From positions 3,973,501 to 4,037,500 of the forward strand of contig NC_008380.1 in assembly GCF_000009265.1 (NCBI RefSeq): a stretch of 64,000 nt of DNA. Reading direction: 5' to 3'. Of the stretch, positions 1-64,000 are shown in pieces. This stretch comes from Rhizobium johnstonii 3841 (GTDB lineage Bacteria; Pseudomonadota; Alphaproteobacteria; Rhizobiales; Rhizobiaceae). The first letter of the stretch is position 1. Each line of letters starts with the position of its first letter. Made by a program: the position numbers and the translations under genes. Under the pieces are notes generated by a model that saw only the letters and a list, made by a program, of their open reading frames with translations, was not told where the DNA came from and searched no databases.

Positions 1-266
1 CTCATGGACTTGACGACGCGTATAATCATTTTTCGATGCAATACAGAAAGCTTCGTTTCCGCATTACCATGAAACAATGCCGTTGCAAGCTCAAGAAAAT
101 TACTTGCGCCTCAATTATCTTCCAGCCGATGCAAATAAAAAGCCGCGCCGAAAAGATACCGCCTGCCAATTTGAAGGACGAGAGAAGCATTCGTCCGAAA
201 TCACCTCCGCGACGCGGTAAAAAACCGGGAGCGACGACCGTCGCCCGCGGAAGGATCACCGGCCGT

Positions 267-2084
267 TCAGTTGCCGATCGCAGTCTTCTGCTTTTCGATT
301 CGGCTCGTCGACGATGAGAAAAGACGCTCTGTCTCGGCCGCCGGTGCGGGATAACCGAACGCATAACCCTGCAGGCCGTCGCAGCCGAGTTGCGCCAGCA
401 CGACGGCATGCGCCTCGGTCTCGATGCCCTCGGCGATCACCTCGACATCGAGTGCCTTGGCGATTTCCACGATAGAACCCACCACGCGCCGCTGCTCGGC
501 GGAGCTGACGACCTCGGTGACGAGCTGCCGGTCGATCTTCAGCCGCTTCGGCCGCAGCTTGACGAGACCGATGAGCGAGGCATGGCCCGATCCGAAGTCG
601 TCGATCTCGATGTCGATGCCCATCTGTTTGATATCGCCGATATGAGCGAGCAGTTTTTCGTCGCTGTCGTCGAGGAAAATCGTCTCAACCAGTTCGAAGA
701 CGATCACGCCGGGCGGGATATCGAGTTTCCTCAGCTTGTCGAGTAGCGCCGGATCGGCAAGGCGCGACGCAGAGATATTGACGGCGATGCGCGGAACCGC
801 AAGGCCGCGCAACAGCCAGAACAGCCGGTCTTTGAGAACGCTTTTGAGGATCGCCGCGTCGATCTCCGCCGCAAGTCCGTGCTCGTCGGCGATCTTCAGG
901 AATATGCCGGGGGCGAGCACGCCCTTTTCGGGATGTTTCCAGCGCGCCAGCGCCTCGAAGCCGATGACCTCCCGCGTCCGGGCGTCGAGCTGCACCTGAT
1001 AATAGGGAAGGATCTCGCCGCGCTCCAGCCCGAGCTTCAGCTCTTCAGCGAGGCGACGCTTGGAGCGCAGATCCTCCTGCAATTGCCATGTGAAGAATTC
1101 GACGCGGTTGCGCCCGAGCTTCTTGGCCTGGTAGAGTGCCAGGTCGGATTCGGCAAGCAGGTTGCGCGCCCGCCGATCGCCGCTCCAGGAAACGCCGATC
1201 GAGGCGCCGGATTGCAGCATCTCCTGGCCGAAGCGGATCTTCTTCCGCAGCCGGCGCTGGACGTCTTCGGTGATTAGCTTCAGCTCGGTGAGATCGGTGA
1301 AATTGACCAGCACGATGACGAATTCATCGCCGCCGACACGGGCGACCATGCCATTCGCAGGAATGGCAGCGGTGATGCGAAGAGCCGCGGCCCTGAGCAC
1401 GACGTCGCCTGCCGCATGACCGTGGCTGTCGTTGATCTGCTTGAACTGGTCGAGGTCGAGATGCAGGACCGCAAGCGTGGCGATGCTTTTGTCGGCCGGC
1501 AGCTCCGCCAGCCGCTTGTCGAGAAGACGCCGGTTCGGCAAGCCGGTAAGATAGTCGTGATCGGCGACATGCTCGATGCGCGCATTGCTTTCCTCGAGCG
1601 CCAGCGCCCTTGCCTCGGCCACCACCTTCTGCCGCGCGAGTTCCGCGTTGAGCAGGACGTCGGCCGTCACATCCCATTCGGCGCCGATGAAGGAGGGAAG
1701 ACCTTCCGCATCGACATAGAAATGCGCGCGCGAACGCAGGTGGCGGGTTTCGCCGCTCGGCAGCACGATCCGGAATTGTGAGTTATAGGCGCCGCGCGTC
1801 GCGATCGCCTGCTCGAAGTCGCGTTCGGCCCGCTCGCGATCATCGGGATGGATGGCATTCGACCAAAGCGATGCCGTCACCAGCCGGCAGGTCTCGCCGG
1901 TCTCGTAGAGACGATGCATCTGCGCATCCCACAAGATCCCGTCCTGCTCGATGCTGTGCTCCCAGACACCGATCCGGGATGCATCTAGAGCGAGTTCGAG
2001 CCGACGCAGAAGATCCTGAAACTCGTGTTCGGATCGTGTGGCTTTTTTCTCTGGCAACGCGGTCCCAGCCTTAGAAGCTTGCAT
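267..2084 (-). CDS. PAS-GGDEF-EAL cyclic-di-GMP signalling protein
   Basis: Predicted to make and/or degrade the second messenger c-di-GMP. The 605-residue protein has an N-terminal PAS/PAC sensor region (about residues 25-150, with the PAS-like segment IGVWEHSIEQDGILWD), a short helix, a diguanylate cyclase domain with an intact GGDEF motif near residue 250, and a phosphodiesterase domain with an intact EAL motif (FEALARW, near residue 376) and the downstream DDFGSG motif. Both active-site signatures are kept, so either activity is possible; dual proteins often use one. There are no membrane segments, so it should be cytosolic. The ATG at 2084 lacks a strong ribosome site. It stands alone, 131 bases upstream-facing from the neighbouring dehydratase operon. 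The signal sensed by the PAS domain cannot be read from sequence. Confidence 0.93.
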   Translation of the reverse strand: MQASKAGTALPEKKATRSEHEFQDLLRRLELALDASRIGVWEHSIEQDGILWDAQMHRLYETGETCRLVTASLWSNAIHPDDRERAERDFEQAIATRGAYNSQFRIVLPSGETRHLRSRAHFYVDAEGLPSFIGAEWDVTADVLLNAELARQKVVAEARALALEESNARIEHVADHDYLTGLPNRRLLDKRLAELPADKSIATLAVLHLDLDQFKQINDSHGHAAGDVVLRAAALRITAAIPANGMVARVGGDEFVIVLVNFTDLTELKLITEDVQRRLRKKIRFGQEMLQSGASIGVSWSGDRRARNLLAESDLALYQAKKLGRNRVEFFTWQLQEDLRSKRRLAEELKLGLERGEILPYYQVQLDARTREVIGFEALARWKHPEKGVLAPGIFLKIADEHGLAAEIDAAILKSVLKDRLFWLLRGLAVPRIAVNISASRLADPALLDKLRKLDIPPGVIVFELVETIFLDDSDEKLLAHIGDIKQMGIDIEIDDFGSGHASLIGLVKLRPKRLKIDRQLVTEVVSSAEQRRVVGSIVEIAKALDVEVIAEGIETEAHAVVLAQLGCDGLQGYAFGYPAPAAETERLFSSSTSRIEKQKTAIGN

Positions 2085-2215
2085 AACGGCAATATGGTCT
2101 CAAGCCGGCATTAATGAAGCCTTGTCCTGATGACCGAACGAGTGACTAGGTGAACTGTTCGTTACGACTATCCCCTTTTGGATCAAAGGACTTGCAGTCT
2201 GTGGCACCATCACGA

Positions 2216-4000
2216 TCAGTGGTTGTGCCGCGGCGGGTTTTTTGCGATCTGGCGGAACTCCGCCGCTCCCTCTAGCACCGCGCCGTCCGACAATTGCGTA
2301 ACCGAGCGGCGGTAGATCTGCTGCCATGGCGTCGCATCCGCCGGCACTGGCGGGATGCCATCGCCCCTGCGCCGTTCGATCTCAGCGTCATCGACCAGCA
2401 TGTCGCAGCGCCCGTGGTTGAAGTCGATGCGGATGATATCCCCGCTACGAAGCCAGGCGAGGCCGCCGCCAGCGGCGCTTTCCGGCGAGGCGTTGAGGAT
2501 CGAGGGACTGTCCGCCGTGCCCGATTGGCGGCCGTCGCCGATCGTCGGCAGGCTGCGGATGCCGCGCTTCAGGAGATGATCCGGCGGCTGCATGTTGACG
2601 ACCTCAGCCGAACCCGGCCAGCCGATCGGCCCGGCGCCGCGAATGACGAGGATGGTATTTTCGTCGATGTTGAGTTCGGGATCGTTGATGCGCTTGTGAT
2701 AGTCCTCGGAACCGTCGAAGACCACCGCCTTGCCCTCGAAGACGCCTTCGCGCCCAGGTTCCTCAAGATAGCGCCGGCGGAAATCCTCCGAGACCACGCT
2801 CATCTTCATGATCGCAAAATCGAAGAGATTGCCCTTCAGAACGAGGAAGCCCGCCCGCTCCTTCAGTGGCTCAGCGAACGGCGTGATGACCTCGCGGTCG
2901 CGCGCTTCCTTACCCTCCAGGTTCTCGGCCATCGTCCTGCCTGTCACCGTGCGACAGTTGCCATCGAGCTTTCCGGCCTGCAGCAGTTCCCACATGATCG
3001 CCGGCGTGCCGCCGGCGCGATGAAAGCGCTCGCCGAGATAGGCGCCCGCCGGCTGGACATTGGCCAGCAGCGGAATATCGAAGCCATGCACCTGCCAATC
3101 GTCGGGATAGAGTTCGACGCCGGCGTGCTTCGCCATCGCGGCCAGATGCGGCTGCGCGTTGGTCGAGCCGCCGATCGCCGAATTGGTGCGGATCGCATTC
3201 AGGAAAGCCTCGCGCGTCAGGATATCCGACGGCTTCAGATCCTCGAACACGATTTCGACGGCGCGCCGCCCGGTGCGGTAGGCCATCTGGCCACGCTCGC
3301 GGTAAGCGGCCGGAATGGCGCCACAGCCGGTCAGCGAAAGGCCGAGCGCCTCGGCCAGCGCATTCATCGTCGAAGCGGTGCCCATCGTATTGCAGTGGCC
3401 GACGGAAGGCGCAGAATCGAGCGCCGCCTGCAGGAACTCCTCCCGATCGATCTCGCCTGCCGCATATTTCCGCCGCATCCGCCAGATCACCGTGCCGGAG
3501 CCCGCCAGTTCCCCCTCGTGCCAACCGTCGAGCATCGGGCCGCCGGAGAGCACGATCGCCGGGATATCGACCGTCGAAGCCGCCATGATCGCCGACGGCG
3601 TGGTCTTGTCGCAGCCGGTGGTCAGCACGACGCCGTCGAGTGGATAGCCGTAGAGGATTTCGACGAGGCCGAGATAGGCGAGATTGCGGTCGAGCCCGGC
3701 TGTCGGGCGCTTGCAATTCTCGAAGATCGGATGTGTCGGAAACTCGATCGGAATGCCGCCGGCATCGCGAATGCCGTCGCGCACACGCTTGGCAAGCTCG
3801 ACATGCACCCTGTTGCAGGGCGTAAGATCACTGCCGCTCTGGGCAATCCCGATAATCGGCTTGCCGGAGCGCAGCTCTTCCGGCGTGATGCCGTAATTCA
3901 TGAAGCGCTCGAGATAGAGCGCTGCCATGTCGATATGATCGGGATTGTCGAACCAGTCCTGCGAACGTAGGCGCCGCTTCGGCGAATGGCTGTCCGTCAC
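2216..4000 (-). CDS. xylD: XylD-like sugar-acid dehydratase (IlvD/Edd family)
   Basis: Probable D-xylonate or closely related aldonate dehydratase, removing water to give a 2-keto-3-deoxy sugar acid. The 594-residue sequence closely resembles my recollection of Caulobacter XylD over its whole length (RSQDWFDNPDHIDM near the start, PRHNH at the very end). The three cysteines that hold the [2Fe-2S] cluster in this family are at C62 (LTPCNR), C130 (TGCDKTT) and C203 (GHCNTMGTAS). Translation starts at a GTG at 4000 that overlaps the stop of the upstream dehydrogenase as GTGA, with a strong GGGAGGAAAG ribosome site. No xylose dehydrogenase, lactonase or KdxD/semialdehyde dehydrogenase is adjacent, so the exact substrate (xylonate, arabinonate, other) is open; family assignment is firm. 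Confidence 0.92.
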   Translation of the reverse strand: MTDSHSPKRRLRSQDWFDNPDHIDMAALYLERFMNYGITPEELRSGKPIIGIAQSGSDLTPCNRVHVELAKRVRDGIRDAGGIPIEFPTHPIFENCKRPTAGLDRNLAYLGLVEILYGYPLDGVVLTTGCDKTTPSAIMAASTVDIPAIVLSGGPMLDGWHEGELAGSGTVIWRMRRKYAAGEIDREEFLQAALDSAPSVGHCNTMGTASTMNALAEALGLSLTGCGAIPAAYRERGQMAYRTGRRAVEIVFEDLKPSDILTREAFLNAIRTNSAIGGSTNAQPHLAAMAKHAGVELYPDDWQVHGFDIPLLANVQPAGAYLGERFHRAGGTPAIMWELLQAGKLDGNCRTVTGRTMAENLEGKEARDREVITPFAEPLKERAGFLVLKGNLFDFAIMKMSVVSEDFRRRYLEEPGREGVFEGKAVVFDGSEDYHKRINDPELNIDENTILVIRGAGPIGWPGSAEVVNMQPPDHLLKRGIRSLPTIGDGRQSGTADSPSILNASPESAAGGGLAWLRSGDIIRIDFNHGRCDMLVDDAEIERRRGDGIPPVPADATPWQQIYRRSVTQLSDGAVLEGAAEFRQIAKNPPRHNH

Positions 4001-4908
4001 TTCTTTCCTCCCGGCCGGGCATTTTTCTCTTCGAGATGGAGGAGCAGGCCGCTGTGATCCTTTTCACCATTGCCATTGGCGACGAATTCGCTGAATTCGG
4101 CATGTACCGCCGCAGTCAGCGGCAGCGTCAACGACAGGGTCTTGGCCGTCTCGATGGCCGCGTTCAGATCCTTGAGCTGGTTGCTGGACGAACCGCCTGG
4201 TGTAAACTGCCGCTCGACCATGCGCTTGCCGTGCAGTTCGAGGATACGGCTCTCGGCAAAGCCGCCGCGAATGGCGTCCCGGAAGGCCGCCTGCGAGCCG
4301 CCGCCCGCTTCGATCAGCATCATCGCTTCGGCGACGGCGCCGATCGTCACCGCGACGATCTGCTGGTTGGCAAGCTTGGCAAGCTGGCCCGCCCCGCTTG
4401 GGCCGACGCGGGTCACCCGCCCCATCGGCGCAAAGACATCTGCAAGCCCGTCGACCACCTCCTTGTCGCCGCCCGCCATGATTGCGAGCGTACCCGCTTC
4501 CGCCCCGACGACACCGCCTGATACCGGCGCATCGACATGATGGATGCCGCGGTCGGCAAGCCTCGCTGAATGGTCGCGGGCGAAATGCGGGGCAATCGAA
4601 CTCATGTCGATGACGGTTGTGCCAGGCGCCATCGCATCGGCCGCCCCGCGGTCGAACAACACGTCCTTCACCGCCTCGGCGTTGGTCAGCATCGTGATGA
4701 CGACGTCGGCGCCCGAAACGGCATCATCAGGTGTTTTCGCGCAGATCGCGCCGTCTCCCGCAAGCGGCTCGGCCTTGCCGGGATCGCGATTCCAGACGGT
4801 GACGGCAAAGCCCGCGCCAAGCAGCCGGCGAGCCATCGGCGCGCCCATCAGGCCGGTGCCGAGAAAGGCGATCCGCCTGCCGTCATGACCTTTTCTCGAA
4901 CTCGTCAT
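3997..4908 (-). CDS. beta-hydroxyacid dehydrogenase (3-HIBDH/GarR family)
   Basis: NAD(P)-dependent dehydrogenase of the 3-hydroxyisobutyrate / tartronate-semialdehyde reductase family. In 303 residues one sees the Rossmann dinucleotide motif GTGLMGAPMA at 17-26, the substrate-binding signature DAPVSGG at about 126-132 and the catalytic lysine K178 in GQLAKLANQ. It is the first gene of a two-gene operon and is translationally coupled by a 4-base overlap to the XylD-like dehydratase, suggesting that it acts on the same sugar-acid route, perhaps oxidising or reducing a hydroxyacid product. A palindrome resembling a LacI-family operator lies about 50 bases upstream. The substrate cannot be told from sequence. 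Confidence 0.9.
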   Translation of the reverse strand: MTSSRKGHDGRRIAFLGTGLMGAPMARRLLGAGFAVTVWNRDPGKAEPLAGDGAICAKTPDDAVSGADVVITMLTNAEAVKDVLFDRGAADAMAPGTTVIDMSSIAPHFARDHSARLADRGIHHVDAPVSGGVVGAEAGTLAIMAGGDKEVVDGLADVFAPMGRVTRVGPSGAGQLAKLANQQIVAVTIGAVAEAMMLIEAGGGSQAAFRDAIRGGFAESRILELHGKRMVERQFTPGGSSSNQLKDLNAAIETAKTLSLTLPLTAAVHAEFSEFVANGNGEKDHSGLLLHLEEKNARPGGKK

Positions 4909-4959
4909 TCAGTCCTCCCAACTGTTGTCCGTCTTTGATAGTCCCCTCGCCCATCGTTG

Positions 4960-4971
4960 CAAACCGTTTTG
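4960..4971. promoter_or_regulatory. candidate LacI-type operator upstream of the dehydrogenase-dehydratase operon
   Basis: CAAACCGTTTTG is a near-perfect 12-bp palindrome around a central CG, as in LacI/GalR-family operators, 52 bases upstream of the ATG at 4908. Only one arm position is mismatched. No LacI gene is adjacent, so any regulator would act in trans. Confidence 0.35.
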
Positions 4972-5012
4972 ACGGACGTAACGCATTTTTGTCATATCCC
5001 CTGAAAACGATA

Positions 5013-5038
5013 CGGGCGAGAACCGAAGTTCCCGCCCG
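5013..5038 (-). terminator. hairpin terminator of the RND operon
   Basis: On the minus strand an 11-bp stem (one G-T wobble) is capped by a TTCG tetraloop and followed by TATCGTTTT. It begins 31 bases after the stop of the RND permease gene, the expected place for an intrinsic terminator; the T-run is short. Confidence 0.6.
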
Positions 5039-5069
5039 ATTTACTCGACAAAGGAAGGTTGAATTCCGT

Positions 5070-8000
5070 TTATTCCGCCGCGAGCCGGATGACCTCCGCC
5101 TCTTCTTCCTTGTGTTCGTCCGCCTTGTGCTGGATGAGCGGACGGTTGCCCGTCAACCGCCGCAGCAGCACATAGAACACCGGCGTCATGAAGATGCCGA
5201 AGAAGGTTACGCCGATCATGCCCGAGAAGACCGCGACACCCATGGCCGCGCGCATTTCCGCGCCGGCGCCTGTAGAGACGACGAGCGGCACGACACCCAT
5301 GATGAAGGCCAGCGAGGTCATGAGGATCGGGCGAAGGCGAAGGCGGCTGGCCTCGATCGCTGCCTCCCGCGGTGTCCTTCCCTCGAACTCCAGTTCGCGG
5401 GCGAATTCCACGATCAGGATCGCATTCTTCGCCGATAGACCGACAAGCACAACAAGACCGATCTGGGTGAAGATGTTGTTGTCCCCACCGGTGAGCCAGA
5501 CGCCGGTCAGCGCGGCCAGCACGCCCATCGGCACGATCATGATGATCGCAAGCGGCAGCGTCAGGCTTTCATACTGGGCGGCCAGCACCAGGAAGACGAG
5601 CAACAGTGCCAAGGGGAAGACGACGATGCTCGAATTGCCAGCGAGAATCTGCTGATAGGTCAGATCCGTCCATTCGAAGTCGATGCCCGCAGGCAGGGTC
5701 TCGTGAAGGATCTTCTCGATTGCCGCCTGCGCCTGACCCGACGAGAAGCCCGGTGCCGGACCGCCGTTGATATCGGCGGCAAGGAAGCCGTTGTAGCGGT
5801 TCGCGCGTTCCGGACCGGTGCTCGGCTCCACCTTCAAGAGGGCCGAAAGCGGGATCATCTCACCCGATGCCGACCGGACCTTCAACTGGCCGATATCTTC
5901 CGGCTGGGCGCGGAATTTCGCATCGGCTTGCACACGGACGCTGTAGGTGCGGCCGAAGGCGTTGAAGTCGTTCACATAGAGCGAACCGAGATAGATCTGC
6001 AGCGTCTGGAAGACGTCGGTGACGGAAACCCCGAGCTGCTCGGCCTTGGCACGGTCGAGATCGGCATAGAGCTGCGGCACGTTGATCTGGAAGCTGGAGA
6101 ACAGCCCGGCGAGCTCAGGCGCCTGGTAGGCTTTTGCAAGCACGGCCTTGGTCGCCTCGTCGAGCGCCTGATTGCCGAGGCCGGCACGATCCTCGATCTG
6201 CAGCTTGAAACCGCCCGTCGTGCCGAGACCATTGACCGGCGGCGGCGGGAACATGGCGATGAAGGCATCCTGGATGACGCCGAACTTCTGGTTCAGCGCC
6301 ATGGCGATTGCGCCGCCCGAGAGATCAGGCGTCTTGCGCTCTTCGAAATCCTTCAGCGTCACAAAGACGATGCCGGCATTCGAGGAGTTGGTGAAGCCGT
6401 TGATCGACAGGCCCGGGAAGGCAATCGCATTGGCAACGCCCGGCTGCGCCAGCGCGATGTCGGTCATGCGCTTGATGACGTCTTCCGTGCGGTCGAGGCT
6501 TGCGGCATCCGGCAGTTGGGCAAAGCCGATCAGATACTGCTTGTCCTGCGACGGCACGAAGCCACCGGGGACCGTGCTGAACAGGCTGTAGGTCGCACCG
6601 ACCAGCGCCAGATAGATCACCATGACGATGCTCTTGCGCGACAACAGCCCGCCAACGCCCTTGCCGTAGGCATTCGAGCCCGCGCCGAAGACACGGTTGA
6701 AGCCGCGGAAGAACCAGCCGAAGATGGCGTCCATGAACCGCGTCAGCCAGTCCTTCGGCTGATCATGGCTCTTCAGGAGAAGAGCTGCCAGCGCCGGAGA
6801 CAGCGTGAGCGAGTTGAAGGCCGAGATGACGGTCGAAATCGCGATCGTCAGCGCGAACTGGCGGTAGAACTGACCCGACAGGCCGGAGATGAAGGCAAGC
6901 GGCACGAAGACCGCGACGAGCACCAGCGCGATCGCGACGATCGGACCGGAGACTTCCCTCATCGCCTTGTAGGTGGCAGCCCGCGGCGACAGGCCTTCCT
7001 CGATATTGCGCTCGACGTTTTCGACCACCACGATCGCGTCGTCGACGACAATACCGATCGCAAGCACCAGTCCGAACAGACTGAGCGCGTTGATCGAGAA
7101 GCCGAAGACATACATGACAGCGAAAGTGCCGATGATCGAGACGGGAACGGCGATCAGCGGGATGATCGAGGCGCGCCACGTCTGCAGGAACAGGATGACG
7201 ACGAGGACGACGAGCGCGATGGCTTCGAGCAGCGTGTCGATGACTTTCTCGATCGAGGCCCGCACGAATTTCGTCGTATCGTAGACGATCTCGTATTTGA
7301 CGCCCTCAGGCATGGCGAGCTGCAGCTGATCCATGGTCGCGTTCACATTGTCCGCGATCTCGATCGCGTTCGAACCCGGCGCCTGAAGCACGGCGACGGC
7401 GACGGCCGGCTTGCCGTCGAGCAGCGAACGCAGCGTGTAGTCAGCAGCACCGAGCTCGATGCGGGCGACATCGCGAAGGCGGGTGATCTCGCCATTGGCG
7501 CCCGTCTTGACGATGATGTTGCCGAACTCCTCGGGCGTGCGCAGGCGGCCCTGGGCATTGACGTTGAGCTGCAGGTCCACACCGGGCTGGCTCGGCGATG
7601 CGCCGATGATACCGGCGGCGGCCTGGATGTTCTGGGAACTGATCGCGCTGCTGATGTCGCTGGCGGCAAGATTGTGCTCGGCCGCCTTCTGCGGGTCGAT
7701 CCAGACACGCATGGAATAGTCGCCGGCGCCGAAAACCTGCACCTGACCGACGCCTGCGATGCGGGCGAGCCGATCCTTGACGTTCAAGGTCGCGTAATTG
7801 CGAAGATAGGTGATGTCGTGATTATTCCCGTCGGAGACGAGGTTGACGACCATGATGAAGTTGGGTGAGCTCTTGACTGTCGTGATGCCGAGCGAACGGA
7901 CTTCCGCCGGCAGGCGCGGTTCGGCCTGTGAAACGCGGTTCTGCACGAGCTGCTGCGCCTTGTCGGGGTCGGTGCCGAGCTTGAAGGTAACGGTGACGTT

Positions 8001-8270
8001 GAGCACGCCGTCCGATGTCGCCTGGCTGGCCATATAGAGCATGCCTTCGACACCGTTGATCTGCTCTTCTAGCGGCGTCGCCACCGTTTCGGCGATAACG
8101 CTTGGGTTGGCGCCGGGATAGGTCGCGCGCACGACGATCGACGGCGGCACGACCTCGGGATATTCGGAAATCGGCAGCGCGCGCAGGCCGATCAGGCCGG
8201 CAACCAGGATGAGGACCGAAAGAACGCCGGCAAAGACCGGGCGGTCGACAAAGAATCTGGAGATGTTCAT
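5070..8270 (-). CDS. RND multidrug efflux permease (HAE1 family), pump 1
   Basis: Inner-membrane proton-driven pump subunit of a tripartite efflux system. The 1066-residue protein opens with the family-typical MNISRFFVDRPVFA and carries the proton-relay segment GIVVDDAIVVVENVERN with its aspartate pair in the fourth membrane helix, plus two large periplasmic loops and a second hydrophobic half with LSAKNAILIVEFA. I start it at the ATG at 8270, which has a GGAGAGGG ribosome site and matches homologues; an open extension of 26 codons upstream looks unreal. It lies 119 bases downstream of the membrane-fusion gene and, with the hydrolase-like gene further upstream, probably forms one operon. No outer-membrane TolC-type gene is nearby, so a shared one must serve. 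It resembles MexF/AcrB; its drugs are unknown. Confidence 0.95.
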   Translation of the reverse strand: MNISRFFVDRPVFAGVLSVLILVAGLIGLRALPISEYPEVVPPSIVVRATYPGANPSVIAETVATPLEEQINGVEGMLYMASQATSDGVLNVTVTFKLGTDPDKAQQLVQNRVSQAEPRLPAEVRSLGITTVKSSPNFIMVVNLVSDGNNHDITYLRNYATLNVKDRLARIAGVGQVQVFGAGDYSMRVWIDPQKAAEHNLAASDISSAISSQNIQAAAGIIGASPSQPGVDLQLNVNAQGRLRTPEEFGNIIVKTGANGEITRLRDVARIELGAADYTLRSLLDGKPAVAVAVLQAPGSNAIEIADNVNATMDQLQLAMPEGVKYEIVYDTTKFVRASIEKVIDTLLEAIALVVLVVILFLQTWRASIIPLIAVPVSIIGTFAVMYVFGFSINALSLFGLVLAIGIVVDDAIVVVENVERNIEEGLSPRAATYKAMREVSGPIVAIALVLVAVFVPLAFISGLSGQFYRQFALTIAISTVISAFNSLTLSPALAALLLKSHDQPKDWLTRFMDAIFGWFFRGFNRVFGAGSNAYGKGVGGLLSRKSIVMVIYLALVGATYSLFSTVPGGFVPSQDKQYLIGFAQLPDAASLDRTEDVIKRMTDIALAQPGVANAIAFPGLSINGFTNSSNAGIVFVTLKDFEERKTPDLSGGAIAMALNQKFGVIQDAFIAMFPPPPVNGLGTTGGFKLQIEDRAGLGNQALDEATKAVLAKAYQAPELAGLFSSFQINVPQLYADLDRAKAEQLGVSVTDVFQTLQIYLGSLYVNDFNAFGRTYSVRVQADAKFRAQPEDIGQLKVRSASGEMIPLSALLKVEPSTGPERANRYNGFLAADINGGPAPGFSSGQAQAAIEKILHETLPAGIDFEWTDLTYQQILAGNSSIVVFPLALLLVFLVLAAQYESLTLPLAIIMIVPMGVLAALTGVWLTGGDNNIFTQIGLVVLVGLSAKNAILIVEFARELEFEGRTPREAAIEASRLRLRPILMTSLAFIMGVVPLVVSTGAGAEMRAAMGVAVFSGMIGVTFFGIFMTPVFYVLLRRLTGNRPLIQHKADEHKEEEAEVIRLAAE

Positions 8271-8389
8271 ATCAAAGCCCTCTCCGGGGTGAACATGGAT
8301 GCAAAGTCCCTCTTCGGCGGTTTGGGAGCCGCCGGCGGGTCGTATCATTTCGAGTATTGGCCCTCCCCCTCAGGGGAAGGCGAAAGTCT

Positions 8390-9580
8390 TTACTGCGCGG
8401 TCGCGACCTTCTCTTCCATCTGAGGCGCGACGACTGCGCCTGGACGGATGCGCTGCAGACCGTTGACGACGATCTTCTCGCCGACGTTCAGGCCGCTATC
8501 GACCACCCGCTGACCGTCAGCCACGGTGCCGAGCTGGACCTGCCGATAGGCGACCTTGTTCTCGCCATCGACGACGAAGACGAACTTCTTGTCCTGGTCC
8601 GTGCCGACGGCGCGGTCACTGATGACGATCTTGTTCTCTGCCTTCGGCTGGCCCATGCGCACCCGCACGAACTGGCCGGGGATGAGACGCCCGCCCGGAT
8701 TATCGAACACGGCGCGAACGCCGATCGTGCCGCTTGATGCATCGACCTCGTTGTCGATCAGTTGCAGCTTGCCCTTGATCGGCGTGCCGCTGTCGGTCAG
8801 CGTGCCGACCTCGACAGGGATCTGCTCGACGGGAGGCAGGGCGCTGTCCGTCTGCGGAAGCTGGGCGAGCGCCCGCGTCACCATCTCTTCGCTGGCATTG
8901 AAGCTCGCATAGATCGGATCGACCGAAACGAGCGTCGTCAGCGCCGGCGAGGTCGAACCGGCCGCCACGAGGTTACCGGCGGTCACCTCGATCTTGCCGA
9001 TGCGGCCGGAAACCGGAGCCCGCACCTGCGTATAATCGAGATCGAGTTGGGCCGACTGCAGTGCAGCTTGCGCCGAACGCAGCCCCGCCTGAGCCTCGGC
9101 CAAAGAACTCTGGCGCTGATCGAGATCGCTCTGGGAGATGGTGCGGTTGTCGGAAAGCCTGCGGCCGCGATCGAGTTCGGTCTGCGCCAGGCTGACCTTG
9201 GCCTCGGCCGAAGCGACCTGGCCCTGCGCCTGCGCCACGCTCGCCTGGTAGGGAGCCGGGTCGATGGTGAAGAGCAGGTCGCCCTGCTTGACCAGCGCCC
9301 CTTCGCGGAACGCCACCGAAAGGATGGCGCCGGCGACACGGGAACGCACCTGCACCCGGTCGACCGCTTCGAGACGGCCGGAGAAACTTTCCCAGGCCGT
9401 CACGTCGCGCGCCGCGACGACGGCAACCGTCACCGGCACAGCGGGAGCCTGCGCGGGGGCGGAAGCAGCCGTGGCGGTCGTGCTCATCGGCAATTCGAAA
9501 AATAATGCAGCGCCGGAAATGGACGCAACAAGGCCTATGCCGGCGCCCACCAGGGCCCAGCGCTTCTTTCTGGACGTCAT
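8390..9580 (-). CDS. RND periplasmic adaptor (membrane fusion protein), pump 1
   Basis: AcrA/MexE-type adaptor linking the RND permease to an outer-membrane channel. Over 396 residues it shows an N-terminal membrane anchor (about 8-28) with no lipobox cysteine, a lipoyl/barrel-sandwich half motif (VRSRVAGAILSV...GDLLFTIDPAPYQ), an alpha-hairpin rich in Ala/Gln/Leu heptads (about 110-180), the second lipoyl half (DYTQVRAPVSGRIGK) and a beta-barrel domain. The ATG at 9580 has an AAGGAGAG ribosome site. The hydrolase-like gene ends 46 bases upstream in the same direction, so all three are likely co-transcribed under the divergent LysR regulator. Confidence 0.94.
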   Translation of the reverse strand: MTSRKKRWALVGAGIGLVASISGAALFFELPMSTTATAASAPAQAPAVPVTVAVVAARDVTAWESFSGRLEAVDRVQVRSRVAGAILSVAFREGALVKQGDLLFTIDPAPYQASVAQAQGQVASAEAKVSLAQTELDRGRRLSDNRTISQSDLDQRQSSLAEAQAGLRSAQAALQSAQLDLDYTQVRAPVSGRIGKIEVTAGNLVAAGSTSPALTTLVSVDPIYASFNASEEMVTRALAQLPQTDSALPPVEQIPVEVGTLTDSGTPIKGKLQLIDNEVDASSGTIGVRAVFDNPGGRLIPGQFVRVRMGQPKAENKIVISDRAVGTDQDKKFVFVVDGENKVAYRQVQLGTVADGQRVVDSGLNVGEKIVVNGLQRIRPGAVVAPQMEEKVATAQ

Positions 9581-9626
9581 CGGTACTCTCCTTACGGCTC
9601 AAGGCCGCCGAAATATCAGGTCTTCT

Positions 9627-10439
9627 TCAATGCAATTGCGGTTGAACGCTTACGTCCCGAAGGAAGCTTCCGAAATGGCGGCTGACGTTTTCCTGCCAGT
9701 CGGGCGCTCCGTCGGATTTCCCACCATAAATCGAGGGCCAGCCCGTCCCGGCGGGAAGGACATGCTGGCGCACACCGACGCCGGCCTGTTTCAGGCGGGC
9801 ACCGTAACCAATTGTCTCGTCGTGCAGAGGATCGTCCTCGGCGGTGAATATCAACGCCGGCGCGACGCCCGAAATACGAGAACAGAGGCAAGGCGCCGCA
9901 TAAGGGTGGCAACCGCCGCCGCTCAGATAGTGGCTCCAGCCCTCCGTCCAGCGTTGGCGCATGCCGATGGCTTCGGCCTTGCGGATCGAGGACGTGCCCA
10001 TGAAGGGATCGAGCAGCGGCGAAATCAGCACCTGGCCGTCGAGCGCGTCCGGCATCTGGTCGCGCGCCTTCAGCGCCACACCGGCGGCGACATTGCCGCC
10101 TGCTTCTTCGCCAGCGACGAAGAGCAACGACTTCCGGTCGCCGAGACCGGCGCGTTTGTTGGCGAGATAGGTGAAAACGGAGAAGGAGACTTCCAGCGCT
10201 TGCGGGAATAGGTTGCCGGACAGGCTGCTGTAGTCAGCAGCGACGACGATGGCGCCGGCCTTGGCGAGACTCATCGCCACCGGCCGGTCGACGTTCTTGT
10301 CGCTATCCAGAAACGCGCCGCCGTGCAGGTAAAGCACAATCGGCGGACCCTTGCCGTAATCGGCGCCCTGGTAGATGCGTGCGGAAACGGGGCCGATGGC
10401 CACCTTGTCCAGCATCATATCTTTCCATTCCACCGTCAT
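9627..10439 (-). CDS. alpha/beta-hydrolase-fold protein (HSL type) lacking its catalytic serine
   Basis: Related to hormone-sensitive-lipase-type esterases: it has the oxyanion motif HGG at 39-41 (YLHGGAF), the strand-turn region VAADYS, and the acid motif DDPLHDE (Asp203). The nucleophile elbow, usually GDSAGG, reads GEEAGG (110-115), with glutamate where the serine should be; the codons are clearly GAA GAA. The usual C-terminal His-Gly-Phe is also not seen; the region reads LPAGTGWPSIYG. It is therefore probably not an active esterase and may bind a ligand or do other chemistry. I start at the ATG at 10439 (270 residues, GGAAG upstream); the open frame runs further up to 10622 but crosses the LysR promoter. 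It heads the RND pump operon. Confidence 0.8.
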   Translation of the reverse strand: MTVEWKDMMLDKVAIGPVSARIYQGADYGKGPPIVLYLHGGAFLDSDKNVDRPVAMSLAKAGAIVVAADYSSLSGNLFPQALEVSFSVFTYLANKRAGLGDRKSLLFVAGEEAGGNVAAGVALKARDQMPDALDGQVLISPLLDPFMGTSSIRKAEAIGMRQRWTEGWSHYLSGGGCHPYAAPCLCSRISGVAPALIFTAEDDPLHDETIGYGARLKQAGVGVRQHVLPAGTGWPSIYGGKSDGAPDWQENVSRHFGSFLRDVSVQPQLH

Positions 10440-10512
10440 GCTTCCGGTCTCTTTTGCGTCGGCCGCAAGCAGACAACGCCTGCCGCTTGCATTTTGTACA
10501 AAAAAGATATTG

Positions 10513-10532
10513 TTATTCCAACCAAGGAATAA
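10513..10532. promoter_or_regulatory. candidate LysR binding site
   Basis: TTATTCC and GGAATAA form a perfect 7-bp inverted repeat with a 6-base spacer, containing the T-N11-A pattern of LysR-type sites. It sits midway between the divergent LysR gene and the hydrolase/RND operon. A second, 10-bp palindrome (TATCGCGATA, 10540-10549) follows. Confidence 0.5.
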
Positions 10533-10603
10533 GAAGCTATATCGCGATAACACTGTTCCAGATCTCGAACAATGGTGCAACGCAAACTGCGGATTTGAAA
10601 CCG

Positions 10604-11515
10604 ATGGATCAGCTCTCGGCAATGCGCGTCTTCATTCGCGTCGTGGAGACGGGCAATTTCACCCGCGCCGCCGACATGCTCGCCATGCCCAAGGCGACGG
10701 TAACCAATCTCATCCAGGGCCTGGAAGCGCATCTGCGCACCAAGCTTTTGAATCGGACCACGCGCCGGGTCATGGTGACCACGGACGGCGCGCTTTATTA
10801 CGAACGTGCCGCCCAGATCATTTCGGAACTGGAGGAGCTTGATGGCAGCCTCTCCAATTCGCAGAGCTTGCCGAGTGGACGGCTGCGTGTCGAGATGGCC
10901 GGCGCTTTCGCCGATTGGATCGTCGTTCCGGCACTTTGCGATTTCTATCAGCGTTATCCCGATATCCGTATCGACCTCGGTGTCGGCGACCGCACGGTCG
11001 ATTATCTTGCAGAAAATGTCGATTGCGCGCTGCGGGCCGGCACGCCGGCCGACCAGTCGCTGATTGCGCGGCGCGTCTCCGAAGTCGAGATGATCACCTG
11101 CGCTTCACCGGACTACATCCAGAAATTCGGCATGCCCGAGCGGCCGGAGGATCTGGAGGCGGATCATTACTCCGTCAACTATTTCCGCGCCCAGAACAAC
11201 CGGACGCTGCCCTTCGAATTTCGCCGGCACAACGAGGTGATCGAGACCAGTCCGCGTTACATCGCCTCGGTCAACGATAGCCGCACCTATCTGACGGCTG
11301 CGCTGACGGGTCTCGGCATCGCGCAGGTGCCGATCTTCATGGCGCGCGAGCCGATGGCAAGGGGCGAGCTCGTCCGCGTGCTGCCGGATTGGCGTCGCGA
11401 TCCGCTGCCGCTCTATGTCGTTTATCCGCCGAACCGCCACCTCAGCAACAAGGTCCGCGTCTTCGTCGACTGGCTGGTGAAGCTTCTGGTCGAGGCGAGA
11501 CTGAACGACGTCTGA
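10604..11515 (+). CDS. LysR-family transcriptional regulator (divergent from pump 1 operon)
   Basis: DNA-binding regulator of 303 residues. The N-terminal winged helix-turn-helix (MDQLSAMRVFIRVVETGNFT, then RAADMLAMPKATVTNLIQ, about 1-60) is followed by the substrate-binding co-inducer domain (about 90-295) with the LysR-typical PDIRIDLGVGDR and VVYPPNRHLSNKVRVFVDWL. This is the subgroup close to DmlR/AaeR-like regulators. The start at 10604 is chosen by homology; the frame is open further upstream but that would run through the divergent promoter. Its position opposite the hydrolase-RND operon, and a LysR-like palindrome between them, suggest it controls that pump, as MexT does for MexEF. 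Confidence 0.92.
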   Translation: MDQLSAMRVFIRVVETGNFTRAADMLAMPKATVTNLIQGLEAHLRTKLLNRTTRRVMVTTDGALYYERAAQIISELEELDGSLSNSQSLPSGRLRVEMAGAFADWIVVPALCDFYQRYPDIRIDLGVGDRTVDYLAENVDCALRAGTPADQSLIARRVSEVEMITCASPDYIQKFGMPERPEDLEADHYSVNYFRAQNNRTLPFEFRRHNEVIETSPRYIASVNDSRTYLTAALTGLGIAQVPIFMAREPMARGELVRVLPDWRRDPLPLYVVYPPNRHLSNKVRVFVDWLVKLLVEARLNDV

Positions 11516-11530
11516 GCCTCGAAACAAATA

Positions 11531-11564
11531 CGGCCCGGAAGGCAGGGGAACCTTCGACGGGCCG
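11531..11564 (+). terminator. stem-loop after the LysR gene
   Basis: CGGCCCG (11531-11537) pairs with CGGGCCG (11558-11564), enclosing a second stem GAAGG/CCTTC. It starts 16 bases after the LysR stop, between convergent genes. There is no T-run, so termination is plausible but not certain. Confidence 0.4.
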
Positions 11565-11783
11565 CAATGTACAACTTTGAACATCAATCCTGTCGCACCG
11601 TAGCAAGGGCGCGGCAGGCTCTGGAGGTTCGCAAAGAGAGCGGCAGGGAATTCCACTCTCTCGCGATAAAACAGATATACGCACTCCCCGCAGGATTGTA
11701 AGGAAAAAATCCTGCAATCGCGTTCACATAATTGCGATGAGGGCCTGGCTCCCGTGTTTCCGCGCGGGGCGGCGGGCCAGGTT

Positions 11784-12686
11784 TCAATTCCTGACAGCCG
11801 GCTTCAGCAGGTCCTCGAGGCCGATGCGGCGGAACAATTCCGCCCGAACACGGTCTGCAACGCCGTTGACGATCTCCGCACCGTCCTCGGACGGATCGAT
11901 ATGGACGCGGAACGGCCTCGTACCGAAGGGCTTGCCGACGACATCGACGATGGCGGCGGCTACCGCGCCGGCATCGGCGTCGGCCGGTTCAAGCGCTGCC
12001 AGGCCCTGCAGCGCCTGCTCCGGCACCCCCTTGTAGGGTCCTTCATTATATTCGGCGGCGCGGGCAGTATCATCCGGCGAGCCGGAATGGGCGAAATGGT
12101 TGGTGCCCTTGGTGAAGGCGCCAGGCACGATGATCGAGGTCTCGATGCCCCAGCGGGTAAGCTCGCTGGCATAGGAGATGGCAAGTGAATCCATCGCCGC
12201 CTTGGCGGCGAAATAGGGCGAGAGATAGGGAGGCGTGCCGCCACGGCTGCTCGACGACGATACCCAGACCACCAAGCCCCTGCCCTGCCTGCGGAGATAC
12301 GGAAGTGCCGCGCGATTGACGCGCTGGGTGGAGAGCACGTTGATGTCGAAGAGTTCGGCGAACTGTTCCGGCGTGAAGGCTTCGGCCGGGCCGAAGGACA
12401 TATGGCCGGCGTTGTGGATGATGACATCGAGGCGACCCGCATCGGCGACGATCCTGGCGATACCTGATACAACCGACGCGTCGGAGGCGACATCGAGTTC
12501 GACCGAGCGCAGATCGACATTGTTCCCCTTGGCGAATTCAGCCGCGTCGGCGACGGCGGGAGCGTTGCGGCTTTCCGTGGCGCGCATGCCGGCATAGACG
12601 GTGTGGCCGGCCTTGGCGAGCGCACGGGCGGTGAGAGCGCCGAAACCGCTGGAAGCGCCGGTTATGACGATGACTTGCTTGCTCAT
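11784..12686 (-). CDS. short-chain dehydrogenase/reductase
   Basis: Classical SDR oxidoreductase of 300 residues, longer than the usual 250. It has the cofactor motif TGASSGFG (about 10-17), NAG in the IIHNAGHMSFG segment, the catalytic Ser in WVSSSSSRGG and the YxxxK motif as YFAAK. The N-terminal strand with no acidic residue right after the glycine loop hints at NADP preference, but that is a guess. The gene lies 86 bases downstream of another SDR in the same direction and both are divergent from a LysR gene, suggesting one regulated unit. Substrate unknown; this subgroup is often annotated as oxidoreductase acting on small carbonyl compounds. Confidence 0.9.
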   Translation of the reverse strand: MSKQVIVITGASSGFGALTARALAKAGHTVYAGMRATESRNAPAVADAAEFAKGNNVDLRSVELDVASDASVVSGIARIVADAGRLDVIIHNAGHMSFGPAEAFTPEQFAELFDINVLSTQRVNRAALPYLRRQGRGLVVWVSSSSSRGGTPPYLSPYFAAKAAMDSLAISYASELTRWGIETSIIVPGAFTKGTNHFAHSGSPDDTARAAEYNEGPYKGVPEQALQGLAALEPADADAGAVAAAIVDVVGKPFGTRPFRVHIDPSEDGAEIVNGVADRVRAELFRRIGLEDLLKPAVRN

Positions 12687-12772
12687 GATCGTATTCCGTC
12701 TAGGTTCGATTGGGGTTGGCTGAAGTGGAAGCTTGGGCGGGCGACGGCCGGAAGACCGCCACCGGTCTCTCG

Positions 12773-13516
12773 TCAGATCACGCCGCCATTGGCGCGCAGC
12801 GTCTGGCCGTTGATCCAGCCGCCATCAGGGCCGACGAGGAAGGCGACCGCAGCGGCGATGTCGTCGGGCGTGCCGAGACGCTCCAGCGGGTTCATCTTCG
12901 CCATCCGGGCAACGAGTTCGTCCGACTTGCCGTTGAGGAAGAGGTCAGTTGCAACGGGACCGGGCGCGATGGCGTTGACGGTAATGTTGCGGCCGCGCAT
13001 CTCCTTGGCCATGATCGCCGTCAGTGTTTCCACGGCAGCCTTCGTAGCGGCGTAGACGCCATAGGTTTCGAGCTTCAGGCCGACGACCGATGTCGAGAAA
13101 TTGATGACCCGGCCACGGTCGCGCAGACGCTTGGCGGCTTCCCTGAGCGTATTGAAGGTGCCCTTCAGGTTGACACTGATCTGGCGGTCGAAATTAACGT
13201 CGTCGGCCTCGGCAAGTGAAGACAGCATCATGATCCCGGCATTGTTGACGAGCACATCGACGCCGCCGAAGGCGGTTTCCGCAGCATCGAACATGCGGCG
13301 GACGGCTTCGGCATCGCCGACATCGGCCTTCGCCGTCAGTGCCTTGCCGCCCGCCTGCTCGATCTTCTCAGCCAATTCCTCGGCCGGAGCGGCATTGCCG
13401 GAATAATTGATGACAACGGTGAAACCGTCCTTGGCGAGGCGTCGGGCGACTGCCGCGCCAATGCCGCGGGAAGCACCGGTGACCAGTGCTACCTTGCCGT
13501 TTTCTTTGGAAGCCAT
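12773..13516 (-). CDS. short-chain dehydrogenase (FabG-like)
   Basis: SDR of standard length (247 residues) with TGASRGIG (14-21), NNAG in VLVNNAGIM, catalytic Ser in NFSTSVVG, YAATK as YxxxK, and the PG loop IAPGPVATD. Overall it resembles 3-oxoacyl-ACP reductase-like and aldehyde/ketone reductases. The ATG at 13516 follows a GGAGAAGGA ribosome site. It is the first gene transcribed leftward from the intergenic region shared with the divergent LysR gene at 13636, which probably controls it together with the second SDR. The physiological substrate is unknown. Confidence 0.91.
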   Translation of the reverse strand: MASKENGKVALVTGASRGIGAAVARRLAKDGFTVVINYSGNAAPAEELAEKIEQAGGKALTAKADVGDAEAVRRMFDAAETAFGGVDVLVNNAGIMMLSSLAEADDVNFDRQISVNLKGTFNTLREAAKRLRDRGRVINFSTSVVGLKLETYGVYAATKAAVETLTAIMAKEMRGRNITVNAIAPGPVATDLFLNGKSDELVARMAKMNPLERLGTPDDIAAAVAFLVGPDGGWINGQTLRANGGVI

Positions 13517-13587
13517 TGTCCTTCTCCTTCATCCTGCGCCGCAGCGCGTTTTCGATGAGGAGAAGATGCGCCTTTTCCTTTTGCGGA

Positions 13588-13600
13588 TAATCGGGCATTA
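13588..13600. promoter_or_regulatory. candidate LysR box (T-N11-A)
   Basis: TAAT-CGGGC-ATTA, an inverted repeat matching the T-N11-A LysR pattern, lies in the 119-base gap between the divergent SDR (start 13516) and LysR (start 13636) genes, 35 bases before the latter. A wider CGGATA/TATCCG repeat surrounds it. Confidence 0.4.
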
Positions 13601-13635
13601 GTCGGCATCACTATCCGGGAATGACGAACAAATAG

Positions 13636-14544
13636 ATGGACAGATTTGACGCCATGCGCGTGTTTTGCCGCGTCGTGGAACGCCGCAGCTTCACGCTTGC
13701 GGCCGAAGATACCGGCCTGCCGCGCTCGACCGTCACCGATGCGGTGAAACAGCTCGAAGCCCGTCTCGGCGTGCGCCTGCTCCAGCGTACGACACGCCAT
13801 GTCAGCCCGACGCTCGACGGCGAAGCCTATTACCAGCGCTGCCTGTCGATCCTCGCCGATATCGAAGAAGCCGAAGGCGCCTTTGCCGGCGCCAAGCCGA
13901 AGGGCATGCTGCGCGTTGACGTGCATGGCACACTCGCCCGCCACTTCGTGCTGCCGAGCCTGCCGTCCTTCCTGGAGACCTATCCTGACATTGAATTCTA
14001 CATGAGCGAGGGCGATCGGCTGGTCGACCTCGTGCGCGAGGGCATTGACTGCGTGCTGCGCGTCGGCACGCCTCAGGACAGCGACATGGTCGCCCGGCGC
14101 GTCGCCATGCTTGATGAGGTGACACTCGCCTCCCCGGCCTATATCGCCCGTCACGGCAAGCCGGAGCATCCGGAACGGCTTGCCGGCCATCGCATGGTCG
14201 GCTTCCGCTCCAGCGGCACAGGCAGTCTGCTGCCGCTGGAATTTATCGTCGACGGCGCAGTAGCCAACATCGGCATTCCGGCGACTGTCGCCGTCAATGC
14301 CGCCGAAAGCTATATTTCAGCAGCCAGGCTGGGTCTCGGCATGATCCAGATCCCGCGCTATCACGCTGAAAAGGATCTGGCCGAAGGCACGCTGGTCCAA
14401 GTGCTGCCGGATTTTCCGCTGACGCAAACACCGGTGTCCCTGCTCTATCCCCGTAACCGCCAGCTTTCGCCGCGCGTGCGCGTCTTCATCGACTGGCTGG
14501 TGAAGGTCTTCGCTCGACAAAATTCTGAAAACGCGCTTCACTAA
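13636..14544 (+). CDS. LysR-family transcriptional regulator (divergent from SDR genes)
   Basis: 302-residue LysR protein. The N-terminal helix-turn-helix (MDRFDAMRVFCRVVERRSFT, followed by LAAEDTGLPRSTVTDAVKQLEARLG) and the effector domain with PDIEFYMSEGDRLVDLV are standard; the C-terminal PRNRQLSPRVRVFIDWLVKVF is also near-identical in style to the other LysR protein in this window, marking them as paralogues of one subgroup. It is divergent from two SDR genes 119 bases away, the classic LysR arrangement of a regulator next to its target. The start codon lacks a clear ribosome site but is fixed by homology. Effector unknown. Confidence 0.92.
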   Translation: MDRFDAMRVFCRVVERRSFTLAAEDTGLPRSTVTDAVKQLEARLGVRLLQRTTRHVSPTLDGEAYYQRCLSILADIEEAEGAFAGAKPKGMLRVDVHGTLARHFVLPSLPSFLETYPDIEFYMSEGDRLVDLVREGIDCVLRVGTPQDSDMVARRVAMLDEVTLASPAYIARHGKPEHPERLAGHRMVGFRSSGTGSLLPLEFIVDGAVANIGIPATVAVNAAESYISAARLGLGMIQIPRYHAEKDLAEGTLVQVLPDFPLTQTPVSLLYPRNRQLSPRVRVFIDWLVKVFARQNSENALH

Positions 14545-14559
14545 AATGCGCCTTGCTAA

Positions 14560-14898
<339 letters not shown>

Positions 14899-14925
14899 AC
14901 GCGGCTTGGCAGATCGGCAAGGGGA

Positions 14926-15540
14926 ATGCTATCGGCGTTCATCATGACGGATGCAACGACGAATGGCGCGATCGGCGCTGGCACGCTCACCGGCGAAAGC
15001 CTCAGGAAATTTTTCGAGCGCGATGCGATCACCGTCTCTCGCGACCTGCTAGGCTGCCATCTGACCGTGGATGGCGTCGGCGGACGCATCACCGAGACCG
15101 AAGCCTATTTCCCCGATGACGAGGCCTCGCACAGCTTCCGCGGCCCGACCAAGCGCAACGGCGCCATGTACGGCAAGCCGGGCAACGTCTATATCTACCG
15201 CATCTACGGCGTGTACTGGTGCCTGAATTTCGTCTGCCATCCGGGCTCGGCTGCACTCATCCGCGCCCTGGAGCCGGAAACGGGAATCCCTCGGATGATG
15301 GAGCGGCGCGGCACCGATATGCTCACGTCGCTCTGCAGCGGCCCCGGCAAGCTCTGCCAGGCGCTTGGCATCGATATCGCGATCAATGACAGGCTGCTTG
15401 ATCGCGCGCCCTATGCCATCGCGCCGTCAGCACCTGTACCGATCGTCTCGGGAAAACGCATCGGCATCACGAAAAATGCCGAAGCACCATGGCGCTTCGG
15501 CATTCAGGGATCGCGTTTTCTCAGCAAGCCGTTTCGCTAG
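14926..15540 (+). CDS. DNA-3-methyladenine glycosylase (AAG/MPG type)
   Basis: Base-excision repair enzyme that removes alkylated and deaminated purines from DNA. The 204-residue protein carries the family core: LLGCHLTVDGVGGRITETEAY (active-site Glu in TETEAY), the DEASHSFRGPTKRNGAMYG segment, the YIYRIYGVYWCLNFVC strand with intercalating Tyr region, and RALEP plus LCSGPGKLCQALGI. Length fits the bacterial family. The start is uncertain: ATG 14926 is almost on top of AAGGGG, while ATG 14944 (six codons in) is about 20 bases from it. It ends at an interspersed palindromic repeat. Confidence 0.93.
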   Translation: MLSAFIMTDATTNGAIGAGTLTGESLRKFFERDAITVSRDLLGCHLTVDGVGGRITETEAYFPDDEASHSFRGPTKRNGAMYGKPGNVYIYRIYGVYWCLNFVCHPGSAALIRALEPETGIPRMMERRGTDMLTSLCSGPGKLCQALGIDIAINDRLLDRAPYAIAPSAPVPIVSGKRIGITKNAEAPWRFGIQGSRFLSKPFR

Positions 15541-15650
15541 AGCATGATGACGAAAAGTGTAAGCGGTGTTCGGGCGACATCATGCTTCAACTATTTAATT
15601 TATAACAAAATTCCAGGAAAAGTGCGAAGCGGTTTTTCGTCCGGAATTGC
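15541..15650. repeat. tandem pair of rhizobial intergenic palindromes
   Basis: Two related imperfect palindromes fill the gap between convergent genes. The first has arms AGCATGATG (15541-15549) and CATCATGCT (15578-15586); the second AATTCC (15609-15614) and GGAATT (15643-15648). Both loops share GAAAAGTG followed by AAGCGGT and TTCG, so they are copies of one unit. Such elements are common between rhizobial genes; here they may also act as a bidirectional terminator. Confidence 0.7.
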
Positions 15651-15663
15651 GCGAATCTGGAGT

Positions 15664-17205
15664 TCATTCCATGACGGCGCTATGGTCGACGGCGGGTGCT
15701 GCCTTCGGCTTGCGCAGAAGCAGCACCAGCGGAATGACCGCAAGCGACATCAGCATCAGCAGTTTGAAATCGTCCATATAGGCGATGATCGTCGCTTGCA
15801 GCGTGATGATCTCGTTGAGCGAGGCGCGGCCGGCCGCCGTCACCGGGCTGAGCCCCTGCGCAGCCACGGCATTGAAGGCGTGGTTGAACGGCGTCACATA
15901 GGCCGCGATCGATTCATGATTGCTCTGCGTGTTCTCGACGATCAGCGCCGAGACGATCGAGATGCCGACCGCCGAGCCGATGTTTCGCGACAGGTTGTAG
16001 AGACCGGTGCCGTCGCCGCGCATATGGGCGGGCAGCGTAGAAAAAGCGATCGTCGTCAGCGGCACGAACAGAAAGCCGAGGCCGGCGCCCTGGATAAAGC
16101 CGACCGAGACGATCGTCCATTGCGAGACGTCGGGTGTCCAGCCGGTCATGTCGTACATCGCCCATGCGGTGAGCCCCAAGCCGAGCGCCAGCAACGCGCG
16201 CGTATCGACCTTGCCGACCATCCGCCCGACGATGAACATGCAGAGCATGGTACCGAGCCCGCGCGGACCCATGACGATGCCCGCTGTGATGACGGGATAG
16301 CCCATCAGCGTCTGCAGATAGGGCGTCATCAGCGCCAGTGAGGCGAGATAGGTAATGCCGACCACGAAGATGAAGATCATACTGATCGAGAAGTTCTGGT
16401 CGAGGAACAGCTTCGGGTTCACGAAGGACTTCTCCGCCGTCAGCGTATGCACGATCAGCAGATAGAAGGCTGAGGCGCAGATCAACGCCTCGAGCATGAT
16501 CTCACCGGAAGAGAACCAGTCGAGCTGCTCACCGCGGTCGAGAAAGAGCTGCAGCGCGGCGATGCCGAGGCTCATCATCCCGAAACCGAACCAGTCCAGC
16601 TTGGCGAGCAGATCCCTCTTGGTCTCGGTGACGAAGACGACGATGCCCATGAAGGCGAGCGCGCCGATCGGCACGTTGATGTAAAACACCCAGCGCCAGC
16701 TGATATTGTCGGTCAGCCAGCCGCCGATGACAGGCCCAAGCACCGGCCCGACCATGACCGAGACGCCGAAAAGAGCCATGGCCGAGCCGCGCTCCTCGAC
16801 GCTATAGATGTCGAGGAGGATGCCCTGGGAAAGTGGCACCAGCGATGCGCCGAACAGGCCCTGCATCAGGCGGAAAGCGACGATCTGGTTCAGTGATTGC
16901 GCAAGGCCGCAGAGAACGGAAGCAACCACGAAACCGACGATAGCGACGAGCAGCACGCGTTTGCGACCGAACTTGGCGGCAAGGAAGCCCGACGGCGGCG
17001 TCATGATTGCCGCCGCGACGATATAGGAGGTCAGCACCCAGTTGATCTGGTCGGCAGAGGCCGACACGCTGCCCTGGATATAGGGCAGCGCCACGTTGGC
17101 GATCGTCGTGTCCAGCGCCTGCATGATGACGGCGAGAATGACGCAGGCCGTGATCGCACCGCGATTGGCAATCGGCGTCGACGGAGAAGCGGAAGCGTTA
17201 CTCAT
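15664..17205 (-). CDS. EmrB-type major facilitator multidrug transporter (DHA2)
   Basis: Inner-membrane drug/proton antiporter of the 14-helix DHA2 family. In 513 residues one sees the first helix with ALDTTIANVALPYIQG (the DHA2 motif D1), GRKRVLL of motif A, and GPVLGPVIGGWLTDNISWRWVFYINVPIG (motif C and the following RWVFxxNxP signature). The ATG at 17205 overlaps the last 8 bases of the EmrA-like gene, so the two are coupled; the longer open frame to 17280 is spurious. With the MarR gene upstream this is the same order as E. coli emrR-emrA-emrB and resembles R. etli rmrAB. Substrates such as plant phenolics are possible but not shown. Confidence 0.94.
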   Translation of the reverse strand: MSNASASPSTPIANRGAITACVILAVIMQALDTTIANVALPYIQGSVSASADQINWVLTSYIVAAAIMTPPSGFLAAKFGRKRVLLVAIVGFVVASVLCGLAQSLNQIVAFRLMQGLFGASLVPLSQGILLDIYSVEERGSAMALFGVSVMVGPVLGPVIGGWLTDNISWRWVFYINVPIGALAFMGIVVFVTETKRDLLAKLDWFGFGMMSLGIAALQLFLDRGEQLDWFSSGEIMLEALICASAFYLLIVHTLTAEKSFVNPKLFLDQNFSISMIFIFVVGITYLASLALMTPYLQTLMGYPVITAGIVMGPRGLGTMLCMFIVGRMVGKVDTRALLALGLGLTAWAMYDMTGWTPDVSQWTIVSVGFIQGAGLGFLFVPLTTIAFSTLPAHMRGDGTGLYNLSRNIGSAVGISIVSALIVENTQSNHESIAAYVTPFNHAFNAVAAQGLSPVTAAGRASLNEIITLQATIIAYMDDFKLLMLMSLAVIPLVLLLRKPKAAPAVDHSAVME

Positions 17206-18427
17206 GATCCTTGCCCTGAGGCCGGCCCAGAAGCTTGTTGACGAAATCAGGCAGGCCGCGGGCATGACCGGTCTCGACATCGACCACCGTGCTCATGCCG
17301 ACGCGCAGTGGCGGCTTGCCGTCGGTGTCCTCGATGCTGACGCGCATCGGAATGCGCTGGACGACCTTCACCCAGTTGCCCGTGGTGTTCTGCGCCGGCA
17401 GCAGCGAGAAGCTGGAGCCGGAGGCCGGGCTGATGCTCTCGACCTTGCCCTTCCATGTCACGCCGGGATAGGTGTCGACATAGATCTCGGCCGTCTGGCC
17501 GGGCTTGACATAAGTTAGCTCGGTTTCCTTCGGGCTGGCGGCGATCCACAGACGGTCGGTGGCAACAAGCGAGAAGGCCTGCTGCGAAGCCTGCAGGTAA
17601 GAGCCCACCTGCAGCGCATTGACATTGGTGACGATGCCGTCGAACGGTGCCTTGACGACGCTGTGGTCGAGTTCGCGCTGGGCATTGTCGACCTGCGACT
17701 TGGCCTGCAGGTAGAGCGGGTTTTCCTCGGCCGGCTGGTCGGCATTGCCGCCGAGCTGGGCGAGTGTCGTTGCGGCTTCCGCCTTGGCGACGGCAACCTT
17801 CTGCTGCGCGGCTTCCAGATTGTGCTTGGCTTCGTCATAGGCCGACTGCGTCGCGCTGCCGTTGTTGACGAGGTTTTGCTGCCGGTCGAACTGATCCTGA
17901 TAATAGGGCAGATCGGCTTGCGCCTGCGTGATCTCGGCAAGCGACTGCTGATAGCTCGCCTTGAGATTCATGATCTGGTTGCGCTGCGCGCCGAGCTGCG
18001 CCTTGGCGCCATCAAGCGCAATCTTGAAAGAATCCGACCGCAGGCTGAAGAGCACCTGTCCCGCCTTGACCGCCTCGTTCTCATGCACGTTGATCTGGTC
18101 GACGATACCCGAGACATCGGTGGTAAGCCCGACCATGTCGGCCTGGATATAGGCGTTGTCGGTCGACATCACCTGGCCGCCATTGACGTAATAATAACCG
18201 CCGACCACGAGCGCCACCGGCAGCAAGGCAAAGAGGATCGGCCGCGTGAGACTGCGCCGGCGGCGGACCTTGTTGCCGCCAGGCGCAGCCACGGCGGCAG
18301 CCGGCGCTGAATTGGATGAAGGCGCTTCGGCTACCGTTTCCTGCTGTTTCGCTTCGTTGTCTTCGACAGGAGTCTCGGTCTTGGCATTGGCGTCGGCAAC
18401 GACGCGGAGGGGGGATTGGTCAGCCAT
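17198..18427 (-). CDS. EmrA-type membrane fusion protein (HlyD family)
   Basis: Periplasmic adaptor working with the EmrB-like transporter. The 409-residue protein has a long hydrophilic N-terminus, one membrane helix (about residues 65-85, RPILFALLPVALVVGGYYYV), a lipoyl motif split around a long coiled coil (VHENEAVKAGQVLFSLRSD and VVKAPFDGIVTNVNALQVGS), and a C-terminal barrel. I choose the ATG at 18427 because it overlaps the upstream marR stop by 8 bases, mirroring the next junction; an in-frame start at 18448 is possible. It forms the middle of a three-gene operon. Confidence 0.93.
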   Translation of the reverse strand: MADQSPLRVVADANAKTETPVEDNEAKQQETVAEAPSSNSAPAAAVAAPGGNKVRRRRSLTRPILFALLPVALVVGGYYYVNGGQVMSTDNAYIQADMVGLTTDVSGIVDQINVHENEAVKAGQVLFSLRSDSFKIALDGAKAQLGAQRNQIMNLKASYQQSLAEITQAQADLPYYQDQFDRQQNLVNNGSATQSAYDEAKHNLEAAQQKVAVAKAEAATTLAQLGGNADQPAEENPLYLQAKSQVDNAQRELDHSVVKAPFDGIVTNVNALQVGSYLQASQQAFSLVATDRLWIAASPKETELTYVKPGQTAEIYVDTYPGVTWKGKVESISPASGSSFSLLPAQNTTGNWVKVVQRIPMRVSIEDTDGKPPLRVGMSTVVDVETGHARGLPDFVNKLLGRPQGKDHE

Positions 18428-18884
18428 CGTTCGTCTCATTCTCGTCAACCGGGCTCCGGCATGCCTGAACCAGGTTCGTCTTCATTACGGATAGGATGTG
18501 GAAAAGCTGCTCGCGCTGCTCGGCGGAAACACCTTGCAGCGCTTCCGCGCGGGTGGTGTCACCGAGCTCGCGCATTTCGGCAAGCAGCGGGTGCGCCTCG
18601 TCGCGCATATAAAGCAACCAGATACGCCGGTCGGTCGGGTGCTGGCGGCGCTCGATCAGCCCGCGCTCGGCGAGCTTGTCGAGAATGCGCACCAGCGTGA
18701 TCGGCTCGACTTCGAGGATTTCGGCAAGGCCGCCCTGATGGATACCTTCATTGTTCGAGAGATAGGCAAGCGTCTGCCATTGCGACCGGGTCAGCCCAAG
18801 GCACTTCGCACGCTGCTCGAACCGCTTGCGCAGCAGCCTTGCGACGTCGTGGAGAAGGAAACCGAGGGTCGGAGTGGCGTTCAT
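18420..18884 (-). CDS. MarR-family transcriptional regulator of the emrAB-like operon
   Basis: 154-residue winged-helix repressor. The DNA-binding core reads LTRSQWQTLAYLSNNEG, then GGLAEILEVEPITLVRILDKLAERGLIERR and the wing DRRIWLLY, typical of MarR/EmrR/SlyA. It is the first gene of the operon with the EmrA- and EmrB-like genes, whose start codons each overlap the preceding stop. A perfect inverted repeat 20 bases upstream of its ATG is a likely autoregulatory site, so the operon should be derepressed by a pump substrate. Confidence 0.92.
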   Translation of the reverse strand: MNATPTLGFLLHDVARLLRKRFEQRAKCLGLTRSQWQTLAYLSNNEGIHQGGLAEILEVEPITLVRILDKLAERGLIERRQHPTDRRIWLLYMRDEAHPLLAEMRELGDTTRAEALQGVSAEQREQLFHILSVMKTNLVQACRSPVDENETNDG

Positions 18885-18903
18885 GAAAACCTGTGACCGT
18901 TAT

Positions 18904-18921
18904 TTATAAGCACCCTTATAA
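18904..18921. promoter_or_regulatory. candidate MarR operator
   Basis: TTATAAG-CACC-CTTATAA is a perfect 18-bp inverted repeat ending 20 bases from the marR start codon, of the size bound by MarR dimers and placed to cover a promoter. Confidence 0.55.
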
Positions 18922-18960
18922 TATCGGTAGATATATTGAGCATGTGCACTGCACAAGGGC

Positions 18961-19164
18961 ATGAACGGCAGATTCAACGGCAGCGGCGAAAATGCCGCAG
19001 CCCAGCTCTGCCCTAAATCTGCGGTAGGTACAGCCTCCGGCGGAGTCGCGCAGCACCGCGCCGACGAGATCGACGATGATGTCTTTCACATGCTGGAACA
19101 GGAACTCGACTGGGCCGAACTCGCCGCTCTACCACCCGGCAGGGACGAGATCGTCGAAAGCTGA
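18961..19164 (+). CDS. possible small protein, 67 residues
   Basis: The frame has no recognised family. Its second half has strongly G/C-biased third positions and a plausible acidic, amphipathic sequence (DEIDDDVFHMLEQELDWAEL), while the first half looks less coding. There is no clear ribosome site before the ATG. It could be a real small gene, the remnant of a longer one, or chance; it lies in the gap between two pump operons. Confidence 0.3.
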   Translation: MNGRFNGSGENAAAQLCPKSAVGTASGGVAQHRADEIDDDVFHMLEQELDWAELAALPPGRDEIVES

Positions 19165-19213
19165 TGCCCTCTGTGACGTTTTGATGGATTCCGGAATCGT
19201 TACCAATTGGCAT

Positions 19214-19242
19214 TTGCAATTTTTCGCCGCTGCCGTTTATAG
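19214..19242 (+). promoter_or_regulatory. possible promoter of RND pump 2
   Basis: TTGCAA, a 17-base spacer and TTATAG match the housekeeping sigma pattern fairly well. It is 185 bases upstream of the adaptor gene, leaving a long leader; this is pattern matching only. Confidence 0.3.
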
Positions 19243-19426
19243 TCCAATTCCATAGGGTTACGATTTTTCCGATGTGCATTGCGTGCCGGCCTTCCTTTTC
19301 CAAGGGATCGAACGCCGGGGGAATTACGGGGGCAGAGACCCTCGGTCAAAGCAGCAAGACATGAACAGCATCACTTCATCTTGAGGTTGGCGGCAGTGAA
19401 TCGGCCGTCGAGATTGGAGGACCGGT

Positions 19427-20602
19427 ATGACTTACGTGCTTCGACAGATGGTGGTGCTTGGCTGTATTGCCGCATTCATGCCCCTCCCCGCGCTGGCCCA
19501 GAGCGCCCCGCCGCCCCCGCCCGTCACCGTCGCCAAGCCTGTCGTGCGCGATGTCGTCGACAGCGACGAGTTCATCGGCCGGTTCGAGCCGGTCGACGAA
19601 GTCTCCGTTCGCTCGCGCGTCGGTGGTTACCTGCAGGAAATCCATTTTCAGGACGGCGCATTGGTCAAGCAGGGCGACCTGCTCTTCGTCATCGATCAGC
19701 GGCCGTTCGTAACCGCGCTCAATCAGGCAAAGGCGACACTCGAATCGTCGCAATCCGCCCTGGTCTTTGCCGATGCGCAATATAAGCGCGCGCAATCGCT
19801 TGCTGCGAGCGGCAGCCAGTCGGCGCAGACGCTGGACGATCGCCGCCGGGAATTCGATTCGGCTGAGGCCAATGTCCGCGGCGCGCAGGCCGCAGCCGAT
19901 CGCGCCTCTCTCGACATGGAATATACCGAGATCAAGGCGCCGCTCAGCGGCCGCATCGACCGCCGGCTGATCTCGGCCGGCAACCTCGTGCAGACCGACC
20001 AGACCGTGCTGACGACGATCGTTTCGCTCGATCCTATCGATTTCTATTTCGACGTCGATGAACGCCGGCTGCTGAATTTCGCCGACACGGCGCGCAAACT
20101 GGGCAAGGATCTGCAGCAGGGCGGCGGCGGACTGGATGTGTCCGTCACGATCTCGGATCCCAGTGCCAAACCGTTCAAGGGAAAGCTCGATTTCGCCGAG
20201 AACCGGGTCGACAATGAGAGTGGCACCATTCGTCTGCGTGCCCGCTTCCCCAATCCCGATCTTGTCCTTCAGCCCGGCCTGTTCGGTCGCATACAGGTCG
20301 AAGCCTCCAACACCTACCAGGCCATTCTCGTCCCCGACGAGGCCATCGGCTCGGACCAGAATGAGCGCGTCGTCTATGTCGTCGCCGAGGACGGCACGGT
20401 GTCGACAAAGCCCGTGAGACCCGGGCCGCGTCTCTACGGCTACCGCGTCATACGCGAGGGCCTCGACGGCACCGAGACCATCATCGTCAACGGCCTGATG
20501 CGCGCCCGGCCGGGTGCAAAGATCACGCCTCAGATGACCGAACTGCCCAAGGAGCGGCAGGACGCTCCGCCGGAAACCGCCGGTGCGGAGAACGGACAAT
20601 GA
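19427..20602 (+). CDS. RND periplasmic adaptor (membrane fusion protein), pump 2
   Basis: AcrA/MexE-type adaptor, 391 residues. A Sec signal peptide (MTYVLRQMVVLGCIAAFMPL, cleavage probably after ALA at about residue 25) is followed by the lipoyl half VRSRVGGYLQEI and GDLLFVIDQRPF, an alpha-hairpin (about 100-155), the second half DMEYTEIKAPLSGRIDRR and barrel domain. The ATG is preceded by GGAGG at a good distance. It ends in a 4-base overlap (ATGA) with the RND permease, so the pair is one translational unit. There is no adjacent regulator on the same strand and no outer-membrane factor gene. Confidence 0.94.
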   Translation: MTYVLRQMVVLGCIAAFMPLPALAQSAPPPPPVTVAKPVVRDVVDSDEFIGRFEPVDEVSVRSRVGGYLQEIHFQDGALVKQGDLLFVIDQRPFVTALNQAKATLESSQSALVFADAQYKRAQSLAASGSQSAQTLDDRRREFDSAEANVRGAQAAADRASLDMEYTEIKAPLSGRIDRRLISAGNLVQTDQTVLTTIVSLDPIDFYFDVDERRLLNFADTARKLGKDLQQGGGGLDVSVTISDPSAKPFKGKLDFAENRVDNESGTIRLRARFPNPDLVLQPGLFGRIQVEASNTYQAILVPDEAIGSDQNERVVYVVAEDGTVSTKPVRPGPRLYGYRVIREGLDGTETIIVNGLMRARPGAKITPQMTELPKERQDAPPETAGAENGQ

Positions 20603-23600
20603 GATTTGCTCATTTTTTCGTAGACCGGCCGATCTTTGCGGCCGTCATCTCGATCCTTTTTCTCGTCGTCGGCAGCATTGCCTATACGCAATTGCCGGTG
20701 TCGCAGTATCCCGAGATAGCGCCGCCGACCATCGTCGTGCGCACCTCTTATCCGGGTGCCGACCCGCAGACGATCGCCGATACCGTTTCGACGCCGCTTG
20801 AACAACAGATCAACGGCGTCGAAGACATGCTTTACATGTCGTCCTACTCCAGCGCCGACGGCGCCATGTCGCTGACGATCACCTTCAAGCTCGGCACCGA
20901 TCTCGACAAGGTCCAAGTGCTTGTCCAGAACCGCGTTTCCATCGCCCTTCCCCGTCTTCCCGAGGAAGTCCAGCGGCTTGGCGTCACCACCGACAAAAGT
21001 TCGCCCGATCTGATGATGGTGGTGCACCTGCTGTCGCCGTCGCACCGCTATGACCAGCTTTACGTCTCGAACTACGCCCGCAACCGCATCCGCGACGTTC
21101 TGGTGCGCCTTGACGGCGTCGGCGACGTGCAGATTTTTGGCGAACGCCAGTATTCGATGCGAATCTGGCTGGATCCGGAAAAGCTCTCCGCTTACGGGAT
21201 GACATCCGATGACGTCGTCTCCGCGTTGAGAGATCAGAACGTCCAGGTGTCGGGCGGCAAGATCGGGGCCCCACCCGTCACCGGCAAGAATGCTTTCGAA
21301 TATACGGTGCGAACGGACGGCCGCTTCTCCGACGTGCGCGAGTTCCGATATGTCATTGTGAAATCGACGACATCGGGCCGACTCGTGCAGTTGCAGGATG
21401 TCGCCCGGATAGAACTCGGCGCACAGGATTACGTCACTAACAGTTATCTCAACAACGATCCTGCAGTTGCTCTCGGCATCTTCGCCCGGCCGGGAACCAA
21501 CGCCTTGGACACGGCCCATCAAGTCCAGACGCTGATGAAGGACATATCCCAGAATTTCCCGCCGGGTCTGGAATATCGTATCGTCTACGACACGACTGAA
21601 TTCATCTCGGATTCGATCACCGAGGTCTATAGGACCATCGCCGAAGCGGCCATCCTGGTGGCGATTGTCGTTCTTGTCTTCCTGCAATCCTGGCGAACCG
21701 CGATCATTCCAATCATTGCCATCCCGGTATCGCTGATCGGCACCTTCGCCGTCCTGCTCGCCTTCGGCTTCTCGCTCAACATGCTCACCCTGTTCGGCCT
21801 CGTGCTGGCGATCGGTATCGTCGTCGACGACGCGATCGTGGTGGTGGAAAACGTCGAGCGCAATCTGGCACGCGGGATGACGCCGAAGCAGGCGTCCCAT
21901 GTCACGATGGACGAAGTCGGAACCGCCGTCGTCGCCATCTCGCTGGTGCTGATCGCCGTGTTCGTGCCGACAGCCTTCATTCCAGGCATCTCTGGCCAAT
22001 TCTACAGGCAGTTCGCGGTCACGATCTCCGTCACCACTGCAATTTCCGCATTGAATTCGCTCACACTGTCGCCCGCGCTTGCAGGTATATTGCTGAAAGC
22101 CCATGACCACGAAACCAAACGCATGAATGTCGCATCCCGTCTGGGAAGAGGGCTTGCGGACGGCTTCAATCATGGATTCGATCGGCTGAGTTCCGGCTAT
22201 TCATGGACCGTTCGGCATCTGGTCAGCAGCTGGATTGGGTTGACAGCCGCGATGGTCACCTTCGTCTGCCTGCTCGGAGCGACCTGGTACATGGGCACGA
22301 AAGTCCCCGCGGGCTTTATCCCGACCATGGACCAGGGTTACGCCATCATCGTCATACAGTTGCCTGATGGAGCCTCGCTTGCGCGTACCGATGCCGTCGT
22401 CAAACAGGTGGGCGATATCGCCCGCACCGTGCCCGGCGTCGGCAATGCCGTGCAATTTGCCGGCTTCAGCGGGGCGACATTCACCAATGCCTCAAATGCC
22501 GGCGTCGTCTTCGTCCCGTTCAAATCCTTTGCCGAACGTGAAGAAGGTGGCGAGAACGCCAACAAGATCATCGGCGAGCTTTACGGCAAACTGCAAAGCA
22601 TCCAGGAAGCCTTCATCATCGCCATCCCACCGCCATCCGTGCGTGGCGTCGGCAATTCCGGCGGCTTCAAGATGCAGATTTCCGATCTCGAAAACGCCGA
22701 TATGACCCGCGTGCTCGGCCTCGCCCGGCAAATGATGGGTGCGGCGGCAACGACCGAGGGGCTGACCGGCGTCTTTACGACATTTTCGGATGCCAGCCCG
22801 CAATACTTCCTGGCGATCGACCGCGACAAGGCACGTTTCCTGAATGTGCCGATTCCCAATATCTTCAACGCCCTTTCCATCAATCTCGGCGTCGCCTATG
22901 TGAACGATTTCAATGCGTTCGGTCGCGTCTACCAGGTTCGCGCCCAGGCCGACCGGCAATACCGCATGGACCGGGAGGACATCCTTGCCCTGAAGGTCCG
23001 CTCGGCCACCGGCGCACTGGTTCCGCTTGGAACCTTGATGGACATCCAGGATGCCAGCGGCCCGGCGCTTGTCCAGCGCTACAACATGTACGTCTCGGTG
23101 CCGCTTCAGGGCAATCCGACGCCGGGCACGTCGACGGGCGATGCCATCGCCAAGATGGAGGCCCTAGCGGCGAAGATCCTGCCGCAGGGGACAACCTTCG
23201 AATGGACCGAACTCGCCTATCAGGAGACCCACACCGGCAACACCGCCATCTATATCTTTGCCTTGTCCGTCGTCTTCGTCTTCCTGGCGCTGGCAGCGCA
23301 ATATGAAAGCTGGGTTCTGCCCTTAGCGATCATTCTCATCGTCCCGCTTGCGGTGCTCGCGGCGCTGATCGGTGTCTCGCTGAGGGGAATGGACAATAAT
23401 GTCCTGACCCAGATCGGCCTGATCGTCCTGATCGGTCTTGCGGCCAAGAACGCTATTCTGATCGTCGAGTTCGCCAGGCAGGCGGAAGACGAGGGCAAGT
23501 CGCCGGTGGAAGCGGCCATCGAGGCCAGCCATCTTCGCCTGCGCCCGATCCTGATGACGGCATTCGCCTTCATCTTCGGTGTTCTGCCGCTTGCCATCGC

Positions 23601-23787
23601 CACCGGCCCCGGCGCCGAAATGCGCCAGTCGCTTGGCACCGCCGTCTTCTCGGGCATGCTCGGCGTGACGATCTTCGGCCTGTTCCTGACGCCGGTCTTC
23701 TACGTCGTGCTGCGCGGCTGGCGCCGTAAACGGCCGGCCACTTTAGAACCAGCGAAGACAGAGCCGGTCGAGGAAGGGGTCGTCTGA
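20599..23787 (+). CDS. RND multidrug efflux permease (HAE1 family), pump 2
   Basis: Proton-driven inner-membrane pump of 1062 residues, overlapping the adaptor gene by 4 bases. The start MRFAHFFVDRPIFAAV, the proton-relay helix GIVVDDAIVVVENVERN and the second-half LAAKNAILIVEFARQ segment are typical of AcrB/MexF proteins. Compared with the RND permease at 5070-8270 it is a clear paralogue but differs through the periplasmic docking and porter loops, so substrates probably differ. It would need a TolC-like partner encoded elsewhere. Ends 30 bases before the convergent phosphoesterase gene. Confidence 0.95.
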   Translation: MRFAHFFVDRPIFAAVISILFLVVGSIAYTQLPVSQYPEIAPPTIVVRTSYPGADPQTIADTVSTPLEQQINGVEDMLYMSSYSSADGAMSLTITFKLGTDLDKVQVLVQNRVSIALPRLPEEVQRLGVTTDKSSPDLMMVVHLLSPSHRYDQLYVSNYARNRIRDVLVRLDGVGDVQIFGERQYSMRIWLDPEKLSAYGMTSDDVVSALRDQNVQVSGGKIGAPPVTGKNAFEYTVRTDGRFSDVREFRYVIVKSTTSGRLVQLQDVARIELGAQDYVTNSYLNNDPAVALGIFARPGTNALDTAHQVQTLMKDISQNFPPGLEYRIVYDTTEFISDSITEVYRTIAEAAILVAIVVLVFLQSWRTAIIPIIAIPVSLIGTFAVLLAFGFSLNMLTLFGLVLAIGIVVDDAIVVVENVERNLARGMTPKQASHVTMDEVGTAVVAISLVLIAVFVPTAFIPGISGQFYRQFAVTISVTTAISALNSLTLSPALAGILLKAHDHETKRMNVASRLGRGLADGFNHGFDRLSSGYSWTVRHLVSSWIGLTAAMVTFVCLLGATWYMGTKVPAGFIPTMDQGYAIIVIQLPDGASLARTDAVVKQVGDIARTVPGVGNAVQFAGFSGATFTNASNAGVVFVPFKSFAEREEGGENANKIIGELYGKLQSIQEAFIIAIPPPSVRGVGNSGGFKMQISDLENADMTRVLGLARQMMGAAATTEGLTGVFTTFSDASPQYFLAIDRDKARFLNVPIPNIFNALSINLGVAYVNDFNAFGRVYQVRAQADRQYRMDREDILALKVRSATGALVPLGTLMDIQDASGPALVQRYNMYVSVPLQGNPTPGTSTGDAIAKMEALAAKILPQGTTFEWTELAYQETHTGNTAIYIFALSVVFVFLALAAQYESWVLPLAIILIVPLAVLAALIGVSLRGMDNNVLTQIGLIVLIGLAAKNAILIVEFARQAEDEGKSPVEAAIEASHLRLRPILMTAFAFIFGVLPLAIATGPGAEMRQSLGTAVFSGMLGVTIFGLFLTPVFYVVLRGWRRKRPATLEPAKTEPVEEGVV

Positions 23788-23816
23788 GACGATCCCATCG
23801 GCTGACGAAACGGAAG

Positions 23817-24554
23817 TCAGGTCGAAAACAGATGCACTCGGCCTTGCCACAAGCGAGCGACGGTGAGTTTGCCGCTGCGATAGGCGCGCGTATCGATATT
23901 AAGCCGCTTCGGCCGTATGTCGGGTTCATCGTTCGGCGTATGACCGTGAACGACGAGTTTCGGCAACGGCACCCGGCTTTCGAGAAACCGCTGGCGGATG
24001 ATGACCAGATCCTCGTCCGTCTGCTCACTGAGCCGCAGCTTCGGATTGATGCCGGCATGCACGAAAATCACGCTTGGGGTCTCCAGCAGGACAGGCATCG
24101 CCCGCATGAAATCGATATGCGTACGCGGCAGCGACTGGCGGATGAAGGCATCGAGCTTCGCGCCGGAGGGAAAGACCAGCGGTAGATGCTCCGGATCGAG
24201 GCCATAGGATTTGAGCGACTCCGCCGACCCCATCTGCATCCAATCGTCATAGGAGATCCAGCCATCGATATAGTCGAGCATGGCGACTTCGTGATTGCCG
24301 GCAAGGCAGATGCGGTCGAATCCATCAGGCGGAGGCTCCATCAGATGGGTGATGACCTGTGCCGATTCAGGGCCGCGGTCGATATAGTCGCCGAGCGTGA
24401 CGATCAGCTTTCGCCCGGGCAGCCGCGCGCCATCACGCAGGATCGCCTCCTCGGCTTTCACAAGCAGATCGTACCGACCGTGAATGTCGCCGATCGCATA
24501 GGTTGGGATAGCGGCAATATCCAGCGTCGGGCGCGGTCTCGGCTGGCGTGCCAT
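23817..24554 (-). CDS. metallophosphoesterase (serine/threonine-phosphatase-like)
   Basis: Calcineurin-like metal-dependent phosphatase, 245 residues. The five signature blocks of the family are visible: GDIHGR, GDYIDRGPES, GNHE, HAGI and HGHT, which bind two metal ions. This resembles bacterial PrpA/ApaH-like protein phosphatases; either phosphoprotein or a small phosphate ester could be the substrate. I start at the ATG at 24554, which has a GAGG ribosome site 8 bases away; another in-frame ATG pair at 24591-24596 gives 14 more residues. It is a single gene, convergent with pump 2. Confidence 0.88.
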   Translation of the reverse strand: MARQPRPRPTLDIAAIPTYAIGDIHGRYDLLVKAEEAILRDGARLPGRKLIVTLGDYIDRGPESAQVITHLMEPPPDGFDRICLAGNHEVAMLDYIDGWISYDDWMQMGSAESLKSYGLDPEHLPLVFPSGAKLDAFIRQSLPRTHIDFMRAMPVLLETPSVIFVHAGINPKLRLSEQTDEDLVIIRQRFLESRVPLPKLVVHGHTPNDEPDIRPKRLNIDTRAYRSGKLTVARLWQGRVHLFST

Positions 24555-24757
24555 TTTCGAAACCTCGCTGTTGCGAGCACGAGAGTCGCTCATCATATTT
24601 CTCGATCAAGGAAGCCCCACCTAACCGTAAGTAGAGTGAAGGACAAGGCAATCAAGCTGGTAAGAAAATTCAAAGCGCCCGGGTTTTGTAGAAAAACCGG
24701 CCTTATCATTCGAGGGGCAATCCCTCACTCCTGTATCCGTCGAGAAAAGAGTGACCG

Positions 24758-25882
24758 ATGGGAACGGTATCGCAGTTTCATGAGAGCCTCAGGCCTCCCG
24801 CGCATCGCATCGAAAGCGAAGAGGAGGCGATATCCACGGCCCGCGACCTCGCCGCCGCATTCCGGCAGCAGGCGAGCGAGCGCGATATCAACCGCATCCT
24901 GCCCTTTGCCGAGCTTGATGCGCTGTCGGTATCGGGGCTGACGGCAATCACTGTTCCGCCCGACCATGAAGGGCTCGACATGTCGAACGCCCTGCTCGCC
25001 GAAATCGTTGCGATCATCGCCGAGGGCGATGCATCGATCGGCGAGGCGCTGGAAAGTCATTTTTCTGCGCTGGAAACGCTCCGCGCTCAGGCTGCCGAGG
25101 ATTTAAAGGCATCGCTGTTTGCCCGCGTGCTGCTCGGCGACCGCTTTTCGGGCGCCGCCTTCACCGACGGGGCCGAACTGACCGCCGAAGGCCCAGGCTA
25201 CCGCCTGAGCGGGCGCACGCGGCAGGCGCCCGGTATTCTATTCGCCGACTGGATCGCCGCTGCCGCCACCGCTCCTCCCAGCCGCCCGGTGACACTCTAC
25301 CTCGCACGCGGTGAAGAAGGCGTGCAGGTGGTCGATGATTGGGACGGCTTCGGCCAGCGCACCAATGGATCGGCGACGGCGATCATCGGAACGTTTCATG
25401 TCAATGCCGATGCGATTGCGCCTGCTCCCTCCTCCGGACATTCGACCGGCATCTCGCTCGGCCTGCTGCTCAAGGCGGGCGTCAGCCTGGGCATCGCCCG
25501 GGCCGCATGGAGCGACCTGATGACCGCAATTGGTGATCGCAGCACGACGGTCCTTCCCCAAATCGGCGAACGCGCCATCCGCATCGAAGCAATGGCGGCA
25601 GCCTTGGAACGGGCTGGCCGTAAACTCGACATTGCCCAGGTCAATCCTGTTGACGCCGCGATGGCGGACGCGCATTTCTCCGCCTCGGCGGCCGCAGTCC
25701 TTGCCGGGGAAACGGCGCTCGACACCGCAAACGCGCTGTTCGAACTTGCAGGGGAAACATCAGCCGGCATCGGGCTCAATCTCGATCGCCATTGGCGCAA
25801 CACCCGCATTCACGCGCTATCGCTGCCGAGGGATAAGCTGTTGCACACCGCAGGCGAATATATGTCGACCGGCAGGATCTAA
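24758..25882 (+). CDS. SfnB-like flavin-dependent acyl-CoA-dehydrogenase-fold monooxygenase
   Basis: 374-residue member of the acyl-CoA dehydrogenase superfamily. The pattern ARDLAAAFRQQASERD near the start and VVDDWDGFGQRTNGSAT in the middle resemble SfnB and related DszC-type monooxygenases, which release sulfur from alkyl sulfones or sulfonates using reduced flavin. It lacks the usual catalytic glutamate context of fatty-acid enzymes, consistent with a monooxygenase role. It stands alone and ends one base before the convergent Rrf2 regulator's stop; a sulfur-related regulator next to it fits a role in sulfur acquisition, but this is inference. No flavin reductase is adjacent. Confidence 0.8.
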   Translation: MGTVSQFHESLRPPAHRIESEEEAISTARDLAAAFRQQASERDINRILPFAELDALSVSGLTAITVPPDHEGLDMSNALLAEIVAIIAEGDASIGEALESHFSALETLRAQAAEDLKASLFARVLLGDRFSGAAFTDGAELTAEGPGYRLSGRTRQAPGILFADWIAAAATAPPSRPVTLYLARGEEGVQVVDDWDGFGQRTNGSATAIIGTFHVNADAIAPAPSSGHSTGISLGLLLKAGVSLGIARAAWSDLMTAIGDRSTTVLPQIGERAIRIEAMAAALERAGRKLDIAQVNPVDAAMADAHFSASAAAVLAGETALDTANALFELAGETSAGIGLNLDRHWRNTRIHALSLPRDKLLHTAGEYMSTGRI

Positions 25883-25883
25883 T

Positions 25884-26348
25884 TCAGCTGGCCGCGGAGA
25901 TTGGGAATTCTTCCTTCGCGCCGTCGATGCGGCCGCCGTCGGCGACGAACTGCTCGAGCGTCATATTGTCGAGAATGGCGGCGATCGCGTCCCGAACGTC
26001 GGTCATCGAGCGCCGCACCTGACAGGTCTCAGGATCGGCACAGTCGTCGCAGGCCTCGTAAGCCGTACGGCTGGCGCAGCGGATCGGCGCTAGGGGCCCG
26101 TCGAGCGTGCGGATGACATGGCCGATGCGGATTTCGGTTGCCGGCCGCGACAGGGAATAGCCGCCGCCCGGTCCCTTCTTCGAGCGCAGGATGCCGACAT
26201 TGCGCAGTTCGAGCAGGATCGTATCGAGAAACTTCTTCGGGATATTGTTGCGGGCCGCGATGTCGTTGATGAAGGCGGTCTCACCCGGCGCCAGCCGCGC
26301 CAGGTCGACCAGCGCCTTCAGCCCGTATTTTCCCTTTTTCGTCAGCAT
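25884..26348 (-). CDS. Rrf2-family transcriptional regulator with cysteine cluster
   Basis: 154-residue winged-helix regulator of the Rrf2 family (IscR, CymR, NsrR, RirA). The helix-turn-helix covers KKGKYGLKALVDLARL and AARNNIPKKFLDTILLEL, followed by the wing KKGPGGGYSLSRP. Cysteines C91, C100, C103 and C109 sit where IscR/RirA hold an Fe-S cluster, so it may sense iron-sulfur or redox state. CymR, the cysteine-metabolism regulator, lacks this cluster. The ATG at 26348 is chosen because the family begins MLTKKGKYGLKA; the upstream open extension is not family-like. It faces the SfnB-like gene tail to tail. Confidence 0.88.
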   Translation of the reverse strand: MLTKKGKYGLKALVDLARLAPGETAFINDIAARNNIPKKFLDTILLELRNVGILRSKKGPGGGYSLSRPATEIRIGHVIRTLDGPLAPIRCASRTAYEACDDCADPETCQVRRSMTDVRDAIAAILDNMTLEQFVADGGRIDGAKEEFPISAAS

Positions 26349-26430
26349 CGTCGTCGCCTTGTAGAAATCACAGTATTTATCCTGCCAATAGCAGGCAAAT
26401 AGCGTCAAAAGCGTGAACATACAACAAAAT

Positions 26431-26447
26431 AGCTATTATTTATAGCT
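26431..26447. promoter_or_regulatory. candidate operator upstream of the Rrf2 gene
   Basis: AGCTAT-TATTT-ATAGCT is a 17-bp inverted repeat about 83 bases upstream of the Rrf2 start, in an AT-rich stretch. It could be an autoregulatory site or promoter element; its distance and A/T content make this tentative. Confidence 0.3.
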
Positions 26448-26524
26448 TGTATCGGCAACGTCCACAGGCCCGCGCGGCAGCCTTGAGAAAGACCGGCCGC
26501 CGCGCACCTCGTCAGCCGCCTCGA

Positions 26525-27313
26525 TTAGATCGTCTTCAGCATGCCCCCATCGACGAAATAGGTCGAGCCGATGCAATAGCTCGCACGCTCCGAACTCAGG
26601 AAGACGAAGACGTTGGCCAGCTCCTCCGGCGTGCCGAAGCGTTTGGAGGCGGCATGCTCGTTGGCGACGCTCTGCAGATAGCCTTCCCAGTTGCCGCCGG
26701 TTTCCGCCGTCAATTGCTTGGCGGTCTTGATCCAGTCGGGCGTCAGGATCAGGCCGGCATTGACGCAGTTGACGCGGATATTGTCCTTGATGAGCTCGGT
26801 CGAAAGCGTCTTCGAAAACATCATCAGCGCCGACTTGCTGACATTGTAGATCGGCTCGTACCAGAGCGGCTGGACGGCGCAGATCGAGGCATTGTGCAGG
26901 ATCACCCCGCCGCCGCGTTGCTTCATCTGCGGCGCGATTCCGCGCGCCAGCCGCACGGCGGCCATCACATGCAGGTCCCAATAGTCCTGCCACTTCTCGT
27001 CGGGCGCCTCCATTACCGTCTCGTTCGATCCCGTGCCGGCATTGTTGATGAGGATATCGGCGCCACCTTTTTCGGCCGCCGCCGCGATGATCGCCTCGGT
27101 TCCCCCAATCGTCGCCACATCGGCCGCGACAGCGGCGGCGCTGACGCCGTACTTCTCGGCGATACGGGCGGCTTCCGCCTCGAGCCGTTCGCCGCCACGG
27201 GCTGCCAGCACAAGGTCGGCGCCCTCAGCCGCCAGCCCCTCGGCGATCGCCAGCCCGATGCCGACCGACGCACCTGTTATGACGGCAGTCTTTCCCTTCA
27301 ATCCGAGATCCAT
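26525..27313 (-). CDS. short-chain dehydrogenase
   Basis: Classical SDR, 262 residues from the ATG at 27313, which has a textbook GGAGGAAG ribosome site. It shows TGASVGIG, NNAGTGSNE, the catalytic Ser in LHNASICAV and YNVSK as the YxxxK motif, plus the C-terminal SSERASYCIGSTYFVDGG typical of sugar or steroid-type SDRs. It is divergent from a hydroxypyruvate-isomerase-like gene across a 142-base gap and probably belongs to the glycoside-utilisation locus as a sugar or polyol dehydrogenase. Substrate unknown. Confidence 0.9.
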   Translation of the reverse strand: MDLGLKGKTAVITGASVGIGLAIAEGLAAEGADLVLAARGGERLEAEAARIAEKYGVSAAAVAADVATIGGTEAIIAAAAEKGGADILINNAGTGSNETVMEAPDEKWQDYWDLHVMAAVRLARGIAPQMKQRGGGVILHNASICAVQPLWYEPIYNVSKSALMMFSKTLSTELIKDNIRVNCVNAGLILTPDWIKTAKQLTAETGGNWEGYLQSVANEHAASKRFGTPEELANVFVFLSSERASYCIGSTYFVDGGMLKTI

Positions 27314-27385
27314 GTCTTCCTCCGCAAACGGCCGGAGATCCCGGCCTGATGTGCCGAGTGTTTCGCCTATGAACCCGGGCGTCAA

Positions 27386-27413
27386 GCGCCTGCACACCTC
27401 TTGCGGCAGGCGC
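27386..27413. promoter_or_regulatory. inverted repeat in divergent SDR/isomerase intergenic region
   Basis: GCGCCTGC (27386-27393) and GCAGGCGC (27406-27413) form perfect 8-bp arms around a 12-base spacer between two divergent starts. It may be an operator or a chance G/C-rich repeat. Confidence 0.3.
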
Positions 27414-27455
27414 CGATCTGTCGCATGCCTGCATCAACAGATGGGAGGAGTTTTC

Positions 27456-28226
27456 ATGCGACGTTATTCAGCCTGCATAGAGTGGCTGTTTGCCGAAGAG
27501 GGCGACAGCTTTCCCGATCGCATCCGCCGCGCCCATGCGGCCGGCCTGACGGCGATCGAATTCTGGCGCTGGACCGGCAAGGATCTGGATGCGATCGAGG
27601 CGGCGCTGAAGGAAACCGGCCTTGCCGTCTCCAGCCTCGTCGCCGAACCGATGATCGCGCTGACCGACGCCGCCAACCGGCAGGCCTGGCTGAAAGGCCT
27701 TGCCGAATCCGTCACTGTCGCCAAGCGTCTCGGCGCGCCGGTGCTGATTGCCCAGGCAGGCGACGATCTCCCAGGCTTGAGCCGCGAAGAACAGCGCCGA
27801 GCGCTTACCGAAACGCTGAGAGCCGGCGCCGATATCCTCAAAGGTAGCGGTGTCCGCCTCGGCGTCGAGCCGCTCAACATCCGCATCGACCATGTCGGCT
27901 ATTTCCTCGATTCGACCCGCGAAGGTCTCGACATCATCGATGACGTCGCCCGCCCCGAGATCGGCATAGTCTACGACATCTACCATTCCGCCGTGATGGA
28001 CGAGCGCACCGAAGACGTGCTGAATGGCCGTCTCGACCGAATCATCCACGTCCATGTCGCCGATCACCCCGGCCGCAACCAGCCGGGCTCCGGCGGCATC
28101 GACCTTGCCCGACGCCTCGGCTGGATCTTCGCCAACGGCTATGACGGCGCCGTCGGTCTGGAATACCGGCCGACCAGGGCTGGCGCGGACGCAGTCAAGG
28201 CTGCGATTGCTTCGCTCGGCGGTTAA
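27456..28226 (+). CDS. hydroxypyruvate-isomerase-like sugar isomerase (TIM barrel)
   Basis: Xylose-isomerase-like TIM-barrel enzyme, 256 residues, with a GGGAGGAG ribosome site. Family landmarks are the N-terminal MRRYSACIEWLFAEEG, the metal-binding glutamate in GVEPLNIRIDHVG, YDIYHSAVM (Asp and His ligands), HVHVADHPGRNQPGSGGID and the final LEYRP glutamate. It is a distant relative of the hyi gene at 37573. It overlaps the convergent LacI gene by 4 bases. The likely reaction is aldose-ketose or hydroxypyruvate-type isomerisation in the glycoside locus; the exact sugar is unknown. Confidence 0.87.
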   Translation: MRRYSACIEWLFAEEGDSFPDRIRRAHAAGLTAIEFWRWTGKDLDAIEAALKETGLAVSSLVAEPMIALTDAANRQAWLKGLAESVTVAKRLGAPVLIAQAGDDLPGLSREEQRRALTETLRAGADILKGSGVRLGVEPLNIRIDHVGYFLDSTREGLDIIDDVARPEIGIVYDIYHSAVMDERTEDVLNGRLDRIIHVHVADHPGRNQPGSGGIDLARRLGWIFANGYDGAVGLEYRPTRAGADAVKAAIASLGG

Positions 28227-29242
28227 ACCTCGGCGGCATCGACGCTCGCCGCCACCTTGCAGGGTCCGGCCGAGCGGCGCTCGATAATGCGCGAGGCAAT
28301 CATGATGCGCCGCGCCGGCATGCCGGGCAGACGTGGATTCTCGATGCGCTCGAGCAAGAGCCGCAGGCCGACCGCCCCGCATTCCTGCCCCTCCATCCTC
28401 ACCGTCGTCAGCGCCGGCGAGATCTGCGTTGCCGGCGAGTAGTCGCCGAAACCGACGACCGAAATATCGTCGGGAATGCGATACCCCTGACCGAGCAGCT
28501 CGGAAACCACGGTCAGTGCCAGCCCATCATGGGCGCAGAAAAAAGCCGTCGGCCGGATGCCTTTTTCCACGAGCGCCCGGAAGGCCGTGCTGAAGCCATT
28601 CTCTTCGTCGAACTGCATAACATGAAGCGATACGTCAGGATAACGTTCGGCGATTTCGCGGGCGCCGTAGTGCCGCTCTTGGCGCCCCCGCAGGCCTGGC
28701 ATGCCATAGACGTAAACAATGGACCGATGGCCGAGCCCGACCAGATACTCCACCACCGCCTGCCCTGCCTCATGGTCGGTGCCGCCGACATGGTCGATCT
28801 GTTCGAGCGCATCGACCCAGCCGAAACGCACGATCGGAACGCCGGTGGCACTCACCGCCGCCACGGCCTCACGGGCATGCGGACCGACGAGCATCAGCCC
28901 GTCGCAAGTGCGCGCCAGCTCCTCCAACTGGCCGGAATCATGGGTCCAGCGTACACGCAGCGTCATGCCAAGCCGATGAGCCTCGCGCTGCACACCGTTC
29001 TGCACCTGCATATAGAGCTCGCTGTTGACGGCATCGAGATCGTGAAAGACAACCGCCACCTCGCCTGCGGCTCCCTGCCCGGCGGGCTTGGTATAGCCCA
29101 GGCGCTGCGCCGTCTCGCGGATCAGCGCGCGCGTCTCTTCGCTAACGCCGCTCTTGCCGGCAAGCGACCGCGATACCGCATATTTCGACAGGCCGACCTC
29201 CCTTGCGATGGTCTGCAATGTAACCCGGCCTCTGCTTCCCAC
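28223..29242 (-). CDS. LacI-family regulator of the glycoside locus
   Basis: 339-residue LacI/GalR-type repressor. The N-terminal helix-turn-helix VTLQTIAREVGLSKYAVSRS is followed by the hinge and a periplasmic-binding-protein-like sugar-sensing domain (residues 65-330, with VAVVFHDLDAV and the dimer contacts GFGDYSPATQISPALTTV). It is divergent from the Tat-exported binding-protein gene and the long operon behind it, so it presumably represses that operon until the imported sugar appears. A LacI-like palindrome lies in the intergenic region. Confidence 0.93.
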   Translation of the reverse strand: MGSRGRVTLQTIAREVGLSKYAVSRSLAGKSGVSEETRALIRETAQRLGYTKPAGQGAAGEVAVVFHDLDAVNSELYMQVQNGVQREAHRLGMTLRVRWTHDSGQLEELARTCDGLMLVGPHAREAVAAVSATGVPIVRFGWVDALEQIDHVGGTDHEAGQAVVEYLVGLGHRSIVYVYGMPGLRGRQERHYGAREIAERYPDVSLHVMQFDEENGFSTAFRALVEKGIRPTAFFCAHDGLALTVVSELLGQGYRIPDDISVVGFGDYSPATQISPALTTVRMEGQECGAVGLRLLLERIENPRLPGMPARRIMIASRIIERRSAGPCKVAASVDAAEV

Positions 29243-29323
29243 GTGGCACCTCAGCGTTCGATTGATGCGACGCTGGCTATATCAACCGCGCCGCCAAGGC
29301 AAATTTTTACACTAACAGAAACA

Positions 29324-29333
29324 TAACGCTTTA
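29324..29333. promoter_or_regulatory. candidate LacI operator
   Basis: TAACGCTTTA, an imperfect 10-bp palindrome with the central GC typical of LacI-type operators, lies in the 179-base intergenic region between the LacI gene and the ABC transporter operon. Only one arm position is mismatched. Short, so uncertain. Confidence 0.35.
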
Positions 29334-29421
29334 CCTAACAATATCCAAATGTAATCTTTCCTTCATCCCAGCCCCGCAGCAAAAATAATGATAAGGGCAC
29401 GGATTTTTGGAGGAGATCCCT

Positions 29422-31347
29422 ATGATCAAGCTGAAACGACGTGCGTTTCTGGCCGGGACGTCGGCCGCCCTGATATTGCCGGCCCTGCCGGTTTTCGCCG
29501 CTGATTTCAAGGAAGCGGATGTTCTGAAAACGAAGGTGTCGAGTGGCGCCCTGCCGGGTCTGAAAGAGCGGCTTCCCGAAAATCCGCTCGTCGTCAAACC
29601 GGTCGAAAGCGTCGGCAAATACGGCGGCGACTGGAACATGGCGCTGGTCGGCGGTGGCTCGCTGTCGATGCTGTTCCGCTACCAGGCCTACGAGCCGCTG
29701 CTGCGCTATACGCCCGACTGGTCTGGCGTGACGCTCAATGTCGCCGAGTCCTTCGAGGGCGACGCCGACTCCAAGGTCTATACGATCCGCCTGCGCAAGG
29801 GCATGAAGTGGTCGGACGGCCATCCCTACACCACCGCCGACATCAAGTTCTGGTACGACACCGTCTTCACCGACAAGCGCGTCGCCTTTGTCGGCCAGGA
29901 TCATTGGAAGTCCGGCGGCAAGCCGGCCAAGCTGGAGATCGTCGACGAGCAGACCTTCAAGGTCATCTTCGACAAGCCGAACGGCCTGTTCCCGCTGCAG
30001 GTCGCCTGGGCGAACAACGACCAGACGACGCGCACGCCGAAGCATTATCTCGAGCAGTTTCACATCGACTTTAATCCGAAGGCTGATGAACTCGCCAAGC
30101 AACGCGGCTTCGAAAGCTGGATCGCCTCCTTCCAGGCGGCCGCCGGTTTCCAGGATGACAACGCCTTCTTCCTGAACTCCTCGAAGAAGCCCTGCGTGCA
30201 TGCCTGGATGTTCACGATAGCGCCCGGCGAAAACACCGAACGCGCCGTTGCCGAGCGCAATCCCTACTATTGGAAGGTCGATACCGAGGGCAACCAGCTG
30301 CCCTATATGGACCGCATCGTCTATCAGATGGTCGCCGACCCGCAGGTTCTGCTGCTGAAGGCCATGCAGGGCGAAGTCGACCTGATGGACCAGTATATCG
30401 CCACGCCGAACAACAAGTCGGTTCTCTACGATGCGCGTGAGCAGGGCGGCTATGATTTCTACACACTGACCTCGACTGAAGCCAATGTGATGAATTTCAT
30501 CTTCAACCTGAACCACAATGACGAGACCAAGCGGAAGCTCTTCCGGAACAAGGATTTCCGTGCGGCACTCTCGACAGCACTCGACCGGCAGTCGCTGATC
30601 GATGCTGTGCTTGTTGGTCAGGGCGCGCCCGCCCAGCCGTCGATCAAGAAGGAAGATCCGCTTTACAACGAGCAGCTCGCCACGCAGTTCACGGCCTATG
30701 ACGTCGACAAGGCGAATGCCATGCTCGACCAGATAGTGCCGAAGCGCGACGACCAGAACTTCCGTCTCGACGAAAAGGGCCGCCGCCTGACGATCATCTT
30801 CGAGATCGACCAGGCGCGCGCCGTCTTCCTCGATCTCTTCCAGCTGGTGATCCCGATGTTCCAGGCGGTCGGCATCGATGCGCAGATGCGCTCGATGGAC
30901 CGTTCGCTCTGGGAGACGCGCGTCCGCCAGGGCCGCGATTTCGACGCGACCGCCCACCAGTTCGGCGCAAACGGCGGCGTCGCCGCCATGCTCGACCCGC
31001 GCTATTACGTGCCGACCGATGCCAACGCCATGTATGCCCCGGCCTGGCAACTCTGGTATCGCGACCGCGCCAATGCCAATGCCGAGGAACCGCCGGAAAG
31101 CACGAAGAGCCAGCTTGCGCTCTACGACAAGCTGAAGGCGACGTCCGACGCATCAGGCCAGCGCGAGGTCATGAAGCAGATCCTTCAAGGCGCCGCCGAC
31201 AATTTCTATGTCTTCGGCATCTCGCTGCCGCCTGATGGATACGGCATCGTCAAGAACAACATGAAGAACATCACCAAGATCATGCCGAACTCCTTCGGCT
31301 GGCCGACCCCCGCTCCGACCATGCCGGAGCAGTTCTATAAGGCCTGA
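29422..31347 (+). CDS. ABC transporter substrate-binding protein, family 5, Tat-exported
   Basis: Periplasmic binding protein of the dipeptide/oligosaccharide class (SBP family 5), 641 residues, longer than DppA-like proteins (about 530). The signal peptide is a twin-arginine type: MIKLKRRAFLAGTSAAL with RRxFL, cleaved near PVFAAD. Typical regions are the N-lobe YTIRLRKGMKWSDGHPYTTADIKFWYD and the mid-domain FRNKDFRAALSTALDRQSLIDAV. A GGAGGAG ribosome site fixes the ATG at 29422. It is the first gene of the operon with two permeases, an ATPase and two glycosidases, so the ligand is probably an oligosaccharide or glycoside rather than a peptide. Confidence 0.92.
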   Translation: MIKLKRRAFLAGTSAALILPALPVFAADFKEADVLKTKVSSGALPGLKERLPENPLVVKPVESVGKYGGDWNMALVGGGSLSMLFRYQAYEPLLRYTPDWSGVTLNVAESFEGDADSKVYTIRLRKGMKWSDGHPYTTADIKFWYDTVFTDKRVAFVGQDHWKSGGKPAKLEIVDEQTFKVIFDKPNGLFPLQVAWANNDQTTRTPKHYLEQFHIDFNPKADELAKQRGFESWIASFQAAAGFQDDNAFFLNSSKKPCVHAWMFTIAPGENTERAVAERNPYYWKVDTEGNQLPYMDRIVYQMVADPQVLLLKAMQGEVDLMDQYIATPNNKSVLYDAREQGGYDFYTLTSTEANVMNFIFNLNHNDETKRKLFRNKDFRAALSTALDRQSLIDAVLVGQGAPAQPSIKKEDPLYNEQLATQFTAYDVDKANAMLDQIVPKRDDQNFRLDEKGRRLTIIFEIDQARAVFLDLFQLVIPMFQAVGIDAQMRSMDRSLWETRVRQGRDFDATAHQFGANGGVAAMLDPRYYVPTDANAMYAPAWQLWYRDRANANAEEPPESTKSQLALYDKLKATSDASGQREVMKQILQGAADNFYVFGISLPPDGYGIVKNNMKNITKIMPNSFGWPTPAPTMPEQFYKA

Positions 31348-31432
31348 TGGCCTTTTCTCTATGATGCATGCCAGGCGGCGGCCCTCCGGTTGGCGCCGAG
31401 GCTCTTCTTTTGCCAATGATTGGATGAAGACG

Positions 31433-33541
31433 ATGCTCGATGCCAGAAAACAGAATACCCACACGCTGAGGACGCCGGACTGGTTCAAGACGGCGACCCG
31501 CTGGACTCAGTTGACCTTCGTGGAAGACGATCCGGAGAAATACGACCCGGCCTTCTGGATCGATGTCTTCAAACGCACGAAATCGAACGCAGTCTGCCTG
31601 AGTGCCGGCGGCTATATCGCCTATTATCCGAGCGAAGTGCCTTACCACTATGTGAGCAAGTATCTCGGCGACAAGGATATCTTCGGCGCGCTCGTCGATG
31701 CCGCCCGCAAGCTCGACATGCATGTCATGGCCCGCGTCGACCCGCATGCGATCCATGACGATGCCGCCAAAGCCCATCCCGAATGGGTGATGATCAATGC
31801 CGACGGCACGCCGCGCCGCCACTGGGCCTATCCCGATGTCTGGGTGACCAATGCCTATGGCGACTACAACAGCGTCTTCATGCCTGAGGTGGTCAAGGAG
31901 ATCGTCCGCAAATACGATATCGATGCGGTCTTCGCCAATCGCTGGCAGGGCCACGGCGTCGATTATAGCGAAGACAGCGCCCGCCGCTTCAAAGACATGT
32001 CCGGCCATGCTCTGCCGAAGAAGCCCGATGCCGAGGATCCGGCCTGGCAGGCCTGGGTGCAATGGCGCCGCCGCGTGCTCACCGACATGATCGCGCAATG
32101 GGACGATGCCGTCAAAGCGATCCGCCCGCATGCGAGCTTCATTCCGAACATGGGCGGCGCGTCGCTGATGGAATTCGACCTCTCGGTCGTCGCCAGGCAC
32201 TGCCCCTTCCTCGTCGTCGACCATCAGGGCCGCAAGGGGCTCGAACTCGGCTGGTCGGCTGGCCGCAACGGCAAGCGCATTCGCGCCACCTTCCCCGACC
32301 GCCCGGTCGTGCTGATCACCTCGATCGGCCCGGAGGAGGAATATCGCTGGAAGGATGCCGTCACCTCGGGTGAGGAGATGCAGCTCTGGATCAATGACGG
32401 CACCGCCCACGGTCTCTATGCCTGGTTCACCAAGTTCAACGGTGTCGTGCCCGACAAACGCTGGGTCGAGCCGGTGGCCGACGCCTTCGGCCTGCAGGCA
32501 GCCGTCGAGCCGGTGCTGGAAAGCATGAAGCCGACCGCCGAAATCGCCGTCGTCGATCCCTCGACGACGCTGCGCCACTGGGCGCCGGAAGAGCGGCATT
32601 CCGCCGAAAAGCACGATCTCGGTCTTTACCATGCCCTCGTCGAAGCCCGCCTGCCCTTCGAGCTGCTCTCGGACCAGGTGCTGACCGCGGAAAACCTCGA
32701 CCGCTTCAAGCTCATCATTCTCGCCAACGCCTCCTGCCTTTCGGATGCGCAGAACGCGGCGATCCGCGCCTATGTCGATCGCGGCGGCAGCGTCATTGCC
32801 TCCTACGAGACGTCGCTGCGTGACGAATTCGGCAAGAAGCGTGACGAATTCGGTCTGGCCGACGTGCTCGGCGCCAGATATGTCTCCGGCCCGCGCGGCA
32901 TCGTCAAGAACACCTATGTCGCCCTTTCCGGCGATCACCCGATCAATCGGGGCTTCGACGGCGCCGAACGCATCATGGGCGGCACCCGCCTGATCCACGC
33001 CGAACCGTCGGCCGATTCGAAGACGCCCTTCCTCTATGTCCCCGATTTTCCCGACCTGCCGATGGAAGAGGTCTACCCGCGCGAGGCCCCGAAAGGTGCT
33101 GCCGTCATCGCCCGCGAGACCGGCTGGGGCGGACGCACGGTCTACATCCCCTGGAACATCGGCGAGATCTTCTGGGAGGTCTTTGCCGTCGACCACGCCC
33201 GTCTCATCGCCAACGCCGTCCATTGGGCACTCGGCAAGACGCCACGCGTCACCGTCAAGGGCAAGGGCGTCATCGATCTGGCGTTGCGCGAAAGCGGTGA
33301 GGGTCTGGCGCTCAGCCTCTTCAACCTCACCAACCCGATGATGATGAAAGGCCCGATCCGCGACAATTACGTTCTGGCAGCGCAGACCGTTTCGGTGGAG
33401 ATTCCGGAGGGCCGATCGGTGGCGAAGGCCTGGCTCGTCGTTGCCGACCGCGCCGCAAGCTTCAGCCTCGGGAATGGCCGCGCCCAGGTGGAGGTACCTG
33501 GTATCGATCGGCTGGAGGTCCTGCATCTCACTTGGAAATGA
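31433..33541 (+). CDS. GHL6-type glycoside hydrolase with beta-galactosidase trimerisation domain
   Basis: Putative cytoplasmic glycosidase of about 702 residues with no signal peptide. An N-terminal TIM-barrel region (WTQLTFVEDDPEKYDPAFW, DMHVMARVDPHAIHDDAAK, DIDAVFANRWQGHGVDY) resembles the hypothetical glycosyl hydrolase 6 (GHL6) family; it is followed by a glutamine-amidotransferase-like trimerisation domain (AYVDRGGSVIASYETSLRDE, about 430-600) as in GH42, and a small C-terminal beta domain. Catalytic residues cannot be assigned with confidence. It lies between the binding protein and the permease genes, so it probably acts on the imported compound. Starts at 31361 and 31424 are also possible; none has a strong ribosome site. 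Confidence 0.8.
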   Translation: MLDARKQNTHTLRTPDWFKTATRWTQLTFVEDDPEKYDPAFWIDVFKRTKSNAVCLSAGGYIAYYPSEVPYHYVSKYLGDKDIFGALVDAARKLDMHVMARVDPHAIHDDAAKAHPEWVMINADGTPRRHWAYPDVWVTNAYGDYNSVFMPEVVKEIVRKYDIDAVFANRWQGHGVDYSEDSARRFKDMSGHALPKKPDAEDPAWQAWVQWRRRVLTDMIAQWDDAVKAIRPHASFIPNMGGASLMEFDLSVVARHCPFLVVDHQGRKGLELGWSAGRNGKRIRATFPDRPVVLITSIGPEEEYRWKDAVTSGEEMQLWINDGTAHGLYAWFTKFNGVVPDKRWVEPVADAFGLQAAVEPVLESMKPTAEIAVVDPSTTLRHWAPEERHSAEKHDLGLYHALVEARLPFELLSDQVLTAENLDRFKLIILANASCLSDAQNAAIRAYVDRGGSVIASYETSLRDEFGKKRDEFGLADVLGARYVSGPRGIVKNTYVALSGDHPINRGFDGAERIMGGTRLIHAEPSADSKTPFLYVPDFPDLPMEEVYPREAPKGAAVIARETGWGGRTVYIPWNIGEIFWEVFAVDHARLIANAVHWALGKTPRVTVKGKGVIDLALRESGEGLALSLFNLTNPMMMKGPIRDNYVLAAQTVSVEIPEGRSVAKAWLVVADRAASFSLGNGRAQVEVPGIDRLEVLHLTWK

Positions 33542-33561
33542 GATGACATGCGACGGAGGAG

Positions 33562-33588
33562 CGCTTTCGGCCTGGAGGGCCGAAGGCG
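33562..33588 (+). terminator. intercistronic hairpin between glycosidase and permease genes
   Basis: CGCTTTCGGCC (33562-33572) pairs with GGCCGAAGGCG (33578-33588) over 11 bp with one G-T wobble. No T-run follows, so it is more likely an mRNA-stabilising or partial-termination element that sets the binding protein and glycosidase above the permeases. Confidence 0.45.
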
Positions 33589-33645
33589 GGTGAAGATCCG
33601 GGGGAAGCGCGTCACAGCGTTCCCGACGGGAGGAGAAACGTTTCG

Positions 33646-34632
33646 ATGCTTGGCTATATCTTCAAGCGCGTGCTCTACATGATCCCGACCTTGTTCGGCA
33701 TGTCGCTGATCTCGTTCCTGATCATCCAGCTGCCGCCGGGTGACTATCTGACGTCGATGATCGCCACCATGAGCGACAGCGGCCAGACCGTCGATCCCGC
33801 GCAGATCGAGCGGCTGAAGGAAATCTACGGCTTCGACGACCCCTTCTATGTCCAATATCTGAAATGGATCTGGGGCATCGTCAGCCGCGGCGACTTCGGC
33901 TACTCCTTCGAGTGGGGCCAGCCCGTCTCCGGGCTGATTTGGGCGCGCATGGGCTCGACGCTGGTAATCTCGCTCTTGAGCCTGCTCTTCGTCTGGATCG
34001 TGGCTTTGCCGATCGGCATCTATTCCGCTGTCCGCCGCCACTCCATCGGCGACCATGTCTTTACCTTCCTCGGCTTCATCGGCCTTGCCGTACCGAACTT
34101 CATCCTGGCGCTGACGCTGATGTACGTCGCCTATAAATATCTCGGCCAGAGCGTCGGCGGGCTGATTTCGCCGGAATATGCCGAGGCGCCCTGGAGCCTC
34201 GCCAAGGTCGGCGATTTCCTCGCCCATCTCTGGATACCGATCATCATCATCGGCGCATCCGGAACGGCAGCGATGATCCGTATCCTGCGCGCCAACCTGA
34301 CCGACGAGCTGCACAAGCCCTATGTCGTCACCGCTCGCGCCAAGGGACTGCCGGAATACAAGGTCATCTTGAAATATCCGGTCAGAATCGCGCTCAATCC
34401 CTTCGTTTCGGCGATCGGCTGGGTGCTGCCGCATCTTGTCTCCGGCGTCACCATTACCGCTATCGTGCTGAACCTGCCGACGGCCGGCCCGCTGCTTTTC
34501 CGCGCGCTGATCTCGCAGGACATGTATCTCGCCGGCAGTTTCATCCTGCTTTTGAGCGCGCTGACCCTTGTCGGCATGCTGCTGTCGGATCTGCTGCTGG
34601 CGCTGCTCGATCCGCGCATCCGGTTCAATTGA
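33646..34632 (+). CDS. ABC transporter permease 1 (DppB type)
   Basis: Inner-membrane permease of the dipeptide/oligosaccharide importer, 328 residues, about six helices. It begins MLGYIFKRVLYMIPTLFGMSLISF as DppB/OppB proteins do and has the cytoplasmic EAA-type loop TARAKGLPEYKVILKYPVRIALNP that contacts the ATPase. A GGAGGAG ribosome site precedes the ATG. It is followed 10 bases later by the second permease, and all share one operon with the Tat-exported binding protein. Confidence 0.94.
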   Translation: MLGYIFKRVLYMIPTLFGMSLISFLIIQLPPGDYLTSMIATMSDSGQTVDPAQIERLKEIYGFDDPFYVQYLKWIWGIVSRGDFGYSFEWGQPVSGLIWARMGSTLVISLLSLLFVWIVALPIGIYSAVRRHSIGDHVFTFLGFIGLAVPNFILALTLMYVAYKYLGQSVGGLISPEYAEAPWSLAKVGDFLAHLWIPIIIIGASGTAAMIRILRANLTDELHKPYVVTARAKGLPEYKVILKYPVRIALNPFVSAIGWVLPHLVSGVTITAIVLNLPTAGPLLFRALISQDMYLAGSFILLLSALTLVGMLLSDLLLALLDPRIRFN

Positions 34633-34642
34633 GGGGAATGCG

Positions 34643-35833
34643 ATGAGCACGCACGAAACCTTCGGAGCCCATGCTGGTCCGCTCCACACCGTTGCCGACG
34701 GCCCCTCGATCAGCCCGCTGAAACAGGGCAAGACCGTCTCGACCGCCGCGATCGGCCCCTGGCGGCTGGTCGCCGGCAAACTGGTCCGCCAGAAAGTGGC
34801 GATGGTGGCCGGCGCCATCATCCTCTTCCTCTATCTGGTTGGCCTCTTCGCCGAATTCCTGGCGCCGGCTTTGCCGATGACCTCACGGCCGCAATATACC
34901 TATGCACCGCCGCAGGGCTTCAGCTTCTTCGTCGAAAAACCGGACGGCAGCTCGGAGTTCAATTTCCACGTGAAGGGCTACAAGGTCGAGATCGACAAGG
35001 TGGCGCTGCGCCGCACCTTCGTCGTCGACGAAACCAAGGTCGTCCCGATCGGCTTCTTCGTCAAAGGCGCGGCCTACGATCTCTGGGGCCTGATCCCGAT
35101 GAACCGTCACCTGATCGGCCCCCTTAACCAGAACGACCCAATGTATCTGCTCGGCGCCGACCGGCTCGGCCGCGACGTCTTCTCGCGCCTCGTCTACGGC
35201 ACCCGCGTATCCATGTCGATCGGCCTCGTCGGCGTCGCCATGTCGCTGATCCTGGGCGTCGTGCTCGGCTCGATCTCCGGCTTCTACGGCGGCTGGGTGG
35301 ATACACTGATCCAGCGCGTCATCGAGGTCGTCAGCGCCATGCCGACCATCCCGCTATGGCTCGGCCTGGCGGCGGCGATCCCGCTGACATGGTCGCCGGT
35401 CAATGTCTATTTCGTCATAACGATCATCGTCTCGCTGCTCGGCTGGACCAGCCTGGCGCGGGAGGTGCGCGGCCGGTTCCTGGCACTGCGCAGCGAGGAT
35501 TTCGTCGTCGCCGCCCGGCTCGACGGATCGAGCGAAGCGCGACTGATCTTCCGCCACATCCTGCCGTCGCTGACGAGCCACATCCTTGCGGTCGTGACGC
35601 TGGCCGTGCCGACGATGATCGTCGCCGAGACCTCGCTGTCCTTCCTCGGCATCGGCCTCAAGCCGCCGGTCGTCAGCTGGGGCGTGCTGCTGCAGGACGC
35701 CCAGAACATCCGCACCGTCGCCACCGCGCCGTGGCTCCTGATCTGGCCGTCGCTCGCAGTCGTCGTCGCCGTCCTGTCCTTCAATTTCTTCGGCGACGGC
35801 CTGCGCGATGCCGCCGACCCTTACGACAATTGA
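34643..35833 (+). CDS. ABC transporter permease 2 (DppC type) with long periplasmic insertion
   Basis: Second permease, 396 residues rather than the usual 290-310. After a hydrophilic N-terminus and first helix ([22 protein letters not shown]) comes an unusual segment of about 95 residues (from [19 protein letters not shown] to [18 protein letters not shown]) before the standard core [20 protein letters not shown]. The EAA-like loop is [20 protein letters not shown]. The insertion would lie in the periplasm and probably contacts the oversized binding protein. A GAGGGG ribosome site supports the ATG at 34643. Confidence 0.93.
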
Positions 35834-35843
35834 GGAGGAAACC

Positions 35844-37562
35844 ATGGCCGATCTTTCAAAAGACGTCGTTCTCTCCGTCGAAAACCTCTCGATCGATTTC
35901 AGGCTGCGCACCCACATCCTGCACGCCGTCGAAAATGTCAGCTTCGAGCTGAAGCGTGGCCAGACGCTCTGCCTCGTCGGCGAAAGCGGCTCCGGCAAAA
36001 GCGTCACCGCCCGCTCGCTGCTGCAGATCGTCGACAGCCCCGGCAGCATCGTTTCCGGCCGCATCCTGCTCAGCAATGGCGACGGGGGTAACGGGGTCAT
36101 CGACATTGCCGCCTTGAAGCCGTCCGACCGGGCGATGCGCGCCATCCGCGGCCGCCGCATCGGCCTGATCTTCCAGGAGCCGATGAGCTCGCTGTCGCCG
36201 GTGCACACCATCGGCTCGCAGATCATCGAGGCGGTGCGCCTGCACAGCAATCTCGATCATCGCGCCGCCCGCGAAAGGACCGTCGAACTGCTGCGCCAGG
36301 TCGAGATCCCGAATCCGGACAAGATGGCCGACCGCTACACCTTCGAGTTCTCCGGCGGCATGCGCCAGCGCGCCATGATCGCCATGGCGCTTGCCGGCAA
36401 TCCCGACATTCTCATCGCCGACGAACCGACGACGGCGCTCGACGTCACCACCCAGGCCGAAATCCTTGACCTGATCAAGCGGTTGCAGGTCGAACGCGGC
36501 ATGGCCATGCTGCTCATCACCCATGACATGGGGATCGTCGCCGAAGTGGCGGATGATGTCGCCGTCATGCGCTTCGGCCGCATCGTCGAGCGCGGACCGG
36601 TCGATGCGATCTACCATGCCGCCGAGCATCCCTATACCCGCCAACTGCTGGCCTCGACGGTCAAGCTCACCCACCATGTCGAAGGCCGGCTGCCCGCCGT
36701 GGCGCTCTCGCCGGAGGCGCCGCAGCCGATCCTGTCCGTCCGCAATCTCGGCAAGATCTACGGCTGGCACGGCAAGGCCAATACGCTGCGCGCCGTCGAC
36801 GACGCCAGCTTCGATCTCTATCCCGGCGAAAACCTCGGCATCGTGGGCGAAAGCGGCTCCGGCAAGACGACGCTCGGCCGCCTCATCCTGCGCACCGTCG
36901 AGCCGACATCGGGCAGCATCACCTATCGCGGCAAGGACGGTAGCGAGATCGACGTCACGAAACTCACCAAGCGCGAACTTCGCACCTTCCACCGCGAAGT
37001 CCGCCTGGTCTTCCAGGACCCTTTCGCCTCGCTCAATCCGCGCATGACCGTCAAGGAAGTGATCGGCGATCCGCTTGTTGTCAACGGACTGGCCAAGGGC
37101 AAAGCACTGGAGGACCGCGTCGCCGAGTTGATGCGCCTGGTCGGCCTCGACCCGATGGGTATGGAGCGCTATCCGCATGCCTTCTCCGGCGGCCAGCGCC
37201 AGCGCATCGGCATCGCCCGCGCCCTTGCGCTCGATCCGCGCATCATCATCGCCGACGAGGCAACGTCGGCACTCGACGTCTCGATCCGCAGCCAGATCCT
37301 CGACCTGCTGCTCGATATCCGCCAGCGGTTGAACCTGAGCTTCATCTTCATCTCCCACGACATTTCGGTCGTGCGCTATTTCTGCGATCGCGTCGCTGTC
37401 ATGCATCGCGGCAAAATCGTCGAACTCGGCGAGGCCGAGCAAATCTGCACCGCTCCCGAGGAGGCCTATACGAAGAGCCTCATCTCCGCCGTTCCCAATC
37501 CCGACCCTCGCGACAAGCGCATGCTGCACCGGCATCGTTTCGTCGCGCCTGCCAATATCTAA
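35844..37562 (+). CDS. ABC transporter double ATPase (DppD-DppF fusion)
   Basis: A single 572-residue protein with two ATPase domains powering the family-5 importer, as in GsiA/YejF. Domain 1 has Walker [10 protein letters not shown], signature [12 protein letters not shown] and Walker [13 protein letters not shown]; domain 2 has [21 protein letters not shown] and [12 protein letters not shown]. Both look catalytically intact. The C-terminus of each carries the oligopeptide-transporter tail ([26 protein letters not shown]). The ATG at 35844 follows GAGGAGG. It lies between the permease genes and hyi. Confidence 0.95.
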
Positions 37563-37572
37563 GGACGATCCC

Positions 37573-38367
37573 GTGCCGAAATTTTCCGCCAATCTTTCCT
37601 TCCTTTATCAGGATCTGCCCTTTCTCGACCGCTTCACGGCAGCCGCAAAGGACGGCTTCGGCGCCCTCGAATATCTCGGCCCCTACGCCGAACCCAAGGA
37701 GAAAGTCGCCGAGGCGCTGAAGGCGAGCGGCCTGAAACAGGCGCTCTTCAACGTGCCATCAGGAGACTGGGCCGGCGGCGAGCGCGGCATCGCCTGCCTG
37801 CCGGACCGCGTAGAGGAGTTCCGCAACGGGATCGCGCAGGCGCTCGATTATGCCGCAGCGCTCGATTGCCGGCAGGTGAATGTCATCTCCGGCCTGGTGC
37901 CGAAGGATGCGGACCTTCAAACGCTGGAAACGGTGCTGGTCGACAATCTGAAATATGCTGCAAAGCGTTGTGCCGACGCCGGTGTCAGGCTGCTGGTCGA
38001 GCCGATCAACCTGCGCGATATTCCCGGCTTCTTCCTGTCGACCACCGCTGATGCCGAACGCATTCTCGACCGGGTCGGCTCGGACAATCTCTACATCCAG
38101 TATGATTTCTACCACATGCAGATCATGCAAGGCGACCTGATCCCCACCTTCATCCGGCTGAAGGAGAAGATCGCCCATGTGCAGATCGCCGACAATCCCG
38201 GCCGGGGCGAACCCGGCACCGGCGAGATCAATTACAGCTTCATCCTCTCCGAGCTCGATCGCCTCGGCTACGACGGCTGGGTCGGCTGCGAGTACAAGCC
38301 GAAATCCGGCACCAGCGAAGGCCTCGGCTGGATGAAACCCTATCTGAACTCAGCGAGGACAGCATGA
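37573..38367 (+). CDS. hyi: hydroxypyruvate isomerase
   Basis: TIM-barrel isomerase interconverting hydroxypyruvate and tartronate semialdehyde, or a closely related 2-oxo-acid. The 264-residue protein resembles E. coli Hyi closely along its length: MPKFSANLSFLYQD, GDWAGGERGIACLP, LVEPINLRDIPGF, IQYDFYHMQIM, IADNPGRGEPGTGEINY and VGCEYKPK. Metal ligands expected in the family (Glu, Asp, His, Glu) are within those motifs. Translation begins at GTG with AAGGACGA upstream, and the 3' end overlaps glxR by 4 bases (ATGA). OtnI-type 2-oxotetronate isomerases are relatives, so a four-carbon substrate is an alternative. No glyoxylate carboligase gene is nearby. Confidence 0.9.
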   Translation: MPKFSANLSFLYQDLPFLDRFTAAAKDGFGALEYLGPYAEPKEKVAEALKASGLKQALFNVPSGDWAGGERGIACLPDRVEEFRNGIAQALDYAAALDCRQVNVISGLVPKDADLQTLETVLVDNLKYAAKRCADAGVRLLVEPINLRDIPGFFLSTTADAERILDRVGSDNLYIQYDFYHMQIMQGDLIPTFIRLKEKIAHVQIADNPGRGEPGTGEINYSFILSELDRLGYDGWVGCEYKPKSGTSEGLGWMKPYLNSARTA

Positions 38368-39239
38368 ACATCGGATTTATCGGACTGGGCGTCATGGGCC
38401 GCCCGATGGCGGAACACCTGATCGACGCCGGCCACACGCTGCATCTGAGCCGCGTGAAGGAAATCTCGCAGCATCTTGTCGACAAGGGCGGCAAAGCCGC
38501 CGCCAGCGCCAGGGCGGTGGCGCACGCTTCCGACATCGTCATCCTGATGCTGCCGGATACACCAGATGTCGAGGCGGTGCTGTTCGGCGAAGAAGGCGTC
38601 GCCGCCGGCCTTTCCCAGGGAAAGCTGGTCATCGACATGAGCTCGATCTCGCCGGTCGCTACGAAGGCTTTCGCCGAACGCATCGAGGCGCTCGGCTGCG
38701 ATTATCTCGATGCCCCGGTTTCCGGCGGTGAGGTCGGCGCCAAGGCCGCCTCGCTGACGATCATGGTCGGCGGCAAGGAGCAGATTTTCGAACGCGCCAG
38801 GCCGCTCTTCGAGAAGATGGGCAAGAACATCACCCATGTCGGCGGTAGCGGCGACGGGCAGACGGCTAAGGTCGCCAACCAGATCATCGTCGGCCTGACG
38901 ATCGAGGCGGTTGCCGAAGCGCTGCTTTTTGCCAGGAAGGCAGGTGCCGATCCGGCCAAGGTGCGCTCTGCACTGATGGGCGGCTTTGCCGCTTCGCGCA
39001 TTCTCGAAGTGCATGGCGAGCGCATGGTCAAGGAAACCTTCGAGCCCGGCTTCCGCATCCGCCTGCACCGCAAGGACATGACGCTTGCCGTCGATGCCGC
39101 CCGCGCACTCGATCTGTCGCTGCCGAACACCGCCGCCACGCAGCAGCTGATGAATGCCGCGATCGCCAATGGCGACGGCGAACGCGACCATTCCGCCCTC
39201 ATCCGCACCCTGGAACTCCTCGCCGGAGGGCCGCGCTAG
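38364..39239 (+). CDS. glxR: tartronate semialdehyde reductase (2-hydroxy-3-oxopropionate reductase)
   Basis: NAD(P)H-dependent reductase giving D-glycerate from tartronate semialdehyde. In 291 residues: nucleotide loop GLGVMGRPMA (7-16), DAPVSGGEVGAKAASLTIMVGG (substrate motif, from about 117), catalytic K169 in GDGQTAKVANQ, and the segment GGFAASRILEVHGERM followed by FEPGFRIRLHRKDM, which matches E. coli GlxR nearly word for word as I remember it. It is translationally coupled to hyi, making an isomerase-reductase pair that would channel hydroxypyruvate or tartronate semialdehyde into glycerate. It differs in sequence from the related dehydrogenase at 3997. Confidence 0.91.
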   Translation: MNIGFIGLGVMGRPMAEHLIDAGHTLHLSRVKEISQHLVDKGGKAAASARAVAHASDIVILMLPDTPDVEAVLFGEEGVAAGLSQGKLVIDMSSISPVATKAFAERIEALGCDYLDAPVSGGEVGAKAASLTIMVGGKEQIFERARPLFEKMGKNITHVGGSGDGQTAKVANQIIVGLTIEAVAEALLFARKAGADPAKVRSALMGGFAASRILEVHGERMVKETFEPGFRIRLHRKDMTLAVDAARALDLSLPNTAATQQLMNAAIANGDGERDHSALIRTLELLAGGPR

Positions 39240-39347
39240 ATCAACGCTTTTTAGAACAACCGGACGACATCTTCGATTGCCGACTGCCGGAGCCTTCTTT
39301 CCGGACGGCGAAGCCATGTCCGGTCATCGATAGAGAAGGACAGGAAA

Positions 39348-41450
39348 ATGCTCAACAAAGATATCCAGCTGCCCTACGGCGCCGTCTATTTCCGCAAGTC
39401 GAATCCGCCCCGCGAGGATTGGGAACGCGACTACGCCACCGCTGGGCAAGACGGCCTCAACATCTTCCGCCACTGGTTCATGTGGAGCGCGATCGAAACC
39501 GCCCCCGGCGTCTACGATTGGGAGGAATATGACCGCCAGATGGATCTTGCCGCCGCAAACGGCATCAAAACCGTTATCGCCGAGCTGATTCATGCCGTGC
39601 CGGACTGGGCGGTACGCAAATATGCTCATGCATTGCAGGTCAATGCCGACGGCACCAAACTCGGCTCCTATATGGGTGTGTCGTCGGCGACCGGCGGTTT
39701 CTCCAACAATGGTGGCGGCGCCGGCGCCCTGACGCTGAACTGCCCCGAAGTAAAGGAAGCAGCGGGGAAGTTCCTGACCGCGCTCGCCACCCGCTACAAG
39801 GATCATCCGGCGATCTATGGCTACGACGTCTGGAACGAATGCAACTATTCCGCCGATGTCGATTACAGCCCCTATGCCAAGGCCGCCTTTCGCAAATGGC
39901 TCGAAAAGAAATACGGCAGCCTGAAGGCCCTGGCCAAGGCCTGGTACCGCTACAGCTATGCCGAATGGGACGATATCGAGCCGCCGGTGCATATGGCGCC
40001 CTATCCCGAATGCATCGACTGGCTGCAGTTCAAGCGCGACAATTTCTACGATCAGATGCAATGGCGCATCGACACGATCCGCGCCGTCGACCAGAAGAAC
40101 ACCATCGTTGCCCACGGCATATCCGGCGCGATTCCCAACATGGCGGCCAACGGCTGCGACGACTGGCTCGCCGCCTCCAAGGTCGAGGTTTACGGCTTCA
40201 CCTGGATCCAGGCCCGCAAGGGATCGGAAGCCTGGAAGAACTGGTACGGCGTCGACATCAACCGCGCTGCCGCCCGCGGCAAGCCGTTCTGGCACGCCGA
40301 GCGCCAGGGCGGACCACTCTGGCTGCAGCCGCAGGTGATCGGCCGCGACAAGGAAGATGGCCGCGTCGTCGAGCCCGAGGATATCCGCCTCTGGAGCATG
40401 ACCTCGCTTGCCGGCGGCGCCCGCGGCGTGATCAATCTGCGCTGGCGCCCGCTGCTCGACGGTCCGCTCTTCGGCGCTTTCGGCTCCTACGGCATGGACG
40501 GCTCGCGCACGCCGCGCTCTGACATGGCAAGCACCATGGCGAAATGGGCAAATGACAAGGCGCAAGGCCCCCTCTGGGAAGCAAAGCCCGTGCGCGGCGA
40601 GGTCGGCATCCTCGTCGTTCGCGAAACGCAGGAGTTTGATTATCTCCTGAACCACGACCGCAAGGAGAAACCCTATCCCCAGGCCATGTGGGGCGCCTAT
40701 CGGGCCTTCCTCGAAAACGGCGCGCAGCCGGACTGGGTGCATATCGACGACATCGCGGCCTATGATTTCCTCTATTTCCCCTATCCGATCATGTTTACAT
40801 CGGAACAGGCAAAGAGCCTGAATGCCTGGGTCGAAAACGGCGGCACGCTCATTGCCGAGGCATGCCCCGGCTATTTCGGCGATCGCGGCCATGTCGGCAC
40901 CGTGCAGCCGAACATGGGCCTCGACGAGGTTTTTGGTGCGCGAGAGGAAGAGGTCGAGTTCATGCCCGATATCGGCGACCGCATCCATTTCGATCTCGAC
41001 GGCGCGGCGGTCGACGGTGGCGGCTTCCTGCAGTCTTATCGGCTGACCGGCGGAACGGGACGCGGCCACTTCACCGACGGCCGTCTTGCCGTCGTCGAAA
41101 ATGCCTATGGCAAGGGCCGCACGCTGCTGATCGGCACCAATCCTTCCGTGGCCTATTACCGCACGCAGGGGAAGGCAAACGGCGCTTTCTTCGCTGAGCT
41201 ATTGAGATGGAGCGGGAAGAAGCGCCACGTGACGCTATCGAATGCCGCACTCTTCGCCCGTATCCACGAGGGAGAAAAGGGCAGCTTCCTCTGGCTCGTC
41301 AATCCGACAAGGGCGGCGCAGAAGACCGAGGTGACGCTAGCCGAAGGAGCGCTTGCGCAAAGCCAGGCCGTCTGGCCGATCGATCATATCGGCAATAGTG
41401 GCATCGAGGTGCCGCCGCGCGATGTGCTGATCCTGCCGCTCGATAGCTGA
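39348..41450 (+). CDS. GH42 beta-galactosidase-type glycosidase
   Basis: Retaining glycosidase of family GH42, 700 residues, no signal peptide, so cytoplasmic. The barrel holds the acid/base glutamate E164 (YDVWNECNYS) and the nucleophile E318 (FWHAERQGG), matching GH42. The trimerisation domain (about 400-600, with NAWVENGGTLIAEACPGYFG) and C-terminal beta domain follow. The GHL6-type enzyme in the same locus has the same domain plan. GH42 enzymes usually remove beta-galactose, some alpha-L-arabinopyranose or beta-glycosidic sugars; the linkage here is unknown. A 108-base gap separates it from glxR. Ribosome site AGGACAGGAAA. Confidence 0.92.
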   Translation: MLNKDIQLPYGAVYFRKSNPPREDWERDYATAGQDGLNIFRHWFMWSAIETAPGVYDWEEYDRQMDLAAANGIKTVIAELIHAVPDWAVRKYAHALQVNADGTKLGSYMGVSSATGGFSNNGGGAGALTLNCPEVKEAAGKFLTALATRYKDHPAIYGYDVWNECNYSADVDYSPYAKAAFRKWLEKKYGSLKALAKAWYRYSYAEWDDIEPPVHMAPYPECIDWLQFKRDNFYDQMQWRIDTIRAVDQKNTIVAHGISGAIPNMAANGCDDWLAASKVEVYGFTWIQARKGSEAWKNWYGVDINRAAARGKPFWHAERQGGPLWLQPQVIGRDKEDGRVVEPEDIRLWSMTSLAGGARGVINLRWRPLLDGPLFGAFGSYGMDGSRTPRSDMASTMAKWANDKAQGPLWEAKPVRGEVGILVVRETQEFDYLLNHDRKEKPYPQAMWGAYRAFLENGAQPDWVHIDDIAAYDFLYFPYPIMFTSEQAKSLNAWVENGGTLIAEACPGYFGDRGHVGTVQPNMGLDEVFGAREEEVEFMPDIGDRIHFDLDGAAVDGGGFLQSYRLTGGTGRGHFTDGRLAVVENAYGKGRTLLIGTNPSVAYYRTQGKANGAFFAELLRWSGKKRHVTLSNAALFARIHEGEKGSFLWLVNPTRAAQKTEVTLAEGALAQSQAVWPIDHIGNSGIEVPPRDVLILPLDS

Positions 41451-41454
41451 AACT

Positions 41455-41997
41455 TCAGGATGTGGATGAACTGGCGCCTTCGGCAAAGGCTTCAAGCTCG
41501 GGGTCGAAGTCGACCTCGACGACATTGTTGAAGACGGCGGTGGCCAGCATGATGCCGGCGAAGGCAACGAGATCGACGAGCACCTTGGTCTCGTAGCGCT
41601 GTTTCAGCTTCGCCCAGAGTTCGGCGGGAACAGCGTTGGAATCGGCGACGATGGCCTTGCCGAAGGCGTCGAGCAGCGCTTCCTCGTCGGAAAGCTCCAG
41701 CGCATCGGGATTGAAACCCTTGTTGATTAGCGCCCGGCGAAAGAAGGTGATGGCGATCTTCGATTTCGCCGCCTTCGAGATCGCATGCGAGAAAATCCAG
41801 ATCGCCCGGTCGCTGACATCAGGATCGAGCTCGGCCCGCAGCGTGAACCATTCGGCATAGATACGGTGGGCGGCGGGCGAATGCAGCAGCGTGCGCTTCA
41901 TGTTGGTCATCCGCCCGCGTAGCCTGACTTCTTCGTCATGCGCCGCACGAACCTCTTCCGAAGCGGTGTCGTAGTCGATTTGCGGGAGGTGGCTCAT
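41455..41997 (-). CDS. carboxymuconolactone-decarboxylase/AhpD-like fold protein without CxxC
   Basis: 180-residue all-helical protein, resembling the CMD/AhpD superfamily through the pattern RTLLHSPAAHRIYAEWF, then SDRAIWIFSHAISKAAKSKI. Peroxidase members use a CxxC pair and a nearby His, but this protein contains no cysteine in the active region, so it is not an alkylhydroperoxidase. The start at 41997 gives MSHLPQIDYDTASEEVRAAH, a common beginning for these proteins. It converges with the GH42 gene, 4 bases apart. Function unknown; assignment to the fold is moderate. Confidence 0.65.
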   Translation of the reverse strand: MSHLPQIDYDTASEEVRAAHDEEVRLRGRMTNMKRTLLHSPAAHRIYAEWFTLRAELDPDVSDRAIWIFSHAISKAAKSKIAITFFRRALINKGFNPDALELSDEEALLDAFGKAIVADSNAVPAELWAKLKQRYETKVLVDLVAFAGIMLATAVFNNVVEVDFDPELEAFAEGASSSTS

Positions 41998-42129
41998 CGG
42001 GATCCGTTCTTTCCTTAGGCACACAGAAGCTATCGGTGCGGAGATGTCGTGTGGCTGCGCAACGGCAAATCCGCTTGGCCGCCGCCCGGCTGCCGCTTAG
42101 ACTGACGAAATCGAAAGTGGAGGCAAGGC

Positions 42130-42603
42130 ATGGGCGACGACCACGAGCATCATCATGTCGACTGGCGGGAACATGGCGTCAAGGTCATCCCCGGTAATTC
42201 GCTCGATCCGAACACCGCGCAGACGCCGGGCATGAGCCGCGCGACCGCGATCAACAATGCGCGCGCCGGCGCCGAAAAGATCTGGGCCGGCACGGTGACG
42301 ATCCATGCCAACGCCAAGACCGGCGCCCATCACCACGGCGATCTCGAAAGCATCATTTACGTGGTCAAGGGCAAGGCCCGCATGCGCTGGGGCGAGCATC
42401 TGGAATATACCGCGGAGGCTGGCCCAGGCGACTTCATCTATGTTCCGCCCTATGTGCCGCATCAGGAGATCAACGCCAGCCGCGACGAGACGCTGGAATG
42501 CGTTCTCGTCCGCTCAGGCCAGGAACCGGTCGTCGTCAACCTCGACATCGAGCCGGTCGAAAAACCGGAAGACGTCGCGTGGATCGACCCGATCCACCGA
42601 TAG
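42130..42603 (+). CDS. cupin-domain protein
   Basis: Small single-domain cupin, 157 residues. The two cupin motifs are present: TGAHHHGDLESIIYVVKG (metal-binding His-His-Glu) and PGDFIYVPPYVPHQEIN (the third His). The histidine-rich N-terminus MGDDHEHHHVDWREHG may bind metal as well. A GGAGG ribosome site precedes the ATG. Cupins of this sort are often isomerases or dioxygenases, or sugar-acid enzymes; nothing here fixes which. It lies alone between the CMD-like gene and the ugp operon. Confidence 0.88.
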   Translation: MGDDHEHHHVDWREHGVKVIPGNSLDPNTAQTPGMSRATAINNARAGAEKIWAGTVTIHANAKTGAHHHGDLESIIYVVKGKARMRWGEHLEYTAEAGPGDFIYVPPYVPHQEINASRDETLECVLVRSGQEPVVVNLDIEPVEKPEDVAWIDPIHR

Positions 42604-42624
42604 AGCAATTCACCTTCGAGCAAA

Positions 42625-42643
42625 CGGCTGACATCCTCAGCCG
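42625..42643. terminator. hairpin between convergent cupin and ugpC genes
   Basis: CGGCTGA-CATCC-TCAGCCG is a perfect 7-bp stem between two convergent gene ends (42603 and 42690). It could terminate either side, though there is no clear T-run. Confidence 0.4.
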
Positions 42644-42689
42644 CCGAACGCTCTGCCAAGATCATCGCAAAGGATCGTCGCAGACCGCT

Positions 42690-43799
42690 TTAGGCGTGGA
42701 CGGCGCCTGCGTTATTCATAACAGGGTTCTCGATGATCCGGCCGGTATCGGCAGCGTAGAGGTGGATCTGGTCGTAATCGATCGCGATGCCGATCGGATC
42801 GCCCGACTTCACCTTCACGGCCTCAGTCAGCGCCACGGCAAAGGGCAGCCCATCGAAATCGGCGTGGACGATGCGGCTTGCGCCGAGTTCTTCGATGAAA
42901 TCGGCCGTTGCGGTGAGAGCGCCCGGCGCATCAGGGGCCACCAGCCGGGCAGCCTCGGCGCGCATGCCGAGCACGACGCGTTTGCCTTTCAGCGGTGCGG
43001 CACGCTCGCGCGGCAGTGCGACCTTGCGGCTTTGATCGTAGACGAAGACGCCCTCGTCATTGATCGTGCCCTCGAGCAGGTTCATTGCCGGTGTGCCGAC
43101 GAAGCCCGCGACGAAACGCGAGACCGGATGATGATAGACCTCTTCCGGCGTGCCGACCTGCTCCACCCTGCCGCCGTTCATCACCACCAGCCGGTCGGCC
43201 AGCGTCATCGCCTCGGTCTGGTCATGCGTGACGAAGATCGAAGTGGCGCCGAGGCGGCGGTGCAGGCGGCGGATTTCGGCGCGCATGGCGATACGCAGCT
43301 TTGCGTCGAGGTTCGACAACGGCTCGTCGAAGAGGAATACCTTCGGTTCGCGGATCATCGCTCGGCCCATGGCGACGCGCTGGCGCTGACCGCCGGAAAG
43401 AGCGGCGGGCCGACGTTCGAGGAAGGGTTCGAGGCTGAGCGCCTTGGCGACCTCGCCGATGCGCCGCTGACGCTCCGCCTTCGAGACGCCGGCCACCTTC
43501 AATGCGTAACCGATATTCTCGGCAACGCTCATATGCGGATAAAGCGCATAGTTCTGGAAGACCATGGCACAGCCGCGCTCGCGCGGCTCCAACTGGTTGA
43601 CGACGCGGCCGTCAATGGCGATTTCACCGCCGGTGATTTCCTCGAGGCCGGCGATCATGCGCAGCAGCGTGGACTTGCCGCAGCCGGACGGGCCGAGGAT
43701 GACGATGAACTCGCCCGACTGGATGTCGAGATCGACGCCGTGAACGACGGGGGTCTTGCCGTAGTTTTTCTTCACGCCACGAATGGAGATCGGTGCCAA
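42690..43799 (-). CDS. ugpC: ABC transporter ATPase, UgpC type
   Basis: ATPase of the sugar-phosphate (CUT1) importer, 369 residues. Motifs: Walker [10 protein letters not shown], signature [14 protein letters not shown], Walker [13 protein letters not shown], and the H-loop in VTHDQTEAM, plus the regulatory OB-fold tail of MalK/UgpC (about 240-369). Translation starts at TTG at 43799 with GGAG seven bases upstream. It is the last gene of the operon ugpB-ugpA-ugpE-ugpC, 12 bases after ugpE. It is named by operon context and the UgpB-like binding protein. Confidence 0.9.
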
Positions 43800-43811
43800 G
43801 GGAGTACTCCT

Positions 43812-44726
43812 TCACTTCTCGGTGGAGATAAGGCCGCGTACGAACCAGCGCTGCATCAGAATGACGAGGATCAATGGCGGCGACATGATGATCAGGGTTC
43901 CGGCCATTGCGACGTTCCAGTCGGGCAGGCCGAATTCGGACGGGATGAGGGTCTTGAGCTGCGTCACGGCGATGCCGAAATTCGGATCGGTGGTGATCAG
44001 CAGCGGCCAGAGATACTGGTTCCAGGCCCAGACGAACATGATGGTGAAGAGCGCGATCATATTTGGGCGGGAGAGCGGCAGCAGAATGTCCCAGAAGAAC
44101 CGGACCGGGCCTGATCCGTCCATCTTCGAGGCCTCGGCAAGCTCGTCCGGAACCGTCAGGTAGAACTGCCGGTAGAGGAAGGTGCCGGTCGCGGTCGCGA
44201 CCAGCGGCAGAACGAGACCGGGATAGGAATTCAGCAGGCCCCATTCGAGCTTGATCTGAACGCCGGTGATCTGCGCGACGAGCCAGCTTATGCCGGTGAC
44301 GTCGAGGATCGTCTGGAAAGGCTGCAGCGCGTTGGCCGCAATCGAATAGGTCGGCACGATGCGGACTTCCAGCGGCAGCATCAGCGTGATGAAGATGATC
44401 CAGAAAATCACATACCGGCCGCGAAAGCGGAAGTAGACGATCGAGAAGGCTGCCATGGAAGACAGCATCACCTTGCCGGCGCCGACGGTTGCGGCGAAGA
44501 TGACGCTGTGAAACAGCTTGTTGCCGAGATCGGCGCGAACCCAGGCGGTCTGCGCGTTTTCCCAGAAATGCGAGCCTGGAACCAGCGGCAGCGGCACACG
44601 ATTGACCGTCTCCAGATCAAGCGTCGAGGCGATGATGACGATGGCGAAAGGCAGAAGCGCGATCACCATGCCGAGCGCGAGAAGCGTATAGCAGATGAAG
44701 TTGAATATCGGCGTGCGTTCGATCAT
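43812..44726 (-). CDS. ugpE: sn-glycerol-3-phosphate-type ABC permease
   Basis: Inner-membrane CUT1 permease, 304 residues, six helices. It begins MIERTPIFNFICYTLLALGMV and has the EAA loop AEASKMDGSGPVRFFWDILLPLSRP that docks on the ATPase. It starts at the ATG at 44726, 10 bases after the ugpA stop, with GAGG upstream; the open frame to 44795 overlaps ugpA and is not needed. Partners are UgpA and UgpC in the same operon. Confidence 0.91.
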   Translation of the reverse strand: MIERTPIFNFICYTLLALGMVIALLPFAIVIIASTLDLETVNRVPLPLVPGSHFWENAQTAWVRADLGNKLFHSVIFAATVGAGKVMLSSMAAFSIVYFRFRGRYVIFWIIFITLMLPLEVRIVPTYSIAANALQPFQTILDVTGISWLVAQITGVQIKLEWGLLNSYPGLVLPLVATATGTFLYRQFYLTVPDELAEASKMDGSGPVRFFWDILLPLSRPNMIALFTIMFVWAWNQYLWPLLITTDPNFGIAVTQLKTLIPSEFGLPDWNVAMAGTLIIMSPPLILVILMQRWFVRGLISTEK

Positions 44727-44736
44727 GTCCGCGACC

Positions 44737-45621
44737 TCACTTGTAATGCACGCGCCGCTCGATGAAGCGGAACTGGAAGATGGTGAGCAGGACAACGAGC
44801 ACCATCAAGATGATGGACTGCGCTGCAGCGCCCGAATAGTCGAGACCTCTGAAGCCATCGAAATAGATCTTGTAGACCATGAGCTCGGTGGCGCGCGCCG
44901 GGCCGCCCTGCGTCATGACGTCGACGATACCGAAGGAATCCTGGAAACTCTCGGTGATGTTGATGACGAGCAGGAAGAACAGCGTCGGCGTCAGCAGGGG
45001 CAGCTGGATATCCCAGATCCGGCGCATCGGCCCCGAACCGTCCATTGCGGCGGCCTCGATCAGCGAGCGCGGAATGCCTTGCAGCGCCGAGAGGAAGAAG
45101 ATGAAGTTGTAGCCGATATACTTCCAGGAGAAGGCCACGACGACCGCGATCATCGCGTCCTTGCCGTCGAGCGCGGGGTTCCAGAGGCCGGGCCAGACGT
45201 GGTTGATAACAGACAGAAGGCCGGCCTCCGGCGCCAGGATGAAGCGGAAGGCGAGGCCGAGAGCGGGAGCGGCAATTGCGTAAGGCCAGATGAAGACTGA
45301 CCGGTAGACTTTGTGGCCGCGCAGTTCACGATCCGTCAAAAGCGCCAGGATCAGCGCCAGCCCCATGGCAATGGCCGTCGAGCTGAAGCCGAAGATCATG
45401 CTGCGGGTGATCGAGTCCCAATAAACAGGATCGGTGAGCAGCTGTCTGAAATTGTCGAAACCGACCCAGGCATTACCGCCGCCCCATGGCTGCTCGAGCG
45501 TGAACGCCCAATACAGCGCCTGCGCGCTCGGCCAGTAGAAGAAGACGAAGATCAGCAACAGCATCGGAAATGCGAAGAGCAGTCCGATCGTCGTCGAGGA
45601 GAAAGTGACGCGCTTTTCCAT
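44737..45621 (-). CDS. ugpA: sn-glycerol-3-phosphate-type ABC permease
   Basis: First permease of the ugp-type importer, 294 residues. It starts MEKRVTFSSTTIGLLFAFPMLLLIFVFFYWP and carries the EAA motif EAAAMDGSGPMRRIWDIQLPLLTP. It pairs with UgpE in a heterodimeric channel. Between it and ugpB lies a 232-base stretch with a palindromic repeat and a terminator-like hairpin, so its expression is probably lower than that of the binding protein. Confidence 0.91.
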   Translation of the reverse strand: MEKRVTFSSTTIGLLFAFPMLLLIFVFFYWPSAQALYWAFTLEQPWGGGNAWVGFDNFRQLLTDPVYWDSITRSMIFGFSSTAIAMGLALILALLTDRELRGHKVYRSVFIWPYAIAAPALGLAFRFILAPEAGLLSVINHVWPGLWNPALDGKDAMIAVVVAFSWKYIGYNFIFFLSALQGIPRSLIEAAAMDGSGPMRRIWDIQLPLLTPTLFFLLVINITESFQDSFGIVDVMTQGGPARATELMVYKIYFDGFRGLDYSGAAAQSIILMVLVVLLTIFQFRFIERRVHYK

Positions 45622-45653
45622 GAGTGGCCGTTTTCGTCCTGGTTTGGTTTAAA

Positions 45654-45698
45654 GCATGTCGCGCAAAACTGTGCAGCAGTTTCGCTGTAGCGACATGC
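45654..45698. repeat. rhizobial intergenic palindrome between ugpB and ugpA
   Basis: Perfect 9-bp arms GCATGTCGC (45654-45662) and GCGACATGC (45690-45698) surround a loop with CAAAACTGTGCAGCAGTTTCG. It has the same general design as the palindromes at 15541-15650 and lies inside an operon. Confidence 0.6.
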
Positions 45699-45806
45699 GT
45701 AAAAATATAGATCTAAAGCGCGAGCAGCGAACCTGAAAGATTGCGGCGCGCTTCAGGCGCGGGCGGCGAGCTCGCATCCGCGGCCGACTAAAGAACTTAC
45801 AAAGAC

Positions 45807-45837
45807 GCACCCGGCGCGCAAAACGCGGGCCGGGTGC
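45807..45837 (-). terminator. hairpin after ugpB
   Basis: GCACCCGGC (45807-45815) pairs perfectly with GCCGGGTGC (45829-45837), 16 bases after the ugpB stop; in the minus direction GTCTTTG follows. A partial terminator here would give more binding protein than permease, as in other binding-protein operons. Confidence 0.5.
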
Positions 45838-45853
45838 GGCTCATATCAGCCGA

Positions 45854-47209
45854 TCAGGGGAGCTGAACGTTCTTGTAGGTCTGCTGGAAGCGACGCAGGA
45901 GCGTATTGCCGCGTTCGGCAGCACTGTCGAGCGAAGCCTGGACATCGGCATTGTTGACGAAGATTGCCTGCAGACCATTGGCGATTTCGGTGCGGACCTG
46001 CAGCAGGCCACCGAGGCGGATGCCCTGCGGAGCCGCGTCGCCAGCCGGCGAAGCGGTCAGGCTCTGAATGGCGAGTTCGCGGCCGGCATAAGGCGCCTTG
46101 CCGTAGAAACCCTGCTTATTCAGATATTCGAAACCGGAGTTGCGAACCGGGATGTAGCCGGTAACGGTCGACCAGGTAAGAGCTTCTTCCGGCTTTGCGA
46201 TGAAGTTAAAGAACGCGGCAGCAGCCTTGTATTCGGCGTCGGAGTGACCCTGCAGAACCCAGAGCGAAGCGCCGCCGACATAAGAGCTGTGACGGGTTGC
46301 GTCGCCGTAGGTCGGGAGCATGGCAACGTCCCAGTTCATGCCTTGCTTGGCGGTGCGGCCAACGTTGCCGTGGTCGCCGACGGAGGTCAGGATGACCTGG
46401 CAATCGCCAGCGGCAAAGGCTTCGACGAAGGTCTGGCCGACAGCCTTGTTCTTGATAACGACCAGCTTGTCGTCGTACCAGGACTTGAGGTCCTTGATGT
46501 AGCTGACGAGAAGCGGGTTCTTGTTGAACACCAGCTCGGCGTCGAGACCTTCAAAGCCGTTCTTCTTCGTGGCGATCGCTTCGCCGTTGACGGCTTCGAA
46601 CTGCTCGATGTATTGCCAGACTTCGTTGTTGGAGATGTCAAAGCCGAGCGGGCAAGCATAGCCTGCATCCTTCAGAGCCTTGAGGTCCTCGCCTGCTTCC
46701 TTCCAGGTCGCCGGAGCATGATCCTTGCCGATCTTGGCGAAGGCGTCCTTGTTCCAATAGAGAAGAGCGGTCGAGGAGTTGAAGGGGAAGGAGTACATCT
46801 CGCCCTTCGATGTCGCGTAGTAGCCGGAGATACCGGAGAAGTAGTCCTTCCAGTCGACGGTGTAGCCCATGTCGGTCATCAGCTTGTTGGCCGGGTAGTA
46901 GGCGCCGGAGAGCATGATGTCGAGGGTGCCGGCGTCGGAGACCTGGGCGATGGTCGGCTGCTTGCCGGCGCGGAAGGCAGCAATGGTGTTCTGCAGGGAC
47001 GCGTCGTAGCTGCCCTGGCTGGTGCAGACGACTTCGTAGTCGGCCTGCGACTGGTTGAAGCGATCGCACTGCTCCTGGACACGCTTTGCGATGTCACCGG
47101 AATTGCCGAACCAGAAGTCAATCTTGGTCTTATCGGCGGCGGCAGCGGGACCAGCAAGAAACGCTGTAGCGAGAAGGGCGCCAACGGCGCCGAGAAGCTT
47201 GGCTTGCAT
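45854..47209 (-). CDS. ugpB: glycerol-3-phosphate-binding protein, UgpB type
   Basis: Periplasmic binding protein of 451 residues with a Sec signal peptide (MQAKLLGAVGALLATAFLAG, cut after AAA near 24). It aligns well in memory with E. coli UgpB: FPFNSSTALLYWNKDAFAKIG, WKEAGEDLKALKDAGYACPLG, GGASLWVLQGHSDAEYKAAA, TGYIPVRNSGFEYLNKQGFY, and RGNTLLRRFQ at the end. The presumed ligand is sn-glycerol-3-phosphate or glycerophosphodiesters, serving as phosphate and carbon source. The start at 47209 has GAGG upstream. It heads the four-gene transporter operon and a Pho-box-like repeat lies 73 bases upstream. Confidence 0.91.
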   Translation of the reverse strand: MQAKLLGAVGALLATAFLAGPAAAADKTKIDFWFGNSGDIAKRVQEQCDRFNQSQADYEVVCTSQGSYDASLQNTIAAFRAGKQPTIAQVSDAGTLDIMLSGAYYPANKLMTDMGYTVDWKDYFSGISGYYATSKGEMYSFPFNSSTALLYWNKDAFAKIGKDHAPATWKEAGEDLKALKDAGYACPLGFDISNNEVWQYIEQFEAVNGEAIATKKNGFEGLDAELVFNKNPLLVSYIKDLKSWYDDKLVVIKNKAVGQTFVEAFAAGDCQVILTSVGDHGNVGRTAKQGMNWDVAMLPTYGDATRHSSYVGGASLWVLQGHSDAEYKAAAAFFNFIAKPEEALTWSTVTGYIPVRNSGFEYLNKQGFYGKAPYAGRELAIQSLTASPAGDAAPQGIRLGGLLQVRTEIANGLQAIFVNNADVQASLDSAAERGNTLLRRFQQTYKNVQLP

Positions 47210-47281
47210 GAGAACCTCGAACGTAAAAGGACGCGCACTTTCAGCGCACGCCCTATTAGCTGGTTCAAATTGCCGCCGCCA

Positions 47282-47299
47282 ATGAATATTACATGACAT
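47282..47299 (-). promoter_or_regulatory. candidate Pho box upstream of ugpB
   Basis: On the minus strand ATGTCAT, four bases, TATTCAT gives 10 of 14 matches to two CTGTCAT repeats, in the right orientation and 73 bases from the ugpB start. A better-spaced but oppositely oriented pair (TTGTCAC-AAAA-CAGTCAT) lies at 47318-47335. Confidence 0.35.
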
Positions 47300-47531
47300 G
47301 AAATGTTCCAATTCTAGTTGTCACAAAACAGTCATACAATCATTATTCGTAACATTTCGAGAAATATTTAGAGGAACTTAGCAGGACTCTCAAATGTATT
47401 TGAAATACTATATACTTACATTAAAATAAACACAATTTTAGAAGGCGTTTAATGTTTAATTATATTGGAAAGAAGCGCCTTTATTCGTGCGTCCAGCTGG
47501 AATGAAACTTGCAAAAACAGCCGCATTTTGC

Positions 47532-47551
47532 CGTTGCACTGCTGTGCAACG
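47532..47551 (-). terminator. hairpin after the ROK gene
   Basis: CGTTGCAC-TGCT-GTGCAACG is a perfect 8-bp stem, 19 bases downstream of the ROK stop codon on its strand; GGCTGTTTTTGC follows about 10 bases later. Likely intrinsic terminator. Confidence 0.5.
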
Positions 47552-47570
47552 CTCGGTTTCAGCCTCAAAA

Positions 47571-48776
47571 TCAAAGGGAATCCTTCAAAATTGCAGCAAA
47601 ACGCGGGTCGAACGCACGGCTGATCGGTCCCGCGGCAGCCCCGAGCGCCACAGACCAGGGATCGGCCATGCCGGGCTGCAGGCGCGGCAGCGTCCGGCCA
47701 CGGCGTTCGGCGATCGAAGGCAGCAACGGGCCGATTGCCGCAATCAACCTGTTCACCAGCGCTTCCGGCGCGCTGCCGCAGAGGATCACGGTCTGCGGAT
47801 CGAACAGTGTCTCGATGAGATGGATGCTCCAGCGCAGGTCCACAGCGGCCGCCTCGACCCAGGCGTCGATGCTTTGATCGCCCCTCAAGGCAAGGTCGTT
47901 GATCCGTGCATAAAGGCCGGGATCGGCGGGATCGACCGACAGATGCTGATAGAGCGAGGCGAGCGAGGCGCGATGTTCGAGCGGCGTCGATTTGCCGTCG
48001 GCAAACAGCAGCGCCATGCCGATCTCGCCGGCATTGCCGTTGGTGCCACGATAGAGCTCGCCGTTCAGAATGAGGCCGGCGCCGATGCCATAGCCGACGA
48101 AGAGGCAGACGGCATGGTCGATGCCGTGGGCGGCTCCCACCATGCGCTCGGCGGTCGCTGCCGCCGCCGCATCGTTCTGCAGGCCGACATCGAGCCCGGT
48201 GCCGGCGGTCAGCGTTTCCAACAACGGAAATTTTTGCCAGGCCTCCATCATCCACGGATCGTCGCCGCTGCCGGCAACCCCGAAAGGCCCGGGCATCGCG
48301 GCGCCGAGGCCGACCAGCCGCTTTTCCGACTGCTGGACGATCCCGGCAAGCTTTGAGCGTATGCCGGCGACGAGATCGAGGATGACCTTCGTCCCGTTCG
48401 ACGGACCTCCGGGTGGCAGGCCGGCCTCATCACGCACGAGAACGCTGCCGACGAGATCGACGGCGACCGCCCGCGTCACATGCCGGTCGATCTGCAGGCC
48501 GATTGCAAAGGCCCCTTCGGGCACTAGGCCGTAGGGTGTCGACGGCTGCCCCCTGCCCCTCCTCACCGCCTCTTGCGAACTGACGAGACCATCGCGCTCG
48601 AGTTCCTCGATGATATTGGACACCGTCTGCTTGGTCAGCCTCGTCGCCCGCGCCAGATCAGCGCGTGAAAGCGCACCGTTGATCCTGAGGGCATCGATCA
48701 TCACGCGCCGGTTATGCGCGCTGGTGCCTTCGTGATTGGTGCCGCTCTTGGCCCTGATCGGGCGGCTGTCATTCAT
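47571..48776 (-). CDS. ROK-family transcriptional regulator
   Basis: Repressor of 401 residues. An N-terminal winged helix (RVMIDALRINGALSRADLARATRLTKQTVSNIIEELERDGLV) precedes a ROK sugar-kinase-like domain (VGYGIGAGLILNGELYRGTNGNAGEIG). The zinc-binding CxCGxxGC motif expected shortly after that signature is missing; the sequence goes on as MALLFADGKSTPLEHRASL. The ATG at 48776 is favoured by GAGGG at 8 bases; a TTG two codons upstream is possible. It is divergent from the sugar ABC operon, with a perfect palindrome in between. Confidence 0.91.
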   Translation of the reverse strand: MNDSRPIRAKSGTNHEGTSAHNRRVMIDALRINGALSRADLARATRLTKQTVSNIIEELERDGLVSSQEAVRRGRGQPSTPYGLVPEGAFAIGLQIDRHVTRAVAVDLVGSVLVRDEAGLPPGGPSNGTKVILDLVAGIRSKLAGIVQQSEKRLVGLGAAMPGPFGVAGSGDDPWMMEAWQKFPLLETLTAGTGLDVGLQNDAAAAATAERMVGAAHGIDHAVCLFVGYGIGAGLILNGELYRGTNGNAGEIGMALLFADGKSTPLEHRASLASLYQHLSVDPADPGLYARINDLALRGDQSIDAWVEAAAVDLRWSIHLIETLFDPQTVILCGSAPEALVNRLIAAIGPLLPSIAERRGRTLPRLQPGMADPWSVALGAAAGPISRAFDPRFAAILKDSL

Positions 48777-48815
48777 GTGCAATTCCCTCTTGACTCCAAT
48801 AGAATGTTGAAGAAG

Positions 48816-48842
48816 TAATAAGTCAAGACACTTGACTTATTA
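48816..48842. promoter_or_regulatory. ROK regulator operator (27-bp perfect palindrome)
   Basis: TAATAAGTCAAG-ACA-CTTGACTTATTA has 12-bp arms without a mismatch. It lies 40 bases upstream of the ROK start and 158 bases before the binding-protein gene, ideal for joint control. NagC/Mlc-type operators are also long A/T-ended palindromes. Confidence 0.75.
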
Positions 48843-48999
48843 AGGAACCGGAGAGTTCCAGGGAACGCAGGAGCCGGGCAACGGCTCCGACGACGCTCCG
48901 AGGCGACGAACCGGCACGCTTTCCGCGCGTGCCTTCTCGAACACCGATGGCGGAGGACCGCCCTCGGCAATGCGTAAATGTCAAAAACTGGAGGCTGTA

Positions 49000-50238
49000 A
49001 TGCTGAAATCCTTTAACAAGACGCTTCTGGGTGCGGCCTTGATCGGCGCATCCCTTGCGCCGCACGCTTTCGCCGAAACGACGCTGAACGCGCTTTTCAT
49101 GGCCCAGGCCGCCTATAGCGAGGCCGATGCGCGCGCCATGACCGACGCCTTCGCCAAGGCGAACCCCGATATCAAGGTCAATCTCGAATTCGTTCCCTAT
49201 GAAGGCCTGCACGACAAGACGGTGCTGGCGCAGGGTTCCGGCGGCGGCTACGACGTCGTCCTCTTCGACGTCATCTGGCCGGCCGAATACGCCACCAACA
49301 AGGTGCTGGTCGACGTCTCCTCGCGCGTCACCGACGAGATGAAGAAGGGCGTGCTGCCGGGTGCCTGGACCACCGTGCAATATGACGGCAAATATTACGG
49401 CATGCCGTGGATCCTCGACACCAAATATCTGTTCTATAACAAGGAAATCCTCGAAAAGGCCGGCATCAAGGTTCCGCCTAAGACCTGGGACGAGCTGACC
49501 GAGCAGGCAAAGACGATCAAGGACAAGGGCCTGCTCGCCACCCCGATCGCCTGGAGCTGGTCGCAGGCCGAAGCCGCGATCTGCGATTACACCACGCTCG
49601 TCAGCGCCTATGGCGGCGATTTCCTGAAAGACGGCAAGCCGGCCTTCCAGACCGGCGGCGGCCTCGATGCGTTGAAATACATGGTTTCCAGCTATTCCTC
49701 GGGCCTCACCAATCCGAACTCCAAGGAATTCCTGGAAGAGGACGTCCGCAAGGTCTTCGAAAACGGCGATGCCGCCTTCGCGCTGAACTGGACCTACATG
49801 TACAACATGGCCAACAATCCGGAGGACAGCAAGGTCGCAGGCAAGGTCGGCGTCGTGCCGGCGCCGGGTATTGCCGGGAAGAGCGAGGCTTCGGCCGTCA
49901 ACGGCTCGATGGGCCTCGGCATCACCTCGGCCAGCCAGCATCCTGATGAAGCCTGGAAATACATTACCTTCATGACCTCGCAGGCGACGCAGAATGCCTA
50001 TGCCAAGCTCAGCCTGCCGATCTGGGCCTCCTCCTATGAGGACCCAGCGGTCACCAAGGGCCAGGAAGAGCTGATCTCCGCCGCCAAGATCGGCTTGGCC
50101 GCCATGTATCCGCGTCCGACGACGCCGAAATATCAGGAGCTCTCGACCGCGCTGCAGCAGGCGATCCAGGAATCGCTGCTCGGCCAGTCCTCTCCCGAAG
50201 ACGCGCTGAAGTCGGCCGCCGACAATAGCGGCCTCTGA
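49000..50238 (+). CDS. sugar ABC transporter substrate-binding protein (CUT1)
   Basis: Periplasmic sugar-binding protein of 412 residues. Sec signal peptide MLKSFNKTLLGAALIGASLA with cleavage after AFA (about 25). The MalE-like core has DVVLFDVIWPAEYATNKVLVD, WILDTKYLFYNKEILEKAG and SAVNGSMGLGITSASQHPDEAWKYI. The ATG at 49000 follows CTGGAGG. It is the first gene of a six-gene operon and divergent from the ROK gene. The ligand is inferred to be the sugar processed by the SIS and PfkB enzymes encoded downstream. Confidence 0.93.
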   Translation: MLKSFNKTLLGAALIGASLAPHAFAETTLNALFMAQAAYSEADARAMTDAFAKANPDIKVNLEFVPYEGLHDKTVLAQGSGGGYDVVLFDVIWPAEYATNKVLVDVSSRVTDEMKKGVLPGAWTTVQYDGKYYGMPWILDTKYLFYNKEILEKAGIKVPPKTWDELTEQAKTIKDKGLLATPIAWSWSQAEAAICDYTTLVSAYGGDFLKDGKPAFQTGGGLDALKYMVSSYSSGLTNPNSKEFLEEDVRKVFENGDAAFALNWTYMYNMANNPEDSKVAGKVGVVPAPGIAGKSEASAVNGSMGLGITSASQHPDEAWKYITFMTSQATQNAYAKLSLPIWASSYEDPAVTKGQEELISAAKIGLAAMYPRPTTPKYQELSTALQQAIQESLLGQSSPEDALKSAADNSGL

Positions 50239-50311
50239 TCAAGCATGAAGACCCGGGCGGCGTCTGCCGTCGCCCGGTCTCCTAAACCTATAATGAAGAA
50301 GGGTCGCCTTG

Positions 50312-51196
50312 ATGTCGGGCACTTGGCTGACAACCCGCGCGTGGCTTTTGATGCTGCCGCTTCTCGTGGTCATGATATCAGTCATCGGCTGGCCTCTGAT
50401 CGATACCGTCGGCCTCTCCTTCACCGATGCCAAGCTCGTCGGCACGGAAGGAAACTTCGTCGGCATCGACAATTACGCGAAGATGATCTCCGGCTCGAAT
50501 TTCCAGCGCACGCTTGTTACCACCGCATGGTTCGCGATCGTCTCGGTCGCCGCCGAAATGGTGATCGGCGTTCTGGCAGCCCTGCTGCTGAACCAGCAGT
50601 TTCGCGGCCGCACCGCGCTTCGCGCCCTGATGATCCTGCCCTGGGCGCTGCCGACCGTCGTCAACGCCACGCTCTGGCGGCTGATCTACAATCCGGAATA
50701 CGGCGCACTGAACGCCGCGCTGACCCAACTCGGCCTGCTGGAGGCCTACCGCTCCTGGCTCGGCGAACCGGGCACGGCGCTGGCGGCCCTCATCGTCGCC
50801 GATTGCTGGAAGAATTTCCCGCTGGTGGCGCTGATCGCGCTGGCCGCACTCCAGGCCGTGCCGCGCGACATCACCGCCGCCTCGCTGGTCGACGGCGCCG
50901 GCGCTTTCGCCCGCTTCCGCTTTGTCATCCTGCCCTATCTCGCCGGTCCATTGATGGTGGCCCTGGTGCTGCGCACGATCGAGGCCTTCAAGGTGTTCGA
51001 CATCATCTGGGTCATGACCCGCGGCGGCCCGGCCAACAGCACGCGCACGCTGTCGATCCTCGTCTATCAGGAAGCCTTCTCCTTCCAGCGGGCGGGCTCC
51101 GGCGCCTCGCTGGCTTTGATCGTCACGCTGCTGGTGACGCTGCTTGCTGCCGGCTACGCCGCTCTGGTGCGCAAGACGGCGGGGAGTGCGGCCTGA
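50312..51196 (+). CDS. sugar ABC transporter permease 1 (CUT1)
   Basis: Six-helix MalF-type permease of 294 residues, starting MSGTWLTTRAWLLMLPLLVVM, with the EAA loop TAASLVDGAGAFARFRFVILPYLAGP. A TTG codon directly before the ATG is an alternative start; the ribosome site is AAGAAGGG. The stop overlaps the next gene's start by one base (TGATG), indicating coupled translation in the operon. Confidence 0.93.
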   Translation: MSGTWLTTRAWLLMLPLLVVMISVIGWPLIDTVGLSFTDAKLVGTEGNFVGIDNYAKMISGSNFQRTLVTTAWFAIVSVAAEMVIGVLAALLLNQQFRGRTALRALMILPWALPTVVNATLWRLIYNPEYGALNAALTQLGLLEAYRSWLGEPGTALAALIVADCWKNFPLVALIALAALQAVPRDITAASLVDGAGAFARFRFVILPYLAGPLMVALVLRTIEAFKVFDIIWVMTRGGPANSTRTLSILVYQEAFSFQRAGSGASLALIVTLLVTLLAAGYAALVRKTAGSAA

Positions 51197-52041
51197 TGGA
51201 ACGCCAAAGCCCGCTTTTTTCCGCCTTCATATATGTCTGCGCGCTGCTGCTTGCCGCCGTCATCCTGGCGCCGATCCTGTGGCTGTTCATCATGAGCATC
51301 TCGCCGGCCGCCGACCTTGCGGCAAAGCCGCTGCGCTGGTGGCCGCAGACGGCAGATTTCTCGCGCTACGGCGTGCTGCTCTCGACGCTCGAAAACAGCG
51401 CCGGCGCCGCCTTCACCTCGTCGCTGCGCAACAGCATCGAAGTGGCGGGCATGGCGACGATCGCCGCTATTGCGCTGGCTATTCCGGCCGGCTGGGCCGT
51501 GTCGCGCGCGCCTTCGGTCGGCTGGTCGCTGTCGATGGTGATCGCCACCTACATGCTGCCGCCGGTGGCGCTCGCCGTGCCGCTCTATATGGGGCTTTCC
51601 CATCTCGGCATGCTGAACAACGTCTTCGGCCTCGCGCTCGTCTATCTCACCATCCTTGCGCCCTTCACCACCTGGCTGATGAAATCGGGTTTCGATTCCA
51701 TCCCGCGCGAAATCGAATCCGCCGCGATGATCGACGGCGCCGGCCTGTTCCAGACGCTCAGGATCATCACGCTGCCGCTGGCAGCCCCCGTGGTGGCGAC
51801 GTCAAGCCTCTTTGCCTTCCTGCTTGCCTGGGATGAATTCTTCTATGCGCTGCTCTTCACCTCGGACCAGCGCGCCAAGACGCTGACCGTCGCCATTGCC
51901 GATCTCGCCGGCGGCCGCGTTTCCGATTACGGACTGATCGCGACGGCAGGCGTGCTCGCCGCCCTGCCGCCTGTGCTGATCGGTCTCGTCATGCAACGCG
52001 CCCTGATTTCGGGGCTCACCAGCGGCGGCGTCAAGGGATGA
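51196..52041 (+). CDS. sugar ABC transporter permease 2 (CUT1)
   Basis: MalG-type permease of 281 residues beginning MERQSPLFSAFIYVCALLLAA, with EAA loop ESAAMIDGAGLFQTLRIITLPLAAP. The start ATG is at 51196, inside the overlap with permease 1; the longer open frame from 50245 is antisense-like noise in front of it. Its stop overlaps the SIS gene start (ATGA). It works with permease 1, the ATPase at 53987 and the binding protein at 49000. Confidence 0.94.
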   Translation: MERQSPLFSAFIYVCALLLAAVILAPILWLFIMSISPAADLAAKPLRWWPQTADFSRYGVLLSTLENSAGAAFTSSLRNSIEVAGMATIAAIALAIPAGWAVSRAPSVGWSLSMVIATYMLPPVALAVPLYMGLSHLGMLNNVFGLALVYLTILAPFTTWLMKSGFDSIPREIESAAMIDGAGLFQTLRIITLPLAAPVVATSSLFAFLLAWDEFFYALLFTSDQRAKTLTVAIADLAGGRVSDYGLIATAGVLAALPPVLIGLVMQRALISGLTSGGVKG

Positions 52042-53060
52042 ACATGACATCAAAAAGACCCCGGCCGGCCGGACTTGCCGCGATCGATCGCGAAATGGCG
52101 CGCCAGCATGCCGATGCGATCGCCTCCTACGAAGCTGCCCAGCCGATGGCAGCCAAGGCCGCCGCCTCGCTGAAAAAGACCGGCAGGCTGCTGCTCATCG
52201 GCATGGGAGGCTCGCATGCCGTCAACCGCGCCGTCGAGCCGCTCTACCGGACGCTCGGCATCGATGCCGTCGCCTTGCCGCTGTCAGAACAGCTCGGCCA
52301 GCCGCTGCCGATCGCCGGCAGGACGATCTTCGTCACCTCACAATCCGGCGAAAGCGCCGAGGTCGTGCGTTGGTTCAACGAGACCGGCGGCACGAAGGAG
52401 ACTTTCGGCCTGACACTCGAAGGCAATTCCTTCCTCGCAAGAACCGCTCCGTCGCTGGTGGGCAGCGGCGGCACCGAGCTTGCCTTCGCCGCGACCCGCA
52501 GCCTGACGGTGACCTTCGCCCTGCATCTGGCGATCCTTTCCGCCCTCGGCGAAGATCCTGACACCGCACTTGCCGCCCTCAAGGCGCCGGAAGATCATGA
52601 CATCGCCGCCGCTCTCTCGGCGCTCGAAAACGTCGCGACCGTCGTCACGTCGGGCCGCCGGCTGCAGGGTATCGCCGAGGCACTCGCGCTCGGATTGACA
52701 GAGCTGTCGCGCCGTCCCTGCTTCTCGCTCGAAGGCGGCCAGCTGCGCCACGGTCCGATGGAAATGCTGGGGCCGGAAATCGGCGTCGTGCTGTTCCGCG
52801 GCATGGACGAAACCGCCGACCTGGTGACGGCAATGGCGACATCCGCCGTCGAGACCGGCGCCCCGGTCATCCTGTTCGACGCATCCGGGCAAGCGCCGGT
52901 CGCCGGCGCGGTGACGATCCGTTTTGCGCCTGCAACCGGTCTTGCCGCGATCTTCGCCATGCTGCCGGTCGCCCAGCGGCTGATGATCGCCTTTGCCGAT
53001 GCTCGCGTGGAGAATGCCGGAACGCCGGTTCGATCCACCAAAATCACCCGGAGCGAATGA
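52038..53060 (+). CDS. SIS-domain sugar isomerase/deglycase
   Basis: 340-residue protein with two sugar-isomerase (SIS) domains, as in AgaS, GlmS C-half or FrlB. The first domain has GMGGSHAVNRA and SQSGESAEVV (101-110, phosphosugar-binding serines); the second has SLEGGQLRHGPMEMLGPEIG (about 230-250), the RHGP signature found in GlmS and FrlB. It would deaminate, deglycate or isomerise an amino-sugar or Amadori-type phosphate. It is coupled to permease 2 by ATGA and is followed directly by a PfkB kinase, so kinase plus SIS enzyme is the operon's catabolic core. Confidence 0.88.
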   Translation: MNMTSKRPRPAGLAAIDREMARQHADAIASYEAAQPMAAKAAASLKKTGRLLLIGMGGSHAVNRAVEPLYRTLGIDAVALPLSEQLGQPLPIAGRTIFVTSQSGESAEVVRWFNETGGTKETFGLTLEGNSFLARTAPSLVGSGGTELAFAATRSLTVTFALHLAILSALGEDPDTALAALKAPEDHDIAAALSALENVATVVTSGRRLQGIAEALALGLTELSRRPCFSLEGGQLRHGPMEMLGPEIGVVLFRGMDETADLVTAMATSAVETGAPVILFDASGQAPVAGAVTIRFAPATGLAAIFAMLPVAQRLMIAFADARVENAGTPVRSTKITRSE

Positions 53061-53990
53061 ATGCGGCCGCTTGCAGTCATCGGCAACGTCAATGTCGACC
53101 TGATCCTTGGCCCGGCCGCCCCCTGGCCAAAGGCCGGGACGGAAATCATCGTCGACCATGACGAGTTGCGCGTCGGCGGAGCCGCCGGCAACAGCGCGCT
53201 CGCCTGGCAAGCGCTCGGCGTCGAATTCGAGATCGCCGCCAATATCGGCAGTGATCAGTTCGGCCGCTGGCTGAGCGAAGCCTTCGGCCACCGTTCCGAC
53301 AAGTGGCCGGTACGTCCTGAGAAAACGACGCTCTCCGTCGGCATCACCCATCCGGACGGCGAGCGCACCTTCTTCACGACGAGGGGCCACCTGCCGCGTT
53401 TCAGCCTGGCAGACGTCTTCGCCGTCATCGAGGGCGCAAGACTGCAGGGCGGCTACGCGCTTCTCTGCGGCTCGTTCCTGACCGACGATCTGACAGAAGA
53501 ATACGGCAAGCTCTTCGGCTGGGCCGACAGCCATGGCATCACCGTCGCGCTCGATACCGGCTGGCCGCTCGACGGCTGGACCGACGAGAATTGTGCAGCG
53601 ACACGCGCCTGGCTCTCCCGCAGCGGTGTCGCGCTGCTGAACGAGGTCGAATCGACGACGCTTGCCGGCATCGCCGATCCGATCGAGGCCGCGCGTCACA
53701 TGAGGTCGCATATGCCGGCGGGTGCGATTGTCGTCGTCAAACGCGGCCCGGACGGCGCTCTCGCGATCGGGCCGGACGGCAGCTTGGTTTCGGTGGCAGC
53801 GCCCGTTGTCGAAGTCGTCGATACGATCGGCGCCGGCGATGTCTTCAACGCCGCCTTTCTCGCCGCGCTCGCAAGCGGTGAGCCGCTGGTTTCCTGCCTG
53901 ATGGCGGGAACCGAGGTTGCCTCGCGCGCCATATCGACTCTTCCCCGCAACTATGGCGGCCCGACATCTCTTCAGGAGCCCGTGCGATGA
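53061..53990 (+). CDS. PfkB-family carbohydrate kinase
   Basis: Ribokinase-type sugar kinase, 309 residues, phosphorylating the imported sugar at the expense of ATP. It starts MRPLAVIGNVNVDLILGPA, has the first signature GGAAGNSALAWQALG and the second DTIGAGDVFNAAF near residue 254, whose Asp is the catalytic base. It begins on the base after the SIS stop and overlaps the ATPase gene by 4 bases. Relatives include fructoselysine 6-kinase (FrlD) and adenosine or sugar kinases; specificity is not evident. Confidence 0.91.
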   Translation: MRPLAVIGNVNVDLILGPAAPWPKAGTEIIVDHDELRVGGAAGNSALAWQALGVEFEIAANIGSDQFGRWLSEAFGHRSDKWPVRPEKTTLSVGITHPDGERTFFTTRGHLPRFSLADVFAVIEGARLQGGYALLCGSFLTDDLTEEYGKLFGWADSHGITVALDTGWPLDGWTDENCAATRAWLSRSGVALLNEVESTTLAGIADPIEAARHMRSHMPAGAIVVVKRGPDGALAIGPDGSLVSVAAPVVEVVDTIGAGDVFNAAFLAALASGEPLVSCLMAGTEVASRAISTLPRNYGGPTSLQEPVR

Positions 53991-55060
53991 GCGCGCTCGA
54001 AATTCAAAACATCCGCAAGACCTATGGCGACGTCGAGACGCTGAAAGGCATCGACATCTCGTTGGATAGCGGCGAGTTCCTGGTGCTGCTCGGCTCCTCC
54101 GGCTGCGGCAAGTCCACGCTGCTGAACATCATCGCCGGCCTTGCCGAGGCGACGAGCGGCGATGTCAGGATCGGCGGCCGCTCGGTGCTCGGCGTGCATC
54201 CGAAGGACCGCGACATCGCCATGGTCTTTCAATCCTACGCGCTTTATCCCAATCTGACGGTGCACCGGAACATCGGCTTCGGCCTGGAAATGCGCAAGGT
54301 GCCGGCGCAGGAGCGCGACAGGGCCGTACACGATGCTGCCAAGCTCCTGCAGATCGAAAACCTCCTCGACCGCAAGCCGAGCCAGCTTTCCGGCGGTCAG
54401 CGCCAGCGCGTCGCGATCGGTCGCGCGCTGGTGCGCAAACCTGAGGTATTCCTCTTCGACGAACCGCTCTCCAATCTTGACGCCAAGCTGCGCATGGAGA
54501 TGCGCACCGAGATCAAGCGGCTGCATCAGATGCTGAAGACCACGGTCGTCTATGTCACCCATGACCAGATCGAGGCGATGACCCTTGCAAGCCGCATCGC
54601 CGTCATGCGCGACGGCCGCATCGAGCAGTTGGGCACGCCGGAGGAGATCTACAACCATCCGGCAACGCTCTATGTCGCGACCTTCGTCGGCGCGCCGCCG
54701 ATGAACCTGCTGAAGGCGACGGCGCGTGACGGTGGCCTGGCGCTTTCAGGCTCCGATGCGATCCTGCCCCTGCCCGCTCGTTTCCGCCAGACTGCCGGCA
54801 ATGGCCGCGACCTTATCCTCGGCATCCGTCCCGAGGCGCTTCGCACGGACGGCACCGGCCCGTCGATCGAGGCAAGCCTTGAGGTCGCAGAGCTGACCGG
54901 CCCGGAACTCGTCGTCACCGCCCTTGCCGGACATCAGCGGCTGATGGCCTGCCTGCCGCCACGCACACCGATCCGCGACAACGAAAAGCTCACCCTCTTT
55001 TTCGACGAGGAGGCAATGCATCTCTTCGATCCGGAAACCGGTCTCAGCTGCGGCTGTTAG
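53987..55060 (+). CDS. sugar ABC transporter ATPase (UgpC/MalK type)
   Basis: ATPase of 357 residues for the CUT1 importer encoded upstream. Walker A GSSGCGKST, signature [15 protein letters not shown], Walker [13 protein letters not shown] and H-loop VTHDQIEAM are intact, with a MalK-like C-terminal OB domain. The start overlaps the kinase stop (ATGA). It is the last gene of the ROK-controlled operon, with 28 bases to the convergent GH16 gene. It is a paralogue of ugpC at 42690. Confidence 0.93.
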   Translation: MSALEIQNIRKTYGDVETLKGIDISLDSGEFLVLLGSSGCGKSTLLNIIAGLAEATSGDVRIGGRSVLGVHPKDRDIAMVFQSYALYPNLTVHRNIGFGLEMRKVPAQERDRAVHDAAKLLQIENLLDRKPSQLSGGQRQRVAIGRALVRKPEVFLFDEPLSNLDAKLRMEMRTEIKRLHQMLKTTVVYVTHDQIEAMTLASRIAVMRDGRIEQLGTPEEIYNHPATLYVATFVGAPPMNLLKATARDGGLALSGSDAILPLPARFRQTAGNGRDLILGIRPEALRTDGTGPSIEASLEVAELTGPELVVTALAGHQRLMACLPPRTPIRDNEKLTLFFDEEAMHLFDPETGLSCGC

Positions 55061-55088
55061 CGACGGAACGGCTATCCCCGTCAGTTGT

Positions 55089-55916
55089 TCAATTCGCTGC
55101 ATCAGTAGGCTTGCGCTTGTAGACGTGAATATAGTCGACGAGCAAAATGGAAGGATTGGGCGTTTCATCGATCGGCCAACCCGAGCCGAGTGCCAGGTTC
55201 ACCAGCGGATAGAACGGCATGTGGAATTCCTTCGGCGTGTCGAAGCTCCAGATGAACTGACGGTCGAAGTAGAAGCTCGTTTTGTCGGCTTGGATATCGA
55301 CGCCGTAGGTGTGATATTCACTGTTCAAAATGCCGTCCTGGACCTTTTGCCAATGGCCGCCGGTGCTGTTCTGGCCGCCCTGGCTCTGACGCCAGATATG
55401 AAAACCCATGCTGAATTCGTAGGGCGCGCGTCCGTAATATTCCAGGACGTCGATCTCGGCGGTGTATTTCGACCGGTCGAGCCCGATCAGCCAGAATGCC
55501 GGCCAGACGCCCTTGCCCGGCGGCAGCTTCATCCTTGCTTCGAAATAGCCGAACTGCTGCGAGAATCCTTCGCCTTTCGGGTTCACCGACGACAGCAGGC
55601 CCGAGCGCCAGGTTCCATCGGCCTCCTTGCGCGCTTCGATCTTCAGAATTCCCTGATCGGTGGTAAACGGAAAGCCGGGGGCCGGATCTGTGAAGCGGGC
55701 ATCGCCGAAATCGCCGTTCCAGGGTGTATGGGCGATCCAGCGGGAACTTCTCTCCCCCCAGGCCGAGACGTCTAGACTGTCGAAACTCTCCTCGAACGTG
55801 AGCTGGTACGCATTGATATTGAGCGGTTCCTGAGCCACGCTGGGTTGGCCGGGCAACGCGCCCAGACCAAGAACGATAAGCAAACCCAGAGCCTTAGAAG
55901 ATATCCCGTAACGCAT
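55089..55916 (-). CDS. secreted GH16 endo-glycanase
   Basis: Family GH16 glycanase, 275 residues, secreted through a Sec signal peptide (MRYGISSKALGLLIVLGLGA, cut near SVAQ at 29). The catalytic motif EIDVLEYYG places the nucleophile at E154 and acid/base at E159. These beta-jelly-roll enzymes include ExoK-like exopolysaccharide-cleaving glycanases; beta-1,3(4)-glucan or the locus's own polymer is the likely substrate. The ATG at 55916 has a GGAGGAG ribosome site; upstream sequence in the open frame belongs to the flippase region. It closes the minus-strand polysaccharide operon. Confidence 0.91.
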   Translation of the reverse strand: MRYGISSKALGLLIVLGLGALPGQPSVAQEPLNINAYQLTFEESFDSLDVSAWGERSSRWIAHTPWNGDFGDARFTDPAPGFPFTTDQGILKIEARKEADGTWRSGLLSSVNPKGEGFSQQFGYFEARMKLPPGKGVWPAFWLIGLDRSKYTAEIDVLEYYGRAPYEFSMGFHIWRQSQGGQNSTGGHWQKVQDGILNSEYHTYGVDIQADKTSFYFDRQFIWSFDTPKEFHMPFYPLVNLALGSGWPIDETPNPSILLVDYIHVYKRKPTDAAN

Positions 55917-55966
55917 TCTGCTCCTCCGAAAACGCCAAACCAATTTTTGCGCTGCACTTGTCTCGA

Positions 55967-57448
55967 TCATGAGATGAGAACTCCGTTTCGTCGCGGCATG
56001 AGCCTTTGGACGACGATGGTCTCGATGCCGTCGGGCCTTCCGACAATTTGCCACACGAGCAGCGCGAAGACCCAGAAGATCGCCACTGCCGCCCCGCCGC
56101 AAAGCGCCAGGCTGGCGACCAGGTTGAGGCCGACAGGCATGGCAGCGAGCATCGGCTCTATCCACAGCAGGAAAGCGATCATCGGCAAGCTCGCGACCAG
56201 AGGCCTTAGAAAGGCGTGCAACTGAGCGGCGAACGTCGCGCCGATCAGCCGCCGCGTAATGATCAGCGATGCGGCATAGGCGACAAGCACCGCCACGATC
56301 CGCGCGCCCAGTGCTCCTGCCACCTGAAAATAGACAATGCCCAGGATGGTGACCGGAACCCTGACGGCGAACTCGGCAAACATCCGGAGAGCGAGATAAC
56401 GGGTTTTGTTGAGCACCATGGCCAATGGCGGCATCATGTTCGTCGGAAGACCGAGCAGACTGCCGATGCACAACCACTGCAGAATCGGCGCGGCGGATGC
56501 CCATTTCTCGCCGACGATGATCCGCACGGCCGGCTCGGCAAGCAAAGCGAGCGCGATGAGGATGGGCGCTGCCACGAAGGTGATCGCGTTCGTCGCCTTC
56601 AGATAGGCAGCGATCAGATTACGACGGTCATCGACGGTCGAGAATGCCGCCATCAGCGGACGCAACAATGGCCCGACGAAGGTCTGGTATGGAATAGCGG
56701 CGATATTGTCGGCGACGCTGAAGGCGCCGAAAGTCGACAAGCCCGTAAAGCGCGGCAAAAGCAGCCGGTCCAGTTGCCAGTTGATCGAACTCAGCACCTG
56801 CGAGACGGTGTTCCAGCTGATCATGTCCTGAAAGTGCTTCCACTCGGAAAGGCTGAACCTCGGTCGCATCGGCGCAAAGACATAGGAGGTGATCGCCGCG
56901 GCGGTCGGGCCTGCAACCGCGCCGATCGCCAGCCCCCAATAGCTGCCGGTCGCGACCGCGACCCCGACACCGAACAGCAGTGTCGACCCCTTGGTGATGA
57001 GATCGAGTGCGAACTCGCGTTTGAAATCGAACCGCTGCATGAACAGAACCATGCGCGGGCTGATCACGCTGCGCATGGCAGGCGCAATCGAGAGCACAGC
57101 GACGAGAGAGAAAAGCCGGGGATCGTCATAGATCAGAGCCATCGGCCAGGAGATGAACATCATCAGCACGCTGATGGCCACGCCTCGTAACAGGCTGAGG
57201 GTAAGGGCGGTGGCAAACATATCGTCCGAAGGCGACGGCTGGCGCATGAGGGCCTGCGTCAGCGGCAGGTCCAGGATTGTCTCGACGATGACCAGAACCG
57301 AGGTCGCTATGGCGACAAGGCCGAAATCCGCCGGGCTCAAAAGCCTTGCGAGGATCAGGAGGCTGACGAAATCGAGCAGTCGCGCCAGGAACTTTCCGCT
57401 GATGGTCCAGATACTCGCCGTCGCCGTCCTCTGAGATACGCTTGACAT
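55967..57448 (-). CDS. polysaccharide flippase (Wzx/RfbX-like)
   Basis: Integral membrane protein of 493 residues with about 12-14 helices, belonging to the MATE-like polysaccharide transporter group (Wzx/ExoT type). It begins MSSVSQRTATASIWTISGKF and has the pattern ARLLSPADFGLVAIATSVLV typical of this family. It should flip lipid-linked oligosaccharide repeat units across the inner membrane. It sits 68 bases after the GT4 gene and 50 bases before the GH16 gene, all leftward, in the polysaccharide operon. Confidence 0.91.
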   Translation of the reverse strand: MSSVSQRTATASIWTISGKFLARLLDFVSLLILARLLSPADFGLVAIATSVLVIVETILDLPLTQALMRQPSPSDDMFATALTLSLLRGVAISVLMMFISWPMALIYDDPRLFSLVAVLSIAPAMRSVISPRMVLFMQRFDFKREFALDLITKGSTLLFGVGVAVATGSYWGLAIGAVAGPTAAAITSYVFAPMRPRFSLSEWKHFQDMISWNTVSQVLSSINWQLDRLLLPRFTGLSTFGAFSVADNIAAIPYQTFVGPLLRPLMAAFSTVDDRRNLIAAYLKATNAITFVAAPILIALALLAEPAVRIIVGEKWASAAPILQWLCIGSLLGLPTNMMPPLAMVLNKTRYLALRMFAEFAVRVPVTILGIVYFQVAGALGARIVAVLVAYAASLIITRRLIGATFAAQLHAFLRPLVASLPMIAFLLWIEPMLAAMPVGLNLVASLALCGGAAVAIFWVFALLVWQIVGRPDGIETIVVQRLMPRRNGVLIS

Positions 57449-57516
57449 GTCTATTTTCTATTCCTCGTCGACGGTTTCGGTCGCAGCGGCAAGACAGGCA
57501 GCTCCGCTCCTTGCCC

Positions 57517-58761
57517 TCAGCCCGCCCGTCTTCTGAAGACCTCGGCGGATCGGTCGCCTTGGTCCGACAGTTGCTGCTCGATCAGGCGGGACAGGCGGTC
57601 GCGGAACACGGCGGAAGAAAATTTCAGCGAGTGCGCGCGGATCGCATGCGGATCGATATCGTCCTCCACCTCCTCGAACGCCGCCATCGTTTCCAACAGA
57701 GCTTCCGTGGTCTGCTGCGCGAAGCGAAAACCAACCTGCGGCGAGGAAACGGTTTCCCTGGCGCCGCCGGCGTCGAAAGCCAGGACCGGCCGCCCTGATG
57801 CCATGGCTTCCACCGGAAGGATGCCGAAATCCTCCGTGCCCGGAAACAAGAGGGCGCGGCATCGCGACAGATGGTCGCGCAGAACGTTGAAGGGCTGATG
57901 GCCGAGAAACTCAACGGTCGGTCCGGCGATCGACTTCAGATAGGCCAGTTGTTCTCCCTCGCCGATCACGACCAGCTTTCGGCCGGCCTCGGTGCAGGCG
58001 CGAACGGCGATATCCGGCCGCTTGTAGGTGGTCAGCTGTCCCGCATAGAGATAGAACTCGCCCTTCCCCTTCCCCACCACAAAATCGTCGGTCGCAACCG
58101 GCGGATGGATGACGATGGATTCCCGGTCGTAGAAGCGGCGGATGCGGCTTGCGACATAATCGGAATTGGCAACGAACACATCGACCCGCGAGGAGGTCGT
58201 CACGTCCCAAGCGCGCAGCATGGGTGCGGTGATCGACATCATTGCGCGACCCACCCAGGGCAGGCCATGGCGGTAGACATGGAACTGATCCCAGATGTAG
58301 CGCATCGGCGAATGGCAGTAGCAGACATGCAGGGCGTCGGCGCGCGTGATGATGCCCTTGGCGGGTCCGGATTCGCTCGACAGCACGAGATCGTAATCCT
58401 GCAGATCGAACTGCTCGAGCGCGAAAGGCATCAGCGGCAACATCTTGGTATAATGCCGCTTTGCACCGGGGATCTTCTGCAGGAAGGATGTGCGGATGTT
58501 CCGCGTCTTCAGAAAATCGCTGATGCGATCCCGGTTGCAGACGAGGGTGAAGATGTCGGCCTGCGGAAACATGCGGCACAGCTCTTCGACGACCTTCTCG
58601 CCGCCGCGCATCGAAACGAGCCAATAATGCACGATGGCGACGCGAAGCTGCTTGGTATCGCTCGCGCTTCCGGCCTCAGTGACACGTCTTTTCGCCATGA
58701 CAGGCGCATCGCCGAGAAATGCTCTCGCGTCGGGAAGAGAGGTTGTTGCCTTAAGGGTCAA
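57517..58761 (-). CDS. GT4-type glycosyltransferase
   Basis: Glycosyltransferase with two Rossmann-like domains, about 414 residues. The N-domain starts near RVAIVHYWLVSMRGGEKVVEEL; the C-domain has the donor-binding EX7E region in TEDFGILPVEAMASGRPVLA, characteristic of GT4. I start it at TTG 58761: it overlaps the preceding gene's stop (TTGA) and has AAGGAG at 7 bases; an ATG at 58698 would be 21 codons shorter. It adds one sugar to the lipid-linked unit. Sugar and linkage unknown. Confidence 0.87.
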   Translation of the reverse strand: MTLKATTSLPDARAFLGDAPVMAKRRVTEAGSASDTKQLRVAIVHYWLVSMRGGEKVVEELCRMFPQADIFTLVCNRDRISDFLKTRNIRTSFLQKIPGAKRHYTKMLPLMPFALEQFDLQDYDLVLSSESGPAKGIITRADALHVCYCHSPMRYIWDQFHVYRHGLPWVGRAMMSITAPMLRAWDVTTSSRVDVFVANSDYVASRIRRFYDRESIVIHPPVATDDFVVGKGKGEFYLYAGQLTTYKRPDIAVRACTEAGRKLVVIGEGEQLAYLKSIAGPTVEFLGHQPFNVLRDHLSRCRALLFPGTEDFGILPVEAMASGRPVLAFDAGGARETVSSPQVGFRFAQQTTEALLETMAAFEEVEDDIDPHAIRAHSLKFSSAVFRDRLSRLIEQQLSDQGDRSAEVFRRRAG

Positions 58762-60104
58762 CTCAATACTCCTTGTATCGCCACACCGTCTGTCAGCTCG
58801 GGAACAGCATTCGTCGAAATCAGGGTGTGGTATTCGGAAAGAAGCGCGTCGCGCCATTCCTCGTGTGTCGACGCAAGATCCGGCGACTTCAGGAAAGCCC
58901 GCTCGCTCATGGCGCGGACCTCGTGCCTCGGCATTTGGCTAAATCGCGTCAAAGTATCGGCAAAGGCGCTTTCGTCAGCCGTATCGCAGGCGATCGCCAT
59001 GCCGGCTCTTTGCATTTCTTCGGCAAGAAAGGCGCTACGCGACATGATGACCGGCAGACCGCTCCTGGCCGCTTCGATAGCGACGAGGCCGAATGGCTCG
59101 GGATAGCGAGACGGCATCAACAGTGCACGCGCCTTGCGGATGGTCGGGCCGATCTCCGCATGCGACTGCCAGCCGACGGCCCTGACGTGATCTCCCGAAG
59201 CCGCAACCAGCGGCATCAGCGGCCCGTCCCCGATCACGCAGAGCCTGACGCCGGCTTTGCGTGTGGCGGCCACGGCGTCCTCTATGCCCTTCTCTTCGTC
59301 CAACCGCCCGATGAAGACGAACTCCTCGTTGGCCTCCGCCTCGATGCGTTTGATGGAGAGCGGAGCGACGGGATTGCGGATTGTCGTCAGTCGTTCGGGC
59401 CGATATCCGGCGCCGACGAGGAAGCTTGCCATCTTCTCGTGCAGCAGGATGATACGGCCGAAATCGGCCTGATCCTTCAGCCGTCGGAGGATATTGGAGC
59501 CGCGGGCAACCCGCCATAATTTGTGCGAATAACTTCTCTTGTCGCAGGCCGTCGCAATGCAGCCTCCGCCGAGCGGGCGTCGAAGGCAGACTTCCTGCGC
59601 CTGATAGTCGAAGAAGGCGCCGTTGGGGCAGGCTGTGAAGAAATCATGCGCGTGCACCACGCATCGTCTGGCGACCGGCATCAACGCCCTGAAAATCGCC
59701 GGAGACAGGATCTGGTGCCAGCCATGGACATGGTAGACGGTATTGGCGGTGTCGTTTGCGGCAATCCAATTCGCGACCATACGGACGGCGGCGCCGTTGT
59801 GAATGCCGGTCACGAAAGCCTTCGCACGCTCGGCACTGAGCAGATCGCGGCTATTCAGCCCGACCATCAAGACCCCGAGTGCGACGAGCTCCGCATTGGC
59901 GGCGTCATCCCCGCAAATATAGGTCACGGGGATGTCGAGGCCCCGAAAAAGCTTGGCGGACAGCACCGCCAGCGCCGTCGCACCGCCTCTGGCGACCGAA
60001 TAGTCGTCGATGATGACCACGCGATCGATCTTTGTCGTGCCGGGGCCGGGAAACCGGCCGACGCTTGCGGCGGATCGGAGGACCTCGGGAAGCGACGGGC
60101 GCAT
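58758..60104 (-). CDS. GT4-type glycosyltransferase
   Basis: Second GT4 enzyme, 448 residues. The C-terminal nucleotide-sugar region has GRLDEEKGIEDAVAATRKAG and YPEPFGLVAIEAARSGLPVI (EX7E). The N-domain has RVVIIDDYSVARGGATALAV and a cysteine-containing segment (ACPNGAFFDYQAQEVCLRRP). The ATG at 60104 overlaps the Crp-like gene's stop by one base (TGATG) and the end overlaps the next GT gene by 4 bases including its start. It belongs to the same coupled string of genes; substrate unknown. Confidence 0.88.
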   Translation of the reverse strand: MRPSLPEVLRSAASVGRFPGPGTTKIDRVVIIDDYSVARGGATALAVLSAKLFRGLDIPVTYICGDDAANAELVALGVLMVGLNSRDLLSAERAKAFVTGIHNGAAVRMVANWIAANDTANTVYHVHGWHQILSPAIFRALMPVARRCVVHAHDFFTACPNGAFFDYQAQEVCLRRPLGGGCIATACDKRSYSHKLWRVARGSNILRRLKDQADFGRIILLHEKMASFLVGAGYRPERLTTIRNPVAPLSIKRIEAEANEEFVFIGRLDEEKGIEDAVAATRKAGVRLCVIGDGPLMPLVAASGDHVRAVGWQSHAEIGPTIRKARALLMPSRYPEPFGLVAIEAARSGLPVIMSRSAFLAEEMQRAGMAIACDTADESAFADTLTRFSQMPRHEVRAMSERAFLKSPDLASTHEEWRDALLSEYHTLISTNAVPELTDGVAIQGVLS

Positions 60105-60841
60105 CACTTCACCGAAACTGCGCCGTTGGCACAGGCCTCCAGCGCCTTGCGGTTGAGGATGCGGATCTTGCCCTGGCCCCCGTCGATGATCTTGCCTTCC
60201 CGCAGGCGCCGCAGGCATTGATTGACCTTCTCGCGGGACGCCGGCAGCGTCGCGGCCAGATCATTTTGCGAGATGGTCAGTTCGTCACCGCTGTTTGCCG
60301 CATCTTTTCCATAAACAGTGGAGAGCCGCAGCAGCGTGCTGGCCAGCCTCGATTGCAGGCTCGACGCCGCATTCGCAATGATCCGAAGTTCAAGCTCTGA
60401 AATACGCGCCAGCGCCCTGGAGAAGACCTTTTCGCGAAAGCAGGGATCGCTGGCATACATGTCGCGCAGCAGCCGGCCTTCGAAGAAATGCAGTTCGCAG
60501 GCGGAACCGGCGCGGTATTCGAGGCTCAATGTCTGCCTGCGCAGAACCTCGAGCTCGCCGATGAGGCCGGATTTCGGAATGATCTCGACGATGAATTCCC
60601 TGCCGTCGGGCAGCATCGTGCTTGCGCTGACCACCCCCGAATGGACGCGCGCGAACGTATCGACGAGGACGCCGGCCCCGGCGATGATCTCGCCGCGCCG
60701 GAAACGCCGGACGCTCGACCGGCAGGATAGGAATTCGTCGTCGATGACGATGCGGCTGTTCAGATGAATGCCGCCGTTAGCCGATATCGCCGGTTTGCCG
60801 ATGCCGGCCCTGCGATCTGATGCGTGTGTCGCCCCATCCAT
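60104..60841 (-). CDS. Crp/Fnr-family transcriptional regulator
   Basis: 245-residue regulator with a cyclic-nucleotide-binding-like beta roll (about 35-145, RGEIIAGAGVLVDTFARVHSG and SGLIGELEVL) and a C-terminal winged helix with ISQNDLAATLPASREKVNQC as recognition region. It lacks the cysteine pattern of Fnr, so a nucleotide or other ligand is more likely. The start is uncertain: ATG 60841 has GGAG at 8 bases; 60847 and 60880 are also open. It is the first gene of the polysaccharide operon and presumably controls this operon and the divergent ExoY-like unit. Confidence 0.89.
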   Translation of the reverse strand: MDGATHASDRRAGIGKPAISANGGIHLNSRIVIDDEFLSCRSSVRRFRRGEIIAGAGVLVDTFARVHSGVVSASTMLPDGREFIVEIIPKSGLIGELEVLRRQTLSLEYRAGSACELHFFEGRLLRDMYASDPCFREKVFSRALARISELELRIIANAASSLQSRLASTLLRLSTVYGKDAANSGDELTISQNDLAATLPASREKVNQCLRRLREGKIIDGGQGKIRILNRKALEACANGAVSVK

Positions 60842-61309
60842 GCGCATAACTCCACTCGATAACCATAGGCAATGCTGCACTGCATCATTTATATTGTCTT
60901 AATATGAGAGTCAAATAACATCACGGAGATATGAGGTAAAGATAAAGTATATATTTAACTCAAAACAAAATATACACCGCAAAAAGGACCAAAAAATCTC
61001 AAAGAAGCCAAAAAACCGCCACGCCATCGAAGATGGTTGCCTATTAAAATGGCTTACTGAATAAAAATAAGCAACAATCAAAGTGATGACATCAAAACTG
61101 ATAAATAATCGTCACCGGATAATCACCACGAATTAGATTAGATTGTCGTTTTAAATGAAGATAAGGCCATCAAGGTGTAATCCGATTTCTCGATTGCCCG
61201 TTAGTAGCATAAAGAATTTGTTAAGGATTATGACCTTGGTAACAGACAACCAGAGTGCGGCGCAGCAAACTTTGAACGGTTCTTAATCGGAATATTTTGG
61301 AGACCACCG
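60842..61309. other. AT-rich intergenic region of the polysaccharide locus
   Basis: About 470 bases, markedly AT-rich against the high-GC coding background, between divergent crp-like and ExoY-like genes. It probably carries both promoters. Candidate elements include the palindrome TGATGACATCA (61084-61094), a repeated ATTAG and many A-runs. I see no reading frame or RNA gene. Confidence 0.6.
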
Positions 61310-62011
61310 ATGACATGGGAAGCACATAGTTTCGAGGCTTGGTCGCGTGTCGGACGGTCCGCGAAAGGCGCCGATCTTCATTCGTCCCGGCCTCGTGCGG
61401 CAGGCAGATCGTCGAAGCGCGCGCTAGACCTTGTCATCGCAGTTACGGCCCTGATCCTGCTTTCCCCGCTTCTGTTGATCGTCGCAATGATCGTGAAGAT
61501 GAGCGACCGCGGCCCGGTCTTCTATTCCCATACGCGCATCGGCGTCGGCGGAGCGCCGTTCGGATGCCTCAAATTTCGCACGATGAAGACCAATGCGAGT
61601 GCTCAGCTTGCCGAATTGCTGCAAAACAACCCGGCTGCGCGAAGCGAATGGGAAGAGACACGCAAGCTGAAGGACGATCCGAGGATCACGGCCGTCGGTG
61701 ATATCCTCAGGAGGTCGAGCATCGACGAGCTTCCCCAACTGATCAATATCGTGCGTGGCGACATGAGCCTTGTCGGCCCCCGGCCGATCACGGCTGAGGA
61801 ATTGCCGCGCTACGGCGAGCATATATGGGCCTACATGGCCGTCCGCCCGGGCCTGACCGGTCACTGGCAGACCAGCGGGCGCAATGACGTCAGCTACGAG
61901 TACCGGGTTTCCCTCGACGTTCACTATCTCAACAACTGGTCGCTCGGCAGGGACTTCATCATCATTGCCAAGACCATTCCCGCTCTGTTTTCCCAGCGCG
62001 GCTCGTATTGA
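61310..62011 (+). CDS. initiating sugar transferase (ExoY/PssA type)
   Basis: Undecaprenyl-phosphate sugar-1-phosphate transferase, 233 residues, of the short polyprenyl-phosphate type (PssA/ExoY) that starts repeat-unit assembly by loading galactose- or glucose-1-phosphate onto the lipid carrier. It has one membrane segment (about 38-62, LDLVIAVTALILLSPLLLIV) followed by the catalytic core with FKFRTM-like CLKFRTM, RRSSIDELPQLINIVRGDMS and SLVGPRP. A TTGGAG ribosome site precedes the ATG. It is divergent from the crp-like gene. Confidence 0.93.
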   Translation: MTWEAHSFEAWSRVGRSAKGADLHSSRPRAAGRSSKRALDLVIAVTALILLSPLLLIVAMIVKMSDRGPVFYSHTRIGVGGAPFGCLKFRTMKTNASAQLAELLQNNPAARSEWEETRKLKDDPRITAVGDILRRSSIDELPQLINIVRGDMSLVGPRPITAEELPRYGEHIWAYMAVRPGLTGHWQTSGRNDVSYEYRVSLDVHYLNNWSLGRDFIIIAKTIPALFSQRGSY

Positions 62012-62129
62012 GCATTCATGGGGAGAGCCGCCGATCATGCCTGGAATCGGAAGACACGCTACTCCCCCGTCCCTCCAAGCTGCCACTAACTGGTTACTCC
62101 GTGATCTCGCCATTTTGGATTAGGACGAC

Positions 62130-63896
62130 ATGACCTCAAGCACGATCTTCAGCGGTGTTTCTCCGATATCCCTGCCTGCCGCAGCCACCGGCGGGAATTC
62201 GCCGCTCACCTTGCGGGATATGCTCTTCTTTATCAGAATGCGCTGGCTGTGGATTGCGGCGACGACTTTCGCTTTCCTCGTATTGGCAGGGAGCTACGTG
62301 CTGACGGCCGAACCGACGTTCGTTGCCAACACGCAACTTGTGATCTTCCCCCAGGTCAGCGGCTCCGAAGCGCAGAGGGCTTTCGCAGAAGACGCGTTCA
62401 TCGAGGGACAGTTGGAGATCGCCAAATCCAGCGATGTCGTCGGTGGAACAGTAACGACACTTGGTCTCGATACCGATCCTGACTTTGTCGATCAGACGCC
62501 TTCGCTCCAGGATAGGGCAAAGAACTGGTTGATGGGCGCTTCTTCCGAACAGGATACGGCATCGCAGGAAGCGGCAGGCCCAGGACCGCGTGACACACAG
62601 CCGCAACAGCAGATCGAGGACGGGCGGATCCATGATCGGGCGGTCGCCACGCTGCTGAACATGATGGGAGTACGCCGGATCGGGAGTTCGACGATCATCG
62701 AGATATCGGCTGCAGCATCGACCCCGCAGCAGGCCGTCGACATCGCCGACACGCTGGCCAGGCAGTATATCCAGAAGAATATCGCGATGAAGGCCAATGC
62801 GTCCCGACAATACAGCGAATGGCTGACCAGATTCGTAAGCGAGCAGCAGCGTGGACTGGCCGAAGCTGCCAGCGCCCTGGCCAGCTTCACGAGCAATCCG
62901 CGCGATCAGTTCAAGCTTGCGGAGCTGCAGAGCGCGACTGACGCACGCCGCACCCTCTATGAAAATACCTTGAACCAGCTGACCGAAGCCAAGCAGCGCA
63001 TCACCTACCCGGTGTCGGATGCCACGATCGTCTCTCGAGCCACCCTGCCTCTTTCGAAAGCCAGACCACGCAGCACGCTGATCATCGCCTTTGCGGCGGC
63101 GGTTGGTCTTGGCGTCGGCTTCGCACTCGCCATGATAAGACACGCCGGCGATCGCCGGATCGTCCGGCCCCATCAGATCGCGGAAGCCGGTGGACTGCCC
63201 TTTGTCACTTTGCTGGCGACATCTAGGACCCGCAATGGTCACTCTGCGCGTTTCCTCGCCGCCGGTACAGGCAGCAGCAGCACCGCAGCCGCCTATCCTG
63301 TTATTCCAGGCATGGCGGAACTCAGCGCGACGGTCGTTGGTCTTCGGCGCAAACGCCGGGTCGTCATAGGAATCGTCGCTGTCAACCCTGGCGGCGGGGC
63401 ATCGACCATCGCATGCGAACTTGCGGTGCTCTCGTCGATATCAGGAGCACAGACGCTGCTGATCGATGCGGCTGCGCAGAAATCGTCGCTCAGCAAATCG
63501 ATCGCGCCTCATAGTTCCACAGGCCTCGTCGATGTTCTCGACAATGGCGAACTGATCAAGACGGCGGCATTGCCCCTCACCCCGACGCTGAAATTCCTTC
63601 CCCTCGGCAAAGTCGAAGCGGTGACGCCGGCCATTCGCCTCAGTTCCCGCCGCACGCAGTTGAGCTTCGCCGATCTGAAAAAGGAGTTCGACGCCATATT
63701 CGTCGACATTTCCGCATTCTCTGCTTCGCCGGATGCCAATGCGATCGCGCCGGAACTGGACGGTGTCCTCGTGGTCACCTCGCACGGGCATACCTCGATC
63801 GACGATACCATGCACGTCATCGAGACCCTGCGGAATGTCGGCGCGGAGATCCTCGGCGCGATCATCAACCATGCACCGAAAAGAATAGAGTCATGA
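62130..63896 (+). CDS. Wzz/ExoP-like chain-length protein with degenerate tyrosine-kinase domain
   Basis: Polysaccharide co-polymerase of 588 residues. The N-terminal Wzz domain has helices near 35-58 (FIRMRWLWIAATTFAFLVLA) and 310-333 (ALAM region), with a coiled periplasmic part between. The C-terminal half resembles bacterial tyrosine (BY) kinases, but the Walker A reads VNPGGGASTIA without the usual lysine, the second motif is LLIDAAAQ instead of LLIDAD, and there is no C-terminal tyrosine cluster. It probably lacks kinase activity and may regulate polymer length or export only by binding. It overlaps the next gene by 4 bases (ATGA). Confidence 0.88.
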   Translation: MTSSTIFSGVSPISLPAAATGGNSPLTLRDMLFFIRMRWLWIAATTFAFLVLAGSYVLTAEPTFVANTQLVIFPQVSGSEAQRAFAEDAFIEGQLEIAKSSDVVGGTVTTLGLDTDPDFVDQTPSLQDRAKNWLMGASSEQDTASQEAAGPGPRDTQPQQQIEDGRIHDRAVATLLNMMGVRRIGSSTIIEISAAASTPQQAVDIADTLARQYIQKNIAMKANASRQYSEWLTRFVSEQQRGLAEAASALASFTSNPRDQFKLAELQSATDARRTLYENTLNQLTEAKQRITYPVSDATIVSRATLPLSKARPRSTLIIAFAAAVGLGVGFALAMIRHAGDRRIVRPHQIAEAGGLPFVTLLATSRTRNGHSARFLAAGTGSSSTAAAYPVIPGMAELSATVVGLRRKRRVVIGIVAVNPGGGASTIACELAVLSSISGAQTLLIDAAAQKSSLSKSIAPHSSTGLVDVLDNGELIKTAALPLTPTLKFLPLGKVEAVTPAIRLSSRRTQLSFADLKKEFDAIFVDISAFSASPDANAIAPELDGVLVVTSHGHTSIDDTMHVIETLRNVGAEILGAIINHAPKRIES

Positions 63897-64000
63897 GTTC
63901 ACCTTCGGCAGAAGCAACCAGGCAGGACGGCCCGATCGGACCGGCGCCTGTTCCCTGTGGCGCTAAAGCCATGGCGGGCCGGGCGCGCCACCCATTGCGA
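63893..64000 (+). CDS. start of next polysaccharide-locus gene (cut by window end)
   Basis: Open frame starting at ATG in the ATGA overlap with the Wzz-like gene and running 36 codons to the window edge (MSSPSAEATRQDGPIGPAP...). Strong third-position G/C bias. No family can be recognised from this fragment; a polymerase, ligase or glycosyltransferase would be expected here. Confidence 0.7.
   Translation, partial: MSSPSAEATRQDGPIGPAPVPCGAKAMAGRARHPLR

Follow-up and report, generated by a model that had tools for sequence, protein, structure and literature searches.

A ROK-linked operon of Rhizobium johnstonii 3841 as a probable system for glucosamine uptake and breakdown

Most likely (we put the probability at about 0.8), the operon described here serves the uptake and breakdown of D-glucosamine, possibly also of D-galactosamine. 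It is located on NC_008380.1, the largest contig of Rhizobium johnstonii 3841, within a stretch of 64,000 nucleotides (hereafter the window, whose numbering is used for R. johnstonii positions). In the proposed scheme, the binding protein and the CUT1 ABC importer would bring in the free amino sugar, the PfkB kinase would convert glucosamine into glucosamine-6-phosphate and the SIS protein would turn the latter into fructose-6-phosphate and ammonia. A ROK protein sitting on the palindrome between its own gene and the operon would repress the operon, and probably its own gene too, until released by the sugar or the sugar phosphate. What we computed for the operon comprises its genes, their order and conservation, the conservation of the operator, protein families, predicted folds and catalytic-type residues; the fitness evidence for glucosamine comes from another species, is carried over by analogy and concerns the kinase only.

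The initial annotation had described a coupled six-gene unit at 49000-55060, in which a transporter, a kinase and a SIS enzyme are joined in a single ROK-linked operon. Both the coordinates and the coupling are borne out by gene families and gene order (Table 1). SBP_bac_1, BPD_transp_1 (twice), SIS, PfkB and ABC_tran all score over the Pfam cut-offs and, judging by family profiles, the CUT1 importer is complete, with an SBP_bac_1 protein, two BPD permeases and a MalK/UgpC-type ATPase. From permease 1 through the ATPase adjacent genes either abut or share 1-4 bases, and the gap between the binding protein and permease 1 is about 70 bases; the starts at 49000 and 50312 were chosen among in-frame alternatives. 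The regulator gene sits just beyond this unit, divergent from it, and its product contains both a ROK domain and an N-terminal winged helix (MarR_2-like) according to Pfam. The same gene order, divergent ROK gene included, is found in 80 of the 88 loci compared, that of Sinorhizobium meliloti among them, so the arrangement is not a matter of chance. The six genes form a genuine operon with a divergent ROK regulator. A consensus-based promoter scan returned one promoter-like site, not above shuffled sequences, and a terminator scan returned 7 terminator-like sites against 4.9 expected; we relied on neither.

Table 1. Features of the operon and its regulator (window coordinates)
Feature	Coordinates	Strand	Supporting data
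ROK-family transcriptional regulator	47571..48776	-	PF00480 88 bits; PF12802 34.5 bits; 69% to S. meliloti counterpart
Palindrome TAATAAGTCAAG-ACA-CTTGACTTATTA, putative ROK operator	48816..48842	.	12-bp arms, 100% complementary
Periplasmic sugar-binding protein, CUT1 importer (SMb21221 counterpart)	49000..50238	+	PF01547 165 bits; 86% to S. meliloti
ABC permease 1 (SMb21220 counterpart)	50312..51196	+	PF00528 63 bits; 91% to S. meliloti
ABC permease 2 (SMb21219 counterpart)	51196..52041	+	PF00528 61 bits; 81% to S. meliloti
Double-SIS enzyme (SMb21218 counterpart)	52038..53060	+	PF01380 42 bits; 76% to S. meliloti
PfkB-family kinase (SMb21217 counterpart)	53061..53990	+	PF00294 115.7 bits; 69% to S. 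meliloti
MalK/UgpC-type ABC ATPase (SMb21216 counterpart)	53987..55060	+	NF008653 456.8 bits vs cut-off 432; 74% to S. meliloti

A pointer to the substrate comes from S. meliloti, where SMb21216-SMb21221 and a divergent ROK gene are the gene-for-gene counterpart, in identical order and at 69-91% identity. The locus tags were anchored by a coordinate, 783541-783640, which the relevant published passage places between SMb21220 and SMb21221 and which falls into the SBP-permease gap of NC_020560. The two operons differ in that the S. meliloti one is borne on pSymB rather than on the largest contig and in that the repeat Sm-4 between the binding protein and permease genes is, according to its description in print, a feature of S. 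meliloti. In mutant fitness data, the kinase SM_b21217 is stated to be specifically important with glucosamine as the nitrogen source, and in the same statement its authors read it as a glucosamine kinase. Among the papers listed on SIS deaminases, on ROK/PfkB in rhizobia and on glucosamine kinase, only PMC11378808 pointed to this operon by its title or the opening of its abstract. In this respect the operon is mostly ordinary, since a close relative's version has already been linked to glucosamine in print. The sugar, which the initial annotation had called unknown, is therefore not wholly so, the passages concerned naming glucosamine or, in PMC4961836, galactosamine for the orthologues; its guess of an amino sugar is supported by the fitness phenotype of the S. 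meliloti kinase.

In the open-licence literature, the passages on SMb21216-21221 that were available contained no assay of the SIS protein, and as far as the search went the SIS branch is one without reported activity, so that its reaction is a predicted one. R. leguminosarum locus tags gave no match, the available parts of further S. meliloti studies yielded nothing on the operon, and 'glucosamine kinase' elsewhere referred to other genes or bare annotations. According to the portions available of PMC9007349, five other bacteria use glucosamine through acetylation (NagX), and meliloti does not occur in its main text.

On the side of R. johnstonii itself, the kinase carries the motif DTIGAGD, with D260 invariant in 25 of 25 aligned rows, and we regard it as a probable glucosamine 6-kinase. 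Its predicted structure (pLDDT 92.2) has ribokinase and the putative ribokinase 3h49 as the nearest solved kinases, and many plain sugars are substrates of PfkB kinases. Among solved proteins, those most closely related to the binding protein take disaccharides or a sulfosugar glycoside, so by analogy its ligand may be an oligosaccharide. Together with the fact that some SIS enzymes are simple isomerases, these neutral or sulfo sugars could be taken to mean that the operon brings in and phosphorylates a plain sugar or sugar acid, the SIS protein being no more than an aldose-ketose isomerase. We consider this very improbable, however, given the glucosamine phenotype reported for the counterpart kinase, the top structural matches of the SIS protein, which use or make glucosamine-6-phosphate, and genome G407, where only one transporter gene separates the kinase gene from a NagB-II gene downstream.

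According to alignment and the predicted model, the SIS protein has a double-SIS fold with catalytic-type E, H and C-terminal K. These residues (E222, H238 and K335) align with those of E. coli GlmS and of the organism's own NagB-II and are invariant in all 26 clade rows; their catalytic role we take from GlmS work. The model has a pLDDT of 91.6, K335 lying within a low-confidence tail. Its Z-scores reach 34.9 for GlmS/GFAT (human GFAT-1 34.9, E. coli GlmS 34.8) and are 33.4, 33.1, 31.6 and 30.1 for the glucosamine-6-phosphate deaminases 2cb0, 7kqa, 8fdb and 1j5x. The isomerase domain of GlmS is thus the best structural match and has the same catalytic-type residues, but the SIS protein is devoid of the glutaminase domain, would be expected to work in the direction of breakdown and in the alignment has G219 in place of K485 of GlmS. 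With NagB-II (of the Shewanella type and at the organism's own nagA locus) it shares the fold (Z 31.6 to 8fdb, 27.4 to 8eol), the aligned E, H and C-terminal K and probably the reaction. Yet the organism's own NagB-II is only 24% identical to it, scores 286 rather than 24 bits on the NagB-II model and belongs to a separate clade. In the family tree the clade of the SIS protein is well supported, while its deep placement is weak and the branches are long. All profile scores of the SIS protein are under the curated cut-offs (GlmS 35, NagB-II 23.9, GlmD 16 and FrlB 14.5 bits), those of NCBIfam being 430 bits for both NagB-II and FrlB; for NagB-II the cut-off is strict, as even the nagA-linked NagB-II scores 286 and 0 of 20 genomes pass. 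Going by its residues and predicted structure, we regard the SIS protein as a probable isomerising glucosamine-6-phosphate deaminase.

Amadori compounds were the other guess of the initial annotation, and in that case the kinase would make a fructosyl-amino-acid 6-phosphate and the SIS protein would be a FrlB/FraB-like deglycase. The resemblance to the fructoselysine system FrlB/FrlD lies in the kinase and SIS logic, the catalytic E/H pair common to the SIS protein and E. coli FrlB and a short FrlB-like R-H-G-P motif. The scores are, however, far under the cut-offs, at 14.5 against 430 bits for the SIS protein on the FrlB model and 53.9 against 247 bits for the kinase on the fructoselysine-6-kinase model NF007321. 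Compared with the E. coli operon by families, the seven genes include no frlA-, frlC- or frlR-like gene. Structure ranking leans the same way, though not cleanly: Z is 25.6 to FrlB 8glr (288 aligned, 2.9 A) and 25.8 to 3eua, GlmS and most deaminases score 30-35, and two Shewanella NagB-II chains reach only 27-28 (8eol 27.4, 3hba 27.8), near the deglycase-like 2a3n at 26.9. That FrlB was not among the 50 Foldseek matches listed says nothing by itself. The C-terminal lysine is missing in E. coli FrlB, but also in E. coli AgaS, annotated as a putative galactosamine-6-phosphate deaminase/isomerase; since K335 alone thus cannot separate deaminases from deglycases, we dropped it as the sole criterion. 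Considering profile scores, residues and structure ranking along with the glucosamine phenotype stated for the S. meliloti kinase, we rejected the Amadori reading as very unlikely.

A less remote possibility, though still an unlikely one, is that the operon mainly serves D-galactosamine (or mannosamine). The kinase would then yield galactosamine-6-phosphate, which the SIS protein would convert into tagatose-6-phosphate and ammonia, and a KbaZ-like locus on contig C7 would complete the pathway. In a passage that precedes the fitness report, PMC4961836 predicted D-galactosamine for SMb21216-21221 together with SMb21373-21374; its growth table for deletion strains lists D-glucosamine for some deletions, entries on which we did not draw. 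Consistent with galactosamine, contig C7 encodes an AgaS/GlmD-like SIS protein along with a KbaZ-like protein (the latter recognised by eye), and the model of our SIS protein is as near to AgaS-type isomerases (Z 32-34; 3c3j 32.2, 3odp 33.6) as to GlmS. However, the later fitness statement names glucosamine, the operon has no tagatose pathway gene and the C7 locus seems to have its own kinase and SIS enzyme and, by eye, its own importer. Moreover, E. coli AgaS is without the C-terminal lysine kept in the SIS protein.

Returning to glucosamine, the NagB-II already present at the nagA locus (286 bits) makes a second deaminase look redundant, which counts against this reading. The kinase is found in 16 of 398 genomes, 11 with this SIS protein and 5 without. 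All 11 also carry NagB-II (282-297 bits), two of them (G387 and G390) having nagB-like matches under the cut-off; among the 5, nagB is over the cut-off in 2 (classical nagB passes in G563 and G566) and NagB-II reaches 330-356 bits in 3. In favour of glucosamine, the operon is present without the SIS gene in Pantoea, Klebsiella, G440 and G563. In the Pantoea and Klebsiella plasmid operons, the ROK, SBP (58-60%), permease, PfkB (42-43%) and ATPase genes follow the order of R. johnstonii, and the SIS gene is absent, unlike in R. johnstonii. That the presence of nagB or NagB-II predicts SIS loss is suggestive only. It is tempting to speculate, if with some doubt, that the SIS protein represents a third class of glucosamine-6-phosphate deaminase beyond NagB and NagB-II, dedicated to external free glucosamine and separate from the route by which NagB-II in the same cell handles N-acetylglucosamine. 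If so, paralogous SIS-PfkB pairs (loci L116-L118) would apply the same module to another amino sugar. These pairs lie beside a CUT2-like importer and a Gfo/Idh-like oxidoreductase.

Free glucosamine is a soil source of carbon and nitrogen derived from chitosan-like material, and the operon may matter in the rhizosphere; the rhizosphere studies, in the parts available, named no gene that could be tied to it. With these results, an 'unknown sugar' operon recurring in Rhizobium, Sinorhizobium and Mesorhizobium becomes a testable glucosamine system, a SIS clade with a predicted reaction is highlighted and the ROK regulator is paired with a probable operator.

The ROK control proposed in the initial annotation gains support from this operator, a perfect palindrome lying between the divergent regulator gene and the operon. 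Its core, TAAGTCAA-N5-TTGACTTA, occurs with at most 3 mismatches in 83 of 83 ROK-SBP intergenic regions of related loci, exactly in 65 of them, whereas none of 1660 mononucleotide shuffles fell below 4 mismatches. On these sequence grounds the palindrome is probably the ROK operator and the regulator probably a repressor. The whole genome contains one exact core site, and the next-best one has 2 mismatches; a wider operator regulon was set aside. S. meliloti has the same palindrome core in the same position, and the Pantoea and Klebsiella counterpart operons have a related palindrome, TAAATCAA-N5-TTGATTTA.

Gene coordinates and clear Pfam families confirm the six-gene unit that the initial annotation had proposed; its interval, 49000–55060, holds all of the operon genes, and only the ROK gene falls outside it. 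Judging from the sequence, the operon genes are very probably co-transcribed as one unit, because from the first permease through the ATPase adjacent genes abut or share 1–4 bases.

Genes of the operon and its divergent regulator, in window positions; operon genes are listed in order from the binding protein
Feature	Position	Strand	Basis
ROK regulator, divergent from the operon	47571–48776 (start at 48776)	minus	
CUT1 binding protein	49000–50238	plus	Pfam
First permease		plus	Pfam
Second permease		plus	Pfam
Double-SIS enzyme	52038–53060	plus	Pfam
PfkB kinase		plus	Pfam
MalK/UgpC-type ATPase	end at 55060	plus	Pfam

The unit is conserved in rhizobia and is probably a glucosamine operon, most of which is already known from its Sinorhizobium meliloti counterpart; glucosamine is its most likely substrate. 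The pSymB locus of S. meliloti 2011 carries the same seven genes (operon plus ROK) at 69–91% identity. A table in PMC2780559 puts an element, at 783541–783640, between two minus-strand genes, SMb21220 and SMb21221. In NC_020560, a record without gene tags, these coordinates fall in the gap between permease and binding protein; if the coordinates of the two S. meliloti strains are treated as equivalent, the binding protein is therefore SMb21221, the permeases 21220 and 21219, the SIS protein 21218, the kinase 21217 and the ATPase 21216. The assignment agrees with the grouping in PMC4961836, where 21216 and 21219–21221 form the transporter and 21217–21218 are enzymes. In S. meliloti, the kinase SM_b21217 is reported to be specifically important when glucosamine supplies the nitrogen, and has been interpreted as a glucosamine kinase. 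PMC4961836 predicts D-galactosamine for the S. meliloti operon, and galactosamine is a possible alternative substrate.

The scores of the SIS enzyme against curated models are all far under cut-off (GlmS 35, NagB-II 24, GlmD 16 and FrlB 14.5 bits). A profile built from 26 members of its clade and run against solved-structure sequences scored best with GFAT/GlmS (70.6 bits), 7kqa, titled a Stenotrophomonas glucosamine-6-phosphate deaminase (64.5), and a Shewanella glucosamine-6-phosphate deaminase (58.3), versus 31.3 bits for the putative fructose-amino-acid deglycase of B. subtilis. The structural model (pLDDT 91.6, with the final eight residues, K335 among them, below 50) gave Z scores of 34.9 for GFAT-1, 30–33 for the deaminases 2cb0, 7kqa, 8fdb and 1j5x, 32–34 for AgaS-type isomerases and 25.6 for FrlB. 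On the model, however, the ranking does not cleanly split deaminases from deglycases, with the Shewanella NagB-II-kind chains 8eol (27.4) and 3hba (27.8) close to the deglycase-like 2a3n (26.9). In the alignment E222, H238 and K335 are invariant across all 26 clade rows, and the E. coli FrlB and AgaS rows have no lysine at the K335 position. The aligned GlmS residues are E488, H504 and K603. In the tree the clade is set apart (support 100/99); where it joins NagB-II and GlmS, support is weak and the branches are long.

The kinase is a clear PfkB protein (Pfam 116 bits, DTIGAGD motif, model pLDDT 92.2). The model's fold is closest to ribokinase and to 3h49 (YdjH), a putative ribokinase, both at Z 32.7; the fold does not reveal the sugar. 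The kinase occurs in 16 of the 398 genomes searched within the phylum; of the 16, 14 have the binding protein and 11 the SIS protein. Five lack SIS: in G563 and G566 nagB scores above its cut-off, and G407, G440 and G475 have NagB-II at 330–356 bits. The loci of G440 and G563 are the operon without SIS, and in Pantoea vagans and on a Klebsiella plasmid ROK, binding protein, permeases, kinase and ATPase are likewise present without it. Most GH9 hydrolases are cellulases. The ROK–kinase cluster of G407 holds a GluP/NagP-like MFS transporter and a NagB-II gene, and genes for a GH9 hydrolase and a TonB receptor adjoin it. In G475 the ROK gene and the kinase occur with a similar transporter, a TonB receptor and GH9, and no NagB-II match was found in the stretch examined. 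Exo-beta-D-glucosaminidases occur among GH9 members, according to PMC6566704. The SIS-less variants fit a kinase product also usable by NagB and NagB-II, i.e. glucosamine-6-phosphate; this pattern is not proof, because all 11 SIS-bearing genomes have NagB-II too. In G179 (L119, 6734–13282) the operon lacks the kinase: ROK, importer, SIS and ATPase are present and no kinase lies between SIS and ATPase. The source genome itself has a second amino-sugar-like locus (C7:256000–268000), with an AgaS/GlmD-like SIS protein and a NagK-like kinase, both under cut-offs, and, by eye, an importer and a KbaZ-like protein.

To assess conservation, 88 loci were compared (the best 80 of 174 found, plus eight others). 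The order ROK (divergent)–binding protein–permeases–SIS–PfkB–ATPase is present in 80 of them. The exceptions are the window's own locus (L001, which is cut), three more distant plasmid loci (L004–L006), L076 without ROK, and L062, L066 and L068, where a same-strand ATPase was not found; L068 and L076 are short. The kinase also lacks an adjoining ATPase in the more distant L153 and L154. Among the named matches listed, the closest to the SIS protein (93–96% identity) come from R. sophorae, R. laguerreae, R. leguminosarum, R. ruizarguesonis and another Rhizobium. Matches of any strength occur in 99 of 199 family genomes, the source genome included, and strong ones (E <=1e-40) in 29, the remainder being 1.5e-11 or worse. 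Two of the 40 records listed, both from S. meliloti (H11, H33), match the SIS gene in two pieces, perhaps through frameshifts or sequencing errors. On a Salipiger plasmid (L005) genes for a sulfatase and a Gfo/Idh oxidoreductase accompany a related SIS–PfkB–CUT1 cluster, a hint that sulfated amino sugars may be involved. More distant SIS–PfkB pairs (L116, L117, L118, L127; SIS about 42–50% identical, its match in two pieces in L127) adjoin, by eye, CUT2-like importer genes and a Gfo/Idh-like oxidoreductase, with a LacI-like regulator in L116 and L117; a different substrate is possible there.

The gap between the ROK and binding-protein genes contains a perfect palindrome at 48816–48842, TAATAAGTCAAG-ACA-CTTGACTTATTA. 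Its core, TAAGTCAA-N5-TTGACTTA, was found in this gap in 83 of 83 loci having both genes (83 of the 88, leaving out L001, L004, L005, L006 and L076), with no mismatch in 65, one in 17 and three in one, these loci being relatives and hence not independent cases. The spacer varies, there are 22 distinct sequences, and the best of 1660 mononucleotide shuffles never had fewer than four mismatches to the core. The three-mismatch site, from Tritonibacter, is still largely palindromic. The core has a single exact match in the whole genome (7 contigs totalling 7,751,309 bases, of which 5,057,142 are in contig 1), the next best site having two mismatches. Read from sequence, this single site and the conservation would together fit the ROK protein being a local regulator of the operon and probably of its own gene. 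Neither the operator footprint nor the placement of the SIS clade came up in searches of open-licence papers, mostly seen as listings, on the S. meliloti tags, SIS deaminases, ROK/PfkB and glucosamine kinase. ROK proteins typically carry a CxCGxxGCxE zinc motif; by eye it is absent from this ROK protein and its S. meliloti counterpart. The best site in each of twelve additional loci had no mismatch (four loci), one (L121), two (L125, L131, L132), three (L114, L119, L124) or four (L123). The Pantoea (L131) and Klebsiella (L132) sites are perfect palindromes related in sequence.

Both neighbouring groups of genes lie on the minus strand. Upstream, at 43812–47311, is a second CUT1 importer, ugpBAE-like (sn-glycerol-3-phosphate), with all scores under cut-off (UgpB 316.8 against 411, UgpA 273.8 against 335, UgpE 296.5 against 297 bits). 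Convergent to the operon, 55089–60218 encodes a GH16 hydrolase, a flippase-like polysaccharide protein and two group 1-kind glycosyltransferases (surface polysaccharide).
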